Origin: Frankia sp. AgB32
GTDB taxonomy: Bacteria > Actinomycetota > Actinomycetes > Frankiales > Frankiaceae
Length of the DNA: 40,272 nt
Assembly: GCF_023243045.1 (NCBI RefSeq)
Contig: NZ_JALKFX010000006.1
Location: forward strand, 69,444 to 109,715
Direction of reading: 5' to 3'
Translations under genes and position numbers: made by a program
The notes under the pieces: generated by a model
What the model was told of the DNA's origin: nothing
Databases searched by the model: none
The model's input: the letters and a program-made list of their open reading frames with translations, nothing else
Part shown: positions 1 to 40,272 of the stretch, piece after piece
How positions within the stretch are numbered: position 1 is the first letter of the stretch
Layout: each line of letters opens with the position of its first letter

Positions 1-13
1 CGGAGATGTGTAT
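1..13. other. probable sequencing-adapter remnant at contig edge
   Basis: The first 13 bases, CGGAGATGTGTAT, equal a stretch of the Nextera/Tn5 read-2 transposase adapter as I remember it, where these bases run into the mosaic end. The identity stops at base 14. Because it lies exactly at the window edge I read it as residual adapter, not genome sequence. Chance identity cannot be excluded from 13 bases. Confidence 0.55.
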
Positions 14-146
14 CTGTGCCAGAGAGCCAGGCGCAGCCAGGACCGACCGGCGGCGATGCCAGCGGTGCCGGCGGCGGGGTCACGGCCAGCGCTGGCGTCG
101 GCACCCGTGGCGTCGGCGCAGGTGGCGCCGGCGCGGGTGGCGGCAT
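1..146 (-). CDS. possible start of a Pro/Ala-rich protein, truncated by contig edge
   Basis: Downstream of the first P450 on the same strand an ATG at 146-144 opens a frame that stays open to the window edge, about 48 codons. The visible N-terminus is almost pure proline and alanine (it begins MPPPAPAPPAPTP) and ends in GPGCAWLSG. It would be the next gene of the desaturase-ACP-methyltransferase-P450 chain, with a 21-base gap. I see no Shine-Dalgarno sequence before this ATG, and GC-rich DNA gives long open frames by chance. The last few codons fall in the suspected adapter remnant. The function cannot be judged. Confidence 0.25.
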   Translation of the reverse strand, partial: MPPPAPAPPAPTPRVPTPALAVTPPPAPLASPPVGPGCAWLSGTDTHL

Positions 147-167
147 CGTTCGGCGCGGGCAGCGTCG

Positions 168-1424
168 TCACCGCGGGCCCCGGACCGTCAGTGGGAGCCT
201 GGTGAGACCGCGGATGATGAAGCTGTGGTCCTGCCACGTGGGTTCGCCTTCCGGCCCGGGAAGCGGGGCGAGGTCGCCGAGGTGGTGGTGCAGCCGGCCG
301 AGAGCGATCTCCGCCTGGGCCCGGGCGAGCACGCCGCCCAGGCAGCCGTGCATGCCGTGGCCGAAGGCGAGATGGTCGCGGGTGTCGCGGGTGAGGTCGA
401 ACTCGTCCGGCCGGTCGAACACGGCCGGGTCGCGGCCGGTCGCGCCGAGGCAGAGCAGCACCTCGTCGCCGGCGCGGATCCACTCGCCGCCGATTTCGAC
501 GTCGCGGGTGGCGAGCCGCTTGGTGAGCTGCAACGGCGGGTCGTGGCGCAGGGTCTCGCCGACCGCGGCGGCGGTCAGCTCCGGGCGCCGGCGCAGCAGC
601 GCGCCCTGGTCGGGATGGGTCACCAGCCCGAGCACGGCGTTGCCGAGCAGCGACGCGGTCGTCTCGACCCCGGCGACGAAGCACATCACGCAGACGAAGG
701 CGATCTCCTCGTCGTCCAGCCGGTCGCCAGCGCCGGTGCGGGCGGCGAGCAGCCGGCTGAGGAGGTCCTCGCCGGGCCGGGCGCGGCGCTGCGCGATCAC
801 GTCGGCGAGCGCGGCGACGAAGCCGTCGAGCACCTCGCGTACCCGGGTGAGGTCGTCGGCGCGCATCAGCCCCGGTTCGAGGATGAACCGGATGTCATGC
901 GTCCACCCGCCGACGAGGGGCCGCACGTCCGCGGGCAGGCCCAGCCAGTCACCCATCACCGCGAGCGGCAGCGGGGCGGCGAGGTCGGTGACGGCGTCGA
1001 AGCCGCCGTCGGCGTGGGCGCGGGCGAGCAGCCGGTCGGCCGCGGCGGTGATCCGCGGCCGCAGCGCGTCGAGGGCCTTCGCGGTGAACACCGGGTTGAC
1101 CAGCGCGCGCAACCGCCCGTGGTCCGGCTCGTCGGTGAACACCAGCGAGGACACGCTGAGCCGGTGGAGCCGGCGGGTGTCCGGCACGCCGAGCCGGTCG
1201 GCCTGCCGGCGGATCTGGCGCGGGATGAGGCCGGCGCTGAACGTCCGGTCCCGCAGCACCGCCCGCACGTCGGCGTGCCGGGTGAGCACCCACATGCCGA
1301 GGGTGCGGTGGACGGGCCGGTGTTCGCGCAGGCGACGGTACATCGGGTACGGATCGCGGCGGAACTCGGCGCTGAACGGGTTGAACCGTACCGGCGCCGC
1401 CGCCGTGGACGCGCCGGTCGTCAT
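168..1424 (-). CDS. cytochrome P450 (CYP), 418 aa
   Basis: Bacterial class I cytochrome P450, a soluble haem monooxygenase that needs a ferredoxin and reductase encoded elsewhere. Visible hallmarks: I-helix AGVETT at residues 251-256, K-helix ETLR at 290-293, and the haem loop FGHGMHGC at 354-361 with Cys361 as axial ligand. The length is normal for the family. The start is the ATG at 1424, which overlaps the stop of the upstream methyltransferase in ATGA (1424-1421), implying translational coupling. Longer in-frame reading upstream lies inside the methyltransferase gene and is a shadow. By context it probably hydroxylates or desaturates the product of the desaturase/ACP/methyltransferase genes. 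The substrate cannot be read from sequence. Confidence 0.93.
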   Translation of the reverse strand: MTTGASTAAAPVRFNPFSAEFRRDPYPMYRRLREHRPVHRTLGMWVLTRHADVRAVLRDRTFSAGLIPRQIRRQADRLGVPDTRRLHRLSVSSLVFTDEPDHGRLRALVNPVFTAKALDALRPRITAAADRLLARAHADGGFDAVTDLAAPLPLAVMGDWLGLPADVRPLVGGWTHDIRFILEPGLMRADDLTRVREVLDGFVAALADVIAQRRARPGEDLLSRLLAARTGAGDRLDDEEIAFVCVMCFVAGVETTASLLGNAVLGLVTHPDQGALLRRRPELTAAAVGETLRHDPPLQLTKRLATRDVEIGGEWIRAGDEVLLCLGATGRDPAVFDRPDEFDLTRDTRDHLAFGHGMHGCLGGVLARAQAEIALGRLHHHLGDLAPLPGPEGEPTWQDHSFIIRGLTRLPLTVRGPR

Positions 1425-2335
1425 GTCCCTGACCCGAAGTACGTCCGCGGGTACGGGCGAAACACCAGCCGGTACAGGCAGATCTTGCCCATCCGGAAGC
1501 CGAGGGCGCTCTGCCGCAGGTAGCGCTCGTAGCGGGCGACGACGTCGGGCCCGACGAGCTCGGTCGCCTCGGCGCGGTGTTCCCGCAGGCGGCGGGCCCA
1601 CTGCTCGCAGGTCCACGCGTAGTCGAGCCGGTCGTTGCGGACGAGGCGGGTCTCCAGGACGCCCTCGGCGGCGGCGGCGATCTCGGCGAGGGTCGGCAGG
1701 TCGGCGGCGGGAAAGATCTCCTGCTGGATGAACGCGCTGGCCTGTTCCCGGGACATGTTCGCGTAGGCGATGGTCTGCAGCGACAGCGCGCCGTCGGGCC
1801 GCAGCCAGTCGCGCGCCCGGGCGAAGAACTCCCGGTAGCGGTCGATCTTCTCGGCCGGGGTGTCCTCGGGCCGGGCGAAGTGCTCGAACGCGCCGATCGA
1901 GATGATCCCGTCGAACGGTTCCGCGGGGGTGTAGTCCCGCCAGTCGAGTGTGTGGACCTCGACGCCGGGGGGACGCTCGGCGTCGAGGTGGGCCGCCTGC
2001 GCGTCGCTGAGGGTGAGCCCGACGATCCGTGACACGCCATGGCCGTGCGCGAGGCGGCGCAGGACCGCGCCCCAGCCGCAGCCGACGTCGAGCACCGACC
2101 GCACCCGCGCCCCGCCGACGGCGTCGACGTGGTAGTCGATCTTGCGTTCCTGGGCGGCTTCCAGGGTGTCGTCCGGGCCCGCGGGCAGCGCGCAGGAATA
2201 CGTCAGCGACGGGTCGAGCCAGAGCCGGTAGAACGCGTTGCCGACGTCGTAGTGATGGCGGATGGCCGCAGCCGCCGTCGAGGCCGACACCGCCGTCGAG
2301 GCCGACACGGTCGTCGAGGCCGACACGGTCGTCAC
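1421..2335 (-). CDS. cyclopropane-fatty-acid-synthase family SAM methyltransferase, 304 aa
   Basis: Member of the CFA synthase / mycolic-acid methyltransferase family, which uses S-adenosylmethionine to add a methylene or methyl group across a double bond of a lipid acyl chain. Residues 26-48 carry the family opening (HYDVGNAFYRLWLDPSLTYS), residues 83-89 are the SAM motif DVGCGWG, and the C-terminus ends in the typical FRMGKICLYRLVFRP. At 304 residues it is close to mycolate-type enzymes and shorter than full CFA synthases. The GTG start at 2335 overlaps the ACP stop in GTGA. The first 20 residues are three near-perfect six-residue repeats (VSAST plus T or A) from an 18-bp tandem repeat. Substrate inferred: an unsaturated chain made by the adjacent desaturase, perhaps on the ACP. 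Confidence 0.9.
   Translation of the reverse strand: MTTVSASTTVSASTAVSASTAAAAIRHHYDVGNAFYRLWLDPSLTYSCALPAGPDDTLEAAQERKIDYHVDAVGGARVRSVLDVGCGWGAVLRRLAHGHGVSRIVGLTLSDAQAAHLDAERPPGVEVHTLDWRDYTPAEPFDGIISIGAFEHFARPEDTPAEKIDRYREFFARARDWLRPDGALSLQTIAYANMSREQASAFIQQEIFPAADLPTLAEIAAAAEGVLETRLVRNDRLDYAWTCEQWARRLREHRAEATELVGPDVVARYERYLRQSALGFRMGKICLYRLVFRPYPRTYFGSGT
2274..2327 (-). repeat. 18-bp tandem repeat, 3 copies, in methyltransferase N-terminus
   Basis: Three copies of an 18-bp unit (GCCGTCGAGGCCGACACC on the plus strand, with small changes) encode the VSAST repeats at the methyltransferase N-terminus. The unit is divisible by three, so copy changes would keep the frame. Confidence 0.85.
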
Positions 2336-2589
2336 GCCGCGTCGGCCTCGACGCGCGGGAACAGGTAGGCGGCGACCGCGTTGATCGTCGGGTTCTCGAA
2401 CAGCTCCTCCGGCGGCAGATCGACGCCGTAACGGTCCTCCACCTCGATCAACAGGGCGACGGCGACGGCGGAATCGACACCAAGCCGGTCGAAGGAGGCG
2501 TCCGGGGAGATCTTCTCCGCCGTGGTTCCCAGCAGCGTCGCGACATACGACCGGCACCACTCGGCGATGGATTCCTGGGTGTGCTTCAC
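2332..2589 (-). CDS. acyl carrier protein, 85 aa
   Basis: Stand-alone acyl carrier protein. The motif GVDSAVAVALL places the phosphopantetheine serine at residue 40, followed by the helix III pattern LPPEELFENPTINAVAAYL. Size and acidic character are normal. The start is the GTG at 2589, preceded on the coding strand by GAAAGGGG; it overlaps the desaturase stop (GTGA at 2589-2586), and its own stop overlaps the methyltransferase start. Such interlocking suggests that desaturase, ACP and methyltransferase are made in fixed ratio and may act on one ACP-bound chain. It is a carrier for a specialised pathway, not the housekeeping ACP, because no fatty-acid synthase genes are nearby. Confidence 0.93.
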   Translation of the reverse strand: MKHTQESIAEWCRSYVATLLGTTAEKISPDASFDRLGVDSAVAVALLIEVEDRYGVDLPPEELFENPTINAVAAYLFPRVEADAA

Positions 2590-3644
2590 GATGCCCCTTT
2601 CCCGGTGGAGACGGCAGTGTTCCCGGTGGAGACGGCGGAGGCCGGCGACGCCGGGGAGAACTTCGCCGACTTCGCCTCGATGCGGCGCGGCGACGGCGTC
2701 TTCAGCTCGGCGGCGAGGCCGAGCGCCGAGAACAGCCGGATGCACCAGATTCCCGGATCGAGCCGATACCAGCGCAACCCGAAGGACGGCGACTCGGGAA
2801 ACGCATGGTGATTGTTGTGCCAGGATTCACCGAACGTCACCAGCGCGAAGACGCCACCGTTACGGCTGTTCTCCCGGGAGTTGAACGGCCGGGTACCGAA
2901 CGAGTGCAGGAACGAGTTGATGGACCAGATGATGTGTTCCAGCACGAACATCCGCACCAGTCCGCCCCAGAGCAGGCCGGTCAGCGCGCCGTACCAGCTC
3001 AGGCCGACCAGCCCGCCGACCAGCGTCGGCAGCGCCAGCCCCAGCAGCACCCAGGTGTGGTAGCGCCGGGCGACGGCGACCAGGCCCCGGTCGGCGATGA
3101 GGTCGGGGGCGTAGTGCACGACGTTCGGGTACTCGTGGCGGCGCATCCACAGCAGGTGCGAGTGCGCCAGCCCGCGCAGCCGACCGGACAGCCCGCCGCC
3201 GGCGAGGTTCGGCGAGTGCGGATCGCCATCCCGGTCGCTGCACTCGTGGTGCCGGCGGTGCAGCGCGACCCAGGACACCAGGCCGCCCTGCCCGGCCATC
3301 GATCCGCACACGGTGAGGAACTTCCCCAGCGCCGGCGTCGCGGTGAACGAGCGGTGCGTGAACAGCCGGTGGTAGCCGACGCTGATCCCCATGATGGTGA
3401 TCAGCCACATCGCCACCAGCAGCACGATCTCGGTGACGCCGATCGGCCGCACCACGAGCAGCGCGAGCGCGGCGACGGTGCCGAGGAACGGCAGGATGTC
3501 GAAAAGCAGAAAGTGCCGGCGCTGCAACCGATGCACGTAGGGATTACTGATCGTCCTGCGACGCGGGGCACCGGCCGTGGCAGCGTATTCCGGGTCAATG
3601 CCCTCGACCACCACCCCGACGAGACCAACGGACTCGTCGTCCAT
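2586..3644 (-). CDS. membrane fatty-acyl desaturase, 352 aa
   Basis: Integral-membrane di-iron desaturase of the stearoyl-CoA/acyl-lipid delta-9 class. All three histidine boxes are present: HRLFTH (92-97), HRRHH (129-133) and HNNHH (276-280). Hydrophobic segments lie near residues 47-66, 71-90, 199-217 and 220-240. The ATG at 3644 has a GGGTGGTGAG ribosome site. It is first in a chain with overlapping codons to an acyl carrier protein, which raises the possibility that it works on acyl-ACP, as described for JamB/TtuB-type desaturases that pair with a dedicated ACP. The last 17 residues contain a seven-residue repeat (AVSTGNT, AVSTGKG) from a 21-bp duplication, a tail not needed for catalysis. 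Confidence 0.93.
   Translation of the reverse strand: MDDESVGLVGVVVEGIDPEYAATAGAPRRRTISNPYVHRLQRRHFLLFDILPFLGTVAALALLVVRPIGVTEIVLLVAMWLITIMGISVGYHRLFTHRSFTATPALGKFLTVCGSMAGQGGLVSWVALHRRHHECSDRDGDPHSPNLAGGGLSGRLRGLAHSHLLWMRRHEYPNVVHYAPDLIADRGLVAVARRYHTWVLLGLALPTLVGGLVGLSWYGALTGLLWGGLVRMFVLEHIIWSINSFLHSFGTRPFNSRENSRNGGVFALVTFGESWHNNHHAFPESPSFGLRWYRLDPGIWCIRLFSALGLAAELKTPSPRRIEAKSAKFSPASPASAVSTGNTAVSTGKGAS
2599..2636 (-). repeat. 21-bp period direct repeat in desaturase tail
   Basis: TTCCCGGTGGAGACGGC occurs at 2599-2615 and again at 2620-2636, giving the duplicated AVSTG tail of the desaturase. The spacing keeps the reading frame. Confidence 0.8.
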
Positions 3645-4127
3645 CTCTCACCACCCTTTGCCATGCGAGCGGAAGCACTTTCAGCATGACAAGGCGGAGC
3701 ATAACAGCGGCACCCACCTTTCCGACAACCCCGGAATCACCCCGGTCTTTGGAAAAGCCTATCGCCAGTACGTTTTCGACAATCATCCGCAGCAGGCGGT
3801 GGACGATCCCCTGATCCTGTGGTGCGCCACGCCGTACCCCAGGTCAGGCTTGCCCTGGTTCGGTGGTTTCGGTATTTCCGCCGGGCGGCCGGAACAGCCG
3901 TGCGTGGCCGGCACCGGCTCGGACGAGCAGGCGCTGCCGGCCCTCATGGTCGTTCAGTATGGATAAACCAGACACGACACCGTGCAGAGGGACCACCGTG
4001 GCCCCCCTGCACCGACACAAATCGGATGACACGCGCAGATCGCGCCGTCACGATTGGTGACCGCGCGACCCGGAAACCATCCTGGACAACGCGCCAGCCG
4101 CCGCTGGGCCCGCGCCGGGTGTAGGGG
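3645..4127. promoter_or_regulatory. intergenic region with candidate desaturase promoter
   Basis: This 483-base stretch has no convincing gene. On the minus strand a TATGCT hexamer (3703-3698) lies about 55 bases before the desaturase start and fits the actinobacterial TANNNT -10 element. Upstream, TTGTCG (3728-3723) or GTCGGA (3726-3721) could be a weak -35. The base composition is lower in GC than the flanking genes from about 3690 to 3800, as expected for a promoter. The other half holds the hairpin listed separately. Confidence 0.35.
3982..4012 (-). terminator. possible terminator hairpin after the P450/FAD/oxygenase unit
   Basis: GTGCAGAGGG (3982-3991) pairs with CCCCCTGCAC (4003-4012) with one mismatch, and the loop contains a further CCAC/GTGG stem. 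It lies about 115 bases downstream of the second P450 stop on the minus strand. No T-run follows, which is usual for actinobacterial hairpins. Confidence 0.4.
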
Positions 4128-5312
4128 TCAGGCCGGTGCGAGCACGAGCGGCAGGCGCTTCAGCCCGGGCTGGTTGGACGAGTAGGTGCGGACCACGCCC
4201 GCGTGGTCGATCTGGTAGTCCGGGAAGCGGGCGAGCAGCTCCGCGAAGGCGATCCGCGCCTCCAGGCGGGCGAACGCGGCGCCGACGCACAGGTGGATGC
4301 CGTAGCCGAAGCCCAGCTGGCGGCCGATCTGGCGGCGGATGTCGAACGCCTCGGGGTCGGGATGGACCCGCTCGTCGTGGCAGGCGGAGCCGAGCAGCAG
4401 CACGACCCGGCTGTCCGCCGGGATCACCGTGCCGTGCATCTCGACGGCGCGGCTGGTCCACCGGCCGGTGTACTGGGCGGGCGGGTCGATCCGCAGCATC
4501 TCCTCGACCGCGCCCGGGATCAGCCCCGGGTCGGCGACGAGCTCCCGGCGCGCGTCCGGGTTCGCGGCGAGACGCACGGCACCGGTCGAGACGAGTTTCT
4601 TGACCGTCTCGTGGCCGGCGAAGGTCAGCTCGATCAGCCGGCCGAGGAGCTGGCGGTCGTCGAGGAAGCGCTCGCCGCCGGTGTCGTCGACGATCGGTGC
4701 GTGCACGAGCAGGCTGATCAGGTCGTCGCCAGGTTCGGCGCGCCGCTGCGCGACGAGGGTGAGGAACAGCGTCGCCAGTTCCTCCCCGGCCGCCACCGAC
4801 GCCGCCGGGCGCACCCCCGGCGTGTCGTCCGGCCCCCGGTCGAGCAGCAGGAAACACAGCTCGTGTACGCGTTCACGCTGGTCGGCGGGCAGCGCGAGCA
4901 GGTCGGCGATGATGGTCAGCGGCAGCTGGGCGGAGAAGTCCTGGACGAGGTCGATGCGGCCGCCGGCGCGCGCCGCGTCGAGCAGATCGGCGGCGACGGC
5001 GCGGATGCGGGACTCGAGTTCCTGCACCCGGGCCACGCTGAACCGCCGGGCGAGGATCCGGCGGTTCCACTCGTGCTCGGGCGGATCCGTCGTGAGCAGC
5101 GTGTCGAAGCCCTGCTCGATCCCCTCCAGGGTGGTGCCATGGGAGGTCAGGAACGTGTCGTGGTCGAGCAGGGCGGCCACCACGTCGTCGTGCCGGGACA
5201 GGGCGTAGAAGCCGTGGACGGGGCTGCGGTAGACGGGCGCGTTGTCCCGCAGCCAGCGGTAGGTGGGGTACGGGTTCTCCGCGATGGCCGGCGAGAAGGG
5301 GTCGTAGTCCAC
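4128..5312 (-). CDS. cytochrome P450 (CYP), 394 aa
   Basis: Second soluble bacterial P450. Hallmarks: I-helix FAGHET (residues 231-236), K-helix EMLR (271-274), haem loop FGYGIHLC (335-342) with Cys342. It is clearly diverged from the P450 at 168-1424, so not a recent duplicate. The start is a GTG at 5312 with GGAGCGACC just upstream. It follows the FAD enzyme by 74 bases on the same strand, so the two are probably co-transcribed with the carotenoid-oxygenase-like gene. Role inferred: oxidative tailoring of the same product. The redox partner is not in the window. Confidence 0.93.
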   Translation of the reverse strand: MDYDPFSPAIAENPYPTYRWLRDNAPVYRSPVHGFYALSRHDDVVAALLDHDTFLTSHGTTLEGIEQGFDTLLTTDPPEHEWNRRILARRFSVARVQELESRIRAVAADLLDAARAGGRIDLVQDFSAQLPLTIIADLLALPADQRERVHELCFLLLDRGPDDTPGVRPAASVAAGEELATLFLTLVAQRRAEPGDDLISLLVHAPIVDDTGGERFLDDRQLLGRLIELTFAGHETVKKLVSTGAVRLAANPDARRELVADPGLIPGAVEEMLRIDPPAQYTGRWTSRAVEMHGTVIPADSRVVLLLGSACHDERVHPDPEAFDIRRQIGRQLGFGYGIHLCVGAAFARLEARIAFAELLARFPDYQIDHAGVVRTYSSNQPGLKRLPLVLAPA

Positions 5313-5386
5313 GGTCGCTCCGAAGGTGAACGGTCAGTGGGCTGTGAAGGGCGAGAGGCGGTGACGATGCAGACGCTGTGGAGAGT

Positions 5387-6652
5387 TCAGGGGGCGCCGG
5401 CGCCGGCCGGCAGGATCCGGCCGGCGGCCGGGGTGCCGACCTCGTCGTAGAGCGCGGCCAGGTTGTGCGGGGCGAAGAACTCCTCGCTGGGATAGCCACC
5501 GCCGACCATCGTGAAGAACTTCTGCCGGTAGCCGGGGCTCTGGCTGACGGCCGTGAGGACGGCGCCGAGGAACGGCGAGAGGGTCAGCTCGGACATCGCG
5601 ACGGTCAGGTTGAACACCCCGGCGCTGTCCCGGTCGCGGCGCCGCGCGTACCCGGCGACGGCCTCGTCGATCGGCTCCGCGCCGGACAGGCCGAGGTGCA
5701 GCGCGTCGGCCAGCAGTTCGGCGTGGACGAAGGCGTCGGTGATGCCGTAGCCGGTCAGCGGATCCTTGTGGTAGCCGGCGTCACCGACGAGCGCCCAGCC
5801 GGGCCCGTGCGAGCGGCGGTAGTAGTTGTCGGCGTAGTGGATCGCGCGGAACGGCTCCTCCCTGCGGCCACGGGCCCGCAGGTCCGCGCCGAGGTCGGGC
5901 GCGACGTGGTCGATGACGCCCTGGAAGCCGGCGTCGACGTCGGCCCGGAACTCGCGGTAGGCGTCCCGTTTGCGCATGACGACGACCATCATCAGATCGT
6001 CGTGCGTCCAGCAGCTGGCGAACTGCCGCTCGTCGCGGGTGCGGTTCTGGTAATCCCAGTCGAGTCCGGAAAAGTAGGAGTAGTAGACGAAGCCGGTCGC
6101 GGGAACCGTCCGGTAGGCCTCGGCGCCGACCCGGGCGGCGACGACGGAGTTCACGCCGTCGGCACCGACGACGAAACGCCCGCGGAACTCGCGTTCGACA
6201 CCGTCGGAGGTGGTTCCGCGGATTCCGACGGCACGGCCGTCGTCGTCGAACAGCACGTCGTCGACACCGAACCGCTCGATGACCTCGGCGCCGGCCTCCC
6301 GGGCGGCGTCGACGAGCAGGCTGTCGAGAACGGTCCGCCGCGGGCAGTACACCTCGGTGATTCCGTCGATCGGGTCGGCGAATCCGGACACACTGAGATC
6401 GCCGTTGACGAAAAGCATCTGTCGCAGCGGCGGAACGCCGGTTTTCCGCAACCGGTCGAGCAGCCCCCACGCGTTCAGCCGGGCCAGCCCCGACTGGTGA
6501 AGGAAATGCGTCGACACGGTGTCGCTGGGGAACGACGCCCGGTCGACGACCAGGACCCGGTGGCCGCGGCGGGCGAGCAGCATCGCCAGCGGCGACCCGG
6601 CGCAGCGCGCCCCGACGACGATGACGTCGAACGACGGTGGGACGTCGGTCAT
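5387..6652 (-). CDS. FAD-dependent oxidoreductase, geranylgeranyl-reductase / PHBH-like, 421 aa
   Basis: Flavoprotein of the p-hydroxybenzoate hydroxylase superfamily, near the geranylgeranyl reductase-like branch. The N-terminal dinucleotide fold begins VIVVGARCAGSPLAMLLARR (residues 11-30); this GARCAG form is usual in that branch. The second FAD motif GDAGYHKDPLTGYGITDA lies near residue 290. The ATG at 6652 begins just before the Rossmann strand; more upstream in-frame codons overlap the preceding gene and look like shadow sequence. It is 31 bases after the carotenoid-oxygenase-like gene. It could hydroxylate an aromatic or polyene substrate or reduce isoprenoid double bonds; the sequence does not decide. 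Confidence 0.88.
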   Translation of the reverse strand: MTDVPPSFDVIVVGARCAGSPLAMLLARRGHRVLVVDRASFPSDTVSTHFLHQSGLARLNAWGLLDRLRKTGVPPLRQMLFVNGDLSVSGFADPIDGITEVYCPRRTVLDSLLVDAAREAGAEVIERFGVDDVLFDDDGRAVGIRGTTSDGVEREFRGRFVVGADGVNSVVAARVGAEAYRTVPATGFVYYSYFSGLDWDYQNRTRDERQFASCWTHDDLMMVVVMRKRDAYREFRADVDAGFQGVIDHVAPDLGADLRARGRREEPFRAIHYADNYYRRSHGPGWALVGDAGYHKDPLTGYGITDAFVHAELLADALHLGLSGAEPIDEAVAGYARRRDRDSAGVFNLTVAMSELTLSPFLGAVLTAVSQSPGYRQKFFTMVGGGYPSEEFFAPHNLAALYDEVGTPAAGRILPAGAGAP

Positions 6653-6683
6653 GCGGTGGCCTCCCAGAAGTCCGGCCGGTGCG

Positions 6684-8351
6684 TCACGAGTACCGCTCGA
6701 GCACGTCGCCGACCACGGCGCGCGCCGGCTGCGGCAGCTCCCACCAGGCCGTTCCGAGGTCGTCGGCGTAGGGGCGCCGGTAGCGCGCCGCACCGGTGGC
6801 GCGCCCGGTCGAGGCCGGCAGGTAGGCGGAGTGGAACTGGACGGCCAGCTTCAGCCCCGGCGCTGAGGCGACGGCGACCGGGCCGGCGCCGACCGAGAGC
6901 GCGTCGAAGAGCTGCAGCTCGGTGCGGTCGGTGTGGTGCACGACGAGCGCGACCCAGCCGGGTCCGTCGGCGGAGTCCGGGACGTACACCGGCGACTCCC
7001 CGGCGGTGCCGCTGGGGAAGGACCAGGCGGCCTGTTCCGTCATCGTCTCCAGGTCCAGGCAGACCAGCGACGACGGGATCTCCGCGGTGGGCAGCCGCTC
7101 GACCGGCACGGCCCGGTAGGGATGGTCCCGGTAGAGCTCGACGACCCGGGTGGCCAGCATCCCGGGGTCGCAGCCCCAGTAGGCCTGCCACAGGTGCCGG
7201 CCGTGTTCCAGCGCGGGGGCGCGCAGGTCGCGGCCGTAGAGCAGGGTCGCCCAGTGCCGGTCGGGGTCGAGGAACGTCCGGCTGTCGCGGACCTCGCCGG
7301 TGCGGCCGTCGATGACGTACCGGCCGACCGGGGAGGCGTCGACGGGCGCGGAGACGAAGCCGCGCAGCCCCTTGGCCACCGGCTCGCCGCTGCCCCAGAC
7401 CTGGTCGGTGTCGCGCAGCGAGTAGTTCAGGTCCCAGCCGTTGGAGTGGGCGATGTAGATCGTGACGTCGTCGCCGTCCTGGCGGTAGTCGGCGAAGTGG
7501 TGGAACGACTCGCGCGGCACCCGGGCGTGGGTGACGCCGACGGCGCCGCCACGCCGTTCCCGGGTGAGGTCACGCTTCGCGACGAGGTAGATGTCGGTGA
7601 ACGGCTGGTGCGGCCGGGTGCGGTCGCGCCCGGCGACGCTGCCCGGTTCCGGCTGGAAGCCGATCTCGGTGAGGATGACGTAGTCCTCGGTGACCGTCAC
7701 CTCGTGCACGCCCTGGACGAGGTGCGCGCCGGGCACGTACCAGGTGTCGATCTCACCCTCGCCGTCCCAGCGCACGATCCACAGCGGGCCCTCGACGTCG
7801 GTGCGCGACGTGCCGCGGGGGCGCAGGGTCGTGTTGCACCACCACAGGCAACCCTCGTCGAGGTCCTCGACGGGATGGGCGGCGGTGCGCACGCCCGGCC
7901 ACAGCGGATGGTCGACGACCTGCGGATACTCGCTGACGCCACCGAGGAACGAGGTGAACTCCAGGGTCACCGGGTCGACCTCGACAGGCCGCTGGGTCAG
8001 GCCGGTCAGCATCAGCCGGTCACCGAAGGGCTGCGGCGCCACGTTCGTCAGCGCCGGCCGGGACGTGGCCATCAGCGCGGCCAGGTCCGCGGGCGGCAGC
8101 GCCTGGCGCAGCCCGGCGAGGATGGCCAGATCGGGGGTGACGACCCGGGTCGTGCGCCAGTGCCGGGTGGCCAGGTCGATGTCGGTGATCATGCCGGGTC
8201 CGGCGAACATGAAATCGATGGCGTTCGGCTGGGCCGGCCCGATGAGCAGCGCCCGCCCGGAAATACCGTCCGGCCAGCGTCCGGCTGTCACCGTCAGGTC
8301 AACGTCGTATTCCGCGCTCGGTTCAAGAAGGTGATGCAGCGCGTGGTCCAT
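6684..8351 (-). CDS. carotenoid cleavage oxygenase family protein (RPE65/CCD type), 555 aa
   Basis: Non-haem iron dioxygenase of the seven-bladed propeller carotenoid-oxygenase family, which cleaves conjugated double bonds of carotenoids, apocarotenoids or stilbenes. Candidate iron ligands are His159 (AAHPVE), His216 (VHEVTVTEDYVI), His284 or 285 (FHHFADY) and His507 (QFHSAYLP), in the right order and spacing. The length is a little above bacterial homologues. The ATG at 8351 has GAAGAAGG seven bases upstream. It is the first gene of the minus-strand unit with a FAD enzyme and a P450. No phytoene synthase or terpene cyclase is in the window, so the substrate must be made elsewhere. Confidence 0.88.
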   Translation of the reverse strand: MDHALHHLLEPSAEYDVDLTVTAGRWPDGISGRALLIGPAQPNAIDFMFAGPGMITDIDLATRHWRTTRVVTPDLAILAGLRQALPPADLAALMATSRPALTNVAPQPFGDRLMLTGLTQRPVEVDPVTLEFTSFLGGVSEYPQVVDHPLWPGVRTAAHPVEDLDEGCLWWCNTTLRPRGTSRTDVEGPLWIVRWDGEGEIDTWYVPGAHLVQGVHEVTVTEDYVILTEIGFQPEPGSVAGRDRTRPHQPFTDIYLVAKRDLTRERRGGAVGVTHARVPRESFHHFADYRQDGDDVTIYIAHSNGWDLNYSLRDTDQVWGSGEPVAKGLRGFVSAPVDASPVGRYVIDGRTGEVRDSRTFLDPDRHWATLLYGRDLRAPALEHGRHLWQAYWGCDPGMLATRVVELYRDHPYRAVPVERLPTAEIPSSLVCLDLETMTEQAAWSFPSGTAGESPVYVPDSADGPGWVALVVHHTDRTELQLFDALSVGAGPVAVASAPGLKLAVQFHSAYLPASTGRATGAARYRRPYADDLGTAWWELPQPARAVVGDVLERYS

Positions 8352-8656
8352 GTGGCCTTCTTCGTCGAGGGAGACCCACTGATTTCCGCGGCCGCGGTGC
8401 GGTGATCCGGCCGGACATGGGGGGCATGTCCGGCCGGATCACAGGTCATCAAGATAGCGGCGGCGCCGACCCGGTGTAATGTCATCACGAAGCGGCATCG
8501 GTCCATAGGACGAGCCCGGAACGGCGGACCCCGCGGTGACATCTCCGGTAGGACAGGTATTCGGCAGGACCAGGGCCGTCATCGGCGCGCGTCGTTCGCC
8601 GTCTTTCGTGGTGAGCGACCCATTCCGGCCGCCCGGCCGGGGAAGCGAGGAATTCG
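8352..8656. promoter_or_regulatory. divergent intergenic region, oxygenase unit / SRPBCC gene
   Basis: The 305 bases between the divergent oxygenase and SRPBCC genes must carry promoters for both. On the plus strand TAATGT (8477-8482) fits a -10 element but I see no clear -35. The main structure is the long palindrome at 8403-8441. I find no gene here. Confidence 0.4.
8403..8441. repeat. perfect inverted repeat, 17-bp arms, GGGGG loop
   Basis: TGATCCGGCCGGACATG (8403-8419), five G residues, then its exact reverse complement (8425-8441). The structure starts 52 bases before the oxygenase start codon and could form a very stable hairpin in its 5' leader, or serve as an operator between the divergent genes. 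No T-run follows on either strand. Confidence 0.9.
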
Positions 8657-9163
8657 GTGCTTGACACGACCCTCGAGACCAGCGTGACCATTGCGCTCCC
8701 GGTGGCGGAGGTGCACAGGTTCATGACCACGCCGGACCACTGGGCGCCCGCCTCCACGGTGACCGAACAGATTCGTGGTGAGCACACCGACCGTCCAGCC
8801 ACCCTGGGCGACCGGTTCGTCGACGTCCTGCGCCTCGCCCCGGACGCGACGGTCGAGGTGGAGTGGACCGTGACCCGCGACGAGCCCGACGTCGCCTGGC
8901 AGATCTCCACCGACCCGCCCGCCACCGCCGACCCGGCGGACGGCCGCGTGCACGTCACCTTGACGTACACCTACGCGGAGGGCCCGCTCGACGCCGACAC
9001 CACCCTGCTGACCCGCACCGTCCGCGCCGTCTACCCGGGCACCGCCCCGCTCCCCCTGCCCTACCGCGACACGTTCACCAACCAGGCCGCCGCCACCAGC
9101 TTCCTCACCGCGATGCGCGCCGCGATGCTGCCCAGCCGCGTTTCCCCGCCGGTCACGGCGTGA
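8657..9163 (+). CDS. SRPBCC (START/Bet v1-like) domain protein, 168 aa
   Basis: Small helix-grip protein of the SRPBCC/polyketide-cyclase superfamily, soluble, with a hydrophobic ligand cavity. The opening LETSVTIALPVAEVHRFMTTPDHW is the usual first strand and helix of the fold, followed by alternating strands (VDVLRLAPDATVEVEWTVTRDEP, VHVTLTYTYAEGP) and a long C-terminal helix (NQAAATSFLTAMRAAM). The GTG at 8657 has AGCGAGG six bases upstream. Such proteins act as cyclases, aromatases or lipid carriers; next to this cluster it may bind or shape the product. No catalytic residue can be assigned. Confidence 0.85.
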   Translation: MLDTTLETSVTIALPVAEVHRFMTTPDHWAPASTVTEQIRGEHTDRPATLGDRFVDVLRLAPDATVEVEWTVTRDEPDVAWQISTDPPATADPADGRVHVTLTYTYAEGPLDADTTLLTRTVRAVYPGTAPLPLPYRDTFTNQAAATSFLTAMRAAMLPSRVSPPVTA

Positions 9164-9168
9164 GGATC

Positions 9169-9194
9169 ACCGTCTGAGGTTCGACGGTCAGACG
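9169..9194. terminator. small hairpin between convergent genes
   Basis: CGTCTGA (9171-9177) and TCAGACG (9188-9194) are exact inverted repeats; an alternative ACCGTC/GACGGT pairing overlaps them. It lies between the end of the SRPBCC gene and the end of the minus-strand operon and may stop transcription in both directions. Confidence 0.35.
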
Positions 9195-10516
9195 CAGTAC
9201 AGCGCCCGGCCCCGGTTCGCCTGGCCGTCGACCGTGTAGTGCGGCCGCAGTTCGCGTACCACCTGGCCGGCCTGCGGTTCGCACTCGAGGCGCACGTCCT
9301 GGGTGTCCTGGGTCCACTCGCGGGCCTTCTCGTAGAGCCCGACGATCGGGTGCAGCACCGCGGTCGCGTCGCCGGCGGCGGCCAGGGCGGACACCGCGTC
9401 GGCGAGCTCGGCGCGGGTGGTGGCCAGCGCCCGCGCCCACCAGCTTTCCGGCGCTGCCAGCGGCCAGTGGAACACCGAGGCGACCATCTCGGTGATCTCG
9501 TAGAGCTGCCAGGCGGCCTCGGTGCTGGTCGGTTCCGTCCGCGCGAGCCAGCCGAGCAGCCGCACCAGGTGCGTGCGGTAGCCGGCGCGCAGGTCACTGT
9601 CGCCCTGCATCGGCAGGTGTCCGACCTGGTTGGGCACCAGTGCGGGAACGGCGCAGCGCAGCGTGACATCGCGGTCGACCAGCCGCAGCAGGACGCTGGC
9701 CCGCTGGGCGACCTCGGGGAAGCGCTCGATGCCATGAGTGCCCATCGCGGCGACCACCTCGTCCGTCAGCCCGTCGAGCCAGCTCCACGTGACGGTCGTC
9801 CCGTCGAGGCGCACGATGCCGGCCAGGGCGTGCGGATGCGCGTCCGCGAGGTCGGCGGCCACCCGGTCGCGGTCGCCGGCCGGCAGCCGCAGCAGGGCAC
9901 AGGCAAACCAGGTGGACAGCGCGTCGTCGACTCCGCCGGGTGGTCCCAGCTCCAGCGGCGCGATGTCCGGCCAGTGCACGAACTGCGTCCCGAGCAGCGA
10001 GAGGTCCGACCTGGCGGGGGCGACGGCCCCGGCCGCGACTGTCACCGTCGGCCGGTCCGGCCCGAGCCCGTCAGGCGCAACCGCTGACGTCGGCGCCTCG
10101 ATCGGGTCGGTCTCGCCGGCTCGATCAGGACGGGTACGCAGGTCAGGACAGGTAGGCAGGTCAGGACGGGTGGGTCGGGTCGGCAGCGGAGCGGCGTCGA
10201 CAGCTGCTCCCCGCAGCTTCCAGCCGGCGTCCAGCAGCTCCCGCAGTTCCTCGTACGCCTCCTCGTAGAGGGGTCGGTCCGTCGGCCCGGGATTCTGGTA
10301 GAGGAAGTGGTAAAGGCTGTCCCGCGCCGCGCGTAGCTGGGACTCGACCTCCCGCGCGGCCGCATCGTCCTGCCGGCGGGCGAGTACCGCCGGCAGGGCA
10401 CGCAGGACGATCCCGGCGGCCCCGCGACCGTCGTCGTCGCCGCCCGGCCCGCCAGCACCACCGCGGGTCGGGCCGGTCCGACCCGGGTCATCGCCGCGAG
10501 ACACCTCGCTGGTCAT
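9188..10516 (-). CDS. protein of unknown function, last gene of the DUF4407/GTPase/Hsp70-like operon, 442 aa
   Basis: I do not recognise a domain. The N-terminal 40 residues are disordered and Gly/Asp-rich. Residues 45-110 are helical (REVESQLRAARDSLYHFLYQ). Residues 110-145 form a low-complexity linker with PDL/RPD repeats. The C-terminal 270 residues are alpha-helical with many Trp, Leu and Ala (ALSTWFACALLRLPAGDRDRV). No signal peptide or membrane segment. The ATG at 10516 has GAGGGG upstream and lies 26 bases after the Hsp70-like gene, so it is the last gene of that operon. Its size (442 residues) and its partners, a giant Hsp70-fold protein and a GTPase, recall SrfA of the enterobacterial SrfABC locus. 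That is an analogy from layout, not proven homology. Confidence 0.8.
   Translation of the reverse strand: MTSEVSRGDDPGRTGPTRGGAGGPGGDDDGRGAAGIVLRALPAVLARRQDDAAAREVESQLRAARDSLYHFLYQNPGPTDRPLYEEAYEELRELLDAGWKLRGAAVDAAPLPTRPTRPDLPTCPDLRTRPDRAGETDPIEAPTSAVAPDGLGPDRPTVTVAAGAVAPARSDLSLLGTQFVHWPDIAPLELGPPGGVDDALSTWFACALLRLPAGDRDRVAADLADAHPHALAGIVRLDGTTVTWSWLDGLTDEVVAAMGTHGIERFPEVAQRASVLLRLVDRDVTLRCAVPALVPNQVGHLPMQGDSDLRAGYRTHLVRLLGWLARTEPTSTEAAWQLYEITEMVASVFHWPLAAPESWWARALATTRAELADAVSALAAAGDATAVLHPIVGLYEKAREWTQDTQDVRLECEPQAGQVVRELRPHYTVDGQANRGRALYCV
10125..10190 (-). repeat. imperfect 18-bp tandem repeats in the linker of the 442-aa protein
   Basis: Variants of AGGTCAGGACGGGT recur about every 18 bases, encoding the PDLRT/CPDLPT/RPD linker. 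The period is divisible by three. Confidence 0.6.
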
Positions 10517-10542
10517 CGTGGTCCCCTCTGCGCCGTGGCCGC

Positions 10543-13500
10543 TCAGTGCAGGCCGTTGAACGGGTACTTGGCCGGATCGAAGTTCTGCAGGGTGGCGGCC
10601 ATCGGCGTGGTCAGCACCGAGCCGGGATGGCGCTCCAGGTCGGCGAGACCGCGCGCCGCGAGAAAGTCCGGCCAGCCGAGATGCACCCGGGCGCGACCCG
10701 TCTCGTCGAGGGAGAGCAGGTAGGTGGCGCCGGGCGCGGCCTCACCCGGTGGGACGGCGAGCTCGCCGAGCTGCACCGGCGCGCCCTCGGGCGGGCAGGC
10801 GTACAGGTCCCAGCCGGCCGCGCCGTCCAACGGCGGCAGCGGGACGCGGGAGAGCACCCCGGCCAGCTCGTGACCGGGCAGCTCCGCCGGCTCGCGGGGG
10901 GCGGTCCGCACGAACGTCTCCGGGTAGGCCCGGGCAGCGTCGGCGGGCACCGGCAGCACCACCCGGCCGGTGCGCGGGTCCCGGCTGCCGGCGGCGACGG
11001 CGACGAGCGGCCACGACCAGGCGACCGGCGTCGGTGCGTCGTCGCCGCCCGCGCGCCCGCGCCCGGCCGGTCCGCGCCCGCCGGGTCCACCGGGTCCACC
11101 GGGTCCACCGGGTCCACCGGGCAGTGCCGCGGAGACGTCGTGGCCGACGCCGTCGACGAGCAGGTGCCCGCGGCCCACACTCAGCGAGACGGAGGCGGTC
11201 ATCCCGTCGTCGAGCCCGACCTGCATCAGCACCCGCGGGCCGCGGTGGGCCCGCCCGCCGGTGTACAGGGGAACGGACACGTCGTGGCCCCGCGCGTAGT
11301 CACGGACGCGGAACCGGGCCCAGTTGATCGCCCGGCCGGAGTCGATCAGGCGGCCCAGCTCGAAGTCGTTGCGAAGCAGGTCCCACTGTGAGCGCGCGGT
11401 GGGCCGTACGCCGCGGCGCCCACCGATCAGCGGGTCGCCGGTGCGCAGCAGGATGTCCTTGACCCCACCGGCCTCAAGCGGCCCGAAGGACGCCGGCAGG
11501 CGGGTGAACAGCGCGTCGGTCTCGATCTGCAGCCCGCCGTGCGACCCGATGACGTCGATGTCCGGGTTGCGGCCGGCCGAGTACCGCTTGTTGTGCTGGT
11601 AACCCACCGCCCACGCCACGCCCATCGACACGGCCTCCTTGGCGGCCTTGCGTTCGACCACGACCGCGTCGTCGTTCCAGACCAGCGGCACCCGGGCGCG
11701 CAGATCGGTCCGGGCGAGGCGGTCGACGACGGCGTCGCGCACCATCGGCATCGCGCTGGTGCGCCCGCACAGGGCCACCTGGTCCAGGCGCGGGGGGTCG
11801 GCTCCGTCGTCGGCGTTGAAGACACCGACGACGAGGTCGGCCGCGATGCTGGCAGCCCGCCGCACCACGGGACCGGCCACCTTCGCGAAGTCCTCGACGC
11901 GCAGCGACAGGTCGATGGGCGGCGCCGTGGCGAACCGTGGGGGCAGCGCGACGAGGGTCTGCGCGTTGCGGATCGTGAAGGGTCGCTCCTGGTCGGGCTG
12001 GCCGAGCATGGTCTTGGCCTCCTCGGACTTCTCCCAGAGGGTGTCGAACAGGGCCGCGTTCTGCTCACCGCGGGTGGGCACAAGCTCGTGGAGCAGGCGG
12101 GCGACCTCCGGCGGCACCGGCTTGTCCACACCCTGGTCGAGGACGCGCGCGGTCAGTGAGCGGGTGGCCTGGCCGGCGACGTCGTCCGGCGCGTCCGGCG
12201 CGTCGGGGGTGACCGCCGACGGCGCCGTCGCGGCCGCCTGCCCGGCCTCCCAGGCGAGCAGCCGGTCGGCCAGCATCGCCTTGATCCAGTACAGCACCCG
12301 CAGGGTGATGTAGTTGCCGCCGAGCTGGGGATCGCCGGTGGCGCCGAGCACCTCGGGGCGCAGTTCCAGGCGGCGGCCGCGGCCGCCGGTGGGGATCTCG
12401 GTGAGGTTGAGGGCCACCAGGGCGATGTCCGTGGTGCCGCCGCCGATGTCGATGACCAGGATCGTCCGCCGCCAGCGGGCCGGCCCGTCGCTGCTGCCGA
12501 CCGGGTGCGCGCCCGCCCGCAGGACCTCGACACCCAGCTCCTCGGAGGCACCGACGGCCAGCATGGTGAAGTAGAACGCCGCGCCCACGGCCTCGTCGAA
12601 CTCGCTCTCACTGGTGTCGGCCGGGTCGCCGGTGTCCGGGTCGCGCAGGGCCCGCCCGACGACCTCGGTGAGATGGTCGCGGATGTCCGGCGGGGTCAGG
12701 GTCGGGTAGGTGACGACGACCCGCCTCTGCAGCAGGCGCCGGGTCCGGTCGTCGGTGATCGTCCTCTTGATCCGGTCATCGGTTCTGGCGAAGGTGGACA
12801 GGTGCTCGCGCAGCGCGCCGTAGGAGCGCTCGACGAGGTCCGCGGTGGTGTGGCCGACAGCGGCCCGGGCGGCCTCGTCGCCGAGCTCGGCGATCTCCTC
12901 GATGGTCTCCAGCGGCAGCGGGGCGCCGAGCGTGCGGAAATGCGACTTGAGCCCGCGGACCGTGGCCACCACCTTCGGCGGCGGTACCTGCCGATGCCAC
13001 AGCCGTACCCGCAGGTCGGCGAGGTCGGTGATGTGCACCGCGCTGGACAGGGTGCTGAACCGCACGCCGTCGCCGTCGAAGGTCACCGGAAACATGCCGA
13101 CCCGGTCGTTGGGCGGGGTCGCGAACGCCGCCCGGTAGCAGTCGTCGCGCAGCCGGGCCAGCACCCGCAGCGCCGGCGTCGCGGGCTGGGCGACCACGTC
13201 AACGGCGGCGGCGAGGGCGCCCAGCAGTTCGTGGCGCTCGTCCTTGCCCTCCCCGAGTCGGTCGAGCACCCTGGGCAGGCCGTCGTGCGGGCGGCGCGCG
13301 GCCAGCTCGGCGGACACCCGGGTCAGGATCCGGGCCCATTCGTCCTCGCCGACCTCGGCCGGTGGTTCACCGCCGAGGACGGCGGCGAACCGCCTGGCCA
13401 TCACGTCGGCCTGGTAGGTGTCCAGCGGCGTGCTGATGTCCACTTCGTCGTGGTAGCTCATGGTGGCGGTGATCGCCGTCGTGCCGAAGTCGATCACAAC

Positions 13501-14016
13501 GAAGCCGAGGGCCTGCTCCCGCTCGTCATCCCGCGCACCGCTGCCGGCGGCGGCCGATCCGGCCGCGTCGGCCGACGTGGTGCCCGTGTGGCCGCCCATC
13601 GTCGTACCCGCGCCGTCCCCGGGGCCGGCGGCGGGCATCACCAGCCGGGCGGTCGCCTGGGTGACACCGCCGCCCCAGGTGACCGTCCAGGTGACCGGGA
13701 CCTCCCGCCCCGCGGCGCGGGCCGAGAGGGCCGCGGGCAGCCGGACCGCCTGGGTCAACGGGGTCGCCACGAACGCCCGCTGGCCCGCCTGTACCGGCCG
13801 GCACCACTCGGCCAGCAGCCAGCGGCGCAGCGCGTCGTCCACCTCGGCGGAGATGTCGACCTCGACGGTGGGCAGCCGCAGGCCGTCGACCTCGGCCAGC
13901 AGCCGCACGCGCGGGAGGTCGTAGCCACCGTGGGTGGCGCCGTGGCCCGTCGGATCCAGCGGGAACGGCTCGCGCAGCGCGGCGCCGGGGGTGGACCGGA
14001 GGTCGAACCTGCTCAT
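10543..14016 (-). CDS. giant Hsp70/actin-fold ATPase (SrfB-like), 1157 aa
   Basis: Cytoplasmic protein with an Hsp70/actin nucleotide-binding fold. Phosphate-1 loop VIDFGTT at residues 174-180, phosphate-2 loop DIGGGTTD at 523-530, and an adenosine-type GRTS motif near 750. The distance between the loops is far larger than in DnaK, so helical inserts of several hundred residues are present, and about 170 residues precede the ATPase core. A collagen-like GGP repeat near 970-985 links to a C-terminal beta-rich tail. Size and fold resemble SrfB of the SrfABC locus rather than a chaperone; no DnaK substrate domain is visible. The ATG at 14016 has GGAAGGAC five bases upstream. It lies 61 bases after the GTPase gene and 26 before the 442-residue gene. 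Confidence 0.85.
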   Translation of the reverse strand: MSRFDLRSTPGAALREPFPLDPTGHGATHGGYDLPRVRLLAEVDGLRLPTVEVDISAEVDDALRRWLLAEWCRPVQAGQRAFVATPLTQAVRLPAALSARAAGREVPVTWTVTWGGGVTQATARLVMPAAGPGDGAGTTMGGHTGTTSADAAGSAAAGSGARDDEREQALGFVVIDFGTTAITATMSYHDEVDISTPLDTYQADVMARRFAAVLGGEPPAEVGEDEWARILTRVSAELAARRPHDGLPRVLDRLGEGKDERHELLGALAAAVDVVAQPATPALRVLARLRDDCYRAAFATPPNDRVGMFPVTFDGDGVRFSTLSSAVHITDLADLRVRLWHRQVPPPKVVATVRGLKSHFRTLGAPLPLETIEEIAELGDEAARAAVGHTTADLVERSYGALREHLSTFARTDDRIKRTITDDRTRRLLQRRVVVTYPTLTPPDIRDHLTEVVGRALRDPDTGDPADTSESEFDEAVGAAFYFTMLAVGASEELGVEVLRAGAHPVGSSDGPARWRRTILVIDIGGGTTDIALVALNLTEIPTGGRGRRLELRPEVLGATGDPQLGGNYITLRVLYWIKAMLADRLLAWEAGQAAATAPSAVTPDAPDAPDDVAGQATRSLTARVLDQGVDKPVPPEVARLLHELVPTRGEQNAALFDTLWEKSEEAKTMLGQPDQERPFTIRNAQTLVALPPRFATAPPIDLSLRVEDFAKVAGPVVRRAASIAADLVVGVFNADDGADPPRLDQVALCGRTSAMPMVRDAVVDRLARTDLRARVPLVWNDDAVVVERKAAKEAVSMGVAWAVGYQHNKRYSAGRNPDIDVIGSHGGLQIETDALFTRLPASFGPLEAGGVKDILLRTGDPLIGGRRGVRPTARSQWDLLRNDFELGRLIDSGRAINWARFRVRDYARGHDVSVPLYTGGRAHRGPRVLMQVGLDDGMTASVSLSVGRGHLLVDGVGHDVSAALPGGPGGPGGPGGPGGRGPAGRGRAGGDDAPTPVAWSWPLVAVAAGSRDPRTGRVVLPVPADAARAYPETFVRTAPREPAELPGHELAGVLSRVPLPPLDGAAGWDLYACPPEGAPVQLGELAVPPGEAAPGATYLLSLDETGRARVHLGWPDFLAARGLADLERHPGSVLTTPMAATLQNFDPAKYPFNGLH
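11081..11116 (-). repeat. 9-bp tandem repeat, 4 copies, encoding GGP repeats
   Basis: Four copies of CCGGGTCCA encode the collagen-like Gly-Gly-Pro tract of the Hsp70-fold protein. Copy changes would be in frame. Confidence 0.85.
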
Positions 14017-14077
14017 CGGATGTCCTTCCGTTGCACGGTGCGCGACGGCCGCCGGGCCGCGCGGACGTCGGCGGTCG

Positions 14078-16630
14078 TCACAGCCCGCCGTCTTCGACGT
14101 GCAGCAGCTCGGCGAGCTGCCGCGGGGTGGGCACGCCTTCGGCCAGCCGGCCGATCCACTGGTCGAGCGTGCGGGCCACCTGCGCGAGCGTCGTGACGAC
14201 GTCGTTCTGCACGTACTCGGTCAGGCTGGTCTGGGCCGCGATGCGGATCAGGTTGATCGCGAAGACGTGCCGTTCGCGTTGGGAGCGGCCCGCGTCGATC
14301 CGCTCGTCGATCCGCACGACGTCCGGGTGCCAGGGCAGCGGTTGCGCGCCGTCGAACGGTGCGGCGCTCGCCGCGTCCGCCGCCATCGCGACCAGGGCGC
14401 CGTCCCCGTCGGCGCGGGCGACGCTGGCGAGCAGGTTCTTCGCCACCACCCGCATCTGCAGGTCACCGGTCAGCGCCCCGAGCAGCCGCATACGGCGGGG
14501 GCCGAGGACCCTGCCCGCCAGCGGGCGCAGCCGGTCGTCGGCCAGTCGCGCGCCCGGCACCACGAAGAGCTCGCGCTGGTCGTCCTCCCAGTCGCCGACG
14601 ACGTCGAGCAGGTAGCCCCGGCTGCGCTCGACCAGCTCACCGGCGGTCCGCTCGAACTGGGCGACAAGGACGCTGCCGTGGTTCGGGGCCGCTTCCGGCG
14701 CACCCGGGACGTCGTCCGGGTCGTCGTCGGGCCCGTCGATCGGGAACAGCGGGAAGATTCCCTCCGGATCCTCCTGCCGGTCCTCGCCGACCGGGTGCAC
14801 CCACGGCTGCTGGTCGTCCAGTGCGTCGGTGAGGGTCGCCCACACCGGCCAGGCGTCGACGGCTCGGCGGGCGTCGGCCTCGATCGCCCGCAGCAACGCG
14901 ACCGGCCCTTCCGCGCGCTCGACGACCAGCCGATGCGGCGAGCGGAACCCGGCGAGGCCCCGGCGCAGTCCGGACACACCGGTGCGCAGCTCGTCGAGCA
15001 CCTCCGCGAGGTCGCGTGCGTCGCGCGCCGGGGTCGGCTCCTGGCGTTCCCGGTGCCAGGCGAGGAGTTCGGCGTGGCGGCGCGCCGCCAGGTCGAGCGC
15101 GGCGGCGGCCTGACGCAACCGCGCGACCTTGTTCGCCACGCCGTGCACGCGGGCGTGCTCGTTGACGACTCTGCGCAGCTCCCCGAGCCCGCGGTCGTAG
15201 CCGTACTCGCTGAGCAGGTCGGCGACCCGGGCCGGGCCGGGCCGCTCATCACCGTCGGCGAGCGCCGTGCCCGCCTGGCCCCACCGCTCGGCCTCGGCGG
15301 CGGCGGAGCGCGGGTCGGTGCCTGCCGGCGCGCGCCCGACGGCGGCCAGCGCCGACAGCGCCGACACCAGCACCAGCCGGTCGGGCGCCTGCCCGTCGGC
15401 GAGTCGGCGGGCGGTGAGGTGCTCGGCGGCAACGAGGACCTCGTTGAGCAGCGGCGCCTGCTCGCGCAGCTCGTCCAGGGTGTCGGCCGGCGGGTCCGCC
15501 GGGGCGCCGACCCGGTCGAAGCGGTTCGCGGCGACGACGGTGGCCCGTTCCAGCATGTCGTCGGTGTAGCCGAGGCGGCGGAGCTGGGCGTAGTAGACGG
15601 CCAGCGGGCGGGTGACGGGTTTCGAGGCGCTCAACGTCGCCAGGATCGCGTCCGCGCCCTCCAGCTCACGCCGGCTGATGTGCAGGTCGCGGTTCCCCGA
15701 GCCGTCGGCGCCCAGGCCGGGGAAGTCGCGGATCTCCATCGGCAGTCCACCCAGCGCGTTCAACGGCCAGGCGTCCGGGTTCACCTCGACGGTGCAGACG
15801 ATGCGGCGGATCAGCGGAAAGGCCGCGCGCAGCTGCGGGGAACCGAGTTGCGCGGGCCAGCTTTGCGGGCGGGGACGGCGGCGGCGCTCGGGATAGCTCA
15901 CCGGCACCGCCGTGGTCGGCGGCAGGGTCAGGCCATCCGTGATCACGTCCGGCGCCGTGGGCCAGGGCGTGATGTGCGAACCCACGACCTGCGCCGGTAC
16001 CTCGGCGAGCGCGTCCCGCAGCTGGGTCAGTTCCACGGCCATCTGCCGGGCGGTCGTGTCGGGCCCGCCGCGCGGCCACAGCCGGGTGCGGGCCCAGTCG
16101 TCGAAGCGCTCCCAGCCGTCCGTCCGCGGCCGGTAGTCGCGCAGCCGGCCGGGGGCCAGCGGCGAATCCGTTCCCTCGGTCCGCTCGATGAGGTCGATCA
16201 GCTCGCCGAGCATGAACGCGAGGCACTCGTCGACGTCGTCGACGGTCATGAACTCGACCACCGCAGTGGTGATCCTGGTCCGCCCGTCGGCGCCGGCCGG
16301 CACCAGCCTGAGCACGGTGACGTTGCCCGTTGTGGGATTCTCACTCGTCGGGAGCAGGTCGGCGGCGCCCAGCAGGCAGCCGACCAGCGCGGACTTCCCG
16401 TTGGAGAAGCCGCCGATGGTGGCGATGGCCACCGGGCGCCCCGCCGCCTCGATGAGGTCCGCCGCCCTGGTCCTGATCTCCTCGCGCAGGGTCTCGAGCT
16501 GGCGGTGGGCCGCCGGCGACTGCTCGGGCGACTGCCCCGACTGCTCGGTCGGGGGTGGCGTGTCGTCCAGCTCGGTCAGCCGGGCCCGCGCCGCCTCCCT
16601 GAGCCGCGCGATCTGTTCGTACTCGGTCAT
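14078..16630 (-). CDS. dynamin-like GTPase, 850 aa
   Basis: Large GTPase of the bacterial dynamin-like class. G1 P-loop GGFSNGKS at residues 73-80, candidate G2 threonines in NPTTGNVT (98-105), G3 DFPG at 302-305, and G4-type NRFD at 369-372. The G2-G3 distance (about 200 residues) is unusually large and implies an insertion in the GTPase domain. The C-terminal half is helical and has no membrane-spanning segment. Such proteins assemble on membranes and remodel them. The ATG at 16630 overlaps the stop of the upstream DUF4407 membrane protein in ATGA, a strong sign that the two work together. In SrfABC-type loci a P-loop protein of similar size (SrfC) occupies an equivalent place. Confidence 0.88.
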   Translation of the reverse strand: MTEYEQIARLREAARARLTELDDTPPPTEQSGQSPEQSPAAHRQLETLREEIRTRAADLIEAAGRPVAIATIGGFSNGKSALVGCLLGAADLLPTSENPTTGNVTVLRLVPAGADGRTRITTAVVEFMTVDDVDECLAFMLGELIDLIERTEGTDSPLAPGRLRDYRPRTDGWERFDDWARTRLWPRGGPDTTARQMAVELTQLRDALAEVPAQVVGSHITPWPTAPDVITDGLTLPPTTAVPVSYPERRRRPRPQSWPAQLGSPQLRAAFPLIRRIVCTVEVNPDAWPLNALGGLPMEIRDFPGLGADGSGNRDLHISRRELEGADAILATLSASKPVTRPLAVYYAQLRRLGYTDDMLERATVVAANRFDRVGAPADPPADTLDELREQAPLLNEVLVAAEHLTARRLADGQAPDRLVLVSALSALAAVGRAPAGTDPRSAAAEAERWGQAGTALADGDERPGPARVADLLSEYGYDRGLGELRRVVNEHARVHGVANKVARLRQAAAALDLAARRHAELLAWHRERQEPTPARDARDLAEVLDELRTGVSGLRRGLAGFRSPHRLVVERAEGPVALLRAIEADARRAVDAWPVWATLTDALDDQQPWVHPVGEDRQEDPEGIFPLFPIDGPDDDPDDVPGAPEAAPNHGSVLVAQFERTAGELVERSRGYLLDVVGDWEDDQRELFVVPGARLADDRLRPLAGRVLGPRRMRLLGALTGDLQMRVVAKNLLASVARADGDGALVAMAADAASAAPFDGAQPLPWHPDVVRIDERIDAGRSQRERHVFAINLIRIAAQTSLTEYVQNDVVTTLAQVARTLDQWIGRLAEGVPTPRQLAELLHVEDGGL

Positions 16631-17943
16631 CCGTGCCGTCCTCCTGGTCCCGGCCACGGCGGGCGCGGCCCGGTGGGTCGCACGCCGTTGCGTTCGGTGA
16701 AGTCGATGTAGTCGAGTTCGGTGGTGTGCCACGCCCGCATCGCCGCCCGCCAGACGTCCGCCTCTAGTTCGCCCGCGTAGTTCCGCGTCCGGAACAGCCG
16801 CCGGTACCAGCTACCGAGAGCGGCGTCCTGCAGGGCGACGGCCTGGTCGTAGGGGGTTGGCCAGGCCAGGATTTTGATCATCAGGGGCAGCAGGTCGAAG
16901 ATGAGCAGCGTCGCCCGGATCACCCACAGCCACACCCGGCCGGTCGGTTCGTTGTGGATCACGTCGTCGAGGGCGTGCACCCGGGCGAGGAATCCGCCGC
17001 TGCGCTTCTCGTTGGCCAGGAACTTCTCGGACGGTTGTGGCAGCGGCTGCCCGCTGGTCTCGGCGATCGTCCGGTCCGTCTCGTCCCGCAGGCGGATATC
17101 CCCCTGCAGCTCCGCGTTCTTCGTGTTGAACTCGGTGACGAGCTCGTGGTACGCCTTGCCCTGCGGCAGGAACTGCAGCTCCGGGGTGATGGTGGGCGCC
17201 TTGGCCTCGACCTCGTGCCGTAGCCCGTCCACCACCGGCTGCTCGCTTTTGATCTTTTTCTCCAGCCCGTCCCGCTTGCTCTGGTCTGGGAGCAGCTCGG
17301 CGGCGCGCAGGCGTCGCTGCTCGGCGAGGATCCGGTTGTCGTGCGTGGTGACGAGCTTCTGGTTGATCTCGGGTGAGAAGGCGACCATCAGCAGCGCCTC
17401 GCTGACCAGGATCGCGGCGAGGATCGCCAGGGCGAACCGCAGCAGGTACTTCAGCGACGTCCCCAGCCGGGACGGCGGACGGCCCGACGGGTCCGCGACC
17501 GGGTCCGGGTCCGGGTCCGGGGTGGGGGTGGGGCCCGGGTCCGTGGCGGTGTCGGGCGCGGGCATCGCGGCGGCGAGCGGCATGCCGCGGGACCGCCGCG
17601 CTCGCCAGAAGCGCCGGGTCCCCGCGGCCCGCACGTGCTTGGGTTCCATCACGATGACCCGGTCGGCGGCGAAGACGAACAACGCCCACAGCAACGCGAA
17701 CGGGATCACCCACGGTTCGAACCGGTCGAGGACCACCGAGGCGAGAATCGTGAACGACGTCGCCGCCAATGTGGCGACCAGCAGCAGGAACAGCCCGTAC
17801 GCGGCGTAGAGCAGCCGCAGCCGGCGGCTGCCCAGCAGTGCCCGGTCCACCCCGGCGCACCACAGCAACAGCGCCGACGGCGACAGCGACGGCCCGGGGG
17901 GCGTCGCCGACTCCCCCGGCTGCGGAACGGACAACGCCGGCAT
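16627..17943 (-). CDS. DUF4407 membrane protein, 438 aa
   Basis: Integral membrane protein matching the DUF4407 pattern. Hydrophobic segments near residues 45-70, 78-98 (PFALLWALFVFAADRVIV, the signature strand), 165-189 and 337-360. Between segments three and four lies a 140-residue charged, coiled-coil-like region that is probably extracytoplasmic. A Pro-Asp repeat (PTPTPDPDPDP) at 138-150 lies in the cytoplasmic loop. The function of this family is unknown. The ATG at 17943 follows GGGAGAGGGGAGA. The stop overlaps the dynamin-like GTPase start (ATGA, 16630-16627). It is a diverged duplicate of the next gene upstream, sharing APTITPE, GxAYHxLVT and the final membrane segment. Confidence 0.87.
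   Translation of the reverse strand: MPALSVPQPGESATPPGPSLSPSALLLWCAGVDRALLGSRRLRLLYAAYGLFLLLVATLAATSFTILASVVLDRFEPWVIPFALLWALFVFAADRVIVMEPKHVRAAGTRRFWRARRSRGMPLAAAMPAPDTATDPGPTPTPDPDPDPVADPSGRPPSRLGTSLKYLLRFALAILAAILVSEALLMVAFSPEINQKLVTTHDNRILAEQRRLRAAELLPDQSKRDGLEKKIKSEQPVVDGLRHEVEAKAPTITPELQFLPQGKAYHELVTEFNTKNAELQGDIRLRDETDRTIAETSGQPLPQPSEKFLANEKRSGGFLARVHALDDVIHNEPTGRVWLWVIRATLLIFDLLPLMIKILAWPTPYDQAVALQDAALGSWYRRLFRTRNYAGELEADVWRAAMRAWHTTELDYIDFTERNGVRPTGPRPPWPGPGGRHG
17489..17520 (-). repeat. 6-bp repeat encoding DP dipeptides
   Basis: GGGTCC repeats about four times, encoding the Asp-Pro run in the cytoplasmic loop of the first DUF4407 protein. Confidence 0.6.
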
Positions 17944-17966
17944 ACTCTCCCCTCTCCCGTACGCGA

Positions 17967-18017
17967 CGCACCGTAGGAAGATCTGGGCCGACCGGGCGAC
18001 CTCACCTGACGTTGACG
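17967..18017 (-). promoter_or_regulatory. promoter-like element before the downstream DUF4407 gene
   Basis: On the minus strand CTTCCTACGGTGCG (17980-17967) contains TACGGT, a good TANNNT -10 element. Nineteen bases further upstream is an 18-base block (18017-18000, plus strand CCTCACCTGACGTTGACG). Both parts recur with nearly the same spacing before the upstream DUF4407 gene. There is no consensus -35 in between, which suggests activator dependence. The element lies between the two DUF4407 genes, so the GTPase/Hsp70 operon may have its own promoter. Confidence 0.5.
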
Positions 18018-18033
18018 AAGTCGGATTCGTCGG

Positions 18034-19002
18034 CTAGTCGTTTGACTCCTCGACCTGTTCGACCTGTTCGACCTGTTCGACCTGTTCGACCGCCGGCACG
18101 TCCACCGCCGGGTCCGCTGCCGCGCTGGCTGGCCGTGGCCTGGTCACGGCCAGTACCGGCAGCACGTCGGCGACGAGGACGACGACCACGAGCAGCCAGC
18201 TCCAGACCTCGACCGACGGGTGCCGGTCGATCACCCGCCGCAGCGCCTCCTGTCTGGCCAGGAGGTCGTCGTCGCGGGCCTGTGTGTCGACGAACGCCGG
18301 CGACGGTGCCGGCAGCGGCAGCGCCGCGACCCGGGCGATCTCGTGATCGGTCGCGCGGCGCGCGGCGACCTCGCCCTGCAGCGCGGTGTTCCTGGTGGTG
18401 TAGTCGGTGACGAGCTGGTGGTAGGCCACACCGGTCGGCAGGGACTGATCGGCCGGGGTGATGGTCGGCGCCTCGGCGCTCACCTGACGCCGCAGTTCGT
18501 CCACCGCCGGCCGATCGACCTCGATCCGGCGCTCGATCTGATCCCGCTGGCTGCGCAAGGGAGCGAGCTGGTCGGCACGCAGCCGCTGCCGCTCGGCATG
18601 GATCCGTACCTGGTGCACGCCAGCCAGCTCCCGGTCGACCCGCGCGGAGCAGGCCGCGAGCAGCAGCGCCTCGCCGACGAGCAGGGCGACCAGTCCGGCC
18701 AGGCCGAGGCGCAGCACGAGCACCAGCGCGGCCCTGGGTCGCGACCGCGTGCCTGCGCCGGCACCGATCGCGTGGTCGACGCCGACCCGCAGCGTCGCCC
18801 ACGCCAGCGCCATCGGCACCAGCCACCACGCGAACCCGCCCGCCACCATCCAGCCGAACGCCAGGTACGACGACGCGGCAACCACGCCGACAGCCGCCAG
18901 CGCGACCGTGCCCGGACTACCCGGCCACCAGCGCGGACCGGCTCGCGGCGGCACGGCGGGCGGCCGGTCCGCACCGACGGACGGAACGGAAACAGCGGAC
19001 AT
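18034..19002 (-). CDS. DUF4407-like membrane protein, duplicate, 322 aa
   Basis: Shorter relative of the adjacent DUF4407 protein. Two N-terminal hydrophobic segments (about residues 33-50 and 56-72), one near 90-112, a coiled-coil-like stretch (about 125-240), and a last segment near 265-285 (VWSWLLVVVVLVADVLPVLAV). Shared landmarks with the neighbour include APTITP, AYHQLVT, LQGE and the DVLPV/DLLPL segment. The tail is a run of Glu-Gln-Val triplets from a 9-bp repeat. It lacks the long C-terminal extension of its partner. The ATG at 19002 has GGGGAGA upstream, and the gap to the next gene is 90 bases. Tandem duplication with divergence suggests a hetero-oligomer. Confidence 0.82.
   Translation of the reverse strand: MSAVSVPSVGADRPPAVPPRAGPRWWPGSPGTVALAAVGVVAASSYLAFGWMVAGGFAWWLVPMALAWATLRVGVDHAIGAGAGTRSRPRAALVLVLRLGLAGLVALLVGEALLLAACSARVDRELAGVHQVRIHAERQRLRADQLAPLRSQRDQIERRIEVDRPAVDELRRQVSAEAPTITPADQSLPTGVAYHQLVTDYTTRNTALQGEVAARRATDHEIARVAALPLPAPSPAFVDTQARDDDLLARQEALRRVIDRHPSVEVWSWLLVVVVLVADVLPVLAVTRPRPASAAADPAVDVPAVEQVEQVEQVEQVEESND
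18052..18087 (-). repeat. 9-bp tandem repeat, 4 copies, encoding EQV tail
   Basis: Four perfect copies of GACCTGTTC encode the EQV repeats at the C-terminus of the upstream DUF4407-like protein; copy number can change without frameshift. Confidence 0.9.
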
Positions 19003-19041
19003 GTCGGTCTCCCCAGGCGGCGCGGACGTCCGATGGCGCCC

Positions 19042-19091
19042 CGCACCGTAGGAAGCCGCCGGGGATCCGTCGTCCTCAGGTGAGGTTGACG
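19042..19091 (-). promoter_or_regulatory. shared control region of the DUF4407 operon and cyclase-like gene
   Basis: The minus strand repeats the layout seen before the other DUF4407 gene: CTTCCTACGGTGCG (19055-19042) with a TACGGT -10, then after 18 bases the block CCTCAGGTGAGGTTGACG (plus strand 19074-19091), 15 of 18 bases identical to the first. The block contains the imperfect palindrome CCTCAGGTGAGG. If transcription starts seven bases after the -10, the palindrome centre is near -41.5, an activator position. The same block supplies TTGACG as -35 for the divergent gene. Confidence 0.5.
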
Positions 19092-19121
19092 GATACGACC
19101 CGGTCAGTTACCTCTGTCGCA
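19086..19121 (+). promoter_or_regulatory. predicted promoter of a leaderless mRNA for the cyclase-like gene
   Basis: TTGACG (19086-19091), a 17-base spacer, then TACCTC (19109-19114), close to SigA consensus apart from the last -10 base. The expected transcription start falls at about 19120-19121, exactly on the ATG. There is no Shine-Dalgarno sequence before this ATG, so a leaderless transcript is the natural reading. Confidence 0.6.
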
Positions 19122-19918
19122 TGAGCGTGGATCGGGGGGCGCTGCTGCGGCAGCGACGCGTGCTGTTCGCCGTCGACCTGGCCGGGTTCGGCACGCTGCC
19201 GGGCCATCGGCATGACGAGGCCCAGGCGGCTTTCGAACGGGTGGTGCGCGGCGCCCTCGACGAGGCCCTGCGCGATCCCGGCGACGCCCACGTCGAGGGC
19301 AACAAGGGCGACTCGTTCCTGGTCGTGCTGCCCGCCGCGATCCCCGAGGCCCGCACCGTCGCCGGGCTGGTCCGGGCGATGCGCAACGCGGTCGCGACGC
19401 ACAACCGCCGGGGCGGGTTCCCGGCGCCGATGCGGGTGCGGCTGGCGTTCGGCCAGGGCACCATCGAGAGCGTCTCCGAAAGCGGCGGGCTCGCCGGGGA
19501 CGCGGTGATCGCGGTGATGCGGCTGCTCAACTCCGCCGCGGTCAAGAAGGCGTTGGCGGCGGCGCCCGCGCGCGGCATCGTCCTCGCGCTCACCACGGAT
19601 CTGTATCGCAGCGTCGTGGTGCCGGCGGACAGCGAGTTGCTGCCGGCGGACTTCACGGCGGTGTCCGTGCACGAGCGCGCGGCGGAGGAGCCCTTCCCCG
19701 CCTATCTCTGGACCGACGGCGCCGCCGACGACACCCGCGACGACGACCAGCCCGAGGGCGATCCGCCTGGCGGCGGCAGTGGCGACGGCCCTGCCCCGGC
19801 GGCGGCGCCCGGTGGTCTCGCCGGTGATCCGCCGGGCGCGGGCCGGGTTCGCGCGGGCGGCCTGGTCCCCGATGACGACATCGGCCGCTGGTTCGACAAT
19901 CCCGAGCTCGACCCGTGA
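19121..19918 (+). CDS. class III nucleotide-cyclase-like protein, 265 aa
   Basis: One adenylate/guanylate-cyclase-like domain, soluble. Metal-binding Asp19 in FAVDLAGF and Asp64 in NKGDSF are present, with Lys62 beside the second. The third landmark AFGQGT follows. In GDAVIAVMRLLNSAAV the catalytic arginine position is kept, but the transition-state asparagine usually found shortly before it appears replaced. It may therefore make a nucleotide messenger weakly, or only bind nucleotide. The last 80 residues are a disordered Pro/Gly/Asp tail ending in DIGRWFDNPELDP. The gene is leaderless by prediction and divergent from the DUF4407 operon over 118 bases. Similar proteins sit in actinobacterial effector operons, often beside caspase-like proteins as here. 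Confidence 0.8.
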   Translation: MSVDRGALLRQRRVLFAVDLAGFGTLPGHRHDEAQAAFERVVRGALDEALRDPGDAHVEGNKGDSFLVVLPAAIPEARTVAGLVRAMRNAVATHNRRGGFPAPMRVRLAFGQGTIESVSESGGLAGDAVIAVMRLLNSAAVKKALAAAPARGIVLALTTDLYRSVVVPADSELLPADFTAVSVHERAAEEPFPAYLWTDGAADDTRDDDQPEGDPPGGGSGDGPAPAAAPGGLAGDPPGAGRVRAGGLVPDDDIGRWFDNPELDP

Positions 19919-19928
19919 CAGCCGCCCT

Positions 19929-19964
19929 CGCCCGGCGGGTACCGGCTCAGGTGCCCGTCGGGCG
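19929..19964. terminator. bidirectional terminator hairpin, 15-bp stem
   Basis: CGCCCGGCGGGTACC (19929-19943) pairs with GGTGCCCGTCGGGCG (19950-19964) over 15 pairs, two of them G-U in RNA, around a six-base loop. It lies between two convergent genes, and the stop codon of the minus-strand gene is in the loop. Confidence 0.65.
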
Positions 19965-20717
19965 GTGCGGGGGCAGCGCGACGTGGAACCGGACCGCGTC
20001 GCGCACCGGCGCCGGCGTGTCCTCGAACTCGCCGAGCCGCTTACGGCGGACGGCGGCCGTCGCGGTGAGGGCGCCGGCGAGCTCGGTGGTGTCCGCCGGC
20101 AGTTCGAGCAGCACGAGGCCGACGACGCTGCGATGCCACAGCGGCCGGCCTTCCTGGCCCTGCAGGGTCCAGCCGAACACGTGGCTGCCCGGGCCGAACA
20201 CCGTCACGACCGGACGTGGCTCGGACGGCGGGCCACGCCGGGCGCCGCGGGCGGTCACGTACTCGCCGAACTGGGAGGCGAGCCCGCTGAACTCCCGCCG
20301 CCACGGCGCCTCGGCCTCGTCGCCGTCCGTCGGCACCTCGACCGTCGCGCGGTCCGGGACGAACTGCAGCGCCTGCGCGTCGACCGCGTCGAGGGTGACC
20401 CGCACGCTCACCCGGCCGTAGCTCAGCCGGCCCGGCAGCTCGTCGAGGTCGAACGGGATCGGCACCGCGAGGTGGCGGGCGCCCTCGAAGCCGACCCGCA
20501 GTCGCAGCGACGCCGGCAGCTTCTCCACCGGCATGATCGACGGCGTGATCCGGCCGAAGGTGACCCCGCCCACGGCCCGCTCGTGGAACTCCTCCTCGTC
20601 TCCCAGCGTGCGCTCCGAGACGAGGAACGGACGGTGCGCGAGCACCTCGTCGACCGGCAGCGGTGTCAGCGCCGGAAGGCCACCGAACAGATCGGCCCAG
20701 TCGTCCATGTTCGCCAT
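19947..20717 (-). CDS. protein of unknown function, 256 aa
   Basis: Not recognised. The protein is soluble and beta-rich, with clear strands in the middle (LRLRVGFEG, VSVRVTLDAVD, RATVEVPTD) and near the end (VVTVFGPGSHVFGWTL, VVGLVLLELPADTTEL). It opens with an acidic helix (MDDWADLFGGLPALTPLPVDEVLAH). There is no signal peptide or membrane helix. Start uncertain: ATG at 20717 lies directly after GGGGGGAA, ATG at 20708 eleven bases after it. It is divergent from the CHAT gene (69 bases from the 20717 start) and convergent with the cyclase-like gene. Lying between a cyclase-like gene and a caspase-like gene, it may be a regulator or target of either. Confidence 0.72.
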   Translation of the reverse strand: MANMDDWADLFGGLPALTPLPVDEVLAHRPFLVSERTLGDEEEFHERAVGGVTFGRITPSIMPVEKLPASLRLRVGFEGARHLAVPIPFDLDELPGRLSYGRVSVRVTLDAVDAQALQFVPDRATVEVPTDGDEAEAPWRREFSGLASQFGEYVTARGARRGPPSEPRPVVTVFGPGSHVFGWTLQGQEGRPLWHRSVVGLVLLELPADTTELAGALTATAAVRRKRLGEFEDTPAPVRDAVRFHVALPPHRPTGT

Positions 20718-20786
20718 TTCCCCCCATTGGCTACCAGACGTGTTGAGAATACGGACGGCACGCATCAACGGCGACGGGGGATGCCG

Positions 20787-23702
20787 ATGGGGGCGTTGGA
20801 GGTTCGGGCGGGCTTCGCCGCCTACCGGACCGAGCGGGAGTACCGGCGCCTACGCGCCGAGGTGAGCCGAGCGGACCCGGACCGGGCCGACCAGCCGCGG
20901 CCCGCCGCGCCGTCCGCGGGGCCGGCCTCGGCGGACAGGCCGCGGCCACCGATCCGCTACCTGGTCTGCACCGGCGTCGCCGAGGCCGGTGGCGTCCGCG
21001 CGCCCGCCACCCTGGCGCCGGCGCCGGCTGGCCTGCCCCCGCCGCCGGCCGCCCGGCACGCGCCGTCGGTGGCCCGGCGGTTCGGCCCCGCCTGGTGGGC
21101 CCTGCACCCGGACGGACGGCTGCTGTTCACGCCGGCGCGCGGTCATGGTCGCGGCGACGTCTTCCCGCTGGCCGGCTGGCATGAGCCGGACGCCGGTGGC
21201 TGGCAGGTGCGGGCCGCGCGGGCCGCCAGCCCGGGAGTTGGCGCCGAGCTGCGCGGCTCGATCGGGCCCGCCTCCGGGGGCTGGCGCTTCGACGGCCACT
21301 ACGCTGGCCGGGGCGCCGGGCGGCCCGTGTCGATGCCGGTCGCGGCCGATCTCGTGGAGGCGTCGTCGCGGCCCGACCGGATCGGCGTGAGCCTGCTCGA
21401 CGGTGTTCCGGTGCCGCTGGTGTTCCAGGTGGAGCTGGCCGGCCTGGTCGGCGGGTCCCCGTTCGGCCCGTTGCCGGCGGAGCTGACGGTGGTCGACCCG
21501 GTGCCGGGCGGCCGCGACCCGGTCGAGATCATGCTCGCGCCACCCGCCGCCGACGACGGGCCGGTCCCGGTGGACCTCGGCGCCCTGCCCGGCCTGGGCG
21601 AGATCGGCGAGGTGCTCTGGCTGACGAGCGCCCCGGGCCTGATCGCCGCGGACACCGGCGCCTGTCGGATCACCGTGCGCGCGGGGACGCTCGACTGCGA
21701 GGTGCGTGGCGGCGACGAGGCGAGCCTGGGGGTGACCGTGAACGTCCCCGCGCCGTACATCGGAGCGATGCCGGCGCCGGTGACCGACGCCCGCCTGGTG
21801 CTGCGCTTCACGCCGCTCGACGCCGGGACACCGACGGCGGCGTGGCGGGTCGACGGCCGGCTCACCGCGCGGGCCACCGCCATGGCCGGCACGCCCGCCG
21901 GGTACGACGCGACGCTGACCGGCACCGCCCGGGCCGCGACGCTCGACGACCTCGGACCGAGCGCCTTCGAGCGCGCCTGGGCCCGCGCCGGCGCGGGCGG
22001 CGGCCTCGGCGAGTTCGGCGAGTTCGGCGGCGGTTTGCCGGCCGCCGGCGGCCCGGATCCGCCCGGCGGCGCCACGGTGCCGCCCGACTGGCGCCGCGAC
22101 CGCGACACCGCCTACGACCTCGTCCTCGCGCACGACCACGCGGCCGCCGTGCCGCTGCTGCACCGGGCACTGGCCGGCTGCCGCGCCGAGCAGGACCACA
22201 CGACGCACGACCCGCTGCGCCACCACGCCGTGCTGATCGACGAGACGAACATCCTGACCCGCCTCGTCGCCTGCCACCGCCACGGCGACGACTGGGCGGC
22301 CCTGATCCGGCCGCTGCGGGAAAGCCTGGCCACGTATCGCCGCCTCGCCGCCGTGCCGTACCTCACCGAGGTCGAACGGGCGCAGGCGGCGCTCGTGGTC
22401 GCGAACCACACCGACGCCATCGAGGGCTGGCGCCGCCAGCTCGCCGACGAGCTCGACCGCATCGAGCTGCTCGACGTGTCCGCGGACGTCTTCGAGGAAC
22501 TGGCCGACCTGTTCGCCGACCTCGACCGGCCGGACGCCGCGCTGGTCGCGGCCGAGCGCGGCCGCGCCCGCACCCTCGCCGACCTGCTCGCCGGCGGACC
22601 GGTCGAGGCACTGACCGCCGCGGAGCTGCGGGCAACCGTCGGCGGCTACGGCGCCACCGTCGTCGAGTACCTGCTCGGCGAGCGGCGCAGCTGGGCCTGG
22701 GTGGTGGCCCCGGCGGGCACCGTCGCCCTGGTCCCGCTCACCATCACCCGCGGGCGGGCCGAGGCCCTGGCCGGCGAGCTGCTGGCAGCGCTCGATCCGA
22801 ACGGCGATCCGGCGGCCGCCGGCCCACGCCCGCCGCGACCCGCCCGTGACCTGCTCGCCGCGCTGCACGACGAGCTCGTCGCGCCGCTCGCGCCCGACAC
22901 GCTGCCGGCGGACGGCGCGGCGCTCGCGATCGTGCCGCACGGCGCGCTGTGGACCGTCCCCTGGGCGGCACTGCGGTCCGCCGCCGATGCCGGCGGCGAC
23001 CGGGGCCGGTACCTGCACGAACGGTTCGCCGTGTGCGTGCTGCCGTCGATCGGGACCCTGCGCGCCGCCGGGCTGAGCCCCGCCCCGCCGGTGTCCGCGC
23101 GCGGTCTGCTGGCACTGCTCAACCCGATCCCGATGCCGCCGACGTTGCCGGCCCTGCCCACGGTGGAGGCCGCGGGGCCGGCGCTGGCGGGCCTGTTCAC
23201 CCCCGGCACCGCCCGCACGTTCGCCGGCCGGGACGCGACCCTGGCGCGGTTGCGCACCGCGCTGCCCGCCGAGGTCGTCGTGCTCGGCACCCACGGCGTC
23301 GTCGACTGGGCGAACGGCGCGGCGGGTTCGCTCGTTCTCGCCGCGCCGGCAGGGACGGACGACGGTCGGGCGGACCTCGCGGACCTGCGCACGCTGTCGT
23401 TGGACAGCCCGCTGGTGATCCTGCTCGCCTGCCGCACCGGCGTCGGCCGGATCACCGGCGACGGCGTCCTCGCGATCAGTCGCGCCTTCCTGCTCGCCGG
23501 CGCCCGGTGCCTGGCGTCGAGCCTGTGGTGGGTCGGCGAGGACGTCGGCACCGAGATCGTCTATCGGATGCTGGCGATCTGGCGGGGCGGCGGCACCACC
23601 CGGGCGCAGGCGCTGCGCCTGGCAGTCGCCGAACTCGCGGCCGAAGAGCCGGACAATCCGCAGATGTGGGGCGCCTTCCAGCTCACCGGGGCCTGGTCCT
23701 GA
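20787..23702 (+). CDS. CHAT-domain caspase-like protease with TPR-type linker, 971 aa
   Basis: Three-part protein. Residues about 90-390 form a beta-rich domain shared with the protein at 25438-26778 (GDEASLGVTVNVPAP is identical). Residues about 430-600 are helical TPR-like repeats ending in the usual AERGRARTLADLLA. Residues about 620-970 are a CHAT peptidase domain with His836 in LGTHG and Cys882 in LLACRTG, so the dyad is intact. CHAT proteases are cysteine peptidases of the caspase/separase clan, often effectors of immunity or cell death. Start: ATG at 20787 with GGGGG six bases upstream; the same leader precedes the related gene. An ATG at 20781 is less likely. It ends in a hairpin shared with the convergent gene. 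Confidence 0.9.
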   Translation: MGALEVRAGFAAYRTEREYRRLRAEVSRADPDRADQPRPAAPSAGPASADRPRPPIRYLVCTGVAEAGGVRAPATLAPAPAGLPPPPAARHAPSVARRFGPAWWALHPDGRLLFTPARGHGRGDVFPLAGWHEPDAGGWQVRAARAASPGVGAELRGSIGPASGGWRFDGHYAGRGAGRPVSMPVAADLVEASSRPDRIGVSLLDGVPVPLVFQVELAGLVGGSPFGPLPAELTVVDPVPGGRDPVEIMLAPPAADDGPVPVDLGALPGLGEIGEVLWLTSAPGLIAADTGACRITVRAGTLDCEVRGGDEASLGVTVNVPAPYIGAMPAPVTDARLVLRFTPLDAGTPTAAWRVDGRLTARATAMAGTPAGYDATLTGTARAATLDDLGPSAFERAWARAGAGGGLGEFGEFGGGLPAAGGPDPPGGATVPPDWRRDRDTAYDLVLAHDHAAAVPLLHRALAGCRAEQDHTTHDPLRHHAVLIDETNILTRLVACHRHGDDWAALIRPLRESLATYRRLAAVPYLTEVERAQAALVVANHTDAIEGWRRQLADELDRIELLDVSADVFEELADLFADLDRPDAALVAAERGRARTLADLLAGGPVEALTAAELRATVGGYGATVVEYLLGERRSWAWVVAPAGTVALVPLTITRGRAEALAGELLAALDPNGDPAAAGPRPPRPARDLLAALHDELVAPLAPDTLPADGAALAIVPHGALWTVPWAALRSAADAGGDRGRYLHERFAVCVLPSIGTLRAAGLSPAPPVSARGLLALLNPIPMPPTLPALPTVEAAGPALAGLFTPGTARTFAGRDATLARLRTALPAEVVVLGTHGVVDWANGAAGSLVLAAPAGTDDGRADLADLRTLSLDSPLVILLACRTGVGRITGDGVLAISRAFLLAGARCLASSLWWVGEDVGTEIVYRMLAIWRGGGTTRAQALRLAVAELAAEEPDNPQMWGAFQLTGAWS

Positions 23703-24324
23703 CCGCCCGCCAGGACCAGGCGTCAACGATCCGCCCGTCGGCCAGGCGCACGCGGACCGGGGCGAAGCTGTCCTCGCCGTACTGACCGTGCTCCCCGCCG
23801 GCCCGGGCCCGCCACCGGTCGTGGTCACCCAGGTCACGACGTACCCGTGGGGTCAGGAGCACCTCGACGTCCGGCGCCGCCGCCCGCTCGCCCGTGGCCG
23901 GGCGGTCCAGGGTTCCCGCGCACAGCAGCCTGGCCGTCTCGACGACCTCGCCGACGAAGCGGCCGGCGACGAGCATCGCGAGCCCCTCGTCGCCGGCGAC
24001 GCGGATCCTGACGGCCCGGTCGGCCGGCCGGCGGGCGTTGAGCCGCCTGGTAGCGGTCCGCAGGAAGCCCACCAGGCGGCCGATCAGCCCGGGTTCGTCG
24101 ACGCCGACGGCGAACAGCAGGACGGTCCCGTCCACCTCGACCTGCCGGGTGAGGTGCAGCGAGGTCAGCTCACCGGCGCGCAGCGCCGCCTCGACGAGGG
24201 CCAGGGCGAGGCCGGTCGACTCGCCCGCCGGTTCGGGCCGCCCCCCGCAGGCCCGCACCGCCACCGCGAGCCGGCGGATCGCCGGCCCCACGCGCAACCC
24301 CGTCAACCCCGTCAACCCCGTCAC
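23683..24324 (-). CDS. degenerate cyclase-like protein, 213 aa
   Basis: Soluble protein without a clear family match. Its middle follows the pattern of the cyclase-like protein at 19121-19918: VEVDGTVLLFAVGVDEP corresponds to the region around its NKGDSFLVVLP, ADRAVRIRVAG to PMRVRLAFG, VGEVVETARLLC to GDAVIAVMRLLN, and VEVLLTPRVRRDL to IVLALTTDLYRSV. The metal-binding Asp and the Lys are absent, so it should be inactive, perhaps a nucleotide sensor or partner. The start is GTG at 24324, followed by a repeated GLT sequence; a second in-frame GTG follows at codon 12. The final 20 bases overlap the end of the CHAT gene. It is downstream of the Crp-family gene on the same strand, after 153 bases. 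Confidence 0.65.
   Translation of the reverse strand: MTGLTGLTGLRVGPAIRRLAVAVRACGGRPEPAGESTGLALALVEAALRAGELTSLHLTRQVEVDGTVLLFAVGVDEPGLIGRLVGFLRTATRRLNARRPADRAVRIRVAGDEGLAMLVAGRFVGEVVETARLLCAGTLDRPATGERAAAPDVEVLLTPRVRRDLGDHDRWRARAGGEHGQYGEDSFAPVRVRLADGRIVDAWSWRAVRTRPR
23691..23721. terminator. perfect hairpin over two convergent gene ends
   Basis: GCCTGGTCCTG (23691-23701) and CAGGACCAGGC (23711-23721) are exact inverted repeats around a nine-base loop. The CHAT stop codon is in the left arm and the end of the minus-strand gene covers the right arm. A bidirectional terminator is the simplest reading. Confidence 0.6.
24296..24322 (-). repeat. 9-bp tandem repeat, 3 copies
   Basis: Three perfect copies of AACCCCGTC encode the GLT repeats directly after the GTG start of the degenerate cyclase-like gene. 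Confidence 0.85.
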
Positions 24325-24394
24325 CGCGAGCCCGTCACCGCCGCCACCTCCGCACCGCGCCCGGCCACCCGCCGAGGCGAGGCCACCTTCTCCC

Positions 24395-24465
24395 GGCCCG
24401 GTCCGCGCCGACCCATCATTCGATGGCCGCCGTGACGCCGACCTGTGCCGCGGCGCGGACGGGCC
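24395..24465 (-). repeat. long inverted repeat in Crp / cyclase-like intergenic region
   Basis: GGCCCGGTCCGCGCCG (24395-24410) pairs with CGGCGCGGACGGGCC (24451-24465) over 15 pairs with one bulged G, enclosing 40 bases. It begins 12 bases after the Crp-type stop codon and lies in the 5' leader of the next gene. It may act as a terminator or attenuator. Confidence 0.55.
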
Positions 24466-24477
24466 GGTGGGCGACGG

Positions 24478-25236
24478 TCAGTCGGCCATGGTGACGGCGC
24501 GGCGCAGACCGGCCGCATCGACGATCACCAGGCCGCCCGTCGAGGACTCGGCGAGGATGCCCGCGGCGCGCAGCCGGCTGATCCCCCGCTGCACCGAGAC
24601 CTCCGCCGCGGCGATCAGTGCGGCGAGATCCCGCTGGCTGAGCGGGACACCGATCACGACCCCGCGGGGATGCGGCCGTCCGTGCGCCGCCGCGAGGCGG
24701 ACGAGCAGCCGGCACAGCCGCGCGTAGGTACTGCCGGTCAGCGCGACGCGATCGTCGATCATCCCCTGCAGCCGGCCCGCCAGCATGGACTGCAGGGCGT
24801 GGTTGGCCGCCGGGTGCCGCACGAGGAACCGGCGGAAGTCGCCGGCGTCGACGATCTGGGTGAGCACCGGCGAGACGGTGCTGACCGTGGCCGAGCGCGC
24901 CCGCCCGCCCAGCACCGCCATCTCCCCGACGAGGTCGCCACCCACCCGCAGGGCCAGCAGCGCCACCTCGCCGTCCGCGCCGACGGCCGTCACCTTCGCC
25001 GTCCCGGACAGCAGCACGTAGACCCGGTCGCCCCGCTCACCCTGGCGCACCAGGTCCCGACCGGTCTCGAACTCCTCGGCCCGGCCGAGCGTCAGCATCG
25101 CGGCCCGGGTGGGCGCGTCCAACAGCGCGAACAGCGTGCCAGGTGGCCAGCGGCCCGCGCCGCGCGCGCCGCCCCGGCCCGACCCGGCGGCTCGGTGTGG
25201 CACCTGCGCGGGCCGCGCGGACCTCCGCTCGTCCAT
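24478..25236 (-). CDS. Crp/Fnr-family transcription regulator, 252 aa
   Basis: Residues about 35-145 are a cyclic-nucleotide-binding beta roll. Its phosphate-binding cassette reads GEMAVLGGRARSAT (104-117) and keeps the Arg-Ser-Ala-Thr pattern that contacts cAMP in true Crp proteins. A dimerisation helix follows (146-180), then a winged helix-turn-helix at about 199-228 (SQRDLAALIAAAEVSVQRG). No cysteine cluster, so it is not an Fnr-type iron-sulfur sensor. The ATG at 25236 has GGGGGAAG upstream; about 30 residues before the domain are basic and disordered. Its place near a cyclase-like gene and an inactive cyclase-like gene suggests that all three share a nucleotide signal, but target sites are not identified. 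Confidence 0.9.
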   Translation of the reverse strand: MDERRSARPAQVPHRAAGSGRGGARGAGRWPPGTLFALLDAPTRAAMLTLGRAEEFETGRDLVRQGERGDRVYVLLSGTAKVTAVGADGEVALLALRVGGDLVGEMAVLGGRARSATVSTVSPVLTQIVDAGDFRRFLVRHPAANHALQSMLAGRLQGMIDDRVALTGSTYARLCRLLVRLAAAHGRPHPRGVVIGVPLSQRDLAALIAAAEVSVQRGISRLRAAGILAESSTGGLVIVDAAGLRRAVTMAD

Positions 25237-25301
25237 GACTTCCCCCGTTCGCCACCGACGGCGCGACGGGAGGTGCTCTGGCGGCCCCCCGACACACCCA
25301 G

Positions 25302-25315
25302 ACTCGTTGACGAGT
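25302..25315. promoter_or_regulatory. 14-bp palindrome between the Crp gene and the CHAT-N-like gene
   Basis: ACTCGT-TG-ACGAGT is an exact inverted repeat in the divergent region 25237-25437. It could be an operator of the Crp-type regulator or another dimeric protein, although it does not match the TGTGA-N6-TCACA consensus. It also shares CGTTGACGA with the control block at 18009-18018. Confidence 0.4.
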
Positions 25316-25437
25316 GAATCATCCGGGGATCCGGCCCGTCCCACGGGATGTTCCACCGCGTTGCGGAAATCGGCAGCAGCGCGGGCGCGCAGGCCGCAGA
25401 CTGGGGCCAACTCTGGTCAACGGTTACGGGGGTGCCG

Positions 25438-26778
25438 ATGACACTGCCGCGGCTGTCCCACCTCGGCACCGCCGCCCAGCTGCTCACAGGCGGCCTGCGG
25501 CGCGGGGCCGCCGGGCCGCTGCCCGCGCCGGCCCACCCCCCGCGCGCCGACCGGGCCCGGCATCTCGTCCGCCACCTCGCCGGCGTCGGTGTGGCCACGG
25601 CCGGCGTCGGTCCGATCGAGGGCAGTGCGGTCTGCTCGGCGCCGTCGGCGCCGGTGGTGGCCCGCCGGTTCGCCCGTGCCGCCTGGACGCTGTATCCGGA
25701 CGGGCGGTTGTTGTTCGCGCCGGCGCCGGGCCATGGTGCCCGGGCGGTGTTTCCGCTGCCCGGCAGGTACGAGTCGCGCGGCGAGGGTTGGCTGGTGCGG
25801 GCCGAGCGGACCCTCGGACCGGGTGTCGGCGTGTCCGTGCGGGGGCTGATCGAGCCGGGCGCGGGGTGGCGGTTCCAGGGCCGCTATGACAGCCGAGGGG
25901 CCGGGCAACCGGTGTCGCTCCCTGTCACGGTGGGCCTCGCGGACCCGCGGTCGCAGCCGGATCTGCTCGGCGTGAGCCTTTTCGCCGGAGTGCCCGTGCC
26001 GCTCGTCTTCCAGGTCGTGCTGACCGGCACGATCGGGGCCACCGCCTTCGGGCCGCTGCCGGCCGAGCTCGCCGTCGTCGACGCGGCGCCCGGCAGCGCG
26101 GAACCCGTCGAGATCACGCTCGCGGCCCCCGCGGGCCATCTCGATCCGCACCGGGTCGACGTCGAGGCCGGTGTCCCGCTCGGCACGGGCGCGGTCGGCG
26201 AGGTGGTGTGGCTGCCGCGACCGCCGGTCCCGGCCGATGCCCGGGCGGCGCGGCGCCGCCTGGTCCTGGCCGGCGCGACGCTCGATCTTCGCCTCGACGG
26301 CGGTGACGAGGCCAGTCTCGGGGTCACCGTCAACGTCCCCGCCCCCTTCCTCGGGGCGATGCCGACCCCGGTGCGCGACGCCAGACTGGTGCTGCGGTTC
26401 CGGCCCGGCGCCGGCGGGTGGCGGGTCGACGGCCGGCTGAGCGCCCGGACCCTGGCCATGGCGGGCGGGCTCGCCGTCGGCTGCGACGCCGTCCTGCACG
26501 GCACGGCACGGCACCGCACTCTCGACGACCCCATGCCCACGCCAGCGGCGCCGTCGCGTGCCGGCGCGCCGACCGGTTCCGGCGGACGGGCCGCCGCGTC
26601 GGCCGGCGGTGGCGCCGGGCCCGCGGCCGGCCTCGTGCCCGGCCCCGGTGGCGCCTGGTCGGGCGGCGGGTTCGCCGGACCCGCCTGGCCGGGCGGTGGC
26701 TGGGGCATCGCGGGGCAACGCCTGCCGGCCCACCAGGGCCGAGATCGACGGCAGGGCTCCCCGCCCTCGCCCTCCTGA
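25438..26778 (+). CDS. stand-alone copy of the CHAT protein's N-terminal domain, 446 aa
   Basis: Residues about 70-360 align along their whole length with residues 90-390 of the CHAT protein at 20787-23702: WTLYPDGRLLF against WALHPDGRLLF, VPVPLVFQV, FGPLPAEL, and an identical GDEASLGVTVNVPAP. The CHAT and TPR parts are missing; instead there is a Gly/Pro/Ala-rich tail of about 80 residues (GGAWSGGGFAGPAWPGGGWG). The start is ATG at 25438, preceded by CGGGGGTGCCG, nearly the same leader as the CHAT gene, so the duplication included the translation signal. Function unknown; it could be a binding partner, inhibitor or substrate of the protease. It is divergent from the Crp-family gene. Confidence 0.82.
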   Translation: MTLPRLSHLGTAAQLLTGGLRRGAAGPLPAPAHPPRADRARHLVRHLAGVGVATAGVGPIEGSAVCSAPSAPVVARRFARAAWTLYPDGRLLFAPAPGHGARAVFPLPGRYESRGEGWLVRAERTLGPGVGVSVRGLIEPGAGWRFQGRYDSRGAGQPVSLPVTVGLADPRSQPDLLGVSLFAGVPVPLVFQVVLTGTIGATAFGPLPAELAVVDAAPGSAEPVEITLAAPAGHLDPHRVDVEAGVPLGTGAVGEVVWLPRPPVPADARAARRRLVLAGATLDLRLDGGDEASLGVTVNVPAPFLGAMPTPVRDARLVLRFRPGAGGWRVDGRLSARTLAMAGGLAVGCDAVLHGTARHRTLDDPMPTPAAPSRAGAPTGSGGRAAASAGGGAGPAAGLVPGPGGAWSGGGFAGPAWPGGGWGIAGQRLPAHQGRDRRQGSPPSPS

Positions 26779-26818
26779 CGCCTGGCGGTGGACGGACAGA
26801 CCCTCGGCTCCTGGGTCG

Positions 26819-27312
26819 TCAGCCGAGCCGGGCGAGGATCGGCGGGGCCTCGCCGTCAGGTGGCCCACGGTGACCCGACCGGCCAGGCCGGAGCGTTCGA
26901 CCAGCGGCAGGACGAGGTCGAGGTGGCGGCGTGGGTCGTCGTCGGCGTACGGGCAGCCGTCGTCGAGGGCGCGTTCGAGTCGCGCCGCGTGGCCCGCAGC
27001 CGGGGACTGGCCGCCGCCCACAGTCCGAACGCCGCGTCGAGGTACACCCAGCCACCGTGGGCGTGGGCGACGGGGTGCGGATCAGCCAGCCGGCGACGGG
27101 GTGCGGATCAGCCAGCCGGCGACGGCCTCCTCGACCCCGGCGGCGGGTAGGTCGCCGCCGAGCAGCGCACGCAGCCGCTGCGCCGTCGCCTCCACGGCGA
27201 CCGGGCCCCACGCGGTGCGGTGAAGATAGTCGACGGCGTAGCTGGCGACCGCGCCCGGAAGTTCGGCCGGACAATCCATTGCGTGCCCCGATGTGCGGCC
27301 CGGAAGGCACAT
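26819..27312 (-). pseudogene. frameshifted remnant of an unknown gene
   Basis: Three frames of the minus strand each hold a plausible piece of one protein. The first (27312 to about 27120) reads AVASYAVDYLHRTAWGPVAVEATAQ and so on to EEAVAGWL, then meets a stop. A second frame continues with DPHPVAHAHGGWVYLDAAFGL. A third carries HAARLERALDDGCPYADDDP through LDLVLPLVERSGLAGRVTVGHL. The first break coincides with a 26-bp tandem duplication. The final bit EAPPILARLG before the stop at 26819 lies in yet another frame. I do not recognise the family. Sequencing error could explain some breaks but is unlikely for all. It lies between the CHAT-N-like gene and the lipoprotein gene. Confidence 0.6.
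27067..27118. repeat. 26-bp perfect tandem duplication
   Basis: Two adjacent identical 26-base units, 27067-27092 and 27093-27118, beginning GCGACGGGGTGCGG, with seven more matching bases after the second. Because 26 is not a multiple of three, the duplication shifts the frame of the minus-strand gene it lies in. Confidence 0.93.
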
Positions 27313-27401
27313 TGGCCTGCCGGGTGTCCACCGACGCGGGAAACGTCGCAGGTTGTTCGCCTGATTACGCCGTGCTCATCGGCGGCCGGCACACCGCGCG
27401 T

Positions 27402-28679
27402 TCAGGCGCTCAGCGGGTGGCCGCAGAGATTTGGTTCGGTCACGACGAAGGCGTTGCCCGCCGCGTTGGCCTGGACGTAGGACGAGCACACGAGTGGACT
27501 CGCCGATCCGGGCCGGAAGCTGATCGGGCTGATCAGGCCGTTCGCGTCATAGCTGTTCACCGCGCGCAGCGCGTCGACGAACCCCGCGCGGGTCGGACAC
27601 GAGCTGGCGAGGTCCAGGCCGCGCAGGAAGATGTCGGTGCTGATGTACGACGCCACGGCGATGTCCTGCTCGGGCTGGGTGATCTGCGGGGCGAACCGGC
27701 GCATCGCGGCGACGTAGGCGTCGACGCCCGGTCCACCGAGCTCGAACGGCCGGTAGTAGACCGGGATGCTGATCCCCGCCATCCGGGTGCCGTACGTCGC
27801 GAGCAGCGTGTGGTTGTAGCCGGTGGCGGACAGCACGACCTTGGGCTGGTGGTTGCCATCGCGCAGCGCACTGACGATGGCGATGAGGTCGCGGGGGTCG
27901 AGCACGCCGATGACGGTGTCGGCATGGGTGGCGGCGATGCGCCGGGCGAGCTCCGTCGGATCGTCCGCGCCGGAGGCGAAGGTGAAGGTGGCCGCCGTCG
28001 TCACCCCGGCCGCGGTGAGGCTGCGGGCGTAGTAGTCGGCGGTGGTCGAGGTCGCCGACGAGAGCGCCGTCGTGATGATCACCGCGCGGTGCCCGCCCTC
28101 GCCGAGCACGAACCGGCCCGGCATGTCCACGGCCTCGCCGGCGACCGCGGTGGCGGCGAACATGGTGGGCGCGCTGGACCAGGCCTGGTCCAGCGCCGTG
28201 CCGGTGACCGGGATGGCCCGCTGGGTCACGTAGGCGACGCTGCCGCCGGCCGCCACCGTCGGTTCGATCAGGCCGAAGACCTGCCGCTGTTCGACCAGGT
28301 CGCGGGCGGCGATGCCGTTGACCTCGGCGGAGCCCTGGTCGTCCCGCCACTGGTAGGTGACGCGCCGGCCGTGGACGCCCCCGGCCGCGTTCGCCGCGCC
28401 CAGGCGGGCGTCGATGCCGGCCCGGGCCGCCTCGGACTGGCTCGACGCCGGTCCGGAGGCGGGGATCAGCACGCCGAGGTCGATCTGGTGGTCCGTGACG
28501 CCCGGCGTTCCGCAGGGCGCGGCCGACACCTGGTCGGCGGACGAGCAGCCGGCGAGCGACGCGCTGAGCACCGCGACGCTGAGCACCACCGCGGCGGCGG
28601 CTGCCCCGCCCCACGACGCACGGCGCCCGCGCGGGACAGGCACACGACCTCGCACGGACACGCGACCTCGAGAGAACAC
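27402..28679 (-). CDS. ABC transporter substrate-binding lipoprotein, branched-chain amino acid (type 1) class, 425 aa
   Basis: Extracellular lipoprotein with a periplasmic-binding-protein type 1 fold as in LivK-type receptors. The N-terminus has a basic region and hydrophobic stretch ending in the lipobox SLAGC, with Cys45 as the lipidated residue. The mature protein begins with ITDHQ-like and IDLGVLIPASGPASSQSEAAR sequence typical of the family, and later lobes show VIGVLDPRDLIAIVSAL and YISTDIFLRGLDLA. The start is GTG at 28679 with GGGGAAG upstream. No permease or ATPase genes adjoin, so it is an orphan binder or works with a remote transporter or as a sensor. Ligand unknown. Confidence 0.88.
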   Translation of the reverse strand: MFSRGRVSVRGRVPVPRGRRASWGGAAAAAVVLSVAVLSASLAGCSSADQVSAAPCGTPGVTDHQIDLGVLIPASGPASSQSEAARAGIDARLGAANAAGGVHGRRVTYQWRDDQGSAEVNGIAARDLVEQRQVFGLIEPTVAAGGSVAYVTQRAIPVTGTALDQAWSSAPTMFAATAVAGEAVDMPGRFVLGEGGHRAVIITTALSSATSTTADYYARSLTAAGVTTAATFTFASGADDPTELARRIAATHADTVIGVLDPRDLIAIVSALRDGNHQPKVVLSATGYNHTLLATYGTRMAGISIPVYYRPFELGGPGVDAYVAAMRRFAPQITQPEQDIAVASYISTDIFLRGLDLASSCPTRAGFVDALRAVNSYDANGLISPISFRPGSASPLVCSSYVQANAAGNAFVVTEPNLCGHPLSA

Positions 28680-29024
28680 ATCTTCCCCTGGGCGAACGGT
28701 GACGGTATATGGGCAGCACCGACGAGTAGTCCGGCAAATGGGTGGCTTTCCACTGAAGGCACCGAAAGCCCGCGGCGCCCGAGAAACAGTACCAAGCCTT
28801 TTCCGAGAACCAAACACCTGTTGCCGCGCTCACATACTCTGGAGTGCCGTTCACTTCGGATTACCGGTGCATTCATCCGGGGGCCATCCGCCGATCCGCC
28901 GCACGCCGGCCGGCGCGAGGAAGCTGATTATTAGAGCATTTCCGGAGCGGGTCGTTAACATTTTCGCGATGACCGTGACGACCGCAACAGCCCGGCGTCG
29001 GCGCTATGCCGGAGGATGGCCAGC
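28680..29024. other. divergent intergenic region, lower GC
   Basis: Between the lipoprotein and NUDIX genes. The composition falls clearly below that of the genes, with AT-rich patches near 28700-28720, 28780-28860 and 28920-28970. It should contain promoters for both genes. I see no confident -35/-10 pair, hairpin or gene. Confidence 0.5.
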
Positions 29025-29516
29025 ATGAGCGCGGAGCACAGGACGCTGGTCGACGTGTTGATGCTGGTCCTGCGACACGACCAGCTCCTGTTGACGATGC
29101 GGGCGGGCGAGGTCTACGGCAGCGGCTGGTGGGCGCTGCCCAGCGGACGGCTGGAGGCCGGCGAGGACGTCGTCGCCGCGGCCGTCCGCGAGCTCGACGA
29201 GGAGCTCGGCATCGCCGTGGACGACGACGACGTCACGTTCGTCGGGGTCACCCACGCCCTGCCGCCGGGCCGCCCGGCGCGGATCGGGTTCGGCTTCGCG
29301 CTCACCCGCTGGCACGGCGAGCCGAGCATCCGCGAGCCCGACCGCTGCTCGGCGCTGACCTGGTGTTCCCCCGACGACCTGCCGGCCCGCACCCTGCCGT
29401 ACACCAGGGAGATCGTCCGGCTGTACCACGCGGGTGTGGCATTCTCCCGCTTCGGCTGGCGCGAGCCGGTCGCCGATGCGTCCGTCGACGGTTCACCGCC
29501 CGGCCATCCGGCATAA
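29025..29516 (+). CDS. NUDIX hydrolase, 163 aa
   Basis: Single NUDIX domain enzyme that hydrolyses a nucleoside diphosphate linked to another group, with magnesium. The NUDIX box at residues 41-63 (G-x5-E-x7-REL-x-EE-x-GI) is complete, including RELDEELGI. It follows the typical WALPSGRLEAGED opening. The start is the ATG at 29025, nine bases after GGAGG; an ATG at 29016 directly after that site is too close. It has no obvious operon partner, though the DUF1707 gene follows on the same strand after 18 bases. The substrate cannot be given; nucleotide house-cleaning is common for this size. Confidence 0.93.
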   Translation: MSAEHRTLVDVLMLVLRHDQLLLTMRAGEVYGSGWWALPSGRLEAGEDVVAAAVRELDEELGIAVDDDDVTFVGVTHALPPGRPARIGFGFALTRWHGEPSIREPDRCSALTWCSPDDLPARTLPYTREIVRLYHAGVAFSRFGWREPVADASVDGSPPGHPA

Positions 29517-29534
29517 CGTGGAGGGACTGTTGGT

Positions 29535-30062
29535 GTGACGGCCTCCAGCGCGGGAGCGGCGATGACGGATGAACCGGCGGGCCACGACATGGCCAAGGCG
29601 AACACCGGAGAGCCCACGGACCCGGGCGGCGCGGCGCTCGGCGGGTTGCGGGCGAGCGACGCGGACCGCACCCGGGCCGCCGACTGGGTGGCCTGGGCGG
29701 CCGGCGACGGCCAGCTCACGCTTGCGGAGGCCGAGGATCGCCTCGCCCGCGCCTACGCGACCCGCACGGTCGACGAGCTCGCCCCGCTCACCGCGGACCT
29801 GCAGCCGCGGCCGGCGCCGCCGGCGCCGCGTGCCACCGTGCCCGAACGCCTGCGCGCCATCGACCCGGCGGCGCTGCGCACCGCGATCGGCCTCACGCTG
29901 CTGGTCGCGCTCGCCGTCGTGATCAGCGGCTTCAGTGTCTGGACGCTGTGGCCGGCGCTGTTCTTCGGCGTCGGAGCGGTGAAGCGCGGCCATCACCGGC
30001 ACCACCGCGACTCCGGCCGCGGGCATGCCCACCACGGTCCGCGGGAACGCCGGCGGGACTGA
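29535..30062 (+). CDS. DUF1707 domain membrane protein, 175 aa
   Basis: Residues about 38-90 match DUF1707, a helical domain with the pattern LRASDADRTRAADW...GQLTLAEAEDRLARAYATRTVDELAPLTADL, common in actinobacterial membrane proteins. A hydrophobic stretch follows at about 115-150 (LRTAIGLTLLVALAVVISGFSVWTLWPALFFG), probably two short membrane helices, then a His/Arg-rich tail. The GTG at 29535 has GGAGGG seven bases upstream; ATG at 29562 is an alternative. Function unknown. Its 3' end is six bases from the end of the convergent acetyltransferase gene. Confidence 0.85.
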   Translation: MTASSAGAAMTDEPAGHDMAKANTGEPTDPGGAALGGLRASDADRTRAADWVAWAAGDGQLTLAEAEDRLARAYATRTVDELAPLTADLQPRPAPPAPRATVPERLRAIDPAALRTAIGLTLLVALAVVISGFSVWTLWPALFFGVGAVKRGHHRHHRDSGRGHAHHGPRERRRD

Positions 30063-30068
30063 GGCCGC

Positions 30069-30611
30069 CTACCCCACCGCCGGGCCGGGCGTGATCGGTA
30101 GCTCGTCGCGCAGCAGGTCCATGAGCAGCCCGTCGTGCGGCGTGCCGGCGGGGCCGATCTCGTACTGCCGCAGGACTCCGACGCGGCGAAAGCCCACCTT
30201 CTCGTAGCAGCGGATCGCCCGGCAGTTGTCGGCGGCGGGGTCGATGGTGAGCCGGTGGTGCCCGCGCGGGCCGACGAGAAAGCGGGCCAACAGCAGGATC
30301 GCGGTGGTGCCGACTCCGCGGTCCTGGAACCGGCCGCCGAGGAAGACGTCGATGCCGGCGTGCCGGTAGCGCGGGTCGTTCTCCTCGCTGTACTGGATGC
30401 CGCCGGCCACCTCGCCGGCGACCGTCACCACCAGCAGCACCGTTCCCGTGTCACCGAGCAGGTCGCCGCGGATCTCGGCCACCGGCGGTGGCTGCCCCCA
30501 CCAGCGGACCACCGACGGCTCGGCCAGGATCGCCCGCAGCCGCGCGACGTCGTCGTCCACCCCCGGCCGCACAGCGACCTCGCCAGCCACGAGCACCGGA
30601 CGCAGCTCCAC
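30069..30611 (-). CDS. GNAT-family N-acetyltransferase, AAC(6')-like, 180 aa
   Basis: GCN5-related acetyltransferase that moves an acetyl group from acetyl-CoA to an amine. The acetyl-CoA loop reads QDRGVGTTAILLLARFL, followed by HHRLTIDPAADNCRAIRCYEKVGFRRVGVLR, the classical motif B. The opening (RAILAEPSVVRWWG) and the end (HDGLLMDLLRDEL) resemble aminoglycoside 6'-acetyltransferases and siderophore-type acetyltransferases. The start is GTG at 30611 with GGGAGGG upstream; longer in-frame sequence upstream is Arg/Pro-rich and not conserved in style. Whether it modifies aminoglycosides cannot be told; no resistance context is visible. Confidence 0.88.
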   Translation of the reverse strand: MELRPVLVAGEVAVRPGVDDDVARLRAILAEPSVVRWWGQPPPVAEIRGDLLGDTGTVLLVVTVAGEVAGGIQYSEENDPRYRHAGIDVFLGGRFQDRGVGTTAILLLARFLVGPRGHHRLTIDPAADNCRAIRCYEKVGFRRVGVLRQYEIGPAGTPHDGLLMDLLRDELPITPGPAVG

Positions 30612-30666
30612 GACCGCCCTCCCGCCAGGCCACCCTCCGGGGTGATCGACTATAGCCGCGGGCGCC

Positions 30667-31269
30667 TCACCCGGTGACCTGGGCCGGGCCCCGACGCGGG
30701 GAGGTGCTCGCCGCCGTGTCGCCGCCGGGCTCGGGTGCGACCAGGCGCAGCCGGCCCGCGGACCGATCCCCGCCGGCCGCGGCGGCGCCGGAACCCCAGG
30801 CCGGCACGGCCCGCAGGACCCGCGGCGGAGCGGCGGCGACAACGGCGTCGACGAACGGCGGGAGATGCGCCGGCCGACGCCGGCCCGCCAGCGGCGCCGG
30901 GCCACCCTCGAAGGTGACCGCGGCGCGGGCGCCCACCAGCTCGGCGAGCTCGGCGAGCTGCGCGGCGGGCATCAGGGGGTGGGCGAGCGCGGCGGCGTCG
31001 AGGCCCGGTTCGCCGGCGACCAGCCACACCGGCAGTCGGCGCAACGTCTCCCGCCGCCGCTGCACCAGCCGGCGCGCGTCACGCGCCCACCGGCCGGCCC
31101 GCAGCGCCGCGGCGATGATCACCGTGTCGTACCCGGCCAGTCCGGCCACCCGGCCCGCGGGCAACACCTCGGTCTCCAGCCCGCGCGAACTCAGCTCCGC
31201 GCCGATCATCACCGCCAGATCCGCCGCTCCCCCGAATCCGGTCCCGTGCACCACCAGAGCCTGCGTCAT
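30667..31269 (-). CDS. flavodoxin-fold protein, 200 aa
   Basis: The N-terminal 150 residues show the flavodoxin layout: first strand and phosphate loop TQALVVHGTGFGGAADLAVMIGAEL, a second strand LETEVLPAGRVAGLAGYDTVIIAAAL, and a third LPVWLVAGEP. This is the HemG/Flavodoxin_5 style seen in actinobacterial menaquinone-dependent protoporphyrinogen-oxidase-like proteins. The phosphate loop lacks the usual Thr/Ser run, so FMN binding is uncertain. The last 40 residues are disordered. ATG at 31269 with GGAGGACGC directly upstream. It follows fdhD on the same strand after about 216 bases. Confidence 0.72.
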   Translation of the reverse strand: MTQALVVHGTGFGGAADLAVMIGAELSSRGLETEVLPAGRVAGLAGYDTVIIAAALRAGRWARDARRLVQRRRETLRRLPVWLVAGEPGLDAAALAHPLMPAAQLAELAELVGARAAVTFEGGPAPLAGRRRPAHLPPFVDAVVAAAPPRVLRAVPAWGSGAAAAGGDRSAGRLRLVAPEPGGDTAASTSPRRGPAQVTG

Positions 31270-31283
31270 CGCGTCCTCCAACG

Positions 31284-31314
31284 CCTCGCCGTTCGGGACC
31301 CCTCGCCGTTCGGG
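31284..31314. repeat. 14-bp direct repeat, 17-base period, upstream of flavodoxin-like gene
   Basis: CCTCGCCGTTCGGG occurs at 31284-31297 and 31301-31314, just before the flavodoxin-like gene start. It could be a pair of regulator sites or a small duplication. Confidence 0.6.
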
Positions 31315-31485
31315 TCACCCTGGCGTGGACAACACACAACCGTCGCACGCCCGAAACCAAGTGGACATCCGTGGCGCGGCCCACACCATCCGTCGAACGT
31401 CGATACGCACCAGGCCATCCGGACTCGCCCGGACAGGCTCGGTCGGCACCGCACCCACCGACCCGGACGGCCCGGCGCGCCCGGG

Positions 31486-32343
31486 TCAGCCGCCGGCGCC
31501 GGGAAGCGCGGTGACCCGGTGGGCGCCGGCGTAGAGGTTCAACGTGTCGCCACGGACGAAGCCGGCGAGCGTCATCCCCGCCTCCTGCGCGAGGTCGACC
31601 GCGAGGGTCGACGGCGCGGACACCGCGGCGAGCATCGGTATCCCGGCCATCAGTGCCTTCTGCACGAGTTCGAACGACGCCCGGCCGCTGACCACGAGAA
31701 TCCGCCCGGCCAGCGGCAGCCGAGCGGCCCGCGCCGCCGCGCCGATCACCTTGTCGACGGCGTTGTGCCGGCCGACGTCCTCCCGCACCGCCCCCAGCTC
31801 GCCGTCCGGGCCGGCGAGCGCCGCCGCGTGCAGCCCGCCGGTGGTGGCGAACAACCGCTGGGCCGCCCGCAGGCTCTCGGGCAGCGCGCACACCACGGCG
31901 GGCGCGACCCGCAGCGGATCGTCGTCGACCCGGAATCGGCTGCGCAGCCGCACCGCGTCGATACTCGCCTTCCCGCACAGTCCGCACGAACTGGTCGTGT
32001 AGAAGGCGCGGGCGTCCTGCGCCGTGGGCGCCGGGACGCCGGCGGCGAGCGTCACGTCGAGCACGTTGTAGGTGAGGCGGCCGTCGTCGTCGAGCGCGCC
32101 GTCGCGGCCCACGCAGTAGCGCATCGCCGCCACGTCCGCGCCGGAGGCGATCAGGCCCTCACCGAGCAGGAAACCCATCGCGAGATCCATGTCGTGGCCC
32201 GGAGTACGCATCGTCACCGCCAGCGGACGCCCGCCGACGCGGATCTCCAGCGGCTCCTCCCCCGCCACCGTGTCAGGACGCACCGCCGTCACCACCCCGG
32301 CGCGCACCCGGGTGACCGGGCGCCGGGCGCTGGCCCGACCCAT
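31486..32343 (-). CDS. fdhD: FdhD, sulfurtransferase for formate dehydrogenase maturation, 285 aa
   Basis: FdhD passes sulfur from a cysteine desulfurase to the molybdenum cofactor, which formate dehydrogenases need for activity. The family loop TTSSCGLCGKASI is present with Cys120 and Cys123; also GEEPLEIRVGG near the start, RTPGHDMDLAMGFLLGEGLI, and GAVREDVGRHNAVDKVIG, all typical. The length is normal. The ATG at 32343 overlaps the stop of the upstream oxidoreductase (TGATG), so the enzyme and its maturation factor are coupled in translation. Cytoplasmic. Confidence 0.96.
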   Translation of the reverse strand: MGRASARRPVTRVRAGVVTAVRPDTVAGEEPLEIRVGGRPLAVTMRTPGHDMDLAMGFLLGEGLIASGADVAAMRYCVGRDGALDDDGRLTYNVLDVTLAAGVPAPTAQDARAFYTTSSCGLCGKASIDAVRLRSRFRVDDDPLRVAPAVVCALPESLRAAQRLFATTGGLHAAALAGPDGELGAVREDVGRHNAVDKVIGAAARAARLPLAGRILVVSGRASFELVQKALMAGIPMLAAVSAPSTLAVDLAQEAGMTLAGFVRGDTLNLYAGAHRVTALPGAGG

Positions 32344-34772
32344 CAGCCGTTCCCGGCGGGCGGCCCCGGTGCCGCCGGCTCCAGCCGGACGACCAGCGAC
32401 TTCGACGTCGGCGTGTTGCTGCCCACCGCCGTCGAGTCCAGCGGGACGAGCACGTTCGTCTCCGGAAAGTAGGCGGCGGCGCAGCCGCGGGCGGTCGGGA
32501 ACGCCACCGCGCGGAAGCTCTGCGCCCGCCGGGTCGTCCCGTCCGTCCACACACTGACCAGGTCGACGTGCGTCCCGTCGGCGATGGCCCGCTCGGCGAG
32601 GTCGTCGGGGTGGACGAACACCACCCGCCGCCCGCCGCGCACCCCGCGGTAACGGTCGTCGAGGCCGTAGATCGTGGTGTTGTACTGGTCGTGGCTGCGC
32701 ATGGTCTGTAGCAGCAGGTGGCCCGGCGGCACCCGCGGGACGTCGCAGTCGTTCACCGTGAACGCCGCCCGGCCGCTGGCCGTCGGGAAGGTGCGGGTGT
32801 CGCGCGGCGGATGCGGGAGCTGGAACCCGCCCGGCTCGGCGAGGCGGGCCTCGAAGTCGCCGAAACCGGGCACGACCCGGGAGATGTGCCCGCGGATGCG
32901 CCGGTAGTCGGCGGCGAGCCCGGCCCAGTCCACCCGCGCCAGCGCGCTGTCGGCACCCCCGGGTGCCGCTGCCCCCAGGGTCGCCGCGGCGATGCCGCAG
33001 ACGATCGCCACCTCGGAGCGCAGTGCCGCCCCGGCCGGCGCCAGCGTCCCGCGGGAGGCGTGCACCATGCCCATCGAGTCCTCGACGGTGACCTGCTGCG
33101 GCCCACCGGCCTGGTCGTCGACCTCGGTGCGGCCGAGCGTCGGCAGGATCAGCGCCGCCTCGCCGGTCACCGCGTGCGACCGGTTGAGGGTCGTCGACAC
33201 CTGCACGGTCAGCGTGCAGGCGCGCATCGCCGCCTCGGTCACCGCCGAGTCGGGGCTCGCGGCGACGAAGTTCCCGCCCATCCCGACGAAGACCTTCACC
33301 CGCCCGTCGCGCATCGCCCGGATCGTGTCGACGACGTCATGGCCTCCCCGGCGCGGCGGATCGAAGCCGAACTCGGCGCCGAGGGCGTCCAGGAACGCCG
33401 TGGTCGGCCGCTCCCAGATCCCCATCGTCCGGTCCCCCTGGACGTTCGAGTGCCCGCGCACCGGGCACACCCCGGCGCCCGGCCGGCCGATGTTGCCGCG
33501 CATCAGCAGGACGTTGACGACCTCCTGGATCGTCGCGACGGCGCCCGCGTGCTGGGTCAGGCCCATCGCCCAGCACACGACGACCCGCTCGGCGGCGAGC
33601 ATCCGCCCGGCCAGCTCGTCGATCTCCGCCGCCGCCAGACCGGAGACGGCGGAGATCTCCTCGTCGCTGAGACAAGTCCGCACGTGCTTGGCGAACGCGT
33701 CGAAGCCGGTGGTGTGCGCGTCGATGAAGGCGTGGTCGAGGACGGTGCCGGGGGCCGCGTCCTCCGCGTCGAGCAGCCGGCGGGCCAGCCCGCGGAACAG
33801 CGCGAGGTCACCACCGAGACGGATCTGCAGGAACTGGTCGGCGAGCGGGGTGCCGCGCCCGACGAGGCCGCGGGCGTTCTGCGGGTTGCGGAACCGCAGC
33901 AGGGCAGCCTCCGGCAGCGGGTTCACCGCGACGATGCTGCCGCCGGCGCGCTTGACCCGCTCCAGCGAGCTGAGCATCCGCGGATGGTTCGTGCCGGGGT
34001 TCTGCCCCACGACGAGGACCAGGTCGGCGGCCTCCAGGTCGGCGAGGGTCACCGAACCCTTGCCGATCCCGATCGTCGCCGTCAGCGCCGTACCGGACGA
34101 CTCGTGGCACATGTTCGAGCAGTCCGGCAGGTTGTTCGTGCCGAGCGCGCGGACGAACAGCTGGTAGACGAACGCGGCCTCGTTGCTGGTGCGGCCGGAG
34201 GTGTAGAACGCGGCCTCGTCCGGGCTGGCGAGCGCGGTCAGCTCCGCGGCGACGATCCGGAACGCCTCGTCCCAGCCGACCGGGGTGTAGTGCTCGGCGC
34301 CGGGGGCCCGGTACATCGGCTCGACGAGCCGGCCCTGGCTGCCCAGCCAGCGCCCGGAGCGCCCGGCGAGGTCGGCCAGCGCGTGCTCGGCGAAGAACTC
34401 CCTGCTCACCCGGGCCCGGGTGGCCTCCTCGGCGACCGCCTTCGCGCCGTTCTCGCAGAACTCGGCGACGGAGCGCTCCCCCGGCGGCGGCTCCGGCCAG
34501 GCGCAGCCGGGGCAGTCGAAGCCGTGGTCCTGGTTGACGAGGCGCAGCGTGCGCACCGACCGCAGCGGCCCCATCCGTTCCCAGGCCTGGGCCATCGCGT
34601 GCCCGACCCCGGGCAGCCCCGCCGCCGACCGGGCCGGCGCCCCGATCCGCGGCTCGGCGCCGTCGGCGCCGTCCCCTCGCTGATCGGAACGCCGCCTTCC
34701 GACGCTGCGCTCGTCGACAACGGGCTGGTTCGCACCATCCTGATCCGGGTTGTCACGCACACTGACCACCAT
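32343..34772 (-). CDS. FdhF/YdeP-type molybdopterin oxidoreductase, 809 aa
   Basis: Soluble molybdenum-bis(MGD) oxidoreductase of the YdeP/FdhF-like group, formate-dehydrogenase relatives. Landmarks: DCPGCAWPEP near residue 87, GWDEAFRIVAAEL, YTSGRTSNEAAFVYQLF, NLPDCSNMCHESSG near 215-230, VVGQNPGTNHPR, GNIGRPGAGVCPVRGHSNVQGDRTMG, and C-terminal MRSHDQYNTTIYG. No Tat signal, so cytoplasmic. Members lack the four-cysteine N-terminal iron-sulfur motif of true FdhF; only two cysteines are seen here. The coupled fdhD supports dependence on sulfurated cofactor. The physiological substrate of this group is not settled. The start at 34772 is the first ATG; the first 50 residues are disordered, and a later start is possible. 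Confidence 0.92.
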   Translation of the reverse strand: MVVSVRDNPDQDGANQPVVDERSVGRRRSDQRGDGADGAEPRIGAPARSAAGLPGVGHAMAQAWERMGPLRSVRTLRLVNQDHGFDCPGCAWPEPPPGERSVAEFCENGAKAVAEEATRARVSREFFAEHALADLAGRSGRWLGSQGRLVEPMYRAPGAEHYTPVGWDEAFRIVAAELTALASPDEAAFYTSGRTSNEAAFVYQLFVRALGTNNLPDCSNMCHESSGTALTATIGIGKGSVTLADLEAADLVLVVGQNPGTNHPRMLSSLERVKRAGGSIVAVNPLPEAALLRFRNPQNARGLVGRGTPLADQFLQIRLGGDLALFRGLARRLLDAEDAAPGTVLDHAFIDAHTTGFDAFAKHVRTCLSDEEISAVSGLAAAEIDELAGRMLAAERVVVCWAMGLTQHAGAVATIQEVVNVLLMRGNIGRPGAGVCPVRGHSNVQGDRTMGIWERPTTAFLDALGAEFGFDPPRRGGHDVVDTIRAMRDGRVKVFVGMGGNFVAASPDSAVTEAAMRACTLTVQVSTTLNRSHAVTGEAALILPTLGRTEVDDQAGGPQQVTVEDSMGMVHASRGTLAPAGAALRSEVAIVCGIAAATLGAAAPGGADSALARVDWAGLAADYRRIRGHISRVVPGFGDFEARLAEPGGFQLPHPPRDTRTFPTASGRAAFTVNDCDVPRVPPGHLLLQTMRSHDQYNTTIYGLDDRYRGVRGGRRVVFVHPDDLAERAIADGTHVDLVSVWTDGTTRRAQSFRAVAFPTARGCAAAYFPETNVLVPLDSTAVGSNTPTSKSLVVRLEPAAPGPPAGNG

Positions 34773-35209
34773 CCCCGCGATGGCGGGCAGACACCACCCG
34801 CACCGCCGCCGGCCCGGCGGTTCGGGTTCGGGGTTCGGAGGTTCACCCGATCGTCCGTCGCGGTCACGTTCCGGATAGCCCGGCGCCCGCCGTGCACGCG
34901 AGCATCACCGGGTATGGACGCGGCCCGGCCACTGCCGAACAAATGCCATAAGACGGACGGGCGTCGCAGAGCATCTCGAAAGCCGCCACCCATGACGGAA
35001 ATGGCGAGCCGACGTCGGACAGCCGTTTCCTGAACTCCATCTCTCACATCTGCCGACACCTGTCGCCTATCGTCAGCACTGTCGCATCACGACAGTGGAT
35101 CCGACCCGTCGCATTCCTGCTTCCTGACAACGCGGCCAGCCCGGCGGGAAATGAGGCCGCGCGCCCACCGCCGCGCCCGAAACCATTCTTTGCCGGTTTT
35201 CGACAGGGA
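34773..35209. other. divergent intergenic region
   Basis: Between the molybdenum enzyme and the amidohydrolase. GC content dips around 34910-35080. It should contain both promoters. I see no gene, and no -35/-10 pair that I would defend. Confidence 0.45.
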
Positions 35210-36331
35210 ATGCCAGGGAGCTGTCGGCGGCGCGACGCCCCGACGGAGTCGCGCGGAGAAAGGACAGTCAGTTGTCCATGGCAGACGGGGGACTCGCCGG
35301 CGACGGGACGGGCGCCGGGGGCGAGCGCCGCCGCCGCGACGGAGACCGCCGCGGCCGGGGCGCCAGCCGGGCCGGGCGGGCGCATCGACGTCCATCACCA
35401 CGCGATGCCCGCCGAGGTGCGGGCCTGGCTCGTCCGGCACGGACGGCTGCCACCGGTCGGCGGTCCGCCGTTCGCCACCGGGTCGCTGGCGGCGACCTTG
35501 GACCTGATGGATCGCGCCGGCATCGACACCGCCCTGCTGTCCGCGGCGATCCCGAGCGAGTTCGCCCCGACACCGGCGCAGGCCGTCGAGCTCGCCCGGC
35601 TCGCCAACGACGGCCTCGCGCAGCTCGTCCGGGACCGGCCGACCCGTTTCGGGCTGCTCGCGAACATCCCCCGGGCCACCCCCGAGATCGCCGTCGCGGA
35701 GATCCGTCGCGGCTACGACCAGCTGCACGCCGACGGCGTCCTGCTGATGGCCCACGACGGGCAGACCTATCTCGGCGATCCCACCCTCGCCCCGATGATG
35801 GCCGAGCTGAACGCCCGCGACGCGGTCGCGCTGGTGCATCCGTTCAACCTGCCGGGGGCCACCGCGGTGGCGATCCCGTCGTTCGCCGCCGATTTCCTCG
35901 CCGACACCACCCGCGCGGCGATGCAACTCGTCGTGAGCGGCTCGCTGGACCGCTATCCGCGCATTCGCTGGATTCTGGCTCATGGCGGTGGCTACTTTCC
36001 CTACCAGGCGGCCCGGCTCGTTCTGGGCCGCGGCCTCGGTTATGGCGTCGACGCGGCGACCGTCGAAAGGGCATTGCGTCGTTTCCACGTCGACACCGCG
36101 GCCCCGATGTCGCCGTACAGCACCCCGACGTTGCTGGCGACGATCGGCACCGAGCGGATTCTCTACGGCTCGGACTACAACGCCGTACCCGCCGAGACCG
36201 CGCTCGCCGGCCGCGACGCGTTTCTCGCCGACCCGGCGCTGACCGCCCAGGCCCGCCACCGGATCGCCCGGGAGAACGCGCTCGCGCTGTTCCCGTCGCT
36301 CGCGGCCCGCCTGGGAGCCCCCCACGGGTGA
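35210..36331 (+). CDS. ACMSD-type metal-dependent amidohydrolase/decarboxylase, 373 aa, N-terminus uncertain
   Basis: TIM-barrel enzyme of the amidohydrolase-2 group (2-amino-3-carboxymuconate semialdehyde decarboxylase relatives). Metal ligands are visible: HHH with His62 and His64 in RIDVHHHAMP, VHPFNLP, LAHGGGYFPY, and YGSDYN with the catalytic Asp. The reaction is probably decarboxylation or hydrolysis of a small ring-cleavage product. The only in-frame start before the metal site is the ATG at 35210, with a poor ribosome site and about 50 low-complexity residues. A better site (GGAGAAAGGA, 35255-35264) precedes TTG 35272 and ATG 35278, which lie in another frame, so a frameshift in the GC-rich stretch 35280-35370 is likely. 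Confidence 0.85.
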   Translation: MPGSCRRRDAPTESRGERTVSCPWQTGDSPATGRAPGASAAAATETAAAGAPAGPGGRIDVHHHAMPAEVRAWLVRHGRLPPVGGPPFATGSLAATLDLMDRAGIDTALLSAAIPSEFAPTPAQAVELARLANDGLAQLVRDRPTRFGLLANIPRATPEIAVAEIRRGYDQLHADGVLLMAHDGQTYLGDPTLAPMMAELNARDAVALVHPFNLPGATAVAIPSFAADFLADTTRAAMQLVVSGSLDRYPRIRWILAHGGGYFPYQAARLVLGRGLGYGVDAATVERALRRFHVDTAAPMSPYSTPTLLATIGTERILYGSDYNAVPAETALAGRDAFLADPALTAQARHRIARENALALFPSLAARLGAPHG

Positions 36332-36430
36332 TTCCCGGGCCGTCCCGCGGGCGTCGTCGCGAATACTGGGCCGGGGCGCCGGGCCGGTCCCGGCGCCGCT
36401 GGTCCCGCGGACTACCCGAGGAGGTCCCCT

Positions 36431-37369
36431 GTGACGGCACTGGCGCCATCCGGGCGGCAGGCGAAGCTCGTGTACGACGACAGCAGCGTCATCATCACCG
36501 AGGTCGGCGGTGGCCTACGGGAGTACCGGGTGGGCGACCGGGCGATCCTCGACGGCTACGACGCCACCGCCATGGCCAGCCGCGGCCGCGGACAGCTGCT
36601 GCTGCCATGGCCGAACCGCATCGCCGACGGCCGTTACGCCTTCGGCGGCACCACCCAGCAGCTGCCCCTCAACGAGGTCGCGCTGCGCAACGCCATCCAC
36701 GGCCTGACCCGCTGGTCGGCCTGGGAGATCGAGCAGTCCGCCCCCGGCGAGCTGCGCGCGTCGTTCGTGCTGCGGGCCCAGAGCGGCTATCCCTTCACCC
36801 TCGGGTTCGCCGCCGACTACCGTCTCGACTCGGGCGGCCTCACCGTCACGATCACGGCGACGAACCTGGGTGACCAGCCGGCGCCGGTGGGCTTCGGCGC
36901 GCACCCGTACCTGCGGGTCGCCGACGCGGGTGGTGCCCCGGTGCGGGCGGACGACGCGGAACTGACCGTGCCCGCCGCCACCCGGCTCGTCACCGACGAG
37001 CGGATGATCCCGACCGGCACGGCCGCCGTCGCCGGCGGCGAGTTCGACTTCCGCGCCGCGCGGCCGATCGGCCCGCTCGTCCTGGACACCTGTTACACCG
37101 ATCTCGCCGCCGATCCGGACGGCCGGACCCGGGTCCGCCTCGCCGCGCCCGGAGGCAGTTCGGTGACGGTGTGGATGGACGAGGCCTGGCCGTACCTCCA
37201 GGTGTTCACCGGTGACACGCTCGGTTCCGACGAGCGGCGGCGCAGCGTCGCCATCGAGCCGCTGACCTGCCCGGCGAACGCGTTCAACAGCGGCGACGGG
37301 CTGCGGGTCCTGGCCCCCGCGGAGTCCTTCGCCGGCGCCTGGGGCATCGTGCCCGCCGGCAACGGCTGA
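36431..37369 (+). CDS. aldose 1-epimerase family protein, 312 aa
   Basis: Galactose-mutarotase-fold protein that interconverts alpha and beta anomers of sugars or acts on sugar derivatives. Visible landmarks: PWPNRIADGRYAFGG near residue 60, NAIHGLTRWSAW with the family histidine, VGFGAHPYLR with the second histidine, and AIEPLTCPANAFNSGDGL with the catalytic glutamate. The length is normal for the actinobacterial branch. The GTG at 36431 has GAGGAGG six bases upstream. It follows the amidohydrolase on the same strand after 99 bases; a shared pathway is possible but not evident. Confidence 0.93.
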   Translation: MTALAPSGRQAKLVYDDSSVIITEVGGGLREYRVGDRAILDGYDATAMASRGRGQLLLPWPNRIADGRYAFGGTTQQLPLNEVALRNAIHGLTRWSAWEIEQSAPGELRASFVLRAQSGYPFTLGFAADYRLDSGGLTVTITATNLGDQPAPVGFGAHPYLRVADAGGAPVRADDAELTVPAATRLVTDERMIPTGTAAVAGGEFDFRAARPIGPLVLDTCYTDLAADPDGRTRVRLAAPGGSSVTVWMDEAWPYLQVFTGDTLGSDERRRSVAIEPLTCPANAFNSGDGLRVLAPAESFAGAWGIVPAGNG

Positions 37370-37611
37370 CCGGGCCGCTGGGGACGGTCCGGTCGCGTCC
37401 TCGGGCGCGGCCGGACCAGTCCTGTCCTGGCCGGGCCGGAGAGGGATCACTCGCAGCAGCGGCGGACCAGCCAGCTCCGCACGTTACGGCGGGCACCCCT
37501 GCTGACGACTCCCGTGTTACGCGACATCTTCTCGCGACATTCCCGATACCGGCCACGAGAGTGACAGCCCTGCCGCGCAGCGCACCATGCTGCGGTCGAT
37601 CGGGTCGACGC

Positions 37612-37658
37612 CAAAATTTTGTCTCATCTGACGTCACAGCCGGAAGAATTTCTTCGGC
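37612..37658. promoter_or_regulatory. cluster of three palindromes, candidate operators
   Basis: CAAAATTTTG (37612-37621), TGACGTCA (37629-37636) and GCCGGAAGAATTTCTTCGGC (37639-37658, arms GAAGAA/TTCTTC plus an outer GCC/GGC with one bulge) lie in an AT-rich island. Dimeric metal-responsive repressors are plausible binders for a metal-uptake gene, but none matches a consensus I know. Confidence 0.4.
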
Positions 37659-37803
37659 ACTCTCGCGCGGGATCGCTCCCGACCGCGCCACCGGGCGACG
37701 TGCGCGACATCGACACCGCCCTCTCGCAACCGAACAACGGTGCAGGACCACTTCCGCAGATCTGTGCCGCCCTCTGCGTGACAGACGTAGATGCGGGGTC
37801 TAT

Positions 37804-37841
37804 GGTGCATTCCAGCCGCGTTCGCGGAGTTCGGATGCACC
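37804..37841 (+). promoter_or_regulatory. hairpin in the lipoprotein gene leader
   Basis: GGTGCAT (37804-37810) pairs with ATGCACC (37835-37841), and the interior adds CCGCG/CGCGG around TT. The structure ends about 106 bases before the start codon and may be an attenuator or RNA element. No known riboswitch class is recognised. Confidence 0.4.
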
Positions 37842-37947
37842 GGAGCATCACCCGGCAGCCCGCGGCTACCTCCATCACGTACACGACGTGTGCATCCATC
37901 ATTACTTGGTGTTTCTCCGCGAAACACGGCCCGGTCGGGGGATGAAC

Positions 37948-39087
37948 GTGACAGCACGCTCCACGCTGGTGATGCGGCGAACGCTCCCGCACCGGTCAGC
38001 CGGCTCATGCCGGTGGCTCGCCCTGGGCGCCGCCGCGGCGATGGCCGCCGTCGTCGCCGGTTGTGGCTCGTCGGGCTCGTCCGGCGCGACCGCCGCCGCA
38101 CCCACCACCCAGGTGGTGACCAGCATGAGCGGAGAGAAGGTCACCGTCCCGCTGAAGATCGACCGGATCGCGGAGCAGTTCCCGGCCCACACGGTCACCG
38201 ACCTCATGCTCGGCGTCGGCGACAAGCTGGTCGCCATCCCGCAGAACGTGAAGACGATTCCGTTTCTGCGCAAGGTCTTTCCGGATATCAACAGCCGCCC
38301 CGAACTCTTCCGCAACGGCGGCAAGGTGAACATGGAGGAGCTGCTCAGGCTCAGGCCGGACGTGGTGTCCACGATCAGTGGCGGCACCACCCTGACGCCG
38401 TTCAAAAAGGCCGGCCTGCCCGCGCTCGACATGGACTTCAACACGTTCCCGGAACTCGTCCCGTCCATTTCGCTCGCCGGCAAGGTGTACGGCGGCGCCG
38501 CCGCGGCGAAGGCCCAGGAATACGGCGACTACGTCAACGCCAGGCTGTCGATGGTGCAGTCGCGGCTGGCCAGCCTGCCCCCGGCGCAGAAGCCGAGCGT
38601 CGTGCACCTCGCCAGCTACCCCCCGCTCGTCGTGGACGGCGGCACCTCGCTCATCGACGGCTGGATCAAGCTCGCCGGCGGCACCGACTCCGCCAGCGGC
38701 GTCAAGGGCACCCACGTCACGGTGTCCATGGAACAGCTCCTGCAGTGGAACCCGGACGTACTGATCGTCGAGACACCGGGCGGCGACCAGGGGCTGGCCG
38801 CGAACACCGCGCAGTCGGTCATCGAGAACCTGCAGAGGTCCCCGGGCTGGTCCGGGCTGAAGGCGGTGAAGTCCGGCCGGGTCTACCTCAACCCGCAGGG
38901 CCTCTACCCGTGGGACCGCTTCGGGCCCGAGGAGGCGCTGCAGATCCAGTGGGTGGCCAGGACCCTGCACCCTGACCTGTTCAAGGACATCGACATCCGG
39001 GCCGAGGCCCGAACCTTCTACCAGAAGTTCTTCGGTTACCAGGTGACCGACGCGGACCTCGACCAGATCCTGCAGGTCTCGAAGTAG
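37948..39087 (+). CDS. iron/cobalamin-type ABC substrate-binding lipoprotein, 379 aa
   Basis: Cell-surface lipoprotein with the periplasmic-binding type 3 (TroA/BtuF) fold used for siderophores, haem, cobalamin and metals. Signal: basic start, hydrophobic ALGAAAAMAAVVAGC with Cys39 lipidated. Landmarks: KVTVPLKIDRIAEQFPAHTVTDLMLGVGDKLVAIPQ, NMEELLRLRPDVV, and WNPDVLIVETPGG. The GTG at 37948 has GGGGGA six bases upstream; the in-frame ATG at 37942 touches that site and is less likely. No permease or ATPase follows in the window; the next gene is an LLM oxidoreductase. The ligand is unknown. Confidence 0.9.
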   Translation: MTARSTLVMRRTLPHRSAGSCRWLALGAAAAMAAVVAGCGSSGSSGATAAAPTTQVVTSMSGEKVTVPLKIDRIAEQFPAHTVTDLMLGVGDKLVAIPQNVKTIPFLRKVFPDINSRPELFRNGGKVNMEELLRLRPDVVSTISGGTTLTPFKKAGLPALDMDFNTFPELVPSISLAGKVYGGAAAAKAQEYGDYVNARLSMVQSRLASLPPAQKPSVVHLASYPPLVVDGGTSLIDGWIKLAGGTDSASGVKGTHVTVSMEQLLQWNPDVLIVETPGGDQGLAANTAQSVIENLQRSPGWSGLKAVKSGRVYLNPQGLYPWDRFGPEEALQIQWVARTLHPDLFKDIDIRAEARTFYQKFFGYQVTDADLDQILQVSK

Positions 39088-39125
39088 TCGACCGGCGAAC
39101 CCGGAAAGGACCGCGCTCCGGCGCA

Positions 39126-40163
39126 GTGATGACGATGCTGATGCAGTTCGGCCTGCCCGGTGGGCGCGGCGATCTCGACGGTACCGCTGGCACCTCCGCG
39201 GTGGAACTGGCCCGGATCTCCGAGTCCCTCGGCTACGACAGCCTGTGGTTCACCGACGGCCACCTCGACTCCGTCGGCTCCCGGCGGGTGAGCGCCCGGC
39301 CGGCGCCGATCCCCCTGGCCACCGCGGTGGCGGCGGTGACCCGGTCGATCTCCCTCGGGTTCACCGCCCTGCACCTACCCCTGCACGACCCGATCCGGCT
39401 CGCCGCCGACCTCGCGACCCTCGACCGGCTCTCCGGCGGCCGGGTCATCCTCGGCGTCGGCTGGCCGCTGGCCACCTACGCCCAGGCCTACCGCGGCGAC
39501 GGCGACGCCACGCCGGACGCACCGGACGCCGACGACCTGCCCGAGGCCCTCGACACGATCGTCGGCTATTGGCGGGGCCGCACCCGCACGGTGGGCGGCG
39601 CGCACTACCGGGTGGGCCCGACGCCGGCCCAGCATCCCCATCCCCCGATCGAGGTCGCCGCGCGCACGGACGAATCCGTCGTGTGGGCGGCGAGCCGCGG
39701 GTACGCGCTGCTGCTGTCCGCCGTGGCCACGACCGCGTCGGTCGCGGCGAGCGTGCGTCTCTACACCTCCCACGGCGGGCAGGCCGCCGACGTCCGGGTG
39801 GAGCGGTTCTGCCTGGTCGCCGAGTCGGACGGGGCCGCCGCGGAGCGGGCCACCCCGATCGTCGTGCGGCTCACCCGCCGACTCGCCGCGCTCGGCGGCG
39901 ACGAGCACGGCCACCAGACGGTCGGCACCAGCGACCTGGACCCGGGCCGCTTCCAGAACGACACCGCGATCATCGGCGGACCCGCGACGGTCGCCCGCCA
40001 GGTGGCGTTGCTACGCGACGAACTCGGCATCCGGCGGGTGAACCTGCGGCCGTCGTTCAGCGGCACCGCGTCCCTGGCGCTGCAGCAGAGCACGGTGCGC
40101 ATGTTCGCCGGCAAGGTGCGACCGCTGCTGGCCGTGCCGACGATCCACCGGGTCAGCCGATGA
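39126..40163 (+). CDS. LLM-class flavin/F420-dependent oxidoreductase, 345 aa
   Basis: Luciferase-like monooxygenase fold: a TIM barrel using FMN or F420. Visible: ELARISESLGYDSLWFTDGH after the first strand, TRSISLGFTALHLPLHDPIRLAADLATLDRLSGGRVILGVG, then PPIEVAARTDESVVWAASRGYALLLS, and late IGGPATVARQVALLRDELGIRRVNL. The length is standard. Start by GTG at 39126 or ATG at 39129; GGAAAGGA lies about 16 bases upstream, so the distance is long. It follows the lipoprotein gene by 38 bases and overlaps the next gene by ATGA (40160-40163). It may degrade or modify the ligand taken up by that binder. Confidence 0.9.
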   Translation: MMTMLMQFGLPGGRGDLDGTAGTSAVELARISESLGYDSLWFTDGHLDSVGSRRVSARPAPIPLATAVAAVTRSISLGFTALHLPLHDPIRLAADLATLDRLSGGRVILGVGWPLATYAQAYRGDGDATPDAPDADDLPEALDTIVGYWRGRTRTVGGAHYRVGPTPAQHPHPPIEVAARTDESVVWAASRGYALLLSAVATTASVAASVRLYTSHGGQAADVRVERFCLVAESDGAAAERATPIVVRLTRRLAALGGDEHGHQTVGTSDLDPGRFQNDTAIIGGPATVARQVALLRDELGIRRVNLRPSFSGTASLALQQSTVRMFAGKVRPLLAVPTIHRVSR

Positions 40164-40272
40164 GCCTTCCCACCCTGCCGGACCCGATGCCCGTCCCGGA
40201 CCCGATGCCCGTCCCGGACCCGATGCCCGTCCCGGACCCGATGCCCGTCCCGGACCCGATGCCCGTCCCGGA
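40160..40272 (+). CDS. start of a PDPMPV-repeat protein, cut by contig end
   Basis: The ATG at 40160 overlaps the LLM oxidoreductase stop (ATGA), which supports a real coupled gene. The visible product is MSLPTLPDPMPV followed by repeats of PDPMPV to the edge. Such Pro/Asp tracts are probably a disordered N-terminal arm before a folded domain that is not in the window. Nothing more can be said about function. Confidence 0.55.
   Translation, partial: MSLPTLPDPMPVPDPMPVPDPMPVPDPMPVPDPMPVP
40181..40272. repeat. 18-bp perfect tandem repeat, 5 copies, at contig end
   Basis: GACCCGATGCCCGTCCCG repeats five times without change (40181-40270) and the window stops two bases into a sixth copy. The true copy number is unknown, because short-read assemblies stop in such repeats. 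Confidence 0.95.

Follow-up and report, generated by a model that had tools for sequence, protein, structure and literature searches.

In Frankia sp. AgB32, the genes for a membrane fatty-acid desaturase, an acyl carrier protein (ACP), a CMAS-family methyltransferase, a cytochrome P450, a type II thioesterase and a fatty acyl-AMP ligase (FAAL) are encoded as one interlocked chain, and we put at roughly 70% the probability that they form an operon for the tailoring of fatty acids that are loaded by the FAAL and bound to the ACP. The best reading is that this tailoring line is related to the jamABC and polyyne cassettes, with insertion of a methyl or cyclopropane group replacing further desaturation. 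The expected product is an oxidised fatty chain bearing a methyl branch or a cyclopropane. The window, the whole stretch of DNA that was analysed, is 40,272 nucleotides long.

Four of the genes are complete within the window, all on the minus strand. The desaturase (2586..3644; 352 aa) has three His boxes, matched PF00487 (FA_desaturase, E 1.2e-26) and was compared with its relatives by alignment and a quick tree. The ACP (2332..2589; 85 aa) matched PF00550 (PP-binding, E 4.5e-19); phosphopantetheine is expected on its Ser40 (codon 2470-2472), and the pair D39-S40 was invariant across 10 aligned copies. The methyltransferase (1421..2335; 304 aa; PF02353, E 1.1e-63) was characterized with a residue table and a tree, and the P450 (168..1424; 418 aa; PF00067 p450, E 2.4e-31) by its motifs. 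The interlock of these four genes described in an earlier note on this DNA held when the overlaps were re-read: the desaturase and ACP genes share GTGA (2586..2589), the ACP and methyltransferase genes GTGA (2332..2335), and the methyltransferase and P450 genes ATGA (1421..1424), all on the minus strand. A fourth overlap, GTGA at 168..171 on the same strand, joins the P450 stop to the start of the thioesterase, of which the first 57 codons (1..171, minus strand; recognized from the overlap and the translation) precede truncation by the window end. The four genes are not chance neighbours: same-family relatives retain their order, with identities of about 59-93%. Rfam and tRNA scans found nothing.

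The earlier note had also described the chain as one without a ligase, which proved incorrect. When an acyl-ACP ligase was sought outside the window, a FAAL was found past the left edge, ending the same six-gene chain and overlapping the thioesterase by ATGA. The ligase had appeared absent because the window edge cut the chain before the thioesterase body and the FAAL, an example of a false missing gene produced by a window edge. A 10-N assembly gap precedes the window start, and beyond it lies the thioesterase body (L004:16673-17401; PF00975), with GHSxG and His motifs present. The thioesterase start overlaps the P450 and its body overlaps the FAAL, and the chain therefore comprises six genes, with 4-base overlaps at all five junctions when the window and the sequence beyond the gap are read together. 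Since the thioesterase itself crosses the assembly gap, continuity rests on relatives (L036 and L040).

The Pfam domains of the FAAL are AMP-binding and a DIP2-like C-domain. Its 15 best PDB matches (E <= 5e-73) include entries labelled FadD23, FadD28 and FadD32 AMP ligases and one labelled "fatty acyl-adenylate ligase." Also among the best matches were 7r7e-g, labelled polyketide synthase, and 3kxw, labelled saframycin Mx1 synthetase B; we take the 7r7 entries and 3kxw to be FAALs, and 5d6j/5icr, labelled "acyl-CoA synthase," to be FadD32. The first plainly labelled CoA synthase of another kind was 8weu (E 1.5e-27). On these identifications, the nearest solved relatives are FAALs and not acyl-CoA ligases.

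The chain was sought in relatives, mostly chosen by desaturase similarity, and was found in same-family and other actinomycete loci. The desaturase, ACP, methyltransferase, P450 and FAAL genes together with a type II or hotdog thioesterase were present in 13 of 15 same-family loci; the other two were cut by contig ends, and a sixteenth same-family locus was decayed. The order desaturase-ACP-methyltransferase-P450 was kept in 15 of 16 loci (L035-L049 and the AgB32 copy), the exception, L049, ending at a contig end. Wherever the contig continued, the FAAL came next (14 of 14 same-family loci, AgB32 included). A thioesterase accompanied the AgB32 copy and all 13 full same-family copies (TEII in six, 4HBT in nine, one with both). 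The whole chain, FAAL and thioesterase included, was also present in each of six named close actinomycete loci, where desaturase identity was 63-72%, and desaturase-ACP-methyltransferase cores were found in Pseudomonadota and Cyanobacteriota. In searches of 396 genomes from the phylum, AgB32 was the only genome among the matches listed for the desaturase at E 1e-100, so the chain is rare, and likewise the only one listed for the P450 at E 1e-120.

We infer that each substrate is bound to the ACP and that the steps run in the following order. The FAAL would adenylate a free fatty acid and load it onto Ser40 of the ACP, after which the membrane desaturase would desaturate the acyl-ACP, creating a cis double bond. 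The CMAS-family enzyme would then place a SAM-derived carbon at this position, so that either a cyclopropane or a methyl(ene) branch results, and the P450 would oxidise the chain. Finally, the thioesterase would free the acid, although in some relatives a polyketide synthase (PKS) may extend the chain instead. A general form of that last possibility, in which the operon supplies starter units and the modified acyl-ACP passes to a PKS encoded elsewhere without release of a free acid, is unlikely. Of the 16 same-family loci read, 4 carry a type I PKS upstream in the same orientation, several others ending too soon upstream to show one; it is 189 bp from the desaturase gene in L048, and L043, L044 and L050 share one PKS (82-84% identity). 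Domains were scanned in two of the four PKS-bearing loci and read KS-AT-KR-ACP-TE in L043, and PKS sequence also follows in L065 and L185. Against supply of starter units, the window and the 35.4 kb to its left yielded no ketosynthase, as the earlier note had stated for the chain, none was matched near L056-L061, and the thioesterase is kept in the AgB32 copy and the 13 full same-family copies.

Two sources describe jamABC as a cassette of a FAAL (JamA), a desaturase (JamB) and an ACP (JamC) in which the chain is processed as acyl-ACP (PMC8406139, PMC11837247). A FAAL, a membrane desaturase and an ACP are likewise encoded together in AgB32, whereas the operon adds a CMAS-family methyltransferase, a P450 and a thioesterase. 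The initial idea that a JamB/JamC-type membrane desaturase works on a chain carried by an ACP finds support in the presence of the FAAL that it needs and in the placement of the desaturase among FAAL-linked enzymes. In the quick tree, from which JamB and TtuB themselves were absent, the desaturase grouped with FAAL-linked desaturases and apart from the second desaturase copy of the same genome. It fell in a 48-row group (96*; 29 rows CMAS-linked, 14 FAAL-only and 5 neither) and within a 22-row clade (100*), separate from the FAAL-only cyanobacterial desaturases L066, L069, L088 and L097. The 48-row group also holds polyyne-type desaturases (L104, L113, L089 and L028, references inferred from a FAAL-desaturase-desaturase layout), in a clade other than that of the AgB32 enzyme. 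Two observations count against the tailoring reading: the L110 desaturase, near a Gln-type methyltransferase, grouped with stand-alone desaturases in this tree, and the two solved relatives found for the desaturase (4ymk and 4zyo) are both acyl-CoA desaturases.

It is improbable that the operon belongs to an alkyne or polyyne line, in which the desaturase would be an acetylenase of the JamB/TtuB kind and the methyltransferase and P450 would decorate the chain elsewhere. FAAL, desaturase and ACP together are what a published screen takes as a sign of alkyne potential, and the caryoynencin, protegencin and cepacin clusters have FAAL, ACP, desaturase and thioesterase in common with the operon (PMC8406139). 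Those clusters carry three desaturases and mostly a rubredoxin, whereas AgB32 has one desaturase and a CMAS-family enzyme; no second desaturase and no rubredoxin motif were found in the window, L003 and L004, or in the window and the 35.4 kb to its left, and the desaturase lies outside the polyyne-type clade of the quick tree. The same source reports 10 actinobacterial genomes with polyyne-type clusters in which a P450 replaces the thioesterase and rubredoxin (PMC8406139).

The bicarbonate ligands of CFA and CMA synthases are Glu, His and Tyr, according to PMC9821293 and PMC11387697. The AgB32 methyltransferase shares PF02353 and the Cys, Glu and Tyr residues with these enzymes (Cys48, Glu151 and Tyr239) but lacks the full ligand set, Gln187 (codon 1775-1777) standing where the His is expected. 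It also differs from them in its linkage to FAAL and ACP genes, and no N-terminal lipid domain (DUF7884) was detected, a domain that was detected in five of seven phospholipid-type CFA synthases scanned, the other two being over the cut-off. The enzyme belongs to a monophyletic clade (100/99) with Gln at the His position in 35 of 35 readable rows. This clade is sister to L166, L169 and L175, which we take to be mycolic-type enzymes; L171, L177 and L179, presumably BfaB-like, lie elsewhere in the tree and keep the His. The change from His to Gln was considered as a sign of methyl branching as opposed to cyclopropanation and rejected, as Gln also occurs in six rows outside the clade (L121, L127, L129, L173 twice, and L180). 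Together with the His of the BfaB-like copies, this indicates that Gln marks the clade and not the product. Neighbouring genes included a DUF1365 gene at L121 and an amine-oxidase gene at L127; the neighbour of the L171, L177 and L179 copies was read by eye as an FAD oxidase, and Pfam gave no family for that of L171.

All five loci with a Gln-type methyltransferase that were found independently of the desaturase adjoin FAAL or ACP genes. One of them, L190, has genes for a ketosynthase, an ACP and a member of the PF03405 acyl-ACP desaturase family; another, L189, has a FAAL and no matching desaturase within its 20 kb, which counts against the tailoring reading. Although phospholipid acyl chains are substrates of CFA synthases according to PMC11387697, modification of membrane lipids (e.g., to tuberculostearic or furan fatty acids) with a merely incidental ACP is very doubtful given the linked FAAL, ACP and thioesterase, the undetected lipid-binding domain and the position of the clade in the tree.

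The P450 has heme, I-helix and ExxR motifs. With these motifs intact, it is similar at the family level to P450BioI and other carrier-linked bacterial P450s; its best PDB match was CalO2, the biotin-biosynthesis P450 (3ejb) ranking eighth. Upstream genes for a second P450, an FAD oxidoreductase and a carotenoid-oxygenase-like protein (4128-8351) were considered as pathway members and set aside, as the oxygenase, the one of these genes covered by the test in 35 family genomes, is mostly unlinked to the chain. It occurs in 12 of the 35 and adjoins the chain only in AgB32 and G007; it is on another contig or at least 0.4 Mb away in G004, G005, G010, G011, G012, G019, G022 and G029, and in G001 and G008 it is present where a desaturase match at E 1e-100 is absent.

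Literature searches found no paper joining Frankia with FAAL and desaturase and none on thailandene, and a search on FAAL, cyclopropane, desaturase and ACP found only a mycolic-acid review. The evidence is evenly poised on whether the AgB32 operon belongs to a widespread, unnamed class of carrier-bound FAAL-desaturase-ACP-methyltransferase lipid pathways, with or without a P450 and spanning at least the Actinomycetota, Pseudomonadota and Cyanobacteriota, in which a distinct Gln-type clade methylates or cyclopropanates ACP-bound alkenes, the products being novel free fatty acids with an oxidised chain or starters for a PKS. A tailoring line of the kind proposed for AgB32 would offer a carrier-bound system for probing the chemistry of CMAS enzymes and what the His of the bicarbonate site, replaced here by Gln, contributes, and the FAAL/ACP desaturase logic of alkynes and polyynes would extend to methyl or cyclopropane chemistry.

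The minus strand of the window carries at 168-3644 genes for a membrane desaturase (2586-3644), an acyl carrier protein (ACP; 2332-2589), a CMAS-family methyltransferase (CMAS; 1421-2335) and a cytochrome P450 (168-1424), and the shared bases claimed at their junctions were borne out (GTGA for desaturase/ACP, GTGA for ACP/CMAS and ATGA for CMAS/P450). A fourth overlap, GTGA (168-171), joins the P450 stop to the start of a next frame, whose 57 first codons lie inside the window (1-171). The window (G000:C241:69444-109715) begins directly after a 10-N scaffold gap, past which lies the body of a type II thioesterase (PF00975, E 1.6e-40; GHSxG motif). In this left-hand locus (L004), an ATGA overlap joins the thioesterase to an AMP-binding protein of 578 aa, which matches PF00501 (E 8.6e-66) and has a DIP2-like C-domain. 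The top solved relatives of the latter were 7r7e-g (2e-145, labelled polyketide synthase), 3kxw (1e-119, labelled saframycin Mx1 synthetase B), FadD23, FadD32 and FadD28; 7r7e-g and 3kxw are presumably fatty acyl-AMP ligases (FAALs), and 8weu, the highest-ranking hit whose label clearly names a different CoA synthase, appeared at 1.5e-27. Because the thioesterase and FAAL genes were found across the left window edge, overlapping on, the operon is desaturase-ACP-CMAS-P450-thioesterase-FAAL, with 4-base overlaps at all five junctions. The earlier note had described the chain as lacking a ligase, which did not hold, since the FAAL is encoded just left of the window.

An SRPBCC/AHSA1-like frame (PF08327, E 9e-6) overlaps the end of the FAAL gene; among the 19 loci searched it was matched in L004 alone, and it was not included in the operon. 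The first window bases (1-13), directly after the gap, read CGGAGATGTGTAT and may be an adapter remnant, because they resemble a Nextera transposon end.

Desaturase orthologs (E <= 1e-100) were detected in 16 of 35 same-family genomes, the strain's own included. The earlier note had suggested looking for the chain in relatives, and among the same-family loci read (L035-L050) the desaturase-ACP-CMAS-P450 order was present in the own copy and in 14 of the 15 relatives whose desaturase gene is unbroken; in L049 a contig end falls inside that gene. The FAAL gene comes next after the chain in the own copy and 13 relatives, and the L035 contig stops after the P450 gene. Four-base overlaps occur at all five junctions in L036, as in the own operon, and, across L035-L048, at 22 of the 56 junctions whose ends could be placed well; gene ends were picked by script. 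The release enzyme varies between family members: the type II thioesterase is present in the own copy, L036, L037, L040, L047 and L048, a 4HBT hotdog thioesterase directly follows the FAAL in L038, L039 and L041-L047, and each of the 14 same-family copies with a FAAL has at least one of the two types. Catalytic motifs were mostly conserved in these copies, the exceptions being the P450 heme site of L041 (ALGHGMHGC), the FAAL of L045 and L046 (TTSGK) and the thioesterase His motif, which reads GxHFF in five relatives. The L050 copy (G003:C1:1661001-1681000) is decayed, with fragmented desaturase, P450 and FAAL matches and two stops in CMAS; the adjoining polyketide synthase (PKS) can still be matched along its length (82%).

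Four loci (L048, L043, L044 and L050) have a type I PKS encoded upstream of the chain and on its strand; in L043 an opposite-strand GDPD-type gene separates the two. The description of the own copy as having no ketosynthase was upheld for the window and the 35.4 kb to its left, where the search for a PKS gave one 18-residue chance match (E 0.17). Consecutive P450, FAD_binding_3 oxidoreductase and RPE65/carotenoid-oxygenase-like genes (4128-8351, minus strand) adjoin the chain here and in G007, a family genome; the oxygenase lies apart from the chain in 10 other family genomes. Genes for a large protein (weak DnaK-like match only), a dynamin-type protein, two DUF4407 proteins and a CHAT-domain protein cluster at 10543-26778.

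Named genomes were scanned with two short peptide patterns and the chain genes were then sought by tblastn. Among the best 80 of 588 relatives, the chain was found in all six loci with 63-72% desaturase identity (Streptomyces sp. JJ38, two Nocardia, Tsukamurella, Rhodococcus and Amycolatopsis tucumanensis). The same gene order with P450 occurs in the cyanobacterium Dendronalium (L063; 38% identity) and a Xanthobacteraceae MAG (L186; 43% identity). Desaturase, ACP and CMAS genes have other partners in Aquabacterium (L185, L065), Burkholderia sp. TSV86 (L064/L188), Scytonema (L067, L184) and the same Xanthobacteraceae MAG (L187/L092), and FAAL, desaturase and CMAS were found with ACP unmatched in a Saprospiraceae MAG (L084) and Nocardia CDC159 (L110). 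A CMAS of this kind was present in 13 of these best 80 loci, a FAAL without CMAS in eight (L062, L066, L069, L088, L089, L097, L104 and L113) and neither in 59, five of which had a distant CMAS (27-37% identity). No desaturase match at E <= 1e-100 was found outside the own genome in 396 phylum-drawn genomes, with at most five candidates scored among the matches listed. Both Scytonema loci (G492) have FAAL, desaturase and ACP genes with three CMAS genes in a row, and repeated methylation or cyclopropanation of a single chain is conceivable.

A quick tree of 109 desaturases, which left out JamB and TtuB of known alkyne systems, placed the window desaturase in a 48-row group (quick-tree value 96) of 29 CMAS-linked, 14 FAAL-only and five other rows, and inside it in a 22-row clade (quick-tree value 100) of 20 CMAS-linked, one FAAL-only and one contig-cut row. 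Polyyne-type desaturases formed two separate clades within the same 48-row group. The own genome's second desaturase (L002) clustered with stand-alone desaturases, as did the CMAS-linked desaturase of L110. A same-family relative (L195/L028, G014:C112) has a FAAL-desaturase-desaturase-ACP row, then by eye the start of a third desaturase-like frame where the contig ends. The two complete desaturases cluster with polyyne-type ones, and this is likely a polyyne cluster.

Sixty CMAS rows were compared, of which 36 share at least about 43% identity with the window enzyme (one of these cut short). The bicarbonate site comprises H167, E140 and Y232 in CmaA1 (PMC9821293) and Glu239, His266 and Tyr317 in E. 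coli (PMC11387697). In the 35 readable rows at about 43% identity or more, the His position was always Gln, Glu and Tyr were always conserved, and Cys was conserved in 32. The remaining rows carried His (16), Gln (6) or Ser (2), so the His is not strictly conserved across PF02353. In a careful tree of 59 rows, a branch (100/99) separated the 34 rows pre-grouped by identity (43% or more) from all others; the nearest rows (L166, L169 and L175) all have His and were taken for mycolic-type enzymes. Five loci were reached without desaturase bait: L184, L185 and L186, other loci of genomes already sampled, whose CMAS is in the tree, and L189 and L190, independent genomes out of a draw of 396, whose CMAS (45-46% identity, Gln motif) is outside it. 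All five adjoin FAAL or ACP genes. In L190 a PF03405 desaturase, a KS and an ACP lie near the Gln-type CMAS; L189 has a FAAL, and a desaturase was unmatched within 20 kb. The lipid-binding N-terminal domain DUF7884 was detected in five of seven phospholipid-type proteins scanned (two over cut-off, three weaker) and was undetected by domain scan in the CMAS of the window, L158 and L166. Gln at this position is not enough to distinguish a methyl branch from a cyclopropane. At G000:C240:3021-7122 the own genome has a second FAAL-like gene (37% identity) and, some 1.7 kb away, a gene for a distant CMAS-family methyltransferase; that methyltransferase has Ser at this site, neither His nor Gln.

A published screen for alkyne potential used FAAL, desaturase and ACP; the polyyne-cluster screen added two more desaturases, a thioesterase and a rubredoxin, and in 10 actinobacterial genomes a P450 replaces the latter two (PMC8406139). 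By term counts in a 2025 FAAL review, 'cyclopropan' is absent and 'desaturase' occurs once (PMC11837247). CFAS genes have been proposed for medium-chain cyclopropane acids in a paper whose main text, by term count, does not contain 'acyl carrier protein' (PMC6213206). Among the open-licence papers listed by the literature searches, none could be matched to this gene chain by title and start of abstract.

We propose that the FAAL would charge the ACP with a free fatty acid, the desaturase would form a cis alkene in the chain, CMAS would add one SAM-derived carbon, the P450 would oxidise the chain, at a point in the sequence that is a guess, and the thioesterase would release the product. The desaturase is placed before CMAS because CMAS chemistry requires an alkene substrate. 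The CMAS product would be a cyclopropane or a methyl(ene) branch at about even odds, and to the scheme as a whole, from FAAL loading through oxidation to thioesterase release, we assign a probability of roughly 0.7.
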